The notes beneath the pieces are model-generated. The model was not told the origin of the DNA. It was given only the letters and a program-made list of their open reading frames with translations, and did not search any database. A DNA stretch of 64,000 nucleotides, from assembly GCA_021018995.1 (NCBI GenBank), contig CM037590.1:67117597-67181596 (forward strand). Reading direction: 5' to 3'. Position 1 is the stretch's first letter; every line of letters starts with the position of its first letter. Shown piece after piece: positions 1 through 64,000 of this stretch. The position numbers and the translations under genes were made by a program. This stretch comes from Chloranthus sessilifolius (Eukaryota > Streptophyta > Magnoliopsida > Chloranthales > Chloranthaceae).

Positions 1-1534
1 ACCATTTACAATTTATCATATCAATGCATAAATTAGTGACAGAATTCAAGAGCCATAATAGACCAGTAGATTCAATGATAGAACAAAAGCGAAAATGAAA
101 CATAGATTTGAAGACATAATTAAAAGCAGAAGCAAAAGCAAAAACAAGACATGATTTCATAACAGGTCTAATAATGAAAACGGAGCATAGATGAAATGAC
201 AATTTCGTGCTAAGACAGAATTCTAGTGAGGGAGCTCAACAAAACATTTTCATGTCAAAACATGCAGTTTCTTATCTCAATAAATTAACTTAAATCAATC
301 TCCCAAACATCTATAGCTTTGGAGCCAGAGATTTTCCTATAAGAACCCCTACCTAACCATCGTCGTTCAATGAATAATTTTCGGTAGTGCGACAAGCCCC
401 TGCGTTATGAGGGAAACTTATGTGATTCAAGTTTACCGTCAACACGGTTCAAAGAGTAGAGGGGTTCGTTCTAGCAAACCTTAAATTGACATGCAATGCT
501 AACATATAATAATCATTTAATAACTCACAACAAATCTCAATTTCTTTTCCTGTTTCAGGAACTAACAAATTTGTATGCAAAGTTCAAGACTTATATGAAA
601 AACTCATTATTTTCAAAGCTTTCAACATGAGCATGCAAATTGTCACAAGTTCTAAAATTCTAAAATTAAATAAATATCTTATGAGTTATGAGTCAAAAGC
701 AAACAAAACGAATATCATACGAACTACAAGTCAAGAAGTGAAACGAAACAAATATCAAAGCATCTATGAATCAAAAATCAAAAGTGCAAATAAATGTTGA
801 ATTTCCCCTACCTAAAGGTTTGGAGCCTTTCAAAGTGATTCAAATGTTCTCATCTATGGTCCCCTATTCTTAACCAAGATTTAATTAACACTGTACTATG
901 TGCCAATAGCATTGAAAAAAAAAATAGCTCAAGTCTCCCAGAGTTTTTCCAAAGAAAAATTGACAAAAATAGAAACAGGGGAAATCGTTCGATCGCTCGA
1001 TTTCCTTCAAAAAATTGGCACCTCAGTTTTGTTAGACTCGATCGATCGATTTCTAAAATCAATTGTTCGATTTCAAACTCGATCAATCAATTTAAGAAAA
1101 TCGATCCTTCAATTCATTCAGAAATCCTGCATCTCTCAGTCCTGTCAAAATCGATCGATTGATTTCAAAAATCGATCGTTTGATTTTGACAGATTCTATA
1201 GCCCATTCGGGCTTCTTTTCCTTGGCTTATTTTCCCTAAAATTTCATCTAACACAACTCAAATTCCATCCATACACCTATCCAAGCTTCATGTAGTCATC
1301 CACTACACAAATACACAGATTGCTCACTTTTCGAGGTTGTTTACGCGGCTCGCGACGATCTAAATAAAAAGAGGGTTTCGGAAGAACTCTTATAATTTCT
1401 TGCGGAGGTTGGGATCAAAATAGAGCCCCACATAGCAACTCACTCCATGATTGATCTTGACTCTCCCAATTCGCCAACGGAGAGTACTAATTCCTCCACT
1501 CTCCTATCTTCACTCAAAATTGAAATTCAACGGC
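1..1534 (-). mobile_element. LTR fragment, minus strand, runs off the window start
   Basis: This is part of a long LTR read on the minus strand. It carries the core block shared by the other LTRs here (about 345-450: the CCATCGTCGTTCA stretch, then CAAGCCCCTGCGTTATGAGGG and the CCGTCAACACGG motif). It also has a palindrome array at 988-1190 and a pyrimidine-rich leader-like stretch. The order of parts and the wording around 1180-1230 match the LTR piece at 33217-35041, so the two are probably one family. It ends abruptly near 1534, where integrase/RNase H homology of element B begins. No coding gene was seen in it. Confidence 0.7.
988..1190. repeat. Palindrome array (ATCGATCGAT type) in LTR fragment
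   Basis: Several copies of TCGATCGATCGATTT, AATCGATCGATTG and decayed forms such as GATCAATCAATTT lie within about 200 bp. They sit at the position in the LTR where the other families carry their own palindrome arrays. Spacing is irregular. Confidence 0.7.
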
Positions 1535-2502
1535 TCCTCAAGTATCTATTCACCTAGAAGGATCTGAACATGCGACAACGGAGATGGATGGAGTTTTTGA
1601 AAGATTATGATTATTCCATCCAGTATCACCCTGGAAAGGCCAACGTAGAGGCAGATGCATTGACTCGGAAGTCTTCGGCTCAGTTATCACATCTCATTAT
1701 GAGAGTGCATCGGTGGCGTATGCTTGAGTATATAGTCTTGTGTGATACAAGGTTCGACGTTAAAGGTTCAGGCGCATTGATGGCCACCCTTATTATCAAG
1801 CCAACATTATTTGATAATATTTACAAACTTCAACTAATTGATGATGAGCTAATGACCATTAGATAGGGTGTGATCAGTGGAACTCGAGAAGATATCTCCA
1901 TACTTTGTTATTTCGGGATAGAGTGTGCATACCTACCAATGTTGAGCTTCGAGACACTATTTTGGAAGAGGCTCATAAGTTAATATACACAATACATCCT
2001 GGGAGTACCAAGTTATATCAAGAATTGAAGAAAAGCTTCTGATGGAGAGGCTTGAAGAAGGATGTAGCATAGTACGTATCGAGATGCTTGGTCTGCCAGC
2101 AAGTAAAGGTAGACCATCAGAATCCGACAGGATTGTTGCAACCCTTGTCGATACCTGAATGGAAATGGGAAGCTATTTCTATGGATTTTATATTAGGGTT
2201 GCCAAAGACGTTGAGGAAATATAATACCATCTAGGTCATTGTGGATAGACTAACCAAGTCTGTATATTTTCTACGGTATCGTACGACGTATACTGCCAGT
2301 AAGCTTGCAGAGTTGCACCTTAGAGAGATAGTTAGACTTTACGGTATAGCGGTCAGTATTGTGTGTGATCGCGACCCGCTTTACACATTACAGTTATGGC
2401 AGAGATTCCAAGAAGGCATGGGGTCTAGACTTGATTTCAGCTCAGCGTTCCATCTTCAGACAGATGGGCAGACTGAAAGAGTGAACTAAACTATAGAGGA
2501 TA
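1535..2502 (+). pseudogene. Element B pol, part 1: RNase H end and integrase core (broken)
   Basis: The first part matches the end of RNase H ([20 protein letters not shown]). Next come the integrase HHCC region (HPGSTKLYQELKKSF, later [11 protein letters not shown]) and the DDE core: MDFILGLP holds the first Asp, CDRDPLY the second and DGQTERVN the Glu. Stops interrupt the frame, for example at 1864-1866, in the SFWWRG and WVIVDRL positions, and after ERVN. It breaks at the GGATA where element A inserted and resumes at 14881. Protease and RT are absent, lost at the junction with the LTR fragment to the left. Non-functional. Confidence 0.88.
2498..2502. repeat. Target site duplication of element A (GGATA)
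   Basis: GGATA lies directly before the 5' LTR (TGTAACGACC) and again at 14876-14880 directly after the 3' LTR (GCTGTTACA). A perfect 5-bp duplication is usual for Ty3/gypsy integration and fixes both ends of element A. Confidence 0.95.
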
Positions 2503-5075
2503 TGTAACGACCCCGAAAATTAGAACACGAGCCTGACTGCTTTGATCTACGTGCCCGGCATGGAAATCGAGGTTGATTCAAAAACTTTCGGGTTATATTA
2601 ATTTAAATAATGTGGCACTGTGATGAGATGAGATCACGTGTAAAATTTCGTATAGATCCTAGATGTGTAGAGGGTAGGTGGAACACGCTGCGCAGAAGCA
2701 ACTGTGTTCATGCTTCACACCGGAACAGATACCAAGGGCAAAACAGGGATTCTGAGTTGAGAGGTAGCTTATAGAGGAAGGAAAGGGAGACAAGAGAGGA
2801 GAGACTTCCACTCTTCTTCTCCTTCATCCCCTTGCCCTACGTGCTCCATAGGTTGGAGATTGTGCTAAGAAAGTGTGAAAGAGATCCCTTGTGAGAGAAG
2901 AAAAGGGTTAGCAAGAGAGAAGATGAGGGATTTCTAAGCTAGAGGAGCTAGACCTAAGTGATTGAGTTACCTGGGGTTTAAGATTGGTGTGAGAGACCTT
3001 GATCTGACGAACCAGAGCTGAAGAGCTTCTCGCCGGATCCGGATCGAGGAAGAGCTCCGAGATCTAGGTTTGAAACCCTCTTTTCGGGTCATTGCCGGAA
3101 CCCCAAGAAACCCACGAACAAGGTGAGTTGTGTGTGTTAAATAGGGTTAAATGAGTAGTTTAAAGGGTGTGTTTATGATGTATTAATGGTGATTGCACAA
3201 CCATTAATGGAGAGAGAGCAAAAATGGAAGGAAGGTGAACTCCATTAATGACAGCTTTGCTGTCATTGGTGATCGATCACCAAGGTGGTGATCGATCACT
3301 GAGGGTTGGTGATCGATCACCAAGGGCTGGTGATCGATCAATCTGTATAAACTTATGGGGAACAGAGACCCCAGAGAGTTGAGAAGTTGAGGCCCGAGGT
3401 GGAGATCGATCACCAAGGTGGTGATCGATCTACAAGGGAGTTGGTGATCGATCACCAAGGTGGTGATCGATCTACAGTGAGGTTGGTGATCGATCACCAA
3501 GGTGGTGATCGATCAATTTGTATAAAAATTAATGTGGACAGAGGGAGGAGTTTTTGAAACTTGCTGTGGTGATCGATCACCAAGGTGGTGATCGATCTAC
3601 AGAAGAGTTGGTGATTGATCACCAAGGAGGTGATCGATCAACCTTGACTGTGTTGAGGAAGAGATATGGAGGTTGGTGATCGATCTACTGTGGGTGGTGA
3701 TCGATCTACAGTGGGTGGTGATCGATCACTCACCCCTGTTTTTGTCTGTCTTGACTTCATGAAGTAGACACCCCGGATATTGTGCCGGGTAGTTCTCCGA
3801 CATTCCTAACACTTAATGTACTGTGCATATGGTATAGGATAAACCCTGACACGTCGAAAAAGCTTTGGATTTGCTTAGAAGATAAACTGATCTGAGGTAG
3901 GGGAAAATTCAACTTAAAGTGTATCTAAATTTAATTGCATGATATCTTAACATCGTATTCTATCTCTGATTTTCGAAAGCATGCCTGCATATGCATTAAA
4001 CTCTGATTCCCGTATTCTGATATCTGTTTCTGTTCTTTGCATATGCTCTGATAATCTGCTCTGATAATCTGCTCTGATAATCTGATTCATGAGGTAATAA
4101 GTATGTATTTGATTTGAGGTTTAATATTCAGACGATCCCCACCGACTCGGCGGTATATCCGTTTCTTGCACAATGTGCAGTTGCTTGAAAATCCTCGGCA
4201 AAATATGCACTCCATGTGTGGGGCATTATTGCATTCCTGAAAATTGTTCATTGAACGACGATTGGTTGGGGTTTCCTATCGGCACAAATCTGGCTACCAC
4301 GTGATATATATACACGGGAGTTACTTAAGTTAGAGATACGCATGATTTAAGTCATTTAAATATGATAAGCATAGCATTTTGCAAATTCTGAAGTTCTGTT
4401 TGCTTTTGCCAGTTATGCATTCTGATTTCCTGCATGTTGAGCATCAATTTATATTCTGTTCAGTTTTGTTCACTTATCGATCTAAGATATGTTCTGCAAT
4501 CATGTTTAATAATTTAGATGTAAATTGATTGAACTTCTTCTACTGAGCTAGGATGTAGCTCACCCCGCTTTCTGAAATCTTTTAGGTTCTGAGGTCGATG
4601 CGCCGAGCGACGGATTATCACCGGATCCCGAGGCCGAGCGGAAGGAGGAGACGGACGTCCCAAAGACGAGTTTTATCCAGTTTGGTATTGATGCCCGACA
4701 TTTTGTATTTTTGATTTTTTGGATTACTGTGTGCCTGGTGGCCACCTTTGTATAAACATATATAGTTCTGCATTTACTTATTTTATGTTAGTCCACATTC
4801 CATTTCGGAACCACTATCGGGAACCATTGTTTGGGTGATGTACGTCCATCACCGATGGTTCTTCTTGGTTCCTTTTTGGGAATGTGTGTGTTTTCTTTCC
4901 ATTTACTATTATTGATGTGTGTTTAGCATAGAAATTGTTTGACTCAGAATACCGCTGCTCGGATGTGTCCACCTAGCTTCCGCTATATGCGCGGACACGT
5001 GCGATCGATCCGGGATCATCCAGAGTATGATCCTAATGACACGGGTTTCTGGAAACGGAAATCCGGGCTGTTACA
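2503..5075 (+). repeat. 5' LTR of element A
   Basis: Runs TG...CA from TGTAACGACCCCGAAAATTAG to GCTGTTACA. A TTATAGAG promoter-like motif lies near 2769. A strong splice-donor-like AACAAG|GTGAGTT is at 3122/3123. Then come the GATCGATC array (3271-3730), the core block around 4135-4310, an acceptor-like TTTTAG ending at 4585, the acidic reading frame 4586 to about 4680 (disrupted here compared with the 3' copy) and the hairpin 4807-4872. If the TATA-like site is used, U3 is only about 0.3 kb and the rest of the LTR is transcribed. Confidence 0.93.
3271..3730. repeat. GATCGATC palindrome array in 5' LTR of A
   Basis: I count 16 exact GATCGATC and one GATTGATC. Most continue as GATCGATCACC or GATCGATCTAC, and pairs facing each other around AAGGT can form 11-bp stems (GATCGATCACC with GGTGATCGATC). 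An identical arrangement lies in the 3' LTR at about 13048-13507. The array falls between the donor-like and acceptor-like sites of the LTR. Confidence 0.93.
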
Positions 5076-5077
5076 GT

Positions 5078-5090
5078 TGGTATCAGAGCC
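5078..5090 (+). promoter_or_regulatory. Primer binding site of element A (initiator Met tRNA)
   Basis: TGGTATCAGAGCC, two bases after the LTR end, is complementary to the 3' end of plant initiator methionine tRNA, the usual reverse-transcription primer of this class. Confidence 0.95.
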
Positions 5091-5181
5091 TAGACTGTAG
5101 GTTGAACTACGGGTTTAGAAAGGATTGTTTTCACAATCTATGTACTGATCAATGTTGTTGTTTTTACAATGACAGACCAGT

Positions 5182-6440
5182 ATGGGCCCTAAGTTCAGAG
5201 GAGGGCATAGTGGAGGTAGAGCAGGACAGAGAGAGATTCCCCTGAGGGATGTGCCAGAGGTCACGTCGCGGGGTTTAGAGTTTCTCTCGCAGCCAAATGT
5301 GGTTCCGGTGGGACCAAGAGGAGGAAGAAGAGGAAATGAGGAGAGGATGGAGCAGGTGTTGGAAGCATTAGCTACCAATGTCGCTCAACAAACAGCTGCG
5401 TTGGCTCAACAGGCAGCTAGACCACCCCATCAGCCTAGTGGGTTTGCGGAGTTTAGGAGAATGAGACCTCCTAACTTCTCGGGTCAAACGGATCCCATAG
5501 AGGCGGAAGGATGGATTGAAGAGATGGAAAAGCTCTTCGAGGTACTACAATGCAGTGATGAGGAGAAAGTGCGTTGGGCCACTTTCAAACTTGATGGTGA
5601 CGCCGGACCATGGTGGAAGTCGGTGTCACAAAATCGACAAAGAGAATTCCCTCACACTCCTTGGACCTGGGAGGAGTTCACGGAGGTGTTTTACCACAAA
5701 TACTTCCCGAAAATTGTGAGGCATCAGTGGGAAGTGAAGTTTATAGAATTGAGACAAGGCGCCATGTCGGTGAGAGACTATGGAGCAGAATTTGACAGGT
5801 TGGCTAGGTTTGCTCCTCAGCATGTAGCCACAGAGTTGATGAGGGCCAGAAAGTTTCAACTTGGCCTTAGACAGAATTTGCAGAAGGACGTCGCCATGTG
5901 GGAAATGGAGACGTATGAGGGAGTCATGGCCAAGGCTCTCATAGCTGAAGAGGAGAACCAAAAGCAATTTTCTTGGAGGGACAAGCAGACGAGAGAGAGA
6001 CCATTTCAAGGGCAATCTCAGGACACAGAACAAAACAAGAGGGCTAGGTTTGCTAGACCTCCGAGATACCCTACACACTCTCGACCGGCAATATCTTCGG
6101 GTCCTAGTTCCTACCAGAGGGCGGCAGCACCTACGCCCTCTAGATCATTCAGACCAGCTGGATCTTCTGGTAGCGGGGCCTCAGTGAAGGATCTCATCCT
6201 TTACTCCGGCCGTGATTTGTGCAAAGTGTGGGAAACCACACAAGACGGAGGATTGTAGGAGAGATACCGAGGCATGCTTCAGGTGTGGCAAGATGGGCCA
6301 CTTGGTTAGGAGTTGCCCTGAGGAGAGTAAGGAGCGGGCAAGATCGGTATCAACACAGAGATCATCTCGACCAATAGTCCACGGTCGAGCTTATGCCGTC
6401 ACCGCAACCGATGCTCTGACATCGAATGATGTCATCCAAG
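5182..6440 (+). pseudogene. Element A gag (one frameshift before the zinc knuckles)
   Basis: Gag forms the particle and binds RNA. The ATG at 5182 opens MGPKFRGGHSGGRAGQ, a basic Gly/Arg-rich start. The retrotransposon Gag core follows (about residues 95-240), with FAEFRRMRPPNFSGQTDPIE, then GPWWKSV, YFPKIVRHQWEVKF and MSVRDYGAEFDRLARF. The frame then ends at 6258, while the zinc knuckles are read in another frame just before it: CAKCGKPHKTEDC and the classical CX2CX4HX4C CFRCGKMGHLVRSC. So a frameshift lies near 6200. Coding runs to 6440, where an intron-like segment begins in the codon after ...VIQ. Confidence 0.9.
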
Positions 6441-6590
6441 GTATGAATTGAAATTCAATGAATGTGGTTTATTGACATAATGAATTAGGAATTTTGAAAA
6501 TACGGAAATTAATTGAGTAATTATGATGAAAATAGTATATGTATGCATGCATAGTTAAGACGTTGAGATAACATTGAAATTGGCGTATAG
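6441..6590 (+). other. Putative intron 1 of element A (Gag/protease junction)
   Basis: A 150-bp AT-rich segment with stops separates the Gag knuckle frame from the protease frame. It starts CAAG|GTATGAATTG and can end at GGCGTATAG|GT. With these ends the split codon (phase 1) and the pol frame at 6591 agree. Elements C (48596-48709) and D (42562-42698, minus) have GT-AG segments of different sequence at the same codon. The acceptor in A is the least certain; another AG lies at about 6608-6609. Confidence 0.7.
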
Positions 6591-9500
6591 GTGAACTGAA
6601 ATTGTATAGGAGTTGCGACATTTGCTTTCACAGAGCCTTGATAGATCCAGGCTCTACGCACTCTTTCATCCGACCTCAATTTACTAAGAAATTGGGTGCC
6701 ACTCCAGAACAGTTAGACTTTATTTTGACGGTGTCAGTTCCCACGGGTAATACTGTGAACGCACTCACCGTGTGCAAGTCAGTGATAGTGGCAGTGGAAG
6801 AACACGAAACACAGGCAGATTTGATTCTGTTGGATATGAAAGGATTTGACGTCATTATGGGAATGGACTGGCTATCCGCGTACCGCGCAAGTGTGGATTG
6901 CCTTCGAAAGATAGTGGTTTTTCGTCCACCTAAGCGACGATCATTTAGATTCCTTGGGGAAAAATCTAAGGTGGCTCCGTTGATATCCGCGATTCGGGCG
7001 GAAAAGATGATGAAGAATGGATGCAGCGGATATGTGGCTTTTCTACAAGAACAACGGGAAGAAACAAATGTGCTATCCGATATTCACGTCGTGTGTGAGT
7101 ATCCCGATGTATTTCCTGAGGAATTGCCTGGATTACCACCAGTTAGAGAGGTTGAGTTTGCAATCAATTTAGCTCCAGGCACAGAACCAGTATCTAAGGC
7201 TCCGTACCGGATGGCTCCAACAGAATTGCAAGAGTTGAAAGAGCAACTGCAAGAACTGCTTGACAAAGGATTTATCCGGCCAAGTGTGTCTCCTTGGGGA
7301 GCACCGGTGTTGTTTGTCAGAAAGAAAGACGGTTCAATGCGCTTATGCATTGATTATCGGCAGTTGAATAAGTTGACGATTAAGAATCGTTACCCGCTTC
7401 CTAGGATCGATGATCTATTTGATCAATTGCAAGGAGCGAGGTTCTTTACGAAGATTGACTTGAGATCAGGTTACCATCAATTACGGGTCAAGGCTGAAGA
7501 TGTGGAGAAGACGGCGTTCAGAACCAGATATGGGCACTATGAGTTCTTAGTTATGCCATTTGGATTGACGAACGCACCCGCATCATTTATGGACCTGATG
7601 AACCGTATATTTAAACCACACTTGGACAAGTCGGTGGTGGTTTTCAGTGACTACATTCTTGTCTATTCCAAGACAAAGGAGGAGCGAAGAACATCTACAT
7701 GTGGTTTTCACGGACCCTTAGAGAACACAAATTATGCATAAAGCTCGGCAAGTGTGAGTTTTGGTTGAACCAAGTGAGTTTCTTAGGCCATATAGTCTCC
7801 GCATAAAGGTATAGCAATAGATCCAACAAAGATCGAGGTTGTGAATTGGGAACGACCTAAGACGATGTGAGAGGTCCGTAGTTTCCTTGGTTTGGCAGGG
7901 TACTACAGGCGGTTTGTAGACGGATTCTCTAAACTATCGAGTCCGCTTACTCAGCTCACTAAGAAAAATGCTAAGTTTGATTGGACGGAATAATGCGAGA
8001 GGAGTTTCCAGGAATTGAAGACGCGTCTAACTACAGCACTAGTGCTAGCTATACCTTCTGGCAGAGGGGGCTTTGCTATCTACAGCGACGCATCGTATAG
8101 TGGGTTAGGTTGTGTCCTCAACCAGCATAAGAAGGTTATCGCATATGGCTCTAGACAACTGAAGGAACATGAGAAGAATTACCCGACTCATGACTTGGAG
8201 TTAGCAGCGGTGATCTTTGCTCTGAAAATTTGGAGGCACTACTTATACGGTGAGACATTTGACATCTACACCGACCACAAAAGCCTAAAGTACTTGTTTA
8301 CACAAAAGGACTTGAACATGCGACGGTAGCAGTGGATGGAGTTCTTAAAAGATTACGATTGTTCCATCCAGTATCACCCTGGAAAAGCCAATGTGGTTGG
8401 GGATGCTTTGAGCAGGAAGTCTTCAGCTCAGTTGGCACATTTGATCACCAGAGTGCAAAGGTGGCATTTACTGGAAGACCTGGCCTTATGTGATACGTTG
8501 ATTGATGTCAAGGGTTCAGGTTCTTTGATGGCCACCATTGTGATACGGCCCACATTGTTTGATAATATACGTAAGCTCCAAATGGTCGATGACGAGCTCA
8601 TGACGATTAGAAGAGATGTGATCAATGGAATAAGGCCTGATTTTTCTATTAAGGATGATGGCACCTTGCTATTTCGAGATCGGATGTGCATACCGGATAC
8701 CAAGGATCTAAAAGACACAATTTTGGAAGAAGCGCATAAATCTACGTATGCTATACATCCGGGTAGCACCAAGATGTACCAAGATCTCAAACGAAGTTTT
8801 TGGTGGAGAGGATTAAAGAAGGATGTGGCGGAGTATGTTTCTCGGTGTTTGTGCCAAACGGTGAAAGTAGATCATCGGAATCCGGCGGGTTTGTTACAAC
8901 CTTGCCGATGCAGTGGAAATGGGAAGCCATCTCTATGGACTTTATTTTAGGATTACCGAGTACACTGAGAAAGAACAATGCAATATGGGTTATTGTTGAT
9001 CGTTTGACGAAATCCGCACACTTTCTACCGTATCGGACTACAATCACAGCCAATAAACTAGCCGAGTTATATTTGAAAGAAATAGTTCGATTACATTGAA
9101 TACCTGTCAGTATTGTGTGTGATAGAGATCCTCTGTATACGTCGCAGTTTTGGCGACGGTTCCAAGAAGGCATGGGTACAAAATTGGAGTTCATTTCTTT
9201 CACCCTCGCATGATGGGCGCCGAGAGAGTGAACCGGATAATAGAGGATATGTTGCATGCATGTTAGACTTTCATGGCTCATGGGATCAACACTTACCTCT
9301 AATCGAGTTTTATATAATAACACTATCGATCGAGCATTGGGATGGCACCTTATGAAGCCTTATATGGACGTCGATGCAAATCTCCATTGAACTGGGAAGA
9401 AATCGGCGAGAAGCTTGTCTTAGGACCAGAAATGGTAGATAGTACCACTGAAACAGTAAGAGTAATACGTGAAAGGTTGAAGATGGCCCAAAGTCGCCAA

Positions 9501-9964
9501 AAGAGCTATGCCGATCTTCACCGAACACAAGTGGAATTTCAGGTATAATCAATTACATTAATGATATGACCATGGTTAAAATTAAACTACAAAGGAATTG
9601 ACCCTTGTTTTCGTGTTGGAGACAAGGTGTTTGTGAAAATTTCGCCAATCATAGGCGTCATGCGTTTTGGGAAGCGAACGCGAAGCTAAGTCCTCGGTAC
9701 ATTGGACCATTTGAAGTACTTGGACGGGTTGGCGAGGTAGCATATCGGATCGCCTTACCACCGCAGTTAGCAAGCATGCATAACGTATTCCACGTATCCA
9801 TGCTGCGCCATTACGTACGCGATCCGACTCACATCTTGGATTTCCAACCGATAGAGCTTCAGGAGGATATGACGACGATTGAGGAACCGATTGCTATTTT
9901 AGATCGTCGACATCAAGTCCTGCGGACTAAATTAATCCTACCGGTACTAGTTAGGTGGAGAAAT
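6591..9964 (+). pseudogene. Element A pol: protease, RT, RNase H, integrase, chromodomain-like tail (broken)
   Basis: Protease has [10 protein letters not shown] at about 6640. RT follows from about 7260 ([16 protein letters not shown], then [14 protein letters not shown], then [13 protein letters not shown]). Its catalytic site, expected as a [YF]xDD motif, reads [10 protein letters not shown] near 7645, so the second Asp is lost. After a frameshift, RNase H runs 8040-8420 ([37 protein letters not shown], ending in a stop after NMRR). Integrase begins near 8740 (HPGSTKMYQDLKRSF); its Glu region (about 9190-9240) is scrambled. The GPY/F module ([20 protein letters not shown]) and tail (IEEPIAILDRR) end near 9964. 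GAGAAG|GTAAGT at about 10042 follows as a possible donor. Confidence 0.92.
9543..9614 (+). other. Putative intron 2 of element A (integrase C-terminal part), acceptor damaged
   Basis: The frame reads ...VEFQ then CAG|GTATAATC, 72 bp of stop-containing AT-rich sequence, then resumes at GTTGGAGACAAGG (VGDKVF). The homologous segment in B (15180-15264) ends in TTTTCAG; here the end is TTTTCGT, so the AG is missing. Elements C and D run through this position without a break. Confidence 0.65.
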
Positions 9965-10637
9965 CATTAACGCCGAAGCTTACTTGGGAGAGAGCAAATT
10001 AAATTGAACAATGATCGCGATCTGTTCACCTGATGAGAAGGTAAGTCTCAGTACTTCATCTAGGAATTCGTTGCCATGATTATAAATTGGTGTGTGAGCA
10101 TATACTTGATGAATTTCTCTTTTTGGAACACTTTATATGGCGTGTATGAATCAGTAGTCTCAAAATCCAGACCGTCAATATTAGGGAGATTGAACAGATG
10201 AAATGTGGTGTTTCACGGGTGATCGATCTACACCAAGCTGGTGATCGATCACCAATAGGCAGTGATCGATCTACACCCAGTGGTGATCGATCTACAAGAG
10301 ACCCCGTGATCGATCTACACACTTGGTGATCGATCAATGAAGCGGGTTTGGAACTTAAAGATTCCTTGGTGATCGATCACCAAGAGGCCGTGATCGATCA
10401 CCAATGGGCGTTAAGTTATAAGAGAGGGGGAGTCCGAAGGGTCATTGCAACATCACAACTGCAAGAGACCAAAGGGGTTTTCGACTTCCGACCTTCCCCA
10501 ACCATTTTCCGACTATTCTCCGGCTATTTCGTTCGTTCTCCGGCTCGATTTGAGTGTGCGTCGCCTCATTCACCGGTAAATCCTCCATTTCCTTGATCTT
10601 TGATTCCTTTCTTCGCATTTTAACCCGAATCTATACC
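9965..10637 (+). other. Element A spacer between pol and the third gene, with palindrome array
   Basis: Non-coding. It holds a strong donor-like GAGAAG|GTAAGT right after the pol end, a GATCGATC array (10221-10400), then a C/T-rich stretch (about 10470-10637) reading like a 5' UTR, with CACCG|GTAAATCC near 10576 as a possible 5' UTR intron donor. The next ATG is the start of the third gene at 10638. The same order is found in B. Confidence 0.7.
10221..10400. repeat. GATCGATC palindrome array upstream of the third gene of A
   Basis: Eight exact GATCGATC in about 180 bp, mostly followed by ACC or TAC as in A's own LTR array. They lie about 240 bp before the third-gene ATG. Confidence 0.92.
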
Positions 10638-12043
10638 ATGGGACCACGCACGAAGAATCCTTCGCGTAAGGTACCCACGTCTCGGGCTCGTACCCCGGTA
10701 CCGCCCACCGTTTCCGTTCCCCCGCCGTCCGTGCCACCCATGGCACCGGCTTCGACCTCTACCCCGCCCGTTCCCGCATCCGCACCGCTCACTATTGAGC
10801 GTGAAGTCCCCAACGCCTGGTGGGCTTCCAAAACCTTCCTACCGGAATACGTTTTTGTGTCCTCACTATATGAGGACCGACCCGAAATAAATGGCCAAGG
10901 GTTACATACAAAAGCTAGGGCTTAAACCTTACTTCGCGCCCTTCCATGACCATTACTGCCCACGTATTGTGCGGCTTTTCTTTCAAAACCTCAAATGGGG
11001 TGATAGTCGCCATCGACTCGTCACAACCATCGATGGCCTTGAATATAAATTCAACCATTTCCATGTCGCGGCGGCACTTCAATGCCCGTCCGCGTACATT
11101 GAGACCAGTGGCCTCGAGCCTCCGTACGTCAAGGAGGTACCCTATGCCGATGTGGTCACCAAGATGACCCAAGGCCAACACTTAGAGGGCTAAGCCATTT
11201 CTAGGGCCCAACTACGACCGGTTGTGGATGCTTGATACCTACATCAAGTGTGCCTCAACCCTTTCTCGCAAGTCCTCACGGACCGGAGTAGTGCAAGGCA
11301 CTATTCTCCGCCTATGAGAACCACGGTTCTCTATGGCGAATCATTGATGGCATCATAAATGCCAATGACCGATGTCCGAGAAGGCGATCTGGAGCGAAGA
11401 ACAGATCCCCTATGCACGCCTGTCACCAAGCTCGTAGAGCGATATCGCCCTACGCGAGGCCTACGTCTTGGCTCCTCACGAGCCTCGTTTGGAAAACAAC
11501 ACTAGGGTCTTTCACCTGAAAGACTGGACAAAGAGCTACAACTTGTTGGTTAAGCGTCTTCCTGAGGAGGAAGAGGGCGCGGCTGAGCCCGTTCTCCCTG
11601 ATGTAGCAGAGGGTTCAGTCCCTGCTGTAGCAGACGGTTCAGTCCCTGATGTGCCCGCGACCACAGAGGGCGAGACACCACAGGACCTACCACCCCAGCC
11701 AGAGCCATCTGTCCAGCCTGTTCCACACCTCGTCGATCATCACACGCATCAGCCTCCCCACCGTCTTCCTCCGACGACGTCACTGCGATGCTTCGCGAGT
11801 TGGTGGAGAGCAATCGCCGCATCCACGTGAGACTGGATGGCGTTGAGGCGTTCCAGATGCATCGTCTGGACTATCACGCGGGTATGCATGAGCTAGTCAT
11901 GCAGCACCTCTATGCCACGACGTCCACGCCGATGATCGCGCACGCCCGCCTGCACAGGGTGGATCCACGCGACTATCATTCACCGCCGGCGCGTCCCAGC
12001 AGACAGACGCCTGATCACGCCGGCCCATCCGATGTCCCCGCAG
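10638..12043 (+). pseudogene. Element A third gene (unknown retroelement accessory protein), broken
   Basis: I do not recognise an established function. The start MGPRTKNPSRKVPTSRARTP is basic and leads into a Pro-rich stretch. A conserved globular part follows: NAWWASKTFLPEYVF, LYEDRPE, then after a frameshift near 10888 LGLKPYFAPFHDHYCPRIVR and IDGLEYKFNHFHVAAALQCP. After a stop at 11191, LWMLDTYIKCA is readable in another frame. Later come KDWTKSYNLLVKRLPEEEEG (about 11520), a Pro-rich acidic linker, and a helical C-terminal part (RLDYHAGMHELVMQHLYATT, then HARLHRVDPRDY). No signal peptide or membrane helix is visible, so it is not a typical envelope. It loosely resembles plant retroelement 'putative transposon protein' (Transposase_32-like) domains. 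A donor-like CCCCGCAG|GTATTACC closes it in phase 1. Confidence 0.75.
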
Positions 12044-12300
12044 GTATTACCATGCTATCATACCTAGTAGTTAATTGTATGTGTACATTCTATTTATATT
12101 CATTGCATGCCTCATAAATTCTGTTAAGACTTTCATTTTCATGCCTGATATATGTATAAATTCCGTAAGTGTTTTAATTACCCTGCATGACACGTAGACC
12201 AAATTTCTGTATTAGTTTAGCATGTGAGTTTTAGAACTACAAAGCCCTGAATGCGCCTCTTAGACATTTTCGAGGACGAAAATTCCTAAGGGGGGGATAA
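12044..12300 (+). other. Element A 3' region with polypurine tract
   Basis: Non-coding after the third gene. It ends in the block CATTTTCGAGGACGAAAATT and the polypurine tract AAGGGGGGGATAA (12288-12300), the plus-strand primer directly before the 3' LTR. Tekay/Del-type plant elements usually have a very similar block. Confidence 0.88.
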
Positions 12301-14875
12301 TGTAACGACCCCGAAAATTAGAACACGAGCCTGACTGCTTTGATGTGATGTCGTGCCCGGTCACGAAATCGAGGTTGATTCAAAACTTTGGTTATATTAA
12401 TTTAAATAATGTAGCCGTGATGAGATGAGATCACGTAAAATTTCGATAGATCCTAGATGTGTAGAGAGGTAGGTGGAACACGCTGAAGCAACGTGTTCAT
12501 GCTTCACACCTAAGCAGATACCAAGGGCAAAACAGGATTACGAGTTGAGAGGTAGCTTATAGAGGAAGGAAAGGGAGACAAGAGAGGAGACTTCCACTCT
12601 TCTTCTCCTTCATCCCCTTGCCCTACGTGCTCCATAGGTTGGAGATTGTGCTAAGAAAGTGTGAAAGAGATCCCTTGTGAGAGAAGAAAAGGGTTAGCAA
12701 GAGAGAAGATGAGGGATTTCTAAGCTAGAGGAGCTAGACCTAAGTGATTGAGTTACCTGGGGTTTAAGATTGGTGTGAGAGACCTTGATCTGACGAACCA
12801 GAGCTGAAGAGCTTCTCGCCGGATCTGGATCGAGGAAGAGCTCAAGATCTAGGTTTGAAACCCTCTTTTGTCATTCTTTGGAACCCCAAGAAACCCACGA
12901 ACAAGGTGAGTTGTTTGTTAAATAGGGTTAAATGAGTAGTTTAAAGGGTGTGTTTATGATGTATTAATGGTGATTGCACAACCATTAATGGAGAGAGAGC
13001 AAAAATGGAAGGAAGGTGAACTCCATTAATGACAGCTTTGCTGTCATTGGTGATCGATCACCAAGGTGGTGATCGATCACTGAGGGTTGGTGATCGATCA
13101 CCAAGGGCTGGTGATCGATCAATCTGTATAAACTTATGGGGAACAGAGACCCGGAGAGTTGAGAAGTTGAGGCCCGAGGTGGAGATCGATCACCAAGGTG
13201 GTGATCGATCTACAAGGGAGTTGGTGATCGATCACCAAGGTGGTGATCGATCTACAGTGAGGTTGGTGATCGATCACCAAGGTGGTGATCGATCAATTTG
13301 TATAAAAATTAATGTGGACAGAGGGAGGAGTTTTTGAAACTTGCTGTGGTGATCGATCACCAAGGTGGTGATCGATCTACAGAAGAGTTGGTGATTGATC
13401 ACCAAGGAGGTGATCGATCAACCTTGACTGTGTTGAGGAAGAGATATGGAGGTTGGTGATCGATCTACTGTGGGTGGTGATCGATCTACAGTGGGTGGTG
13501 ATCGATCACTCACCCCTGTTTTTGTCTGTCTTGACTTCATGAAGTAGACACCCCGGATATTGTGCCGGGTAGTTCTCCGACATTCCTAACACTTAATGTA
13601 CTGTGCATATGGTATAGGATAAACCCTGACACGTCGAAAAAGCTTTAGATTTGCTTAGAAGATAAACTGATCTGAGGTAGGGGAAAATTCAACTTAAAGT
13701 GTATCTAAATTTAATTGCATGATATCTTAACATCGTATTCTATCTCTGATTTTCGAAAGCATGCCTGCATATGCATTAAACTCTGATTCCCGTATTCTGA
13801 TATCTGTTTCTGTTCTTTGCATATGCTCTGATAATCTGCTCTGATAATCTGCTCTGATAATCTGATTCATGAGGTAATAAGTATGTATTTGATTTGAGGT
13901 TTAATATTCAGACGATCCCCACCGACTCGGCGGTATATCCGTTTCTTGCACAATGTGCAGTTGCTTGAAAATCCTCAAATAAAATATGCACTCCATGTGT
14001 GGGGCATTATTGCATTCCTGAAAATTGTTCATTGAACGACGATTGGTTGGGGTTTCCTATCGGCACAAATCTGGCTACCACGTGATATATATACACGGGA
14101 GTTACTTAAGTTAGAGATACGCATGATTTAAGTCATTTAAATATGATGAGCATAGCATTTTGCAAATTCTGAAGTTCTGTTTGCTTTTGCCAGTTATGCA
14201 TTCTGATTTCCTGCATGTTGAGCATCAGTTTATATTCTGTCCAGTTTTGTTCACTTATCGATCTAAGATATGTTCTGCAATCATGTTTAATAATTTAGAT
14301 GTAAATTGATTGAATTTCTTCTACTGAGCTAGGATGTAGCTCACCCCGCTTTCTGAAATCTTTTAGGTTCTGAGGCTGCAGTGCCCGGCACCGAGAGCGA
14401 CCCGGATTATCAGCCGGATCCCGAGGCCGAGGCAGAGGACGAGGAGACGGACGTCCAGGCGGACGAGTTTTATCCGTAGCCTGGGTATTGATGCCCGACA
14501 TTTTGTATTTTTGATCTTTTGGATTACTGTGTGCCTGGTGGCCACCTTTGTATAAACATATATAGTTCTGCATTTACTTATTTTATGTTAGTCCACATTC
14601 CATTTCGGAACCACTATCGGGAACCATTGTTTGGGTGATGTACGTCCATCACCGATGGTTCTTCTTGGTTCCTTTTTGGGAATGTGTGTGTTTTCTTTCC
14701 ATTTACTATTATTGATGTGTGTTTAGCATAGAAATTGTTTGACTCAGAATACCGCTGCTCGGATGTGTCCACCTAGCTTCCGCTATATGCGCGGACACAT
14801 GCGATCGATCCGGGATCATCCAGAGTATGATCCTAACGACACGGGTTTCAGGAAACGGAAATTCGGGCTGTTACA
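12301..14875 (+). repeat. 3' LTR of element A
   Basis: About 2575 bp, TG...CA, nearly the same as 2503-5075, with array 13048-13507, core block near 14027, hairpin 14607-14672 and the intact form of the acidic reading frame (14367-14479). Differences from the 5' LTR are mostly small indels, clustered in the first 250 bp and in the acidic frame. Confidence 0.94.
14367..14479 (+). other. Acidic reading frame in the 3' LTR of A, candidate last exon of the third gene
   Basis: After the acceptor-like AATCTTTTAG the sequence opens without an ATG for 37 codons rich in Glu and Asp (contains ESDPDYQPDPEAEAEDEETD and ends DEFYP, TAG at 14477-14479). Entered in phase 1 it is open throughout, and the donor-like site at the end of the third gene (12043/12044) is also phase 1. 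Related frames ending in EF[FY]P occur at the same place in most LTRs of the window. Splicing is inferred, not observed. Confidence 0.6.
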
Positions 14876-14880
14876 GGATA

Positions 14881-15684
14881 TGTTGCGTGCATGCACGTTA
14901 GACTTTCATAGGTCATGGGATCAACATTTACCTCTGATTGAATTCGCGTATAATAATAGTTATCAGTCCAGTATTGGCATGGCTCGCTACGAAGATTTAT
15001 ACGGACGACGATGCAGATCTCCATTTAATTAGGAGGAAGTCGGCGAGAAACTTATTTTAGGACCTGATATCATGGACAGCACAACCGAGACCGTTTGGTT
15101 AATCCGCGAGAGATTAAGAGTTGCTCAAAGTCGCCAGAAAAGTTATGCCGATCTTCATCGAACGCAAGTCGAGTTTCAGGTATACTTGAATGTGTTCAAT
15201 ACTTGTTCAATCCCTTAAGTTTCCTTATCTGCTCAATTAGTAGAGAGTTAACACCTATTTTCAGGTAAGAGATAAGGTTTTTGTCAAGATCTCACCAACC
15301 AAAGGCGTGATGTGTTTTGGAAAACGTGGGAAGCTAAGTCCACGATACATTAGAACTTTTGAAGTACTGGGTCGGGTTAGAGAAGTCGCGTATAGGATTG
15401 CTCTGCCACCACAGTTGGCAAGCATGCATAATGTATTCCATATTTCAATGTTGAAGAAATACGTGAAGGACCCAACCCAAGTCTCGGATTTTCAACCGAT
15501 TGAACTTCAAGAGTGTCTGACTCTGATAGAGGAACCTATGCAGATTCTAGACCGTAAGGAGCAGGTGTTATGAACTAAGATGATTCCACTTATTCTAGTA
15601 AAGTGGCAGGATCATTCCTCTGCAGAGGTTACCTGAGAACGCGAAGCAGAAATTCGTGAGCAATACCCGCAACCGTTTCATTGA
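14881..15684 (+). pseudogene. Element B pol, part 2: integrase C-terminal domain and chromodomain-like tail
   Basis: Continues integrase directly after the insertion point: MLRACTLDFHRSWDQHLPLI, EFAYNNSYQSSIGMARYEDL and GRRCRSPFN (then a stop). After intron 15180-15264 come [11 protein letters not shown] and the GPY/F-like module ([20 protein letters not shown]), with the Gly-Pro replaced by Arg-Thr. The tail is [12 protein letters not shown], a stop, IPLILVKWQDHSS and EIREQYPQPFH with TGA at 15682-15684. In chromoviruses this tail guides integration by reading chromatin. GCGAG|GTAACAG directly follows as a possible donor. Confidence 0.9.
15180..15264 (+). other. Putative intron 2 of element B (integrase), intact GT-AG
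   Basis: GAGTTTCAG|GTATACTTG ... CACCTATTTTCAG|GTAAGAG. It is 85 bp, AT-rich, contains stops and sits between codons (phase 0), with clean homology to uninterrupted integrase on both sides. A pyrimidine-rich acceptor is present. It matches the position in A (9543-9614) and is absent from C and D. Confidence 0.82.
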
Positions 15685-15884
15685 TATGCGAGGTAACAGT
15701 TAATTTTAAATTACCTCATTCTGTTACGTATTATGCATTGATAAAATACAATTACATAAATATTAAATGGTGTTTGTTACTTGGAATGCTAGTGTATCAA
15801 TAGGAGATAACACATGGTTCCCAAAATTAGACCCACAGGTCTTTTAAACCTGTATTTATGGAAAACAACTTTGCTATCAAATTC

Positions 15885-16225
15885 GATCGATCAAATTGTG
15901 ATTTGATCGATCAAATGCAAATCCGATCGATCAAAGTGAGGATTTGATCGATCAAGTACTAATCCGATCGATCAAATGGAAATATTCATCGATCAAATAG
16001 TTTAAGCTTTATACTATTATTTAAACCTGTCTGATCGATCAAATAGATGAATTGATCGATCAACCTTGAAATTCGATCGATCAAATTTAAGGATTGATCA
16101 ATCAAACCTGTCGGGCTAGGTTTTTCATTTTTTGAAATTCAATCGACCAATTTGAGCATTGATCGATCAACTTTTTTTATTTAAGTTACGTTGGGTTTTA
16201 TTTTTGCCCATTTGATCGATTAAGA
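15885..16225. repeat. GATCGATCAAA palindrome array upstream of the third gene of B
   Basis: Nine exact GATCGATC plus several one-base variants (for example ATTGATCAATC), mostly in the context GATCGATCAAA as in the B LTR and unlike the ACC/TAC context of A. The spacer from 15685 to the array and from 16226 to 16394 holds no gene; the latter is a C/T-rich leader with CTCACG|GTAAACCC near 16333. Confidence 0.9.
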
Positions 16226-16394
16226 AGACCAATCGTGCGAGAGCCCTTTCCATCCTTGAGTTTGAAATTCATTTCCAGCTACGAGCACTCCTCATATCGA
16301 CTTCCTTAGATCGCGCTTTGCTCCCTCCTCACGGTAAACCCTAAAATTTATCCATTTCTTTTAGGGTTTTGATTCCTTTTGTCATTTTTAAACA

Positions 16395-17714
16395 ATGGGA
16401 CCGCGAACGAAGAACGCTTAGAGCAAAGTTCCGACCTCGCAGGTTCGTGTACCTGTCCCGCACATTGAGCCAGTTGCACAACCCATTGTGCAACCCGTGG
16501 CACCCCCACAGTCACCCGTGCTACCTGTTCAACCACCCCAACAACCACTCATCAACCGGGAAATACCAAAAGAGTGGTGGGCTGCAAAAACCTTTTTGCC
16601 TGAGTATCAGTTTACTCCCACACTATTTGAGGATCGACCCGAGATGACATGGGTGATCAATTATATAACCAAACTGGGGTTGAAACCCTTGCACGAGCCT
16701 TTTCACGATCACTATTGCCCTAGAATAGTGAGTTTATTTTACCAACACCTTCGACAGGGTGGTGACCGTCATCAAATACTCACAAAGATCAATGGATTGG
16801 AGTACAAATTCAACCAATTCCACATCTCCGCCGCAATGCCCATCCGGGTACATTGAGACATGTGGTTTGGCGGCACCCTACATCAAGGATGTGCCATTTG
16901 AGGACGTCATCTCCAAGATGACACACGGTCAACAGGGATCTTGCCAATCTATTAAACGGGCCAAACTTCCTGGCAATCTATGGATGCTTAATACTTTTGT
17001 CAAGTGTGCCATCAACCCATTCTTACATAAATCCGAGCGTACGGGTATCATACAATAATTCCTATTTTTGGCATTTGAGAATCATTGGTTCTCCGTTCTT
17101 GATGTCGTCCTTGATGACATGATTGATGCCATGGATCGAGCAATATAATGTCGTACGGGAGGCATATAGCATGGCACTGGGGAACAAAGACGGAATAATA
17201 ACATCAAGCCTTTTCAGCGTAAAGATTGGACCAAAATTTATAACCTTTTAGTGAAGAAGTTGCCTGAAGAGGGGATGTTCCACCAGTCCAGGCCGGAGCC
17301 GAGACTGCTGAGCGAGCTCCAAATGTGGGAGAGGCACAACCTGATGTACCTGCAAGATCGGCACCCATTCCTCCACGCCGGCCCACTCGTGCTAGCACCT
17401 CACGCCATCCCAAGCCATCCACCACTACGCTCGAAAGTGTGCTTGCGGCAATCAACGAGGGCAACACACGGGTTTATGCACGACTCGATGAGATGCAAGA
17501 GTTCCACCGTCATGTGCATCGACGATTGGATTTTCATGAGGGGATGCTCACTCTACTGATGCAACACTCTTACGCGACCACAACTACCCCTATGATCGGT
17601 CATGCCCGCCTGCATGTTGTGGATCCTCGTGACTATAGCGCCGAGCCATCCAGACCCAGTCGACCAACCGTACCTACTCTACACAGCCTAAATCATCATT
17701 TGCTCCTCCAGTAG
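16395..17714 (+). pseudogene. Element B third gene (homologue of the A and C third genes), broken
   Basis: It starts MGPRTKNA followed at once by a stop, then a Pro-rich stretch (about residues 20-60). The conserved part follows: EWWAAKTFLPEYQF, LFEDRPEMTWVINYITKLGL, PFHDHYCPRIVSLFYQHLRQ, INGLEYKFNQFHISAAM. A frameshift near 16840 leads to CPSGYIETCGLAAPYIKDV, DVISKMTHGQ, LPGNLWMLNTFVKCAINPF and RTGIIQ (stop). Then come KDWTKIYNLLVKKLPEE (about 17222), a Pro/Ala-rich linker and the C-terminal helix (RLDEMQEFHRHVHRRLDFHE, LLMQHSYATTTTPM, HARLHVVDPRDY). The layout matches A almost part for part. Function unknown; no membrane segment seen. GTAG|GTAACC closes the region, but joining it in phase to the LTR frame needs one extra frameshift. 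Confidence 0.75.
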
Positions 17715-18246
17715 GTAACCACTATATCTTTTATTTTTATAATTATATACAAATAAAAATTATGTTTCCATATTTAAATTCTACTTTGCGTGCATGAATT
17801 ATGTTTTGGCTGCTTGTACTTGTTCTATTCGATATTTGTTTTGCATGCTTTGCACTCTATCCTGTATACTTTATATCTGCCCTGTACTCTGCTCTGTCTA
17901 ATACCTCTGACTTTACTGGTTAGATGTTGTGTGTGTGATCTGTGTGTGCCGTTATTTGAGTCGCGGTGGGGTGTTCTTCCGAGCAAGTGATACTTGGGAC
18001 GAATGCATCCATGTACGAATGCAATCCACTATGACATTATGGGATTTCACACGCAGTACATCCAGGTTACTACGGACCCCAGCCCTTTCTAAGCGTGCTT
18101 AGCGAAGTCTATTGCACTGTGACCCACTCTTACAGTTAGGACTGTTTGTTTCTATTTTGTTCTGAGAGTTAGGATTAGGGAACACCGTAGACCTATTTGA
18201 GTCTGTCTGACATTTTCGATGATGAAAATTCCTAAGGGGGGAAGAA
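17715..18246 (+). other. Element B 3' region: conserved 3' UTR block and polypurine tract
   Basis: Non-coding. At 17988-18130 it carries a block shared with C (56788-56936) and D (38712-38846, minus): a stem-loop GCATCCATGTACGAATGC (18005-18022), then ATCCAGGTTACTACGGA and GAAGTCTATTGCACTGTGAC. The polypurine tract TAAGGGGGGAAGAA (18233-18246) follows CATTTTCGATGATGAAAATT. Confidence 0.82.
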
Positions 18247-19016
18247 TGTAACGACCTAAAATTTTGAAACATTCTGACTACTTTGGTATACATGCTTAGC
18301 ACGAAAATCGAGATAAACTTAAAATTTTCTAATAAGAATATTAATATCAAGATTTTTAATCTATATGCGTGTAAAGTTATAGGTCACGTGTAACGCGAGT
18401 TTGAGATCTGATGAGATACTTGGTAGAATACTATGCACTGAGTGGGGTGTATGTAATTAACACCGGAATTTAAATTTGAGAGATAAAAATATCAAAGATA
18501 TTTCTCTGTAATAGCTTATAAGGGAAGGAAGAGAGTTAGGATTCTTTTCTCTACTCCTTTTTCCTTCTTTTCTGGGTGATTTGGTGCTAAGAGATTGGGT
18601 TTAGGTATTACGTCATCTCATGTTGGTCAGCTTGGTTCCAGAAGAACTCCGTTGTGAAAACAAAGCTCAAAGAATCTATAGACTCTAGACCCAGGTGTGT
18701 GCAGGAGAGTGTATATACGTAGTGTCTGATCTAGAGGTGTGTGTGCCTCTGTGGGTTAGCGTGAAGTCCCACTCCGAGGATTGTCAACAACGACCTAATC
18801 TCCAATTTCGAGTCCAAAGAATCGTCCTGAGTCGAAGGTTGCCTTGGATTAAGGAATCAACATAAAAGAGGTGAGTTACTATATATTTGTAGGGTCTTTG
18901 ATGTCATAAATACATGGGTATGTGTGCTTGAATGATTCGTGGAGAATCATAATGATGTATGGTTGAAATAGGTTAAAAATCAACAAATTGTACTAATGAC
19001 AAAAACTGTCATTTCT

Positions 19017-19697
19017 GATCGATCAAATTGAGTATTTGATTGATCAAATTGTAATTACCTATAAAACAGGAGGGTTGTTTTATGAAAGTTCATGCCCAAT
19101 CAATCCGATCGATCAAATCTAGGATTTGATCAATCAAATTTGAGACTGATCGATCACACTATACGTGATCGATCAAGTGCTAACTGATCGATCAATTTCC
19201 TAATTGATTGATCGAAATGAAAGATTGATCGATCAAAATAGGGATTTGATTGATCGAATCTTATATATGCCTTATAGAATAGGAGGTCTATTTTTCTAAA
19301 ATATGTGACTTTGAAATCCGATCGATCAATTATGAGAATTGATCGATCAAATTAAGAATTCGATCGATCAAACAAGCAAGTTGATCGATCAAGAATCCTT
19401 TGTTCTGTATATATAAATTTTAGGTTCTGATCGATCAAATATGAGAATTGATCGATCAAATGTGAATCCGATCAATCAAATGGGAAGTTGATCGATCAGA
19501 TTTCCTCTACTCTATAAATGTAAAATTTTGGGTCTTGATCGATTAAACACTAGAATTGATCGATCAAACCATGAATCCGATTGATCAAATAGGGAGTTGA
19601 TCGATCAGATTTCCCAACTCTATCTTTAAAGGATTAAGGTATCTGATCGATCAAATAGGAAATCCGATCAATCAAATAGGGAGATTGATCGATTGAA
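19017..19697. repeat. GATCGATCAAA palindrome array in the LTR of B
   Basis: About 16 exact GATCGATC and around nine near copies (GATTGATC, GATCAATC, GATCGATT), mostly followed by AAA and preceded by AT or CC. A longer periodicity is visible: blocks of three or four palindromes alternate with a TATATAAATTTTAGG-like spacer. Confidence 0.92.
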
Positions 19698-20462
19698 TTC
19701 TCTTGTTTTGCCTGTATTAGTTTTATGAGAAAAACACTTTTGGGCAGTGAACCAATTACTATTCTGACTCTTCTGATACTTAGTACACTATATGTATGGT
19801 CTAGGTAAAGACCAAGACACTTTAAAAAGCTTTAGATTTACTTAGAAAGACCTGATCTGATGTAGGGGGAATTCAACTTAACTTGTATCCAATTTGACTG
19901 CATGGTTTCTTAGCATCTGTATTTGACTTCTGTTGTTTCAAAAGCATGCCTTGCATATGATAAAGCTCTGTCAACTCTGATTTATGTATCTCTGCTCTGC
20001 TCTGATTCCTGATATCCTGATATATACTCTGATTTAAAGTTCATGTGACGAATCCCTCTGACGTGGCGGGATATCTGTGTATCTGATTTGTAAATCCTCT
20101 GGCACAAGTTGCTCTCCTTTGAAGAGGCTTGATGTAAATTATCTAAAATTATTCATTGAACGATGATGGTTGGGGTTACCCATCGGCAAATAATCTGGCT
20201 ACCACGTGCTATATTCATTGGAGTTACTTAAGTATAAAATTTAAGTCACTAAATATTGTATGTGTGCATCTGAAAAACTCTGAGAATAAAGTCTATTTCT
20301 AATATTCAGCATCTGCTATCTGATCATTTCTGTCTGCATTCTCTGATTTGACATCTGTTTCGAGTTATGTTCTACAAGCCATGTTTTATATATTAGATGC
20401 AATTTAATTGAGTTTCTTCTATTGAGCTTAGATGGTTAGCTCACCTTGATTTTATATCATAG

Positions 20463-20572
20463 GTTCTGAGGCTAGGACACCTGGTGCTGAGAGCGATCCC
20501 GATTATCAGCCTGAGGCCGAGGATGAGGCTAAGGAGGACACTGACACCCCTGCTGACGAGTTTTATCAATAG
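20463..20572 (+). other. Acidic reading frame in the LTR of B
   Basis: Open in phase 1 after ATCATAG, 36 codons to a TAG. It contains ESDPDYQPEAEDEAKEDTDT and ends DEFYQ. No ATG lies in frame at the start, so if translated it must be an exon joined to upstream coding sequence. Confidence 0.6.
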
Positions 20573-20972
20573 TTTTGGTACTCGTCTGGTGTTATTTTTA
20601 GGATATGTCCATATATTTTGGATTATCTGTGTGCCTAATGGCCACTTTTCTTTATTTATTTACTGTAGATGTTTACTTATAATCTTATATATTATATAGG
20701 AACCATTGTTTTGGGTGATGAATGTCCATCACCAGTAGTTCTTCTTGCTTCCTTTTTGAGGATGCATATTCTTTTGATTATACTTATATATATAGTGTTG
20801 TTTCTTTTCTTTCTTTTAGAGCCTTATATGATGACTCGATCTACCACTTTAGATAGTATCTGCTCTGATTTCTACTAGACAAGCAGACACTCTTTGGTTT
20901 TGTTCTGGGGATCAGTAAGAGTTATGATCCTCATGGCACGAGTTTTCGAGTGCGGAAATTTGGGCTGTCACA

Positions 20973-21520
20973 ATTTCATTCGATACGAAATTGCCTTTCT
21001 ATTTTAAATACGAAAATGCCTTTGAAATCTAGTCCTTGAATTTTGTTTTGATACTAAGATTCCCCTGTTATTCTTAGCCATTGAATCTATGCATTGATGT
21101 GATAAGATGTAAATTGGTATTGAACTCTCCCTACAGAGCTCAGACTATTAGCTAACCCTGACACTATGTGTCAGAGGTGCAGATTTGGTTTAGGACCCCG
21201 AGCTTGAGACCGGTCGTGGTTATGTTCCTGAGGAGTAGTTATGGACTTCGTATATGTTGGGCTTGGTACATCTTCGAGATTAGGCTTGTGTATATACTTT
21301 TTGTAGTTTATACCACTGTTTAGATGACGATCGGCCATCACCAATGATTCATTGTAGTTTTGTTTTATGTTCGACGTTAGAATGGAATCTTTTATTCACT
21401 ACCATATATGATATGTTTGCTTTGATTTCTGCATTTGTGTGGATGTACCGAGTGTGAGTGATCCAACGAACCGGTGTCTTTTAAGAAAAATAATCGGGGT
21501 GTCATAATTGGTATAAGTAT
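20973..21520 (+). mobile_element. LTR remnant (3' part) with decayed primer site
   Basis: From about 21100 the order is that of an LTR end: CTAACCCTGACACTATGTGTCAG, a short acidic frame (DPELETGRGYVPEE, about 21195-21237), the GATGACGATCGGCCATCACC half of the hairpin, and GGGGTGTCAT. TGGTATAAGTAT (21509-21520) looks like a decayed primer site. Its internal region is missing; copia sequence begins within 30 bp. 20973-21100 holds nothing I can name. Confidence 0.65.
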
Positions 21521-21539
21521 CATCAGACGGTCCGGCTCG

Positions 21540-22634
21540 TGTGGGGTCAGGCTGCCACATTTTCTCAAGTCCGGTACATACCGAACTTCCATCAATATCT
21601 GAACTGTTCCATCATGTAGCTTCAAATGAATGTTTTCTATACCTCTTATCTTACAGGTGTTATCATTTCCTATAAGAAATACTCCACCATCCAACTCCGT
21701 AAAATTTGAAAACCAATCCCGATTGGGATAAATATGATAGGTACACCCCGGATCTAAGGCCCATTTATTTGAATGACAAATAAATGACAAACCGGTCAAC
21801 ACATATTATGAACCATCACTCTCATCTGCTACGTTCGCATTGAAAGTTTTTTTGTCCTTTTTCACCAAACATGGATAGTCCTTCCAATGCCCGTACCATG
21901 ACAATAGGCACACTCATCTTTTGCAATTCTTCTATCACTTGCAGTATCACTTATTTTTGGAAGAGATTTATCTCTTTTACTAGACCTCTCTTCCAATCTA
22001 CCCCTTGTTATCAAAGCTTCATCCGATGTGTCTATGCGTCTCTTTATCCTTTTTTTCGATACTTATTATTTACCAAAGTGTTCATATCTAATCTCATCCT
22101 TCTCATATATCAAGGTGGTATTCAAATGCTCATATTCATCAAGAAGAGATTTCAACAACAATAGGGTCTTATCCTCATCATTAATTTCTACATCTAAATT
22201 TTGCACTTCAGCGAGAATTTAATTGTATTCATTCAAATGTTCAGACATAGAAATACCTGATCGATATTGGCACGGAAAAGTTTCTTCGTCAAATAGAGCC
22301 GCTTCTTAATGCTCCTCGTCAAATGCTTATCTTTCAACTTCTTCCAAAGTTCCTTTGCCTTTGTCTCCTTCATTACGAAATATTTCTGATCTTTCGCAAG
22401 ACACAACCGAATTGTGCTACAAGCCTGTCGATTAATCTTGTCTCAATCTTTCTTTTTCAATCCCTCTGGTTTATCTTCTAAAGTAAAGTCCAAATCCTGT
22501 TGGATCAAGACATCTAGCACTTCACACTGCCACATCTCAAAGTTGTTTATCCCATCAAATTTATCAACTTCAAATTTTGCATTCAAGACCGTAGTCCTTT
22601 GCACAGATTTACCGGACGAACCAACTGCCGACAT
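21540..22634 (-). pseudogene. Copia Gag and protease fragment
   Basis: On the minus strand, Gag starts near 22634 (MSAVGSSGKSV; then FEVDKFDGINNFEMWQCEVL). A later Gag stretch reads LLLKSLLDEYEHLNTTLIYE (about 22060-22160). A zinc-knuckle remnant (CAYCHGTG, then a frameshift before HWKDYPC) lies at about 21870-21910, and the protease N-terminus at 21720-21790 has ALDPGCTYHIY and FTELDGGVFLIGND. Several stops and frameshifts separate these. It ends shortly after RYVPDLRK, where copia homology stops. Confidence 0.85.
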
Positions 22635-22732
22635 CTTCGCTCCAATCGTAAAAACCACCAACAACTAGCAAAAATTTCTCGGAGAAATAAAATGATGCCC
22701 AAGTCGAAAGCTAGGCGTTGGTACCAATTTAT

Positions 22733-23329
22733 TGTGAAAAAGTGCAAAGCCTTTGCATGACCAATCTCGTTAATGGCTTTCACCTGTGGTGAAGACAATC
22801 AATAAATCAACTAAATATAGGAAATAGAGAAAGAGAGAAAAATTGCAACCACAAGAATAAGATTTACGTTGTTCGGCCTAAGTCTAGGTCCACAGGGAAG
22901 TCAAACAAAGTGTTTCCACTATCAAAGATCTACAAACAATGGAGATCGTATTCTCCAATCTTTTCCAACACAAGAGAACCACAAATACCCGTGCCCAAAA
23001 AATAAGACTCACGTCCAAAACAAAACCCCAAGTTCTCTCTCCAACTCACACACAAAAGAAACCAATTGAAAAACCAACTTCGTCCAAAGAAGACCTCTCA
23101 CTTATTTATTCTCACTCACTTACCAAATATAACTTACCATTTATTCTTACCTAATTCCCCACTTAGAGTATTACATATCTTTCTCTTTGCTTCCTAATGT
23201 TGGAGAATAATAGAAGTTTCCCAAATAACTTATTTTCCTCAAACTAATAGGGATTCTAATGACAATCCATCAAATCATGCTCCAATAAGGAACTCCACTT
23301 GCAACCATAAATCGAGCTAAAACCCAACA
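22733..23329 (-). repeat. Copia 5' LTR
   Basis: Read on the minus strand it begins TGTTGGGTTTTAGC and ends TTTTTCACA, about 597 bp, followed by the primer-site-like sequence and Gag. No second copy lies in the window. Confidence 0.75.
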
Positions 23330-23663
23330 GGCCAGACAAAGTATTAGGCCCGAGAAAAAGACAAAAAATAGAATGAAAAATCACAACGAGAAGATCTCCT
23401 CATCAAATAATTCCTCTAGTGGCCGATGGTCGCGAAGTGAGCCCAACATTCCAAGATGTCCCAATATCTATGAATTGCATCTCAGCCCCAATATTTTTGT
23501 TGACAATGTCGATGTCTAATTTTGTGGACTTAATTGCATGAACAGTCAACAATAGTCATTGCAAGCTTTTCCTAACGAAAAAGAGAAAAAGTGAATAAAT
23601 GTTTCAAAAACCGGACCAATCGCCCAACCAGTAAGACCACCAATTCGATGGGACAGGGGTGGA
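23330..23663. other. Unassigned intergenic DNA
   Basis: AT-rich, no convincing coding frame, repeat or RNA gene seen. Confidence 0.5.
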
Positions 23664-23800
23664 CCGATAAAAATAAGATTATTAGCGGCAGCCAAAAACT
23701 GCCTCTAATACCTTTGCCGCTAATAGTCTTAATAACTTTGTTAATAGCAGCAATTTTTTACAGCAAAAAATTACCGCTAATAGTCTTTTTTTTTGTAGTG
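23664..23800. mobile_element. CACTA-type MITE 1
   Basis: The right end reads, outward on the minus strand, CACTACAAAAAAAAAGACTA then TTAGCGG. The left part starts AAAATAAGATTATTAGCGGC, an imperfect inverted match, but lacks the CACTAC terminus. About 137 bp, AT-rich inside, no coding capacity. Confidence 0.65.
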
Positions 23801-23954
23801 ATTATTTAACTCACCGTCAATCCATCGACATTTTTTAATTGGCTTTAGATATATTCCAATGAAAGATTATCACTTAGGCAATTTAGATTGATCATGAATG
23901 TATGCCACATAGTATAATGATAAATCACACTTCAAGGGTGTGAGGCGGATCAAA

Positions 23955-23988
23955 ATTTCGGCCGATAACTGAAGTTATCGGCCGAAAT
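23955..23988. repeat. Perfect 15-bp-arm palindrome
   Basis: Arms ATTTCGGCCGATAAC and GTTATCGGCCGAAAT around TGAA. Further copies of the TATCGGCC motif lie at about 24050 and 24270, so this is part of a small AT/CGGCC-rich repeat between the two MITEs. Confidence 0.75.
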
Positions 23989-24067
23989 GCATCAATTTCG
24001 GTGCATACTGATACGAAAGCATCAAAATTTCAGTATCGGTTTGATTTCGGCATATTATCAGTCGATA

Positions 24068-24247
24068 CACTACAAAAAATAAGACTATTAGCAGTAGTTT
24101 TTTGCAACAAAAAAATGCCGCTATTAACAAAAAAATATTAAAAGCTCTTAAGACTATTAGCAACAAGGGTCTTAGTGGCAGTTTTTTTATTAATAGCGGC
24201 AGTTTATAGTTGCCCGTAACAGTCTTAATTTTGCCGATAATTTAGTG
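24068..24247. mobile_element. CACTA-type MITE 2
   Basis: Starts CACTACAAAAAATAAGACTA and ends with an imperfect inverse finishing in TTTAGTG. Flanking triplets ATA and ATT differ by one base. About 180 bp with internal TTAGCGGC repeats shared with MITE 1. Confidence 0.65.
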
Positions 24248-25136
24248 ATTACCAAAATATTAGCCAATAATTTCAAATTATCGGCCAATATTTTACTTCT
24301 TCGGTAATTTGAATTTTATTTTATTTTTTAAATAAAAAGTACAGCCGAAATTTCAAATTTTTGGTCAAATTTTCGATTTCGGGTAGAACCAAAACAAAAA
24401 CAGAAATTTTGATGATCCTTGGTGTGAGGTAAAAAATAACATTTTAATGATGTAACATTTAAATGTTTTTCGGAGACATTATCCCTGACTAAAAAAGATA
24501 TGAGCATTACAGCTACACATGAAGGAACCATGTGTAGTCTTAAATATGATTTTAAATATCAGCCATATCCGTTAGATATCAGGTTATATAGGGCTGTTAA
24601 GTCTTCTCCTATACAATATACACTCATGATTCTATATGAGATCAAATATCAGTCAATATCGACCCAAATCAGGTCATATACGTGGATAGGGTATCAAAGA
24701 TGAACCAAACAAAATATCGAAAATGGCCTTTAGGCTATTCTTATATATTATTTTAAATTATTAATATAATTTTTTAATATGTTTTTTTTTAAAGCACTCG
24801 AATAATGATATCCTATACTTAGTTGCTTGGAACCCCGGCCTATCTGTATTTGGCTATAAATGAAGAGATTGTCTGGACTCTGGATATAGAATATACACGT
24901 ATATAGACCATGTTAAAATAGTAGTTAGAAGGAGTTATTACAGGCTGGTCGTTAGCACCATGTACAATGGTGTTGCTTCTTATCTCCATTAACAAATTGG
25001 TTTGTAGGTGTTTAATGACCTGGACTCTGTAATCCAACTCAAACTGATTCATTCTGTTGCTTTGAATGGCTGGTTAATGAAGAAGGTTTGTTAATAGGGT
25101 GGTTATGGAGGTTGCAGAATCACCGCACTTCATAAT
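24248..25136. other. Non-coding DNA upstream of the transporter gene
   Basis: AT-rich, no supported coding frame. It is the likely promoter-proximal region of the transporter; no specific transcription factor site can be assigned. Confidence 0.5.
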
Positions 25137-25144
25137 TATTTATA
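25137..25144 (+). promoter_or_regulatory. Possible TATA box of the transporter gene
   Basis: TATTTATA, about 125 bp upstream of the ATG at 25268, a plausible plant TATA spacing. Weak evidence by itself. Confidence 0.35.
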
Positions 25145-25267
25145 CATGGGGATGTAATTTTGGATTAAGAGAGCTCAAGGTTTTAAGTTTTAAGTTTCTT
25201 ATTGATCTGAAGAACACCCATATAGAGTTATCTCTGGAGTTTTGAGTGGGTGTAGAGACAAGAAGAG

Positions 25268-25421
25268 ATGAATGGTGGGGAGGCAATTGGTGCAAATCAC
25301 AAGGTGGAGAATTCTTTGATGGTTTCAATGGGGGTTGGAGGAAGGGAAAAGCTAAACAAGTATGCATTTGCTTGTTCTATAATTGCATCTATGATCTCAA
25401 TTATATTAGGTTATGGTATGT

Positions 25422-25473
<52 letters not shown>

Positions 25474-25634
25474 CAAATGAGTTTCATCATCCTAAACATG
25501 GTTTTAAGTAAAAAACAATTTTATACATAATGTTCTATTTATTTATTTTCCTGGGTACTCATTGGGATTCTATTTTTTGCTTTATATAAATAGGAAAAAT
25601 AAAGAAAAATTCGTAAATAATTAATAAATCTTGT

Positions 25635-25682
<48 letters not shown>

Positions 25683-27353
25683 TGCGAATGAGTTTTTTCT
25701 TGGTGTCATTGATCCTAAACAAGTTGGTTTTTCATAAGAAACAAATGTTTATAGCAAACCTGTTTTATTCCATGGTAAGAATTAGTAAGAGCTGAGCATT
25801 TATTTATGACATATTTTGATTAACCTAAATAGGTAAATAGCCAAAAACATTATAAATAAGTAATTAATCTCTTGGTCTTCTTGTTCAGTGAGATTGTATA
25901 TTTGTTATAAGTTCCTTTGATTGTGGCACATTTTTAACGTTTAATTTTAGGAAAAACATTAAGAAATTGAAACTATAATCTGGTTGCAGATACTGGTGTG
26001 ATGAGCGGAGCCATGATATTTATCAAAGAAGAATTAAAAATCAGCGAAATCCAAGTTGAAGTCCTTGCCGGAATTCTTAACGTATGCGCATTGGTCGGAT
26101 CGACAGCAGCAGGTCGAACGTCGGATTGGATAGGCCGGCGTTACACGATCGCCCTCGCTTCTATCATATTCTTCATCGGTGCAATTCTAATGGGATTGGC
26201 TCCTACATATGCCATTTTACTGGCCGGACGGTGCGTAGCAGGTGTTGGAGTAGGCTATGCGCTCATGATCGCGCCAGTATACTCTGTCGAGATCTCTTCA
26301 ACATCATCTCGAGGGTTTCTAACTTCCCTACCAGAAGTTTGTATTAGCCTCGGCATCTTATCTGGCTATGTATCAAATTATTTCATAGGGAAGTTGCCAC
26401 TAAAATTAGGGTGGCGAATAATGCTCGGTCTCGGTGCAATCCCTTCAATTCTCTTATTATTCAGCATTATCATGATGCCCGAATCGCCGAGATGGTTGGT
26501 AATGCAAGGTCAGCTTGGAAGTGCCAAGAAAGTGCTACTGAAAGTGTCAAACTCAAAGGAAGAAGCCGATCTTCGGCTTGGTGAGATTAAGGTTGCGGCA
26601 GGTATTGATGAGCATTGCAACGATGATATCGTCAAAATGCCAACAAAGAATCGAGGAAACGGCGTGTGGAAGGAGCTCTTATGGAAGCCATCGCCATCGG
26701 TCCGACGGATTTTGGTTGCGAGCATTGGAATCCATTTCTTCGAACATGCCACCGGGATCGAAGCTGTGGTCCTATACAGCCCTAGAATTTTCAAGAAAGC
26801 TGGGATTGAGACTAGGGACATGCTCTTACTTGCAACAATTGGTGTGGGGGTCACTAAGACTCTTTTCATCTTGGTGGCTACCAATTTATTGGATAAGGTT
26901 GGAAGGAGACCCCTTTTGCTAACAAGCTTAGGGGGTATGATTGTCTCTTTGACTGGAATAGGGATTGGTTTGACCATCATTGACCACTCTCAAGAGAAGC
27001 TCATATGGGCTATTGCTCTATGTATTTGCACTATCTTGTCCTTTGTGGCCTTCTTTTCTATTGGGCTTGCGCCTGTTACATGGGTCTATAGTTCAGAGAT
27101 ATTCCCCTTAAGATTAAGGGCACAAGGGTTCAGCATAGGGGTGGCAGTCAACAGAATCATGAATGGGACCGTTTCTATGACTTTTATATCACTCTATGAA
27201 GCCATTACTATAGGAGGCGCCTTCTTTCTGTTTGCTGGTATGGCAGTAGTGGGCTGGTTGTTTTTCTACTTCTTTTTGCCTGAAACGAAAGGGAGATCAT
27301 TGGAGGAGATGGAAGAGGTATTCAGTAAGGAAGGTGACATTGTAAGAAGATGA
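25268..27353 (+). CDS. PLT: Polyol/monosaccharide transporter, MFS sugar porter family (two exons)
   Basis: Exons 25268-25415 and 25990-27353 encode 503 residues, normal for plant plasma-membrane polyol/H+ symporters (PLT/PMT, MFS sugar porters, about 12 membrane helices). Exon 1 gives the N-terminus (KYAFACSIIASMISIILGY). The split codon restores the conserved Asp before TGVMSGA, so the first ATG at 25268 fits. Family motifs, protein numbering: GRTSDWIGRR at 91-100 (loop 2-3), PESPRW at 213-218 (after helix 6), VGRRP at 353-357 (loop 8-9), PVTWVYSSEIFP at 411-422 (after helix 10) and LPETKGRSLEEME at 479-491. Helix 7 has FFEHATGIEAV (299-309), where many sugar porters have a Gln-Gln motif. 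No stop or frameshift was seen; it is the only apparently functional gene here. Substrate not determined. Confidence 0.93.
25416..25989 (+). other. Single intron of the transporter gene, with two TC microsatellites
   Basis: TTATG|GTATGTTC ... GGTTGCAG|ATACTGG, phase 1, 574 bp. Pure TC tracts lie at 25425-25471 and 25637-25680; the first starts nine bases after the donor. Such tracts are length-variable. Confidence 0.9.
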
Positions 27354-27509
27354 CCTGAATCTGAGGAATAAAGGTGTGGTTTGTGGGGGTTTTAATGGTG
27401 TTTAGAGACATGGGAAGGTGGTGAAGAGCTTATTTGTACATTGGAATTTTCATATTGTAACAACATATAACTGTGACTTTTTATTATCATTTGACAAAAA
27501 AAAACACAA
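27354..27509 (+). other. 3' flank of the transporter gene
   Basis: AT-rich sequence with TTGTAA/ATATTG motifs around 27432-27460 and an A-rich end at 27495-27510; the likely 3' UTR. LTR sequence starts directly after, so the UTR may end in or beside a retroelement. Confidence 0.45.
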
Positions 27510-29431
27510 AAGGTTTGCTCAGGAACGTATTCTGGATCGCTCTCCTGATCCAAGTCCTTCTCTAAATCCGCACCTATGACGTATATTCAAGGAGTGAACT
27601 AACAGTCTAAGCTCAATAGGGGAACATTAGTAACATTTTATCTCATATTTCAAAGCATAAATCTTCATAATTGATTTCATATGCACATTTCACGTTTTCA
27701 CATAGATTTCCATGTGATGTACTTTATTCACACATACACACACTTCCATTGTTTGTTTAAAAGAACAATTTGGACTTAACTAAAATACTCTTCTAAGCAC
27801 ATGTAGCATCAGAAGTCACACATATACCGATGGGTATCCCTAACCATCTTCGTTCAATGAATCATTTTCACATATGCCCAAGCCTCTGAGTTGTGAGTGA
27901 TACTTGTACCGAACAAAGCTTTACTATAGGCCGGTAGAAAATATACGGATATCCTGCCGTACTGGAGCACCAGGGATTCGTTTCATATGAGCCTTAAATC
28001 ATAGTGCGAAGTCTAACTTATAGTTTTCATACCGCATAAAGTGATTACATTATATTATTTTAAAAAATTAATATTCATACTACATTCGGAGCTCACACAA
28101 ACACACTTATCACATCGCATTTAGCATCACGTACACAAAACTTGTTTGTAGATTCTAAATTCACAGATTTAAATTCACATAACACAACATGGATTATCTT
28201 ATCACATCATTCATGGGTTATCTTATCACATCATTATATTTATACAAAACACATCAGATCAAATGGTTTTAAGTTTCCCCTACCTCACGTCACGCTTCTA
28301 TCACAATCACACAAGACCTTTGGAGAATCCTCGCAAACGCTTATCATTTAAACCTACATCCCAAATCATCCAAAGACTCTTTAGAAATGTCTAAGGAAGC
28401 CTAACGGTCAAAGTCTCCGAAGAAAATTCTCAAAAACACGCAAAAATACCTTAACTCGGTATCTCGCGCATGCAAGATATAGGGTCGGGCGCGCGAGTGA
28501 AATGAAGCTTACTGCAGCTTCATTTCCTCAGCTGCCTCAGGCGCACATGACACATGCGGTCCTTCAGAAAGTAGCTTACGCAAGCGAGTCTAATGGCACC
28601 TTTCCTCTCGCCTTTCCTCTTACGCGAGCGAAGCATCAGAGTCTCACTGAAGTCTCCCTTCTAGTTCGCGTGAGGCACGATTGGATATTTCTGAAGGCTC
28701 CTCACGCACGCGAGGAAAAAAACTTGTGCAAGCGAGTTTCAGAAACTCCTCATATCTAAGTTTTTCCAACTCGATCTTCTCACGATTTCTTCCCCAATCA
28801 CATCCACACTTCTCACACAACTTTAAAGGCATCTAATTCTACAAATTTCACATATTTGGGTGTCGATTTATCACCTTCTAGGCTAGCGAAACCATGCAAG
28901 AATCTAATTGATTTCCTTTCTTCAAATGCTTTGGTTTTCAAAACCCATTCGACCAAAAATCTACGCTCCCCAATCTCCTCAATCGACGGTAACACCTCCG
29001 TCAACGAGGTCGCGAAAACCACGAAAGTTTAGAGCTTCGTAGCACAAAGATTTGACGAACTCTTTCTTCTTCTTCTTCACATTCTCCTTCTCTCCTTCTC
29101 TCTAACTTCTCTCACAACACAAAGCAAAAGAAAACAATGACCTACATGAGGCCACCCCCCACTTTCTCCCAACTAAACTTTTCTTCCTTGTGAAGCACAC
29201 ACACATTCTTTGTGTGTTTATCTTATCCAAAAGCTTATCCAAAGCTTTCCCCATGGATTTAAGCCAAAACATCTAACATATGTGTATGCTCTTGGCTAAC
29301 ACAATAAATCGGCTTGTGTGTGGCTAGCACATTCACATCACAGAACGGTTTCAGACCCGCGTGCTCTAAGTTAGATCCAAAATGGTACTGTATATCGATC
29401 TAAACACATTCCAAAATTTAGCGATATTACA
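27510..29431 (-). mobile_element. LTR fragment, minus strand, downstream of the transporter
   Basis: The 5' end of this LTR (minus-strand TGTAATATCGC at 29431) is intact; the 3' end is cut at about 27510. Parts on the minus strand: C/T-rich leader (about 29030-29110), a palindrome-like GCGCGCGAG/CGCAAGCGAG array (28456-28740), core block (27825-27910), and an acceptor followed by an acidic frame (27573 down to about 27510, containing QESDPEYVPE). It keeps the order of the other LTRs with its own palindrome motif. Confidence 0.75.
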
Positions 29432-29564
29432 TGTGCCATGAAATAAAGATTTTTTATGTAAGTGTATCTCAGAGGATAGCCAAACTTGAATAGCTAAAAA
29501 CCTTTTTAGGTATCATTCTCTATTTTAGATATTGTTTTTTTAATACACACTCCAACAGATTCTC

Positions 29565-32500
29565 TGTCATATCCTGACTTTCCCGCACCCAGAATCTCGG
29601 GAAGGCCGGGTCGCCATTGGCTTGGTACATTCACACAAATGGAGAAATCAGAGCAGTTATCAAACATCAATGAATATCTTATATGGCAAAAGAAATTCTA
29701 TTTCTAAGCAAGATATATCAACAAAAGAACCTAATGAACCACCAGTGATGGCCGACCATCACTTAAACAATGGTTCATCATAGTTCTCAAAATGAATATA
29801 CAAACGCATTGATCATATCATCTTACAAAATTTACTGGACTTACCAAGCCCAAAATTTTCAAAATCCAAAACTACTCCAAAACAGAGTCCCAATCTAGGG
29901 GTAAAACTCGTCGAGCGGAAGATCCTCTTCCTCCGGTTCGTAATCAGGGTCGTTCTCAAGCACCTGTTGTAATATCCCTGATATTTTTTTCCTATTTTTC
30001 ATTTACCTCGGTAAGCGTGTCCAGAAAATATTGTGGAATGTTTTATTTTTGGTAAGCTAAGGCTATGATGAGACTTGTGGAAAAAGGAATTGGTCAGAAG
30101 ATGTGTGTAAGTCATGTAATCGATGACTTACACAATAGCATTGGTGTTTGTGTTTAACACCGAATATTCTTTTAACTTAAATGGATAAGTTATAAAATAA
30201 TAAAATCTAGATATTTTATTATTAGCTTTTGGTTATAAGAGAGAGTGCAAGAGAAGTTTCACTTCTCTCTCTCGTTGGAATTAAGCCTCTAAGGACTTGC
30301 CTCATTTGATCCTAGATCTTGGAAGCTTGAGAGCTCCTCTTTCCATCTCAACCATTACTTTGTCTTATGCTTGTAATTGGATCTGTTTGAACTATTGAAA
30401 GAGAAAAGAGATGTGGAAAAGGAGAAGTTCTCTGTGAATTTGTTGTGGCTGAGACAGTGTCCACCTCCTTGAATGAGGACTGATTCGAAGTTTTTAAACC
30501 TTTGAGCTTGGAAATTGTTCCGATGCGTGAATCGGTGCAACGAAATCAACGAATTAAGCTACAAGAGGTAGGCTGTTAAAACCTTCTTGTGTCCTTTAAA
30601 ATTTTGTTTTGCTTAAAATAGTATGTAGTATGTTTAAAGGAGATCTGAGGACTGTGTTTGGAAATGAAGAAAAGAATCCGGACATGAAAGGATAACAGCC
30701 ACAGAACCTGAGGAATTCGATTGTTGATTTGAAAATCGACTGTCGAATTTGGAAATTGACAGTCGAAATGTGTTTTTTTGGCCTGAGACAGATTTTTGAA
30801 AATCAAAGGTCGATTAATTCGACCATCGAATTGAAATTCAAGTGTCGAATTTCAGGGTTTTATCACTGATGTGCTGTTTTGAAATTCGAAGGTCGAAATT
30901 GAATTCGACCATCGAATTCTGTCCTGTATTTGGCTTTCGAAATTTTTTCGGATTATTTTCTCAGCAAGCTTTTGGGTTGAAATTTTTGTTCTATATTAAC
31001 ACTGAGAGTGTTAATATATGTAGGTTTTGACTGTTGGGAGTCCTTGGTGAGGACTGCTAGTGCATGGTTTTCAATATTCCTTGTTGAGGTAGGGGAACCT
31101 TATTTGTTATTTGCATCAATTTATAAGCATAAACTGTTTCGGCTATTTCTTTTAAGAAGCATTAGTTTTGGAATTCTGTTATACACAGCATAAATAAAAC
31201 TCAAAAGATATGACACAGATATGAAAATTTGGAACTTTGTTATGACTAAAGAACTTCAAAATTTGAACCTCAGAATCTCAGTTAATTTTTGAATCAGAAC
31301 TTCGAATCGGAACTTTGAAAAATCAGTATATGATATGAATAATAAGCCTTGATATGTGTTAGCATTTGCATTTGATTTAGGGTTCATAAGTACGATGCCC
31401 TAGATTCTACCAACCGTGTTGACGGTATTACTTTGGCGCAAGTTTCCCTCATAGCGTAGGGGCTTGTTGCACTTTCGAAATGGGTTCATGAACGATGATG
31501 GTCAGTAGGGTTTTCCCATCGGTCACGTAGTCCACTCTCATGCTATAGGAAATTTGGGAGATAAAATTAAGTTATAAATTTAAGACAAGAAGCATGCTAA
31601 ATTAGAACATTTTTGAACACTTTAGATTAAATTATCAGTTTTGACTCAGGATTAGAACTGGAGATTTACCTTGAAAAGCATCATTGAAAAACCATATTTG
31701 ATCCGATTTCGTCTTTTGAAAACCTTTACTTATAAAGAAATGCACATAGATTTGTTTCCTCTAATGAGCTTGGTTGTTAGCTCACCCTCGACTATACGTC
31801 ACAGGTGCTGAGACTAACCTTGGGTCAGAGGATCTAGAGGACTCCGATTATATTCCCGAGGAGGAATCGGACTTACCAGCTGAGAAGTTCTTTCCGTGAT
31901 TTTAGATCCTGTATTTTTTTGGTATTTTTGTCTGGATATTATTTTGGAATATTGAACCCTAGGCTATTATTTTGGTTCTTTTGATATCACTCGAGGAACC
32001 ATTATTGTGAACCTCTATTTTAGGTGATCGGATTGGCCATCACCGGTGGCTCTTTTTGGTTCCTCACAGTGATATATTTAATTTTGTTATATGAAGCTTT
32101 TGTTTTTGGATTACTATATGTTGCCTCTGTCTTTAGATCTTTGATATATTACTGGCTTCTGTTTGTTACGGCTTATTGAGAAATCAATAAGTTTATGAAC
32201 CGGCCTTTCGTATACCCTAGGGATTGGAAAAGTCGGGTCGTCACACCTGTTCCTGATTAGTATCTACACCTGTGACGTATAGTTGGGGTGAGCTAATAGT
32301 CTAAGCTCAACAGAGGAATAATCAACATCAATTGCATTTATCATATCATTACATAGATCAAATGACATAATCAAAAGCATTATCAAACAGTGATTCAGTG
32401 ACAGCGTTCCAAGCTGAATTTGATTAACAATTTCTTATTCATTTTTTTTGTCAAACAGGATTGTAAGGGCCATATTCAATTTGAAATCAACATGAAGTGT

Positions 32501-33216
32501 CTTATATGAATATTTAACTTAAAATCATAACTTAACTAATTTCAGTGTGTTTAATTTATTGCTAGTTCCAGAGTTGAGATATCAGAGTTCAAATACTTAT
32601 TCAATTTCATATTCGGATTCAGAGTCAAAATGTAAATCATAATCAAAAGCTAAATCGGGCTTCAAAAACAAAGAGTTCATACGTTAATTCATTCATTCAT
32701 ATCATGATAATCATGAAAATCACGTCAAAAATGAAACTGGTATTGAGTTTCCCCTACCTCGGTTTGGAAGTCACTCGAAAACGACGCATAAATCATATCG
32801 AACGACTCCAACTCATAGTTTAAGGCACTCAAACATCACTTATACATGCTTAAGGAAGCAATAGTGTTGAAGTCACAAAAATTTTCCAAAGAAAACTTCA
32901 AAACAAGCTAAACAGGGAAAATTGAGCGCGCAATTTTCAAATCGCGTGAGCAATTTCACCAAGCACCCAAAGTCGCACGGGCAACCAAAACTAGTGCTGA
33001 TTTTGGCCTTGAATTCACACCCATATCGTGCGCGCGACTTTCATTCTGAAGGTAAATCACACCCGCGATTTTTGGTGTTTTTGCACTCCCAGCCCTGTTT
33101 TCGGACTTTCTTTTCTTGTACCTTTCCTCACATCTAAACCTACTTTCCTTTACATGGATTCATGACATTTAAAAACTTAATTTAAATTACAATGGTCTTC
33201 GAGATCATACCTTTCA
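29565..33216 (-). mobile_element. LTR fragment, minus strand, split by the solo LTR at 29968-32245
   Basis: Begins TGTCATATCCTGACTTTCCC at 29565 (the minus-strand 3' end). Hairpin about 29734-29790; acidic frame 29895-29963 (contains ENDPDYEPEEEDLPLDEFYP, stop TAG), with one extra base that upsets the usual phase. The solo LTR inserted exactly at the acceptor. It continues at 32251 with CTGTGACGTATAGTTGGGGT, a shortened core, a palindrome array with GCGCGCAATTTTC and ATCGCGTGAGC motifs (about 32925-33075), and ends where the next LTR starts. The spacer 29432-29564 holds nothing I can name. Confidence 0.72.
29968..32245 (+). mobile_element. Solo LTR, plus strand (duplication CCTGT)
   Basis: TGTAATATCCCTGAT ... 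AGTCGGGTCGTCACA, about 2278 bp, flanked by CCTGT at 29963-29967 and 32246-32250. Parts: TATAAGAGAGAG at 30234; donor-like ACAAGAG|GTAGGC at 30567/30568; array of TCGACTGTCGAATT / TTCGACCATCGAATT inverted pairs (30715-30930); core block 31400-31560; acceptor GTCACAG ending at 31804; open acidic frame 31805-31899 (contains LEDSDYIPEEESD, stop after EKFFP); hairpin 31995-32063. No internal region, so it is probably the product of LTR-LTR recombination. Confidence 0.93.
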
Positions 33217-35041
33217 TGTGACAGTCCGAATTTTCCCAACATAATTTTCTAAGATATATATATATTTTTAAAACCAACTGGGAAGACCCAGACTGCCAGA
33301 TCGTAGATCACAATCTGAACACAGAATACTTGGTGCATCCACATATAAGCGTGGAAATCAAAGCAAATAATTACTTAACAAAGCAAAAATCATTATGACA
33401 GAATTAAAATTTTTATTCTAATATCCAACATGAACAGTAAACTAAAACAAACCACTGGTGATGGCCAACCATCACCTAAATAGTGGCATACAAAATATTT
33501 GTACAAGGCTAATTCTATCATTCTATAAAAACGTTGGACGTACCAAGTCCAAAAATCCAAAACCTTACTGAGTGTGAAATCACTACCTATGGACAACTCC
33601 TTAAGTGGAAGATCTTCGTCTTTCGGATTGTTCTCAAGCTCTGAAGTTCGAATCGAAATCTACACCTGTGATGTATAGACGGGGTGAGCTAACAGTCTAA
33701 GCTCAGTAAAGAAAACTCAGTAGCAGTTATATTTTATCAGATCAATGCATAGATTCAATGACAGTTTTCAAAGTATTTTCATATCAAAGCGGAAAAACAT
33801 GTTCATATCAAAACAGTATTCGAAGAATCTTTTCAGTTATTAATTACAAAACAAAACTTCAAGCAATGATCAAGGTTCATGTATTTTCATGTCAAACGGA
33901 AAGCAAAACAAAATTTCTTATTTCTTATTTTCTAGAATTCAGACAACTTTACAACCAAAGGGTCAAGTTCGAATCAAGGTTCAAGTTCGGATTTGCAAAC
34001 AATGTTGAATTTGCAACAAGCAATCAATCTGATACCAAAGCACCCCATGTCGCGAGAATAGAGCATCCTACGTGGAAGGAACAAGGTTAAAACCCTGGAG
34101 ACTCCACCCCTCTCTAGAGTCTCTACTACTCTCTGCTTCAAGTTCAAGGTTCATGTTCAAGTTCAGGTTCAAGTAACAAGTTTGAGTTTAAGTTTCAAGT
34201 TCAGATTCGAGTTCTAAATTCATGTTCAATTTCATATTTCAAGTTCATTTTTTGAGTTTCAAATGCATAAAGTTCAAGTACTAGTCAATGATCTAAAACT
34301 ATTCCATTTTTCAAATACAATCAAATATCAAATTCTAAAACAGTTTCAAAATCACACAAATACCATACTTCACATTTCATTTGATCATGTCAAAGCATCG
34401 ATGAAACCAGAGTAAAAAATATAACTGAGTGTCGAATTTTCCCTACCTTAACCTCGAATTTGCGTAAAGCAAAGTAAGGTCCTATCGATAGCTTCCTGCC
34501 CTCAATCTACATCACAATTATGATGATGCATTAAGGATTGATCTTAATAACTAATAACTTTAACGTACTTAAGTGTTTTCTCAAAACCGAGGCAAAAATG
34601 GGCAAGTTCGTGCTAACTTGGAACTTTGCCCTCCCGCTCAATTTTTACCTTTTAAATAGTTGATTCATGATATTATTAATTGAAAAAGGTTATAAATCTC
34701 ATTGTCCTCTTTCAAACACCATGAGAATCACATCAATCGGAGTTTGGAGGAAAAAGATATGGCCCAAATACCAAAGTTGTGTCGACACTTCAGTCAAAAT
34801 CGAACAATCGATTTTTCCAAGGCACAGAAATTTGATCAATCGATTTTCTCCAAAAGTTTTACACTTCTCTATTCTATACAATCTAATCAATCGATTTCTA
34901 AATTGATTGATCGATTTTGACAGCTTCAGAAACCCTTTAGGCTTCTTCTTCCTTGCTCCGAATAGTTCAAACCTCGTTTACACGCATCCCAAACACCCAT
35001 AAATCAATACTAAACTAGTTCCAACCAAATTAAATTGAATC
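33217..35041 (-). mobile_element. LTR fragment, minus strand, cut by element C
   Basis: Starts TGTGACAGTCCGAATTTTCCC. Hairpin about 33446-33490; decayed acidic frame near 33588-33660; an acceptor-like CTGTGATGTATAG; a (T)TCAAGTTCA-rich stretch at 34135-34260; and an ATCAATCGATTT array (34835-34915). It stops at 35041, where the 5' LTR of C begins; GAATC (35037-35041) is the expected duplication, but its partner is lost with the 3' end of C. Confidence 0.7.
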
Positions 35042-35844
35042 TGTAATAACCCAAAAAGTTTTGAACCCGAACACGTTCACCTCAGTAAGCATGCCCGAAA
35101 ATGCCGCACAATAACTTTGGAAGTTATGAGCAAATAAACTTGAAGAAGGTTATAGGTAAAAAGGAGTTTGATTTAGACTTGGTGAAGGCCTTTGACCAAT
35201 GACTCATACACAGACTCGTGATTGTGTGCCCAACACTGAATCTAAACTTAGTTTAAGAGGATAGAATTTGTAAATAAAATATCATGATATTTTGAGAAAA
35301 TATCAAGATATTTTGATAGTTTATTTTGGTTATAAAGAGAGAAGAGTGAAGAGGAAGTTTCAATTCTCTTCCTCTCGTGAGAACCAAGCCAGGAGTGTTT
35401 GCTAACTTCATTGCCTTCCTCGCATTGATCGTTTTAAATTTACGATTGCTCTCGCGATCTTTACCCGTAGAGAACCTTTGAAGTCCACCATTGACTAGAT
35501 TAAGGGTAGTGAGGATGAGTGGTCAAATTTATTATGAAATGTTCATGATGGATGTGTGATCCATGAATCCACGTATCCAGAGGGGAGACTCTGTATATGC
35601 TAATGTGGAGCTTAGTTGGGGATCTACCAACTTAAGGCTTCGTAAGATTCAATCCGGCGCTTAGGAATTGGATCATTGGAAGCCGAGGGAGTCAATCTTG
35701 AGAGGTAGGCTCTTAAATTCATCTTGTTAGTTATTTTACCTAAAATGGGTTAATTTATATGTGATTTTAGTATAGAAGTCAATTTAGTTTTGGAGGAAAT
35801 CAGTTTGTAAACGAAAATAGAAAATTACAGAAAATCTGAAGGAA

Positions 35845-36035
35845 TCGAACGATCGATTTTGGCTCTGTTTGACAGGTTCAATTTATGAAGGAATTGAACG
35901 TTCGAATCCAAATTCGAACATTCGAATTCAAAATTGAACGTTCGAAAATGGAATCGAACGATTGATTTTGGTCCTGACTAACAAGTTCGATTTCTGAAGA
36001 AATCGAACGCTTGAAAATAAATTTGAACGTTCGAA
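35845..36035. repeat. GAACGTTCGAA palindrome array in the LTR of C
   Basis: Copies of TTGAACGTTCGAA, TCGAACATTCGAATT, ATCGAACGATCGATTTT and similar. The same palindrome recurs inside C before its third gene. Confidence 0.88.
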
Positions 36036-36147
36036 TTTCCCCTGTTTCTGGCTTTTTATTTTTCTTTAGAAAAACTTTGGGGAAACTTTGCTTGTTCATT
36101 TTAGACACTATTAACACTTATGTGGTGTTAATTTAATATAGGAAAAA

Positions 36148-38580
36148 TGTGACGACCCGACTTTTCCAATCCCTCAGGTATAGGAAAGGCCGGTTCGCCA
36201 ACCTATCGAATAAACGATAAGCCGGACAAACAGGGCACATATCAGAGTAAAGCGCAATAAATATCCATAGCTAAAATAAATGCGGAAGCAATTAAAAGTA
36301 AAGAACCACCAATGATGGCCGACCATCATCGAAACATGGCTCATAACATAAATCAACGTCAAGTATAAAACTATGATATCCAACTAAAATGGGCCCACAA
36401 ATTCAAGTCTAACTCTCACCAAAAATAAGAAAATCAGTAAGTTCTATACTGGGAAAAACTCCTCAGGAGGAACCTCAAGCTCTTCCTTAGGCACGTAGTC
36501 GAGGATCGATCTCACATTCGAATAGCCACGCCGATTCTAACACCGTGACGTATAGTCGGAGTGAGCTAACCAACAAAGCTCAGTAGAAGAAAGACATCTA
36601 CGGCATTTTACTTTAACTAATATGGTTTCAAAACAAATATCGGAATATAGCTTGTCAAACATATAAACAGATAATAAACTGAATTTAGGTGCAGAAATCA
36701 TATGTAAGATTTATTTCTAAATGCGTGAAAACAGTTTCAAGAATGAGATCAAAGTGTTTCAGTGTCTTAGTTTCTCTAACTTCTATATGCAAAGTTCAGT
36801 AATTCATGACTTAATCCTCAACTTAAAATACCTCTCGAGTAAACTATATCTCGAGAGCAGGAATATAGCCGATGGGAACCCCTACCTACCATCGTCGTTC
36901 ATGAACCCTTTTTTAGGATGCAACAAGCCCCTGCGTAATGAGGGAAACTTGTGCCAGAAAATTGTTCAGGAATTTTTGAGGGGTCGTTCAGGTCAATCAT
37001 AAAACAAATGCAAATACTAATATAAATCAGATGCAAGTCTCTTATACATAGTTCAGGTTCTTGATTTCAGATTTTCAGAGCTTAAGCAGATTCAGGTTTC
37101 AGGATTCAGGTAGATTTAGATTTTCAGTCATCCATATCAATTTTAGTTTACAGATGTGATTTCAATGGCATATGCAAGTTCAAAGATTTTAATTTAAAAT
37201 ATCCATGTGAATTAAAATAAAATACTGTAAAGATGAGATTCTCCTACCAAAACTCGGAGTAATGCGAAGTCAAGCAAAGTCCTATTGATGGCCTCTCGCC
37301 CTCAATCTACATCACAATATACGTTTATACATTAAGATAAACTCTAATTACTAATAATATAGACCTATTTAAGTGTTTCCTCAAAAACAAGTCAAAACAG
37401 GCAAGTTGCGCCAATCCTAGAATTTGACGTAACATTCTCATATATGTTTGACTATCAAGACGATTGATCCATGAGTTGGTCAAAACATAAAAGTTGTAGA
37501 TTTTTCTATTAGCTTTCCAACGCAAAATGAATCGTCTCAATCAGAGTTCGGGATAAAAAGTTATGACTAAAATACTAAGGCAATGTCGGAGTTCGGTGAT
37601 ACCTCACTCGAGCGATGATAATAGCTCGCTCGAGCGATTTGATGTAATATTCTCATATATTTTTGACCATCAAGACTATTGATTCACGAGTTGGTCAAAC
37701 AATGAAAGTTATAGATTTTTCCATTAGCTTTCCAACGCAAAATGAATCGTCTCAATCGAAATTCGAGATAAACAGTTATGAGTAAAATACTATGGCAGTG
37801 TCGGAGTTCGGCAATACCTCGCTAGAGCGATGATAATAGCTCGCTCAAGCGAGCTACAGCGACGCGATTTCGCTGGTTTTCACCCGAATCGAAACCCATA
37901 CATCCCAAAGCAAAACCCATGGCTAATCTAATGATTTAATCAAAAAGTTTAATTAAAACGTACCTTTAATCTAAGGATTCCTAGATTAGAAATGAGTCAC
38001 GCGAATGGAGCTTCGGAACGAAATCGACGGGTTTCCTCAACGATTCGCGCCGCAATCGATCCCACGAGTTCACAGAGACAACTCCAACACAGCCCCAATG
38101 ATCTCAACCTCTCCCAATAGCCAACTACGAATCCAAGGTTGATTCAAGTTCTTTCTAAGGTTTAAGTGTTTTCAACAAAGAGGGTTCTAGAGAAGGAGGT
38201 TTTCTAAACCGATCTCCTACGATGATTGAAGAAGAGAGAAGACGGAGTTTCACACGGTTGGGTAACTATCCCCTCTTAACAAAACTTAGTATAATACGGG
38301 AATGCAATTCCTTCTTATAATAGGATTGCTCACAAAGTAAAACACACACACACATCTTATGTATTATGCACTTCTAATTTTAAAACTCAAGTCCGGTGTT
38401 GAGCGGCTACACCGAGGTCAGTGCACAACTTTCGCACGAGGGTCCAAATGGGCTCTAAATTAAAATCTGTCCGCACAATCACATCTAGATAAAAATCCAA
38501 AACAAATGGTGACGTCGGTTGCCGAGCCGAATACACACACAGGGTCAGTCTAACTCGGGTTTAAAATATGGGTCTTTACA
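36148..38580 (-). repeat. 3' LTR of element D
   Basis: On the minus strand TGTAAAGACCCATATTTT ... AAGTCGGGTCGTCACA, about 2433 bp. Hairpin 36303-36345; acidic frame about 36460-36545 (ends VPPEEFFPV, frame disturbed upstream); core block 36870-36985; array with CTCGCTCGAGCGA palindromes at about 37607-37640 and 37815-37855, set in two tandem copies of a roughly 200-bp unit; TATA-like TTATAA near 38317. Confidence 0.92.
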
Positions 38581-39135
38581 TTCTACCCTCCTTAGGAATT
38601 TTCTTCCTCGAAAATGTACGGATAGCTAAACCGAACTGCGGTAAGCCTTTATCCTAACACCAGTATAAAGCAAAATCGAAACAGTCTAAAGTCAAAGAAC
38701 TTTGGTCGCGATGCGGTAGGCTTCACTAAGCACGCTTTCAAGGGTCGGGATCCGTAGTAACCTGGATGTACTGTGTGTGGCATCCCATACTGCCATAGAG
38801 GATTGCATCCGTACATGGATGCATACCTTCCCAAGTGTCACGTGCCTGGAAATATACTTCACCATGACACAAACCTAGCACACACACCTACCTCACCCTT
38901 TTGGTAATTATTTAAGCAGAAATTTCAGATGTCAGAATCGAACACTTATTTAAAAGCATGATCACATGCCTGGTAACATGTTCTAACTGATGACACGGGT
39001 TCCAACGGACATACGGTTCTAACCGAGAATGAATAAATATGACATTTAAGATTTTATTGTGTGATCGTTATAGATATATATGTAAAGCATCGATGTTATG
39101 AACCAATTTAACATTAAAGATTTTGAAGAAATTCT

Positions 39136-39171
<36 letters not shown>

Positions 39172-39222
39172 AACAAATTCAAGAATTTAAAGGTACGTAT
39201 GGTTTTCTTACATAACTATAGT
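38581..39222 (-). other. Element D 3' UTR: polypurine tract, conserved block, poly(T) run
   Basis: Minus strand. Polypurine tract CTAAGGAGGGTAGAA at 38581-38595 after the TTTTCGAGGAAGAAAATTC block. The conserved 3' UTR block is at 38712-38846, with the exact stem GCATCCATGTACGGATGC (38805-38822). A run of 28 T on the plus strand is at 39139-39166 (poly(A) on the element strand). A possible donor AGTGAAG|GTATATTG lies at the pol end near 39236. No third gene. Confidence 0.85.
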
Positions 39223-42200
39223 TTACAATATACCTTCACTCGAAAAGTTATGAAAATTGCTCGCGAATCTCCGCCACTTCACGAGTACTAAGGGAATGCT
39301 CTTTGTCTGTAAGATTTGTTCTTTACGATCCAAGATTCGTATCGATTCCTCAACCAAGGATAGGTCTTCTTGGAGCTCAATGGGCTGATAGTCCAATACG
39401 TGAGTCAGGTCCTTAACATATCTTCGTAACATAGACACATGAAACACGTTGTGCATTTCCGATAGCTGCGGTGGCAAGGCTACTCGATAGGCAACCTCGC
39501 CGACTCGGTCCAATACCTCGAAAGGTCCAACATTGCACGGACTCAGCTTCCCACGCTTCCCAAAACTCATCACGCCTTTTGTAGGAGAGATTTTGACAAA
39601 TACGTTATCTCCCACCTTAAACTCAACATGGTTTCTTTTCAGATCAGCGTAGCTCTTCTGACGACTTTGAGCAATGCGTAGTCTCTCACGGATTAACCGA
39701 ACTGTCTCGGTTGTATTCTCCATGATCTCGGGACCTAAAATGAGTTTCTCACCCACTTCTTCCCAATTAACCGGAGACCTGCACCGTCGTCCATACAAAG
39801 CTTCGTAGGGTGCCATGCCGATGCTAGCTCGTAATCATATTGTAGGCGAACTCGATCAACGGTAAATGTTGGTCCCATGACCCCTGAAAATCCAACATGC
39901 AAGCACGTAACATATCTTCTATAATCTGATTCACCCTCTCAGTTTGCCCATCGGTCTGAGGATGGAATGTTGTACTATAATCGAGCCTAGAGCCCATTCC
40001 TTCTTGAAATCGTTGCCAAAGCGAGATGTGTACATCGGGTCTCTATCGAATCGATCGACGGTATACCATGCAAATTTAACTATCTCCTTGATGTATAATT
40101 CATGAGCTTGTTGGCGGTATACGACGTAATATAAGGAAGGAAGTGTGCGGACTTAGTCAATCGATCCACAATGACCCAGATGGCGTTGTATTTTCTTAAT
40201 GTTCTTGGCAATCCCAAAATAAAGTCCATAGAAATGGCCTCCCATTTCCACTCAGGTATCGGTAGTGGTTGCAATGATTCCGCCAGATTTCGATGATCCA
40301 CCTTTACTTCAAGACATCTCGAGACATACACATGACATCTTTCTTTAAACCTCTCCACCGTAAGCTTTTCTTTAAGTCCCGTGGTACATCTTGGTAATCG
40401 CCAGGTGAATAGCGTACATAGACTTATGAGCCTCTTCCAAAATAGTGTGCCGAAGCTCAGTACTAGTTGGTACGCATACTCGGTTTCTAAACAACAAAGT
40501 GTCATCATCTTTGATAGAAAAATCTATTTTGCTTCCCCAATCACATCCCGTCGATAGCCTATAAGTTCATCATCCGTCATCCAAGTCTGCGAATGTTCTC
40601 ATAGAGGGTGGAACGAATCACCGGTAGCCATTAACGCACACCAACCTTTTACGCCAAATCTCATGCTACTTAGAGCCATATCTTCCAATAGATTCCATCT
40701 TCGCACCCTTACGGTGAGATGTGATAACTGAGCAGAGAACTTCCGACTTAACGCATCTGCCACTACGTTTGCTTTCCCGGTGGTACCTGGATGGTACAAT
40801 CCTAATCTTTCAAGAACTCCATCCATCGACGTCTCATATTCAACTCCTTTGTGAGAAGAGATACTTGAGGCTCTTATGATCGGTAAATATATGAAGGTCT
40901 CCCCATAAAGGTAATGCCTCCGATCTTTAGGGCAAAAATCATCACGCCAACTCAAGATCATGCGTCGGGTAATTCTTCTCATGGTCTTTAGCTGTCTAGA
41001 CCCATAAGCAATGACTTTCTCATTCTGGTTAAGCACACAGCCTACACCCCCACATGATGCATCAACGATATTGCAAAGCCTCCCACGATGGTATAGCAAG
41101 TCTTTGGCGCAGTAGTCAATCGTTTCTTGAGTTCCTGAAAACTTTGCTCACACTGCTCTGTCCAATCAAATTTAGTATTCTTCTTCGTAAGTTGTGTAAG
41201 AGGACCTGATATCTTGGAGAAGCCCTCCACAAACCTTCTGTAGTATCCTGCCAAACCGAGGAAACTACGAACCTCTGTAATCTTTGGTCGCTCCCAATTC
41301 ATCACTGACTCAATCTTTGCTGGGTCAACTGTAATACCGGTCTCAGAGATAACATGGCCTAGGAAACTGACCTGCTCAAGCCAAAACTCACACTTACTAA
41401 GTTTTGCATATAACTGATGGTCTCTAAGGGTTTGTAGAGCCACTCACAGATGTTGCTCATGTTCTTCTCGCGTCTTTGAATAGATGAGGATGTCATCTAC
41501 AAAAACTACTATAGACTTGAACAAATGTGACTTGAATATCCGGTTCATCAAGTCCATAAATGGCGCGGGTGCATTTGTCAACCCAAATGGCATGACCAAG
41601 AACTTGTAGTGCCCATATTGGGTTCTGAACGTTGTCTTATGAATGTCTTCATACTTAACTTTCAACTGATGGTAGCCTGACCTCAAGTCGATCTTCGAGA
41701 AGAACCTTGCTCCTTGTAACTGATCGAACAGATCATCAATTCTTGGAAGTGGATAACGGTTCTTAATTGTCAACTTATTTAGCTGGCGGTAATCGATGCA
41801 AAGCTGCATTGAACCGTCTTTCTTCTTTACAAATAGAACCGGTGCTCCCCAGAGTGACACACTCGGTCTGATAAAGCCCTTATCTATCAGTTCCTGAAGC
41901 TGCTCCTTCAACTCTTTCAATTCTGCAGGCGCCATTCGATACGGAGTTTTTTATACTGGTTCAGTACCCGGCGCTAACTCAATTGCAAACTAAATCTCCC
42001 TGTCAGGTGGTAATCCCGGTAGATCTTCAGGAAAAACATCTGAATACTCGCAAGCAATCGTAATATCTACAATATTTTTCTTCTCCTCCTTATGATCTTG
42101 CAAGTAGGCCAGATAACCACAACACCCGTTCCTCATCATACGGTCTGCTCGAATGGCAGAGATAAACGGTATCACACAAGATTTGACTCCACAAAATCGG

Positions 42201-42561
42201 AAAGATTTTCTCTTCGGCGGGCGGAATGTTATAATCTTTCGAAGACAATCCACGCTTGCATGGTAAGTAGATAACCAATCCATCCCTAGTATCACGTCGA
42301 ACCCTTCCATGCTCAAAATGATCAAATCAGCCACTGTCTCGTGGTCTTCGATCATCACAATCACTGATTGACACATGGTATCGGTGCTCACTGAGTTGCC
42401 CATAGGAATTGACACTGCCAAGATGAAATCAAGGGCCTTGGGACTAATTCCCAACTTCTCAGCGAACAATGGAGTAACAAAAGAATGTGTAGACCCAGGG
42501 TCTATCAACACTCGCGCTTTGGTTTTGCTTACATCGCTCCCCCGATGCATAAAAAGGGTAC
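39223..42561 (-). pseudogene. Element D pol: protease, RT, RNase H, integrase, chromodomain-like tail
   Basis: Minus strand. Protease has [20 protein letters not shown] (about 42480-42525). RT has [34 protein letters not shown] and an intact catalytic [11 protein letters not shown] (about 41465-41500), then a stop at the Gln of EQHL (about 41441). RNase H (41100-40600) is frameshifted; the [17 protein letters not shown] stretch shows its N-terminus. Integrase follows ([17 protein letters not shown] near 40200), then [29 protein letters not shown] without intron 2, GPFEVLDRVGEVAYRVALPP and IRILDRKEQIL. A deletion after VKWR removes most of the tail before EIREQF. Confidence 0.9.
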
Positions 42562-42698
42562 CTTAGTTTAGACAAGCGTTTCAATTAAAAGTTTCTAAGC
42601 ATGTGTGTTCATCCATAACTTATTAACAAAATTTATTAAATACCAAGCAATTATATATAACACATAAAATAAAAAGACATCTCAACTTTTAATAATAC
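42562..42698 (-). other. Putative intron 1 of element D
   Basis: Minus strand: ATCCAAG|GTATTATTAAAAG ... CTAAACTAAG|GTACCC, 137 bp, AT-rich, phase 1 in a Gly codon between ...VIQ and TLFMHRG. Same position as in A and C. Confidence 0.8.
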
Positions 42699-43324
42699 CT
42701 TGGATCACGTCGTTCGATGTTTCAGCTTCTTGAGCCATCACGGCATAAGCTCAACCTTGAACAGTAGGTTGGGTCGATCTCTGAGTAGAAGCCGAACTAG
42801 TTCTTCCCTTGTCCTCCTGAGGACAATCCTTAACCATGTGTCCGATTGCGCCACACCGAAAACACGCTCCAGTGTTCCTCCTGTAATCCTCGGTCTTGTG
42901 TGGTTTCCCGCACCTTGAGCAGAATGCTATCGGATTGAATGAAGAGGTGCGTGAAGTTTGTGGAACTCTGAACGCACCCGTTATAGCAGGGTTCGAAATA
43001 CGGAATGACCCTAAAGGTGTAGATATAGTCGGTTTTGGATAGGCACCTTGAGTAGGTTGTTGATATACGGGTGTGGCCTTCTTCGTTTCTATCGTAGGGC
43101 AATCCTTTATCAGATGTCCTAGTCTGCCACATCTGAAACACTCACTTGTGGCCCACCTACATTTCTTCGTCCTGTGTGGAGGGAGAGGTGTGAGTCGTCT
43201 TACTCAATATTGTCGTGAGTAATGTTGTTTGCTGAGCCATTGTGTTGATCATCATCTCCAGCAACTGTCTATTCTGCTCATTTTCATCGATGCATACAGT
43301 CTTCAATCTCTTGCGTGGTGCCAT
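42699..43324 (-). pseudogene. Element D gag, capsid core missing, zinc knuckles doubled
   Basis: Minus strand. The ATG at 43324 opens MAPRKRLKTV, followed by a short helical stretch (NRQLLEMMINTMAQQTTLLT). Instead of the usual Gag core (RMRPPNF... RHQWEVKF...) a zinc knuckle follows almost at once (CFRCGRLGHLIKDC, about 43105-43145). After a Tyr/Pro/Thr-rich spacer comes a second set (CSRCGKPHKTED, then CFRCGAIGHMVKDC, about 42830-42915). A stop lies after the first part (DEEM) and others further on. Without a capsid core it could not build particles itself. Confidence 0.8.
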
Positions 43325-43654
43325 TTTGATCTGTCAATATGACACAAGGTTCCAATTAAAAAAGATCGCGATCACCACGGCCCTAGGTTCCGACAAAAAT
43401 CTAAAACTTTATTCACCTACTATTACCGTACATCTATCACGATCATCAATTATCTCCACTCAAAGTGATAGCGAGATCTACAACTCAGGTTCTAAATATA
43501 ACCTACAATCCTAGCTGTGAGTCCCTTAAGAGACCTAAGGCTAAAAATTCTACTAACTTTGACAAGGTCCTAATTGAGTCTCTTATGTCCTGATAGAATC
43601 TATGTCATATTCTCGGGCCCCAACAAGACCTAGTATCTAGGCTCTGATACCAAC
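43325..43654 (-). other. Element D leader and primer binding site
   Basis: The minus-strand primer site TGGTATCAGAGCC (plus strand GGCTCTGATACCA, 43640-43652) lies two bases from the LTR. The rest is untranslated leader without a supported gene. Confidence 0.88.
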
Positions 43655-46075
43655 TGTGACGACCCGACTTTTCCAATCCCTCAGGTATAGGAAAGGCCGG
43701 TTTGCCAACCTATCGAATAAACGATAAGCCGGACAAACAGGGCACATATCAAAGTAAAGCGCAATAAATATCCATAGCTAAAATAAATGCGGAAGCAATT
43801 AAAAGTAAAGAACCACCGATGATGGCCGACCATCATCGAAACATGGCTCATAACAGAAATCAACGTCAAGTATAAAACTATGATATCCAACTAAAATGGG
43901 TCCACAAATTCAAGTCTAACTCTCACCACAAATAAGAAAATCAGTAAGTTCTATACTGGGAAAAACTCCTCAGGAGGAACCTCAAGCTCTTCCTCGAGCA
44001 CTAGTCGATCTCACGATCGAATAGCCACGTCGATTCTAACACATGACGTATAGTCGGAGTGAGCTAACCAACAAAGCTCAGTAGAAGAAAGACATTTACG
44101 GCATTTTACTTTAACTAATATGGTTTCAAAACAAATATCGGAATATAGCTTGTCAAACATATAAGCAGATAATAAACTGAATTTAGGTGCAGAAATCATA
44201 TGTAAGATTTATTTCTAAATGCGTGAAAACAGTTTCAAGAACAGATGCAGTGTTTCAGTGTCTTAGTTTCTCTAACTTCTATATGCAAAGTTCAGTAATT
44301 CATGACTTAATCCTCAACTTAAAATACCTCCCGAGTAAACTATATCCCGAGAGCAGGAATATAGCCGATGGGAACCCCTACCTACCATTGTCGTTCATGA
44401 ACCCTTTTTCAGGATGCAACAAGCCCCTGCGTAATGAGGGAAACTTGTGCCAGGAAATTGTTCAGGAATTTTTGAGGAGTCGTTCAGGTCAATCATAAAA
44501 CAAATGCAGATACTAATATAAATCAGATGTAAGTCTCTTATACATAGTTCAGGTTCTTGATTTCATATTTTCAGAGCTTAAGCAGATTTAGGTTTCAGGA
44601 TTCAGGTAGATTTAGATTTTCAGTCATCCATATCAATTTCAGTTTACAGATGTGATTTCAATGGCATATGCAAGTTCAAAGATTTTAATTCAAAATATCC
44701 ATGCGAATTAAAATAAAATACTGTAAAGATGAGATTCTCCTACCAAAACTCGGAGTAATGCGAAGTCAAGCAAAGTCTTATTGATGGCCTCTCGCCCTCA
44801 ATCTACATCACAATATACGTTCATGCATTAAGATAAACTCTAATTACTAATAATATAGACCTATTTAAGCGTTTCCTCAAAAACAAGTCAAAACAGGCAA
44901 GTTGCGCCAATCCTAGAATTTGACGTAACATGCTCATATATTTTTGATTATCAAGACGATAGATCCATGAGTTGGTCAAAACATAAAAGTTGTAGATTTT
45001 TCTATTAGCTTTCCAACGCAAAAAGAATCGTCTCAATCGGAGTTTAGGATAAAAAGTTATGACTAAACTACTAAGGCAATGTCGGAGTTCGGTAATATCT
45101 CGCTCGAGCGATGATAATAGCTCGCTCGAGCGATTTAATGTAACATTCTCATATATTTTTAACCATCAAGATGATTGATTCACAAGTTGGTCAAAACATG
45201 AAAGTTATAGATGTTTCCATTAGCTTTTCAACACAAAATGAATCGTCTCAATCGGAGTTCAGGATAAAACGTTATGACTAAAATACTACGGCAGTGTCGG
45301 AGTTCGGCAATACCTCGCTCGAGCAATGATAATAACTCGCTCGAGCGAGCTATAGCGACACGATTTCGCTGGTTTTCACCCGAATCGAAACCCATACATC
45401 CCAAAGCAAAACCCATGGCTAATCTAATGATTTAATCAAAAAGTTTAATTAAAACGTACCTTTAATCTAAGGATTCCTAGATTAGAAATGAGTCACGCGA
45501 ATGGAGCTTCGGAACGAAACCGACGGTTTCCTCAATGATTCGCGCCACGATCGATCCCACGAGTTCACAGAGACAACTCCAACATGCCCCCAATGATCTC
45601 AACCTCTCCCAATAGCCAACTACGAATCCAAGGTTGATTCAAGTTCTTTCTAAGGTTTAAGTATTTTCAACAAAGAGGGTTCTAGAGAAGGAGGTTTTCT
45701 AAACCGATCTCCTACGATGATTGAAGAAGAGAGAAGACGGAGTTTCACACGGTTGGGTAACTATCCTCTCTTAACAAAACCTAGTATAATACGGGAATGC
45801 AATTCCTTCTTATAATAGGATTGCTCACAAAGTAAAACACACACACACATCTTATGTATTATGCACTTCTAATTTTAAAACTCAAGTCCGGTGTTGAGCG
45901 GCTACACCGAGGTCGGTGCACAACTTTCGTACGAGGGTCCAAATGGGCTCTAAATTAAAATCTGTCCGCACAATCACATCTAGATAAAAATCCAAAACAA
46001 ATGGTGACGTCGGTTGTCGAGCCGAATACATACACAGGGTCAATCTAACTCGGGTTCAAAATACGGGTCTTTACA
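43655..46075 (-). repeat. 5' LTR of element D
   Basis: About 2421 bp, minus-strand TGTAAAGACCCGTATTTT ... GTCGGGTCGTCACA. Same parts as the 3' LTR: hairpin 43811-43853, acidic frame about 43975-44040, core block 44370-44475, CTCGAGCGA palindromes about 45100-45140 and 45310-45352, TTATAA near 45813. Differences from the 3' LTR are few and include a cluster of small indels in the acidic frame. Confidence 0.92.
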
Positions 46076-46800
46076 AAAAACCTTTGGTGAGGACTTGTGG
46101 ATAGCCCTGCTCGAATCTAAGTCTAAGGTAGGGGAACCTTAATGTTTATTGCATTCTTGTCGTAATTAATATGAATCTATTATTTCAAAATGAACTCTGA
46201 ATATGATTTGAATCCGCCATGACTCTTATTAGCATATGAACCTTGAACCCAAGAATCCCAAATCTGAAAATATATTAAAGTACATCGGACTAAATGATTA
46301 GCATATGTATCTGATTTAAGGTTCTTGTGAACGAATCCCAACCGACACGGTGAGATATCCATGAGTTTGTCTCTAAACATATTTGATTGAGTATTTGTAT
46401 GGCACAAGTTACCCTCATAATGCAAGAGCTTATTGCATTTTTGCCTGAAAAAGGGTTCATTGAATGACGATGGTTAGTTAGGGGTTCCCATTGGTTTTAT
46501 TCCCGCTCTTATGATATAGTGACGTGAGAAGAATTTTAAGTTATGGTTTAAGTCATTTAATGAAAGAGCATGCATGAATCAAAATTTGAAACCATATGAA
46601 CTCTAGATTTGTTTGATTTCTCGTTCATAAAACTGATCTTGATCATTTTAGAATTGGAATTTAGTAAATGAATACTTGTTTTGAAAGCATACCTGATTTG
46701 ATTTCAATCTTTGAAAACCACTAATTATTATAAAAATGCGATAAATTGAGTTTCTTCTATTAAGCTTAGACTGTCAGCTCACCCAGACTACACGTCACAG

Positions 46801-46892
46801 GTGTAGAGACTCTGGCTCAGGGTTACGAGAGTGATCCAAATTTTTAGCCAAAGGAGGAGCCAGAAATTCCTCCTGACGAGTTCTTTCCTTGA
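46801..46892 (+). other. Acidic reading frame in the LTR of C
   Basis: After CGTCACAG, open in phase 1 apart from one TAG; contains GYESDPNF, then PKEEPEIPPDEFFP and TGA. It keeps the length and ending of the other LTR frames. Confidence 0.55.
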
Positions 46893-47213
46893 CTTAGATT
46901 GTGAGCTTGGTATAATTTTTTTTTATACATTTTGAATTATGGGCCCAAGGCCTTGTTTTGGTTATTACTGATAACATTTTGAGGAACTATCATTAAGAAC
47001 CATTGTTTAGGTGTTGGATTGGCTATCACCGATGGTTCTTCTTGGTTCCTTTTTTAGATATATTCTATATGAGAGTTCTCCCTGTTTAGTTATGTTGGAT
47101 ATTAGTTTATGGTGTTTTTCTTCTTTTCTTTTCTGCTTTATAAGGATGTACCGGTGCCTTGGTGAGCCGACCTTTTCGATACTCTAGGAATGGGAAAGTC
47201 GGGTCGTCACAAT

Positions 47214-47226
47214 TGGTATCAGAGCC
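47214..47226 (+). promoter_or_regulatory. Primer binding site of element C
   Basis: TGGTATCAGAGCC, two bases after the LTR end, complementary to initiator Met tRNA. Confidence 0.95.
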
Positions 47227-47323
47227 ATGGCTCTAGATCCGGATTTCATAGGACTGTGGGCATGATTGTTTTTACAATCGATACTCATCAAATAACATTG
47301 TTGTTTAATAGTGATATATCAGC

Positions 47324-48595
47324 ATGGCCCCAAGGTTCCAAGGCAGAGGCAAAGGAAGAGAAGGACCTAGGACGGTTCTATTAGAGGAATTCCTGAGGGT
47401 GTCGGTACATCTCGAGGAATAGGGATTACTACCCCTCCTAATAATATTCCTATTGAGGGAAGGGCTAGAGCTGGGAATGTTGATCAAATGCTAGAAGCAT
47501 TGGCCAACAACATGGCTCAGCAGACTGCTGTGATAGCCAGCAGGCAGAGTTGTTAGCAACCAAACACCAACCCTCTGGGTTTGCAGAGTTTAGGAGGATG
47601 CGTCCTCCTAATTTTTTAGGTCAGATTGATCGGATTGAGGCCGACGGTTGGCTGAATGATATGGAGAAAATCTTTGATGTGCTGTAATGCACCAAAGCTA
47701 AGAAGGTACACTGGGAAACCTTCAAGTTGGACGGGGAGGCTGACCCCTGGAGGAAGTCAGTATTCAAGATTAAAGAGATGGAAAACCCTAATACGTCATG
47801 GACCTGGGCAGAATTTGTAGAGACCTTTAACGATAAATTTTTTCCCAGGATCATACGGCATCAGTGGGAAGTCCAGTTTATAAATCTGGAACATAATAAG
47901 ATGACAGTTCGAGAGTACAAGGCTGAGTTCGATAGACTATCGAGATTCGCACCTCATCATGTGGCTACCGAGTCTATGATGGCTAGAAAGTTTCAGATGG
48001 GCTTAAGGCCAAATATTCTGGAGAGGATCTCGGCTTTTGAAGTGGAGACATATGCAGGGGTGATTAGTAAAAGCCCTCATAGTTGAAGAGGACATTGTGA
48101 GGATGTTCAAAAGGAGAGACGAGCAGAGAGCTACACAAGGTCAGACAAATGCCTTTGATCAGGCAAACTAGAGACCCAAGTTTACGAGGCCACTGAGATA
48201 TCCCACGCAACCGTCGTACTCGAGACCTGCAGCTTCTTATGGGCTGATATCATATCAGAGACCGTTGGTGTCTTCACCTGTGCGATCTTTTTGACCATCA
48301 GGTTCTACTGCGAGTGGGGCCTCAGTGGCACAAGGATCATCACATGCTTCATCTTTCGCTCCGGTCCCTTCGTGTACAAGGTGTGGAAAACCGCATAAGA
48401 TTGAGGACTGTCGGAGGAACACTAGAGCATGCTTTCGGTGTGAAAAGATCGCACATATGGTCAAGGATTGTCCTGAGGAGGATAAGGGAAGGACAACTTC
48501 GGCTTCTACACAGAAATCTTCTCGACCTACTATTCAAGGTCGAGCCTATGTCGTGACTGCACTTGATGCCCAAACTTCGAATGGCGTGATTCAAG
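47324..48595 (+). pseudogene. Element C gag (broken)
   Basis: The ATG at 47324 gives MAPRFQGRGKGREGP; a frameshift follows within 40 codons. Further on: NVDQMLEALANNMAQQT, FAEFRRMRPPNFLGQID, GEADPWRKSVF, FFPRIIRHQWEVQF, MTVREYKAEFDRLSRFAPHH and MARKFQMGLRPNI (Gag core, about 47580-48070). A frameshift near 48070 and a stop follow. The knuckles are CTRCGKPHKIEDC and CFRCEKIAHMVKDC, the second with Gly-His altered to Ala-His spacing. Coding ends at 48595 in the intron 1 donor codon. Confidence 0.88.
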
Positions 48596-48709
48596 GTATC
48601 ATTAAAAGTTCTTATGTCAATTCTATTTTTGCTTCTATTTTGTCTAGTGTCTTATAAATTCTTTTATTAAAACATGCATGAACACCACACACTTTGCATA
48701 TAATTAAAG
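48596..48709 (+). other. Putative intron 1 of element C
   Basis: GATTCAAG|GTATCATTAAAAG ... CATATAATTAAAG|GTACCC, 114 bp, phase 1 in the Gly codon between ...VIQ and TLVMCRND, which gives clean homology to uninterrupted chromovirus polyproteins. Confidence 0.82.
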
Positions 48710-51700
48710 GTACCCTTGTTATGTGTCGTAACGACGACATATGCAAAACTAAAGAACGAGTATTGATAGACCCCGGATCTACTCACACATTTATCACTCC
48801 TCTATTCTCTGAGAAATTGGGCATCGTCCCCAAGTCCCTTGACTTCATATTGGCAGTAACAATTCCTACGGGAAGCTCGATGAGCACAGATACTAAGTGT
48901 TAGTCAGTGATTGTGATGATTGAAGACCATGAGATGATAGCAGATCTGATTACACTGAGTATGGAAGGGTTTGACGTGATCCTAGGAATGGATTGGCTAT
49001 CTGCTTATCATGCTAACGTAGATTGCCTTCGAAAAGTTATGACTTTCCGCCCTCCAAAGACAAAATCCTTCCCATTTTGTGGAGTTAAATCCAGCATCGC
49101 ACCATTCATTTCAGCTATCCGAACAGAGCATATAATAAAGAGCGGTTGTTACGGTTATCTTGCTAATTTACAAGATCATAAGGGGGAGAAGAAGAGCATT
49201 ACTGACATTACGGTTGCTTGCGAGTATCCAGATGTCTTTCCTGAGGACTTGCCTAGATTGCCACCTGATCGAGAGATCCAGTTCGCAATTGAGTTAGCAC
49301 CAAGTACTGAATCGTTGTCGAAGGCTCCATACCGAATGGCACCTGTTGAGTTGAAAGAACTGAAGGAACAGCTTCAGGAACTATTAGATAAAGGCTTTAT
49401 CAGATCGAGTGTGTCTCCTTGGGGAGTACCGATATTATTTGTGAAGAAGAAGGATGGGTCGATGCGGCTTTGCATTGATTACTGCCAGCTAAAAAGGTTG
49501 ATTAAGAATCGTTACCCACTTTTGCGGATAGATGATCTCTTTGATTAGCTACATGGCGTAAAATTCTTTTCAAAGATCAATTTAAGGTCAGGCTACCATC
49601 AGCTAAAGATTAAGGTGGAAGACATTTCCAAGACTGCGTTCCACACGAGGTGTGGTCATTATGAGTTCCTGATTATGCCTTTTGGGCTAATGAATGCACC
49701 AACATCATTCATAGACTTGATGAACCGGTAGCCACACCTCGATAAATCAGCAGTGGATTTCATAGATGGCATCCTCATCTATTCAAGAACACATGAGGAA
49801 CATGAGAAACATTTGCAAGTGGCTCTTCAAACACTCAGAGACCACCAGCTATACGCCAAGCGCAGCAAGTGTGAGTTTTGGCTTGATCAGGTCAGTTTCT
49901 TGGGCCACATTATCTCTACGACAACATCACGATTGATCTAGCAAAAATTGAGTCGGTGGTGAACTGGGAATAGCCGAAGACAATTATAGACGTCTGTAGT
50001 TTCCTTGGTTTGGCAGAATACTACAAGAGATTTATTGAGGGCTTCTCTAAGATATCAGGTCCGCTTACACAGCTTATGAAAAAGAATGCTAAGTTTGATT
50101 GGACAGAGTAGTGTGAGCAGAGTTTTCAGGAGCTCAAAAAACGATTAACTACTATGTCAGTACTTGTCATACCTTCAGGCAGTAGAGGTTTCGCAATGTA
50201 TAGTGATGCTTCGTACGAGGGATTGGGCTGCATGCTTAATCAGAACGAGAGAGTCATTGCTTACGATTCTAGGCAGCTAAAGGACCATGAAAAGAACTAT
50301 TTAACGCATGACCTTGAGTTGATAGTAGTCATCTTCACTCTAAAGATCTAGAGGCATTACCTCTACAGTGAAACATTTGATATATTCACCGATCATAAGA
50401 GCCTTAAGTACCTGTTCACCCAAAAGAACTTAAATATGAGGCAGCGACGATGGATGGAGTTCCTAAAGGACTATGACTGCTCTATCTAGTATCACTCAAG
50501 AAAGTTGAACGTCATTACAGATGCACTGAGTCGGAAGTCTTCTGCTATGTTGTCACACCTCATCACTAGAGTGCATAGATGGAAGTTACTTGAAGATATG
50601 GCGCTATGCAACACTAGGTTTGACGTTAAAGGTTCGAGAACTCTGATGGATACTCTTGTGATTCATCCTACACTCTTTAAAAATATCTGAAAGCTTCAAA
50701 TGACGAATGATGAGCTTATGGCTATTAGACGGGATGTGATTAGTGGAAGCCAGATGGATTTCTCCATCAGAGTAGGTGGGACTTTATTGTTTTGAGATCA
50801 GGCATGCATACCAAGCAATAGTGAGCTTCATGACACCATTTTAGAAGAGGCTCACAAATCTATGTATGTCATTCATCCTGGCAGTACCAAGATGTACCAA
50901 GATTTGAAGAAGAGCTTTTGGTGGAGCAGTTTAAAGAGAGATGTAGCTGAGTACATCTCACGGTATTTGGTATGTTAATAGATTAAGGTTTATAATCGGA
51001 ACCCATCTTGATTATTACAACCATTACTTGTACAGGAGTGGAAATGGGAAGCCATTTCTATGGACTTCATTCTAGGCTTGTCGAGAACTGTAAGGAAAAA
51101 CAATACCATCTGGGCATTGTGGATCGGTTGACGAAGTCCTCACATTTCTTGCCTTATAAAATGACATATACCACAAGCAAACTTGCGAAATTATACCTCA
51201 AGGAGATCGTCAGACTACATGGTATACCAGTCAGTATAGTGTCTTATAGAGACCCACTGTACACGTCTCAGCTTTGGCAGCGATTTCAAGAAGGGATGGG
51301 GTCTAGGCTTGACTTCAACTCAGCATTTCACCTTCAGACCGATGGGCAAACTGAGTGGGTAAACCAAATCATATAAGACATGCTACGTGCTTGCATGTTG
51401 GATTTCCAAGGACCATGGGACCAACACTTACCTTTGATTGAGTTCGCCTATAACAATACCTATCAAGCTAGTATCGAGATGGCTCCTTTTGAGGCATTGT
51501 ATTGGCGACGGTGCAGATCTCCGCTCAATTGGGAAGAAGTGGGCGAGAAGCTCATTATGGGCCCAAAGATTGTGGAGAGTACTGAGACTATTCTGTTGAT
51601 CCGCGAGAGGCTACGCATTGCTCAAAGTCGTCAAAAGAGCTACGCCGATCTCAAAAGGAGACACGTTGATTTTCAGGTTGGCAACAATGTCTTTGTCGGA

Positions 51701-52084
51701 ATCTCACCTACGAAAGGCGTGATGCATTTTGGCAAACAAGGAAAGTTGAGTCCTCGGTATGTTGGGCCTTTTGAGTTACTAGGTCGAGTCGGAGAAGTTG
51801 CCTATAGAGTAGCATTATCGCCCCAACTATCCAGCACGCACAATGTGTTTCACGTGTCTATATTGCGGAAGTATATAAAAGACTCAACTCATGTGTTAGA
51901 CTACCAACCCATCGAGGTTCAGGATGGTCTGACAATGGTCGAGGAGCCAGTGAAGATCTTGGACCGCAAGGAGCAAATCTTACGGACCAAGAGGATAACG
52001 TTAGTGCTTGTGAAATGGAGGAACCATTCATCGGAGGAAGCCACTTGGGAGCACGAAACGGAGATCCGAGAATAATTCCCATGC
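48710..52084 (+). pseudogene. Element C pol (multiple stops)
   Basis: Protease [20 protein letters not shown] at about 48760, then a stop at 48901. RT from about 49390 ([20 protein letters not shown]); the catalytic stretch near 49760 reads [11 protein letters not shown], the second catalytic Asp replaced by Gly. RNase H 50150-50560 ([17 protein letters not shown]). Integrase HHCC region around 50870-50980 has stops; the core includes [15 protein letters not shown] and FHLQTDGQTEWVN (the Glu is kept, the next residue is Trp). The end 51380-52073 is open: LDFQGPWDQHLPLIEFAYNN, GPFELLGRVGEVAYRVALSP, VKILDRKEQILRTKRITLVL, stop TAA at 52073-52075. It has no intron 2. Not functional. Confidence 0.9.
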
Positions 52085-52543
52085 TTATTTGAGTGGAATG
52101 AGAAGTTTTGTAAAAAAGAAAGGGCTTGTTTAAGGAATGTAATGGCATTTACTTGTGGATTACAATCGATATAACTTGCATTGTATACAAATTTCTGAGC
52201 CTACTTCTGTTTCTGTATTATAACTTGGTTATATAACTTGTTCCACGTAGAGAACATACATACAACCGATCAGACCGAATATCTCTCGCATTCACTTAAA
52301 AATAGGGAATCTAAGGACCGAGAAGTCAATTATATAAACTGTTAAATGTTTAGGTTCATACTAAATTTAGACTGCAAGGACATAACCTTAATGAGGCCTC
52401 AAAGTCCTCAAAAAGAAAAAAAATTTCAAAGTTGACAATTTGTCAAAACCCGGACGTTCGAATTCAAAATCGAACGTTCGATTTAAAAATAATGGTCGAA
52501 ATTAAAATCGAACGTTCAAAATTGTCAGGCACCTGAGAATTTT
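52085..52543 (+). other. Element C spacer after pol, with palindromes (part 1)
   Basis: Non-coding. At 52453-52520 it carries GGACGTTCGAATTC, ATCGAACGTTCGATTT and ATCGAACGTTCAAAA, matching the LTR palindrome of C. The array is interrupted by the solo LTR and continues at 54838-55076 with GAACGTTTGAAAA, AAACGTTTGAATTC and CAACGTTCGAATTTG (54849-54908), then a leader up to the third-gene ATG at 55077. Confidence 0.82.
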
Positions 52544-54837
52544 TGTGACGACCCGACTTTTCCAATCCCTAAGGTATAGGAAAGGCCGGTTCATCAACTT
52601 ATTGATTTCTCAATAAGCCGTAACAAACAGAAGCCGGCAACATAAACAAAGGTCTAAAGACAGAAGTAACATTGTTAATCCAAAAACAAAAACTTCATAT
52701 AACAAACTTTGATATATCACTGTGAGGAACCAAGAAGAACCACCGGTGATGGCCAATCCGATCACCTAAAATAGTGGTTCACAATAATGGTTCCTCGAGT
52801 GATATCAAAAGAACCAAAATAAAGGCCTAGGGCCCAATATTCCAAAATAATATCCAGATAAAATACCAAAAGAAAACACAGGATCTAAAATCACGGAAAG
52901 AACTCCTCAGCTGGTATATCCAAATCCTCCTCGGGAATATAATCGGAGTCCTCCGGATCCTCTGACCCAAGGTCCTCAAAGACTGACGTGATAGGGTGAG
53001 CTAACAGCCAAGCTCAATAGAGGAAGACAGATCTATTTGCATTTCTTATAAGTAATGGTTTTCAAAAGACGGAATCGGATCAAATATGGTTTTTCAATGA
53101 TGCATTTCAAATTAAATCTCCAATTCTAATCCTGAGTCAAAACTGATAATAAAATCTAAAATGTTCAAAATGTTCTGAGTTAGCATGCTTCTTGTCTTAA
53201 ATTTATAACTTAATTTTATCTCTCAAATTTCCTATAGCATGAGAGCAGACTACGTGACCGATGGGAAGACCCTACTGACCATCGTCGTTCATGAACCCAT
53301 TTTGAAAATGCAACAAGCCCCTACGCTATGAGGGAAACTTGTGCCAAAGTTTTACCGTCAACACTGTTGGTAGAATCTAGGGCATCGTACTTATGAACCC
53401 AAAATCAAATGCAAATACTAACACATATCCAAGCTTATTATTCATAACATATACTGATATTTCAAGTTCTGATTCGAAATTCTGATTCAAAATTTAACTG
53501 ATGTTCTGCTTCAAAATTTAACTGAGGTTCTGATTCAAATTTAGCTGAGGTTCTGATGTCTAATGATTCTTATTTATGACAAGGTTTACAAATTTTCAGA
53601 TTTTATCATATGTTCAAAGTTTTAATTTCACTGTGTGTAATGAAATTTCCATATTTTATGCTTCTAAAAATAAAATGATTTATGACAGTTTATGCTTATA
53701 ATTCATGCAAATAATAATTAGGATTACCCTACCTTAACCAAGACAATTCAAAGGCATGAACAAGCAGTCCTCTCCAAGGACTCCCAATTGTCAAAACCTA
53801 CATATATTAACACCCTTAGTGTTAATATACAACCCAAAAATTAACCCAAAAGCTCACAAAATAAAAATCCAATCAAATATTTAAAAGCCAGAAGCTGGAC
53901 AGAATTCGACCATCGATTTCAAATTCGATGGTCGAATTTGAAATTCGATGGTCGATTTTAAATTCGACCATCGAATTTCAGAACTTTGTTACAAGCTTAA
54001 AATCTCATTTTCGACTGTCGATTTCCAATTCGACAGTCGATTTCCAATTTCGACAGTCAATTTTGAAATCGACAGTCGAATTTCCCAGGCTCTGTGGCTG
54101 TTAATTTAACATGCCCGGATTCTTTTTCATCATTTTCTACACAGCCATTCCATCCTTTCTATTGAATCCAAATCTTAATTTCTTAACAAAAATTCAACAA
54201 ATTTGCATAAGGAGGTTTCAAGGCATACCTCTTATAGCTTAATTCTTAGATCCCGTTGCACTAATTCACGCACCGGAACAATTTCCAAGATCAACGGTTT
54301 AAAACTTCAATCGGCTCTTTATTCCTTTGGAGGTGATCACTGCCTCAGCCACGACAAATTTAAAGATAACTTCTCCCTTTCCTCATCTCTTTTCTTTTTC
54401 AGTAGTTCAAACAGATCCAATTACTGGCTCAAGATTTATTAATGGTTGAGATGGAAAGAGGGTTTCTCAAGATCACTAGATCTAAGATTAACAAGAAGGC
54501 AAAGCCTTAGAGTTTTAATTTCCAACGAGAGGGAGAAGCTAACTTCTCTTGCAACCTCTCTCTTCTTATAACATAAAAGTTTTAAATAAAAATCTAGATA
54601 TTTTTCATTTAGAACTTATCCAATTATTCTTACAAAACATCCGGCGTTAAACACAAATACCAACGTTATTGTGTACGTCGTTGATTTCCTAACTTGTACA
54701 CACCTCATAACTAAATCCTTTGGTCATGTCCCTCATCATAACCAAAACTAACTAAAAATCTCATAAAATATCATAATTATGTTTGGGCACGCTTATCGAG
54801 GTAAACGAAAATAGGTTAAAATATCAGGGATATTACA
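52544..54837 (-). mobile_element. Solo LTR, minus strand (duplication ATTTT)
   Basis: Flanked by ATTTT at 52539-52543 and 54838-54842. On the minus strand TGTAATATCCCTGATATTT ... AAGTCGGGTCGTCACA, about 2294 bp, same family as the plus-strand solo LTR at 29968. Hairpin 52727-52794; acidic frame 52891 to about 52976 (PEDSDYIPEEDLDIPAEEFF, TGA); core block 53250-53400; array of TTCGACCATCGAATTT and TCGACAGTCGA pairs (53900-54085); TATAAGAAGAGAG near 54575. It lies inside the spacer before C's third gene. Confidence 0.93.
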
Positions 54838-55076
54838 ATTTTTGGACAAAACCGAACGTTTGAAAATGAAATCAAACGTTTGAATTCAAAATCCAACGTT
54901 CGAATTTGTCAATTTAAGTTAAAACGTGAGGGTCATTTCCCTCATTTGTGTTTTCTATTTGAGATCTTTGGGGGTTTTCTTTCTTTCCTTCTTCATGCGA
55001 ATTCACCGTTTCATCTCCGAGATACATCCAACCTCGATTTTAGTGTCGGAAGGGGCTTCAAATTCGTTAGATTCAA

Positions 55077-56356
55077 ATGGGACCTAAATAGCAATTAGCT
55101 TCTAAGATCCCTACTTCGAAACGACATGCATCAAAGGCCGGTTCTTCTAGTCAACCACCACCACCACAACAATCGACACCACCTCCTCCACCACCTCGTG
55201 AACAACCAAATGAATGGTGGAGTGAAATCGATTTTGATGATGAGTGGACCTTTCACCACAAGCTTTTTGACCAACAAGCGACCACTTAGTGGGCTCGGGA
55301 TTATTTAGAAAGGGCTCAATTGGGGACCCTACTACAACCTTTCCACACCTATTTTTATTCTCGATTGGTACGGCTGTTTTACCAACACATGCGATGGGGT
55401 GATGGGAAGAGGATTTATACCTCAATAGATGAGTGAGATTATGAATTTGATCTTGATGATATCGCCGAGGCGATGGCATGTCCTACCAAGTATTCCCCAA
55501 CCATGGGTTTGTTGGCACCATATCCCAAACCCATAGCATATCAGGATATCATGGCCAAAATGACACATGGACTACACAAGTTTGGGAAATCGGTAACCCA
55601 AGCCCAGCTGCCAGATACAATGTGGATGCTTGACATGATTTTCAAGTGTAGCGTTTACCCGCTCGGGCCCAAATCGGAAAGGTGGGGCATCATTCAACAA
55701 GCCCTATTTTCCGCTTTCCAAGAGAAATGGTTTAATGCCCCAGAGGTTGTATTTAAGGGTATCATTGCAGCTCATGAGAAGATGGGCAACAAGAGGCCCC
55801 AACCAAAGAAATTCCATACACCCAGCTAATCTATCTCATGATTGATGATTACGATGGTGGGGCTAAATATGAAATTCCAAGTGATGAACCCAAGTCCATT
55901 GCCGGTGTTAAGACATATAAATTAACGAAATGGGGTAGGAGCTATAAAAAGTTATTGCCCAGAAGTCACGATCAAGAAGCGTTGATCAGCAATGTCGAGA
56001 CTATAGACCAGCCACAACAGCCACCACCTATTCAGATACCCCCACCCGTCCAGCCACAGGCCCCACATGCCGAGGTGCTTACCTTATCGGAGTTCACCCG
56101 ACAGATGACAGTGATGGGCCAAGACATCTAAATGCTGACTCAGCCCACTACCACGATGCATAGCAGGTTGGATGTTCATGAGGGTATGCTAACATACCTG
56201 TTGCAACATGCTTACCCTATGGACTACGCCACCTATATGGCTGATATCTGTGCCTCCACGACTGGTGATTCTACTTCCAGAGCTGGGGAAGCTACGAATC
56301 AGGGTGCTGAAGATGACGATGATGATGATCAGGAGGCTGGATCAGATGAGGATTAG
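55077..56356 (+). pseudogene. Element C third gene (homologue of the A and B third genes), broken
   Basis: It starts MGPK then a stop; a Pro-rich stretch follows. Conserved parts: PNEWWSEIDFDDEWTFHHKL, YLERAQLGTLLQPFHTYFYS, RLVRLFYQHMRWGDGKRIYT, DYEFDLDDIAEAMACP, then an open part 55473-55829 (ILAPYPKP-like start, DIMAKMTHGLHKFGKS, QLPDTMWMLDMIFKCSVYPL, ERWGIIQQALFSAF). A frameshift near 55826 leads to YKLTKWGRSYKKLLPRSHDQ, a Pro/Gln-rich linker, a stop at 56129-56131, and the helix SRLDVHEGMLTYLLQHAY. It ends in its own acidic tail (AEDDDDDDQEAGSDED, TAG). About 426 codons with four stops and one frameshift. The acidic tail is continuous here, unlike A and B. Confidence 0.77.
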
Positions 56357-57316
56357 GAGGATTAGTGCAGCGATCGAGGATTCATGATGTTCTTTTTGTA
56401 ATTTTTATTTTAGGGGTTGTAAATATTTAAATGTTGATGAATTATTAGAACCTGGCGGTTCTATCTCTTTTTGCTACTTATCTATTTTAACATGACGTGT
56501 GACATATTATTACCTGTTATGAATTGATTTGTGTGCATATTGATCTCTTATTGCGTTTTGAATGTCTGCTCTACTCAATTATGTTGTCAGACTAATTGAA
56601 AATTTCATTCACATTGAAAATTCAATCTAGTAGTTTTGTAGTTGTTCTAATTCTGCAAGAGATTTTGTATATACTTGTTTCATTTTGTTCAATTCCGAAT
56701 GTATGTGTGTGCCTGATAAGCAAATAAGATACTACAACGAAATGACATGAAAATGTTAAACTTGAGTCACAGTGCGATATTTTTCCCAGGTACGTGGCAC
56801 TTAGAATGTAGGCATCCATGTACGGATGCAACTCCTTTATGGAGGTATGGGATGCCACACTAAGTATATCCAGGTTACTATGGATCCCATCACTTGAAAA
56901 GCGTGATTGGTGAAGTCTATAACACTGTGACCCATTCTGATTAACCTATGACCGAATTTACTGTACTATAATATGAACTTTTATGTCGGATGGGAGTTAA
57001 TGTTAGACTTGAATAATATGTACTGAAATTAGGGTGAGTTTTCCTTAGTTTGAAACCATCAATTACACAATGTTAAGGGGCATCAGTTGACCTGGATCTA
57101 TTTCGGGGTGATGCCTGTTTTGCCTGTTTTGTGATTGTGGACCGTGCATGGTTCTTTGGTTTGTTTGTTTTTTTAGTTAACTTTAAATTCCAATCCCGTT
57201 AAAGGATTGGATTCTCTCCAACGTTTGAGATTCTGCTTTCGAACTGTGAGATTCTACCTTTCCCAACACACGCCTTCGAGCATTTTCGAGGATAAAATTT
57301 CCTAAGGAAGGGAGAA
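56357..57316 (+). other. Element C 3' UTR: conserved block and polypurine tract
   Basis: No gene. Conserved block 56788-56936 with stem-loop GCATCCATGTACGGATGC (56812-56829), TATATCCAGGTTACTATGGA and GAAGTCTATAACACTGTGAC. The polypurine tract CTAAGGAAGGGAGAA (57302-57316) follows CATTTTCGAGGATAAAATTT. Confidence 0.85.
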
Positions 57317-57832
57317 TATAATAACCCAAACACGTTCACCTCGATAAGCATGCCCAAAAATGTCACACAATAACTTTGGAAGGTATGAGCAAATAAACTT
57401 GAAAGAAGATTTTAGGTTAAAAGGAGTTTGATTTATACTTGGTGAAGGCCTTTGACCAATGACTCATACACCGACTCGTGTGTGTGTGCCCAACACCGAA
57501 TCTAAACTTAGTTTAAGAGGATAGAATTTGTAAAGAAAATATCAAGTTATTTTGGTAGTTTATTTTGATTATAAAGAGAGAAGAGTGAAGAGAAAGTTTC
57601 ACTTCTCTTCCTCTCGTGAGAACCAAACCAGGAGTGTTTGCTAACTTCAATGCCACCTCGCATTGATCGCTTAAAATTTATGATCACTCTCACGATCTTT
57701 ACCGTAGAGAAGCTTTGAAGTCCACCATTGACTAGATTAAGGGTAGTGAGGATGAGTGGTCAAATTTATTATGAAATGTTCATGATGGATGTGTGATCCG
57801 TGAATCCACGTATCTAGAGGGGAGACTCTGTA
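57317..57832 (+). repeat. 3' LTR of element C, truncated
   Basis: Matches the first about 550 bp of the C 5' LTR (35042 to about 35602), with TG changed to TA at the start, then diverges after GACTCTGTAT. The rest of the LTR is not found to the right, so a deletion or replacement joined it to other sequence. Confidence 0.88.
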
Positions 57833-60800
57833 TTTTCTTTTGCTCGTTCCGACGAAGCCAAAAAGGACCCGGCTGCGAATTTGATTCCGACTTACCTATT
57901 GGCGGAATGGAATCCGCAACCGTCACTCGTACCGCCACCTCCTACTCCACCAACATCACCACCATAAGCTCCCATACCACCACCCGGCGAGGTCGAAATC
58001 ACAGAAGAGATATGGTGTTATGCATTCCTGAAGCCGAAGCAAGGGATGGCCTCCAACGATGACTAAGGAATAGGACTAGTTTAGGATTTAGATTTTTAGT
58101 CTTTTAGAGTTTATTTTCTTTTCATGTTTTAAATTATGATATTTTTAGATTATGTTTTAGATTAGGTTATTTTCTTTAAATTTTCAATAAGGGTAATAAA
58201 TTGCACCAGTTTAATAAAAGTTTAATTTAGTTAAATATTTGTGTTTTAAATTTTAATCATGATACCTTTCACTTGATCTATCTTCTTGGTCCTAGATTGC
58301 ATTTAATAGATTTAGGGGGGTCTCAGCGACTTTCCAGATATCAATCCAATGAGGACATTGGAAGATTCAGGTTTGGGGGTGTTGTATTTGCAATGGGCGT
58401 CAATATTTAAAAATAATAATAATAATAAAAATTAAAAAAAAAAATCATTGAGAAAAAAATATATATTTCAAGGGCTATTTTCAGAATCAAAGAGAGTAGG
58501 AGTCAATCGATTGAGACCGGAGTCTCAATCAATCGATTGATAACCATCAGCCCTATTGGAATCGTGTATCAGTCAATCGATTGACCGATCTCCTGTAAAC
58601 TTATAAATTCTGAATTTTACTCTCATATTCTTAAATTGTTAATGACCGAAAAATTGTAAAGAAATTGTCATCACACCATGGTTGTCCTACAAATGTTCAT
58701 TAATTTCAATATGTGTTGAAAGATAATTTTCATGATTCATGTCCTGAAAAAAAAAATTTGTATCATCACCATGCTTTAATTTCAAAATCTGATAATTAAG
58801 TCTAAAACTTGAAATCCTAATATCCCAAAGAAAGACTAAAACCCAGTAAGCTTTATAACTTTTGCCTCATTTTTTATGAATGCTAAAAATTTTCGAAGTA
58901 TCTTTTAAACTTCATGCTTAATTGTTAAAATCTCATATACTTTATCTTTAATTTATCGATTTCACATGTTTTATATCATTACACTAGAATACATTGTGTG
59001 AAAACTCATGGCAAATAAGCATCATTACTATCATGAGAGGAGATTATCAAAGGCCATCGTTGGCTCGTTTGTGCCCAAAATATCCCACCATATGTTGATT
59101 TATCTTGTTGCAACCCCTTTGAGCCCTAATTGAAAAATTTTGCCCTAAAATATTTCATGTTAAGCTATATCAACCATATCCTACACCAATTTGAAAAAGA
59201 AAACCTTATCCTTCAATCTCTGAGAAATTAGGGATAAGAGCAAGAAAGGAAATAAAGAATTATGACAATAGTACTACAAAGAGTATATGGCAAAAAAATA
59301 TAAAAGGAGAGAGAAAGAAAAAGAAATTATATCTTAGTGCAAGAGGTAGAGAAGTATGTAAAGATGGTGGTAAAAAAAAAAAAAAAAAAAGCGAAAAGTG
59401 ATAAAAAGGAAAAGATTCTGAAAAAATCGAAAAAGAAAGTGCGAAAAATCAGAAAATCAATTGTGTTTCTTTTTTCGATTTCTCAGAGAAATTTGAATCT
59501 AATTTCTCCTTCCTTTCTTAACCTTCACCTGAGTGCCATTACAACCTTGAAAAATACCTTTTTGATCCAATAATGAGTGGTAAATTCCTTGTCGAGAGTG
59601 ATAGCATAATGTCTATGGTGCGTGGTATATGCATGCTTAGAATACAAATATCTTTCACCATGAGATTCCTTATTTTAATTCTTTGATGCCCCGTTTTTCT
59701 TATAACATGTGAGATTTTTCTACTTTGTATTGTAACTCCATCTCACATATGAATTGGATATAAATTATTTATCAGTGCGATTTTATTTTGAGTGCATATC
59801 CATAGTGAGGATTGAGTCTAGGCATGGGATCTAAAGGCTCTTAGTTTAAACTTATTCTCAAATGAAAGAATTTTAGCAATGATAACAACATGATACTCTG
59901 GGCAGAAATCATGAATTATTGGAAAAACAACGAATTGAATTGAATGAGCATTAATAAAATGAGCATGGCCAGAAGCATCTTAAAAGTATTCACGGACATT
60001 TGACTATTTAAGGGCATATGACTAAAATTCTAGAATTTATTAATTTATGAAGTTTGTAGGTATCTTTACTGAAAACCTTCAAGAGACGCCACTCCTCCAC
60101 TAGGGATCACCTAGGGGTTTAAAGGCTTATTGCATAGGCTAAATGCAATCATGCTCCCTACGAAAGTGGTATTCATTTTATTTATTAGTTAATTTTTTTT
60201 TTTATCTTTACTCGAGGACTAGCAAAGTGTAGGTTTGAGGGTATGATCGATGTCGAAATGTGATTATATTTCGCACCTTAATTCCTACATTTAGCTATCC
60301 GATGAAAGCATCTAATGACTGTTATATAGTTTTGGTAATTACAGGTGTTTTTGACCATTGGATCTTCAAAGAGCATAAAAGAAGATAATTAAAAGTTATA
60401 CAAGAACCGTTGACTAAGAGGTCAACAGAAGCATCAAAATCCATGAAAACAAGTGATTGGCCTAGCATCCATTAGAAGAATGAAGACCTTACACCTATGA
60501 GTTAATCAATTGAGAGATTGTTCTCAATCGATTGACAAGGACAACTTTTTCCCTCCACTTCAAATTTGAATTTAATCAATTTAGACTCAATCGATTGAGA
60601 ACAATCTCTCAATTGATTGACACATAGGTGTAATGTCTCCCTTCTTCTAATGGATGCTAGGTCAATCACTTGTTTTCATGAATTTAGTCAATTCGAATTT
60701 AGTCAATTGAGAATAGATTCTCAATCGATTTAAACTATTATAGAAATTGTCTTGTCAGCTCTTATATAAACAAAGCTACGGCTTAGGGTTAGGGGTTGAC

Positions 60801-60910
60801 TTTTTGGCTCTTGTTCTGTTCCCTCTTTTCCTTTAATTTTCTTCTTCTCTTAGTAGATTGTATTTAGGTTTTATAATTATTTTCTTTTACCATTTTTGGA
60901 ACTTAATTTG
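57833..60910 (+). mobile_element. Remnant resembling an Athila/Tat-type LTR retrotransposon (tentative)
   Basis: No intact gene. About 57860-58065 encodes a Pro-rich tail in one frame. Two stretches resemble polypurine/3' regions of Athila/Tat elements: AGGTTTGGGGGTGTTG at 58369-58384, and CTCGAGGACTAGCAAAGTGT followed by AGGTTTGAGGGTATGATCG (60200-60248), after which TTTCGCACCTTAATTCC may be LTR. TCAATCGATTGA palindromes lie near 58500-58580 and 60500-60740. Low-complexity parts: AT-rich at 58400-58445, A-rich at 59330-59470. The class assignment rests on general resemblance only. Confidence 0.45.
60442..60680. repeat. Long foldback: 94-nt inverted arms, 51-nt loop
   Basis: Arms 60442-60535 and 60587-60680 are inverted copies with six mismatches by eye. 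Transcribed RNA would form a near-perfect hairpin about 94 bp long. It lies in the part of the remnant that may be its LTR. Confidence 0.88.
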
Positions 60911-62917
60911 TGTGACGACCCGACTTTTCCAATCCCTAAGGTATAGGAAAGGCCGATCCATCAACTTATTGATTTCTCAATAAGCCGTAACAAACAGAAG
61001 CCTACAACATATCAAAGATCTAAAGACAGAGGCAAAGCATATAATATTCCAAAACAAAAGTTTTCTATAACAAAAATATATCACTGTGAGGAACCAAGAA
61101 GATCCACCGGTGATGGCCAATCCAACACCTAAAATAGTGGTTCACAACAATGGTTCCTCGAGTGATATCAAAAGAACCAAAATAATGGCCTAGGGCCCAA
61201 TATTTAAAATAATATTCTGGCAAAAGTACCAAAAATAAGGAATCTAGGATCAAGGGAAAAACTCCTCAGCTGGCATGTCCAATTCCTCCTCGGGAATGTA
61301 ATCGGAGTCCTCCAGATCCTCTGACCCAAGGTCAGTCTCAGCACCTGTGACGTATAGTCGGGGATGAGCTAACTGCAAAGCCCAATAGAGGAAACAAATC
61401 TATTTGCATTTTATTATAAGTAAAGGTTTTCAAAAGACAGAAGTCGGATCAAATATGATTTTCAAATGATGCTTTGCAACTAAAATTCCAGTTCTAATCC
61501 TGAGTCAAAACTGATAACGTGAGTCTAATGTGCTTGAAATCTGCGGAATTAGCATGCTTCTTGTCTTAAATTTATAACTTAATTTTATCTCCCAAATTTC
61601 CTATAGCATGAGAGCAGACTACGTAACCGATGGGAAAACCCTACTGACCATCGTCGTTCATGAACCCATTTTTTAAAGTGCAACAAGCCCCTACGCTATG
61701 AGGGAAACTTGCGCCAAAGTAATACCGTCAACACGGTTGGTAAAATCTACGGCATCGTCCGTATGAACCCCAAATCGAATGCAAATGCTAACATATATCA
61801 AGGCTTATTATTCATAACTTAATACTTTTTTTTTGAAGTTCTGATTCAAAGTTCGGATTCAAAGATTAACTGAGGCTCTAAGGTTCGAATTTCAAAGTTC
61901 TCAATCATAACAAAGTTTCCAATTTCATATTTGTGTCATATATTCAGAGTTTTATTCATGCTGTGTATAACAGAATTTCAAAATTATGCTTCTTAAATGA
62001 AACAGTCAAAAACAGTTTATACATATAATCCAATGCAAATCAAATATAGGGTTCCCCTACCTCAACAAAGAAGATTTAAAATCATGCACAAGCAGTCCTC
62101 ACCAAGGACTCCTAACAGTCAAAACCTACATATATTAACACTCTCAGTGTTAATATAGAACCAAAAATCAAACCAAAAGCTTGTCGAGAAAAAATTCAAT
62201 AAAAATTTCAAATGCCAAAAACAGGATAGAATTCGACCCTCGAATTCAAATTCGTGGGTCGAATTTGAAATTCGATGGTCGAATTCAATTTCGACCCTCG
62301 AATTTAAAAAAAAAACTCATCAGTCACAAAAACTTGAAAATCGACCCTCGATTTTCAATTCGATGGTCGATTTCCAAATTCGACCCTCGAATTGGAAATC
62401 GACCCTCGATTTCCAAAAATTGCTTCAGGCACTAAAAATACAAATTTCGACTGTCGATTTTCAAATCGATGGTCGAATTCCAATTTCGACCCTCGATTTG
62501 AAAATCGACCCTCGAATTTCTCTGGTTCTGTGGCTGTCAACTTTTCATGTCTTGATTCTTTCTCTCATATTCAACCACAACCATCTGATTTATAATTAAC
62601 CCTACTTATTCAAATCTAAACAAAACATAAATTAAATTGACACAAGGAGGTTTCAAGGACCTACCTCTTGTAGTTTAAACCATTGCCTCCGTTGCACCAA
62701 TCACGCACCGGAACCAATCGTCGAAGCTTAACGGCTTAGAACTTCAAATTAGTTCATCATTCTAATGAGGTGGCCACTCAAACCTCTCCTCAGTGCATAG
62801 GACAGATCCCTCTTTTTTATTAATATCCACTCCCCTATCCTTCTCTTCCAATAGCTCAAACCGATCAGAACTTCAATACAGAGTTTATCAACCGTAGGGA
62901 TGGGGAGGGAATGTTCA
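60911..62917 (-). mobile_element. LTR, minus strand, interrupted by the next LTR
   Basis: Minus-strand end TGTGACGACCCG at 60911. Hairpin 61090-61157; acidic frame 61250-61344 (LEDSDYIPEEELDMPAEEFF, TGA; fully open in phase 1 after the acceptor CAG); core block 61615-61755; array of TTCGACCCTCGAATT / TCGATGGTCGAATT pairs (62230-62520). Sequence stops at 62917, where an almost identical LTR begins, so it was cut by that insertion and its start lies beyond the window. Confidence 0.85.
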
Positions 62918-64000
62918 TGTGACAACCCGACTTTTCCAATCCCTAAGGTATAGGAAAGGCCGGTTCATCAACTTATTGATTTCTCAATAAGCCGTAACAA
63001 ACAGAAGCCGGCAACATAACAAAGATCTAAAGATAGAGGTAAAGCATATAATATTCCAAAATAAAAGCTTTCTATAACAAAAATATATCACTGTGAGGAA
63101 CCAAGAAGAACCACCGGTGATGGCCAATCCAACACCTAAAATAGTGGTTCACAATAATGGTTCCTCGAGTGATATCAAAAGAACCAAAATAATGGCCTAG
63201 GGCCCAATATTCAAAATAATATTCTGGCAAAAGTACCAAAAATAAGGAATCTAGGATCAAGGGAAAAACTCCTCAACTGGTATGTCTAATTCCTCCTCGG
63301 GAATGTAATCGGAGTCCTCCAGATCCTCTGATCCAAGGTCAGTCTCAGCACCTGTGACGTATAGTCGGGGATGAGCTAACAGCAAAGCCCAATAGAGGAA
63401 ACAAATCTATTTGCATTTTATTATAAGTAAAGGTTTTCAAAAGACAGAAGTCGGATCAAATATGATTTTCAAATGATGCTTTGCAACTAAAATTCCAGTT
63501 CTAATCCTGAGTCAAAACTGATAACGTGAGTCTAATGTGCTTGAAATCTGCGGAATTAGCATGCTTCTTGTCATAAATTTATAACTTAATTTTATCTCCC
63601 AAATTTCCTATAGCATGAGGGCAGACTACGTAACCGATGGGAAAACTCTACTGACCATCGTCGTTCATGAACCCATTTTCTGAAGTGCAACAAGCCCCTA
63701 CGCTATGAGGGAAACTTGCGCCAAAGTAATACCGTCAACACGGTTGGTAGAAACTAGGGCATCGTCCGTATGAACCCCAAATCGAATGCAAATGCTAACA
63801 TATATCAAGGCTTATTATTTATAACTTAATACTGATTTTTCAAAGTTCTGATTCAAAGATTAACTGAGGTTCTAAGGTTCGAATTTCAAAGTTCTCAATC
63901 ATAACAAAGTTTCCAATTTCATATTTGTGTCATATATTCAAAGTTTTATTCATGCTGTGTATAACAGAATTCCAAAATTATGCTTCTTAAATGAAACAGT
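62918..64000 (-). mobile_element. LTR, minus strand, runs off the window end
   Basis: Begins TGTGACAACCCG (one change from the usual CGACCCG) and is nearly the same as 60911-61985. Hairpin 63097-63164; acidic frame 63257-63351 (31 codons including TGA, open in phase 1); core block about 63625-63760. GTTCA at 62913-62917 is the expected target duplication; its partner should lie right of the window. Confidence 0.88.

Follow-up and report, generated by a model that had tools for sequence, protein, structure and literature searches.

Why should an LTR retrotransposon carry one short palindrome both in its LTR and just upstream of its third gene, and why should the palindrome change from one family to the next? 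The question is raised by 64,000 nucleotides of the Chloranthus sessilifolius genome (contig CM037590.1, positions 67,117,597 to 67,181,596), the whole of which is referred to here as the window. What third genes do in plant LTR retrotransposons is a matter of debate (PMC7264820). The original prediction held that three elements, A, B and C, carry such paired arrays, that the motif differs between families while both sites of one element match, and that this would be expected if something reads the motif, such as an element-encoded protein or an RNA structure, or if the two sites are copied from each other.

Paired palindrome arrays in elements A and B

The relevant features of A and B are as follows.

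2503..5075, + strand: element A 5' LTR, array at 3265-3735
5182..9970, + strand: pieces of the element A gag, protease, RT and integrase (three of them scanned with Pfam)
10221..10401, + strand: A pre-third array, eight GATCGATC boxes, mostly with ACC/TAC flanks
10638..12048, + strand: A third gene, frame-broken here, begins MGPRTKN
12301..14875, + strand: element A 3' LTR, array at 13045-13515 with 16 exact boxes
15244..15570, + strand: element B integrase C-terminal part, SH3_Tf2-1
15883..16220, + strand: B pre-third array, nine exact GATCGATC boxes and further near-matches, AAA being the commonest flank
16395..17714, + strand: B third gene, broken by an early in-frame stop and by changes of frame
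18247..20972, + strand: element B 3' LTR, array at 19016-19697 with four-box modules in its second half

The arrays of A and B lie where they were predicted, in the LTR and before the third gene. The window contains 70 copies of GATCGATC, compared with a mean of 1.30 and a maximum of 4 in 100 dinucleotide shuffles; the exact cores number 16 + 16 in the A LTRs, eight and nine in the A and B pre-third arrays, and 16 in the B LTR. Genome-wide, a count of GGTGATCGATCACC gives 3936 sites, and the reversed control gives 2. Boxes in the A pre-third array are 20-23 bp apart except for one gap of 43, the modal spacing of the pooled A and B arrays is 21 bp, and throughout families A to D the boxes stand about 20 bp, or two DNA turns, apart. 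TATA sequences at 13127 and 13301 both fall inside the A 3' LTR array. Element A, flanked by the target-site duplication GGATA, appears to interrupt the pol of element B. Its capsid is of the Ty3 type, and its integrase C-terminus (9602-9970, compared by BLAST only and outside the Pfam scan) is 78.8% identical to that of B over 80 aa.

A and B have a common core, GATCGATC, and are told apart by its flanks, mostly ACC/TAC in A and most often AAA in B. A similar distinction separates A from a newly recognised sub-family, A2. The third genes of the two are 86-87% identical (three A2 copies, 100-aa piece). Box flanks differ between A and A2 both in the pre-third arrays (20:2 vs 11:45, p=6.6e-9) and in the LTR arrays (26:3 vs 9:58, p=8.4e-13), with A1-type half-sites persisting in A2 arrays at 13-42%.

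Families C, D and E

Three further families are represented in the window, along with an element G at about 1038-1190; an element F carries the palindrome TCGATTAATCG.

29968..32246, + strand: family D solo LTR, array at about 30705-30930 of TCGAnnnTCGA
35042..36147, + strand: part of the element C 5' LTR, followed by element E; array at 35840-36040, GAACGTTC type, 109-bp module
36148..45960, - strand: element E, LTR arrays of GCTCGAGC at 37560-37860 and 45060-45360
48904..52072, + strand: protease piece of element C, and its integrase with chromodomain (Pfam)
52443..52520, + strand: C pre-third array, first part, two exact boxes
52544..54842, - strand: family D solo LTR nested in the C pre-third array, own array at 53895-54090
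54849..54908, + strand: C pre-third array, second part, three near-match boxes 20 bp apart
55077..56365, + strand: C third gene, changing frame after three in-frame stops
57327..57836, + strand: element C partial 3' LTR (by eye)
62225..62525, - strand: family D LTR array, made up of three four-box modules

The palindrome of C is mostly decayed in the window. Five exact copies of GAACGTTC remain (three in the LTR at 35896-36032 and two at 52472-52517; shuffle mean 0.78, maximum 4), and these bear out the predicted C arrays in part; at 54849-54908, by eye, the boxes are near-matches with one or two mismatches, weaker than had been claimed. Genome-wide, the C 14-mer is found at 165+180 sites against 7+10 in the control. 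It lies 542-730 bp upstream and on the same strand in four of 45 third-gene matches to the C query, with no exact copy upstream of the other 41, and within 2 kb upstream of none of 53 matches to the B query. A further C copy (L055/L056) also supports the pairing. Chromo (PF00385) scores 27.7 bits (cut-off 25.1) in element C alongside SH3_Tf2-1, and with this chromodomain at its integrase C-terminus C is classed as a chromovirus (Ty3/gypsy). Pfam matched no chromodomain in the B and E pieces at E up to 0.001; the E integrase pieces match SH3_Tf2-1 and Integrase_p58_C. We take these elements to resemble Tekay.

Family D, newly recognised by its word TCGAnnnTCGA, has seven further elements, all with D-type pre-third arrays. 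Both arrays match in the pairs L057/L058 and L066/L068, and in the latter element the order of centre triplets is similar in both (GGG ... CCA ... GGG, partly by eye). Of four windows chosen blind in search of D-type LTR arrays, two (L060, L067) hold other sequence and were dropped from the LTR comparison. Element E has LTR palindromes, spaced at 22 bp, with neither a third-gene match nor an internal array.

Family-specific words in a common layout

Paired palindrome arrays in the LTR and upstream of a sense third gene are thus confirmed, and they are more extensive than first noted: A (with A2), B, C and D each have the same family palindrome at both sites, as had been claimed for single elements. 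The words of C and D are distinct; for A and B, the claim that the motif differs between families is corrected to one core with differing flanks. We compared the words of 11 pre-third arrays with those of 14 LTR arrays, counting matching windows against shuffles. The A pre-third array has 101 matching windows with the A LTR (3.8 in shuffles) and none with the C LTR (2.1); that of C has 73 with the C LTR (14.4) and 10 with the B LTR (13). Because A and B have a common core, matching between them is high (A pre-third with B LTR, 48 vs 8.4; B pre-third with A LTR, 84 vs 10.7), and the signal between C and D is also raised (C pre-third with D2 LTR, 36 vs 8.9; C2 pre-third with D4 LTR, 41 vs 14.8). 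The matching forms family blocks, though not perfectly clean ones.

The layout is common where the words are not. Four boxes 19-21 bp apart, followed by a gap of 46-50 bp, make up a large part of the LTR arrays in B, C and D (B 21, 21, 21 then 46; C 20, 20, 20 then 49; D 19, 20, 19 then 48). Pre-third arrays span roughly 170-650 bp upstream of the third-gene ATG in A, A2, B, C and D. All of the words contain TCGA (C only as the extended TCGAACGTTCGA) with differing spacing and flanks; this was spotted post hoc, and TCGA is present in about 8% of random 14-bp palindromes.

Twenty B-type elements were fetched, 18 of which have the pre-third array (all except L036 and L048), with the last exact box 200-305 bp upstream of the third-gene ATG; no LTR array was found in four of the 20 (L040, L046, L048, L050). 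Between B elements, box columns outside CG are 96-97% identical and spacers 72-74%, in an alignment that may itself be anchored on the boxes, and boxes exceed spacers for 18/18 pre-third and 14/14 LTR references. TATA boxes occur at 6.0 per kb inside the B LTR arrays and at 1.6 per kb in the flanking 700 bp on each side (14 elements). In the eight B copies inspected, no consistent TATA box was seen in the stretch that separates the internal array from the ATG. In 15 B elements, the LTR and internal array of one element share no more with each other than with those of other elements (p=0.16, 0.28, 0.46). The LTR array of L053 lies further away and was omitted from this test and from the LTR part of the box-spacer comparison.

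The third-gene protein

The third protein appears to be under purifying selection, to judge from a median dN/dS of 0.14 among long open pieces hand-picked from nine of the 20 B loci (open pieces of L037, L040, L049, L051 and L054 were left out). It also appears to be a distant relative of Transposase_32 (PF20167), below formal membership: this profile matches two of five long pieces from B and the piece from D, all under the gathering cut-off of 45 bits (L038, 33.6 bits, E=4.7e-8, profile positions 8-173 of 177; L044, 27.1 bits; D piece, 20.9 bits), and L046, L047 and L050 do not match it at E up to 1. Otherwise Pfam gave only weak matches to the third-gene pieces; no DNA-binding domain was found, and neither DUF1985 nor DUF287 matched the pieces scanned at E up to 1. 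A protein database search with the third-gene alignment yielded none of 4226 candidates at E<=0.001, and a search of solved structures by sequence gave no credible relative, its one match (E=0.41) being disregarded. A single-sequence model of the C third-gene piece was all helical with a mean pLDDT of 50; it was set aside. No membrane-like helix was found in the third protein, and its C-terminus in B and D has a heptad pattern.

What, if anything, reads the palindromes?

Several observations support a reader of the motif: the flank difference between A and A2 in both arrays, boxes that are kept better than spacers between B elements, a shared layout with different words, and the near-fixed distance of the internal array from the third-gene ATG in the B copies that have one. 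The sequences suggest that each family encodes a protein recognising its own copies alone. The best explanation, which we favour by a modest degree, is that this protein is a dimeric self-regulator, which activates the LTR and gene of its own element or protects them from silencing. The third-gene protein would form a homodimer and bind the palindrome of its own family; at the LTR it would switch on the genomic transcript or shield it from silencing, and at the internal array it would drive expression of the third gene itself, in a positive loop. Palindrome word and protein would diversify in step, and we propose that each family consequently serves itself alone. This reading is also favoured by the family blocks in the matching, the TATA-rich LTR arrays of B, the low dN/dS, the heptad C-terminus in B and D, the lack of a membrane-like helix, and the joint absence of third gene and internal array in E. 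Counting against it are the failure to find a DNA-binding domain or a credible relative, the 41 C-query matches lacking the exact 14-mer, the A1-type half-sites of A2, the raised signal between C and D, and the want of a consistent TATA box before the ATG in B.

The reader could instead be a host factor, since LTR palindromes exist where there is no third gene, both in element E and in four Sireviruses (PMC2829016, in the part available). The LTR and internal promoters would then be tuned in each family to a different dimeric host transcription factor, and the third protein would do something else. The TATA-rich LTR arrays fit such a scheme, and different nuclear factors are discussed as binding proteins for the Sirevirus boxes (same part of PMC2829016). 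We consider it rather unlikely, as separate factors would be needed for the near-alike words of A, A2 and B, which have one core with differing flanks, and the near-fixed distance of the internal array before the third gene would be left unexplained. A decidedly less probable account dispenses with a reader: the internal array would be a copy of the LTR array, grown by slippage and kept alike by template switching during reverse transcription or by gene conversion. The arrays are indeed tandem repeats, and the triplet order shared by both arrays of the D element L066/L068 is what copying would give. Copying between the sites of single elements is nevertheless not supported in the 15 B elements above, the boxes are kept better than the spacers, and different words accompany one common layout; copying between the two arrays may have happened in a family founder.

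An RNA role has very little probability in our judgement. Self-complementary units about 21 nt apart could act as dimerisation or packaging signals, or as double-stranded RNA that feeds or decoys small-RNA silencing with its 21-nt period. However, zero-spacer palindromes such as GATCGATC should be unable to close a hairpin on themselves, which makes the RNA structure of the original prediction less likely; TATA boxes within the B LTR arrays indicate a promoter region, and the spacings of 19-20 in D, 20 in C and 22 in E fit two helical turns better than a single small-RNA size. Chance, or ordinary slippage of a microsatellite-like kind (simple tandem slippage having been named beforehand as what would undo the prediction), has nothing beyond the tandem arrangement to recommend it and is already refuted, since none of the 100 shuffles reached the observed number of GATCGATC copies and the reversed pattern is nearly absent from the genome.

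The paired family-private arrays make the function of the third gene directly testable, with its own binding site predicted for each family. If the palindromes are read by a dimeric self-regulator, A and A2 form a natural pair for locating the protein residues that set specificity.

Comparison with known systems

There is a close parallel in layout with the repeated motifs (RM boxes) of Sireviruses, described in the available part of PMC2829016 as LTR palindromes that precede the TATA box, with more just before the env-like third gene; Sireviruses without that gene lack the internal boxes and keep those of the LTR, and the variants are element-specific. Likewise, A, B, C and D have the gene and both arrays, and gene-less E (one element) has LTR boxes only. 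Sireviruses are Ty1/copia elements, whereas those described here are Ty3/gypsy, as indicated by the capsid of A, which is of the Ty3 type, by SH3_Tf2-1 in B, C and E, and by the chromodomain of C. A CGG-CCG core found in 12 of 13 Sirevirus motifs is missing from GATCGATC, GAACGTTC, TCGAnnnTCGA and GCTCGAGC, and here, unlike in the Sireviruses as described there, close sub-families (A and A2) differ in both arrays.

Other extra genes of plant retrotransposons resemble the third gene in part. The 3' aORF of sunflower Athila also matches Transposase_32 and is predicted to be nuclear, whereas the Tekay aORF sits on the 5' side and matched no known domain; the word palindrome is absent from the main text, as available, of that paper (PMC11728184). 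In Retand (available part of PMC11963269), TRP28 likewise lies between pol and the 3' LTR near family-specific tandem repeats, and its ORF is predicted to bind DNA; the TRP28 ORFs are antisense, match PF04195 rather than PF20167, and belong to a non-chromovirus.

Foamy-virus Bel1/Tas offers a functional likeness: one element-encoded protein that binds response elements in the LTR promoter and in an internal promoter, in an animal retrovirus (available part of PMC517496), where here both the binding and the internal transcript are putative. With VANDAL and VANC (PMC5735166 and PMC10398659, as far as available) the elements share family-specific short motifs in tandem arrays of non-coding parts, an extra element-encoded protein, and motifs that differ between related families. 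VANDALs, however, belong to the DNA transposons, the domains of VANC are DUF1985 and DUF287, its binding and demethylation have been shown experimentally where our elements are known from sequence, and the available text does not use the word palindrome. It is possible, and we advance it tentatively as one joint reading, that the third genes of plant LTR retrotransposons, termed env-like or accessory, generally encode not envelopes but element-private, fast-diversifying, dimeric DNA-binding regulators, with a co-evolving palindrome word set in a common box layout at their own LTR and promoter, and that such regulators are the retrotransposon counterpart of VANC and Tas. If so, LTR retrotransposons would own an anti-silencing or self-activation system of evolvable specificity, as VANDAL DNA transposons do.

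Elements in the window

Nested Ty3/gypsy elements run throughout the window. Several pieces point to chromoviruses: gag and reverse transcriptase in element A, integrase in B, C and E, and a chromodomain in C that scores above Pfam's cut-off. B appears to be the host of the A insertion, whose two LTRs are 96.6% identical with 36 gap openings. A third gene, an extra reading frame on the sense strand between pol and the 3' LTR, is present in A, B and C and is broken in all three. With four third-gene pieces as tblastn queries (E up to 0.01), hits fell on the genes of A, B and C alone, none of them in E.

2503-5075 and 12301-14875: LTRs of element A, target-site duplication GGATA
minus strand: element E, without a third gene

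A 460-codon open frame at 25971-27353, which by eye resembles a sugar/polyol transporter exon, is apparently a host gene between elements.

Palindromes in LTRs and before the third gene

The original observation was that each element carries the same private palindrome in its LTR and just upstream of its third gene. It is confirmed, and now extends beyond what was claimed. GATCGATC occurs 70 times in the window against 1.30 expected, with exact cores (the common part without flanks) distributed as 16 in each A LTR, 8 before the A third gene, 9 before the B third gene and 16 in the B LTR. C also has boxes (single palindrome copies) in both places, but only five are exact GAACGTTC and the remainder are near-matches. 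The D-type LTRs have the word TCGAnnnTCGA (25 copies in the window against 1.04 expected, 22 of them inside D LTRs), and the E LTRs have GCTCGAGC (5 against 0.28). Matching 11 pre-third-gene arrays to 14 LTR arrays, with 40 shuffles per comparison, revealed family blocks. C with D cross-matches exceeded the shuffles but were weaker than those of A with B, which arise because the core is common to both.

Further palindrome-rich arrays of the ATCGATCGATT and AATCGATT types lie at 1038-1190 and 34779-34930, and are perhaps minus-strand LTR parts of other families. Both E LTRs contain a 215-bp tandem duplication (37422-37852, 44918-45348); its units each carry a pair of GCTCGAGC-type boxes spaced by 22 bp.

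Paired arrays elsewhere in the genome

Searches of the 2.17-Gb assembly (32 contigs) with third-gene queries gave 32382, 35179 and 26707 loose candidates, of which the best 150 were scored each time; on these numbers the third-gene family is probably very large. In a set of 20 B-type elements, each retrieved with 8 kb, the GATCGATC array precedes the third gene in 18, its last exact box 200-305 bp upstream of the ATG, and an LTR array lies in the expected zone in 15, with that of a 16th (L053) further off. C boxes also occupy both sites of a second C element (L055, L056), whose third gene shares 78% identity with the C piece. D-type boxes precede the third gene in seven D elements, the decayed L057 being without an exact box, and are present in both D LTR windows that reach the array. 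The C 14-mer has 345 sites, and third-gene matches were compared with the first 100 over the part of the genome that these span. Of 45 C-query matches there, 4 (identities 63-76%) have the exact 14-mer upstream at 542-730 bp and in the same orientation, and of 53 B-query matches none has it within 2 kb upstream; since demanding an exact 14-mer is strict for decayed copies, the other 41 C-query matches speak clearly neither way.

Among the first 50 palindrome sites listed, an A-like LTR-internal-LTR pattern was seen by eye at three loci of contig C1 (∼62.62, 64.63 and 66.93 Mb); the others comprise a single site, a single cluster, two clusters separated by 8.3 kb and at odds with the A pattern, and one partly listed group. 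An A-type third-gene match at C1:67040503 and the palindrome site 67032912 are 7.6 kb apart, like the third gene and 5' LTR array of A.

Two side observations come from the fetched copies. ATCGATTAATCGAT arrays, another family word, lie downstream of B elements (L041 6697-7035, L048 5318-5714, oriented). In L036 (oriented 553-1960) one open frame joins reverse-transcriptase-like sequence to the start region of the third gene, and this copy is apparently a deletion derivative without the pre-third-gene array.

Flanks that differ in both arrays

A2, a sub-family of three copies whose third genes share 86-87% identity with A across a 100-aa piece, provides a natural experiment, in that its flanks differ from those of the window's type (A1) in both arrays. 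Box flanks are mainly AAT/AAC in A2 and ACC/TAC in A1. Ratios of ACC/TAC to AAT/AAC half-sites are 20:2 in A1 and 11:45 in A2 before the third gene (two and three elements; p=6.6e-9), and 26:3 and 9:58 in LTRs (the window's 3' LTR and two A2 elements; p=8.4e-13), although these p-values overstate the evidence because boxes in one array are not independent. Every array of a sub-family has the same majority flank class, and A1-type half-sites persist in A2 arrays at 13-42%.

Array layout and conservation

When 20 B copies are pooled with A and B of the window, the commonest distance between the centres of neighbouring boxes is 21 bp (before the third gene 96 of 225 distances, in LTRs 106 of 323). 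Large parts of the LTR arrays consist of four boxes and then a gap (B [21,21,21] 46, C [20,20,20] 49, D [19,20,19] 48), repeating every ∼106-109 bp; B's LTR array departs from these box numbers in its first half, as does the LTR of the second C element, the period in A is 167 bp, and E has box pairs 22 bp apart. By coordinates, the LTR start and the array start are ∼740-800 bp apart in A, B, C and one D LTR (D1). TATAWA is denser inside the B LTR arrays of 14 elements (47 in 7821 bp) than in the flanking 700 bp on each side (31 in 19569 bp).

Boxes were set in a single B element as reference, and the remaining B elements were compared with it in an alignment that may be anchored on the boxes. 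Identity before the third gene and in LTRs was 96.4% and 97.1% for box bases outside the central CG, 87.3% and 84.8% for the CG, and 71.5% and 73.7% for spacers; boxes exceeded spacers with 18/18 and 14/14 references. Central-CpG transitions account for 53 of 99 one-mismatch boxes before the third gene and 93 of 131 in LTRs of the 20 B copies, as methylation of the sites following silencing would predict.

The third gene

No stop interrupts 145 of the 150 best-scoring A-type third-gene matches, which suggests a recently active family. For nine naturally open pieces, hand-picked from 9 of 20 loci, the median dN/dS is 0.14 (35 of 36 pairs, the other being saturated); the ratio is rough because dS is above 1 in many pairs. 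Divergence is faster in the third gene than at the integrase end: A and C are 42% identical in the former (50 aa) and 70.5% in the latter (95 aa), and A and B 66% (59 aa) and 79% (80 aa). Nearly full-length Transposase_32 matches fall below the 45-bit cut-off (L038, 33.6 bits, E=4.7e-8; L044, 27.1; the D piece, 20.9), and the L046, L047 and L050 pieces have none at E up to 1. Five pieces contain no membrane-like stretch (top 19-residue mean hydropathy 1.16). A C-terminal heptad pattern in segments picked by eye (p=0.019 in B, 0.0015 in D) is compatible with dimerisation.

Possible reading or copying of the arrays

The two sites had been expected to match if something reads the motif or if they are copied from each other. 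We infer that a dimeric protein may read its own family's palindrome at both sites, at the LTR promoter and at the promoter of its own gene; such a reader could be an activator or an anti-silencer, which the evidence fits alike. Copying within individual elements is not supported: in 15 B elements, 12-, 14- and 16-mer sharing between an element's own arrays (40.3, 25.0 and 9.9) was no higher than with other elements' arrays (38.7, 24.1 and 9.8; p 0.16, 0.28 and 0.46). The array may have been copied in a family founder and then held by shared constraint, a possibility hinted at by L066 and L068, whose centre triplets come in a similar order. Overall, the original interpretation is supported in part, and the bold proposal that a dimeric protein reads each family's word can be tested directly.

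Comparison with known systems

Among the papers listed in literature searches that covered few subscription papers, no title or abstract start dealt with paired palindrome arrays in Ty3/gypsy elements. Extra ORFs in elements are described in PMC11728184, PMC12844716, PMC11963269 and PMC7264820. VANC proteins bind family-specific tandem motifs (PMC5735166, PMC10398659), and foamy-virus Tas binds at the LTR and at an internal promoter (PMC517496). The nearest precedent is the Sirevirus RM (PMC2829016), palindromes that lie in the LTR and, in elements with an env-like gene and only in those, also directly before that gene. TCAATCGATTGA boxes, seen outside assigned elements at 58480-58590 and 60500-60760 of the window, resemble the Sirevirus Tnd-1 motif ACAATCGATTGT (PMC2829016).
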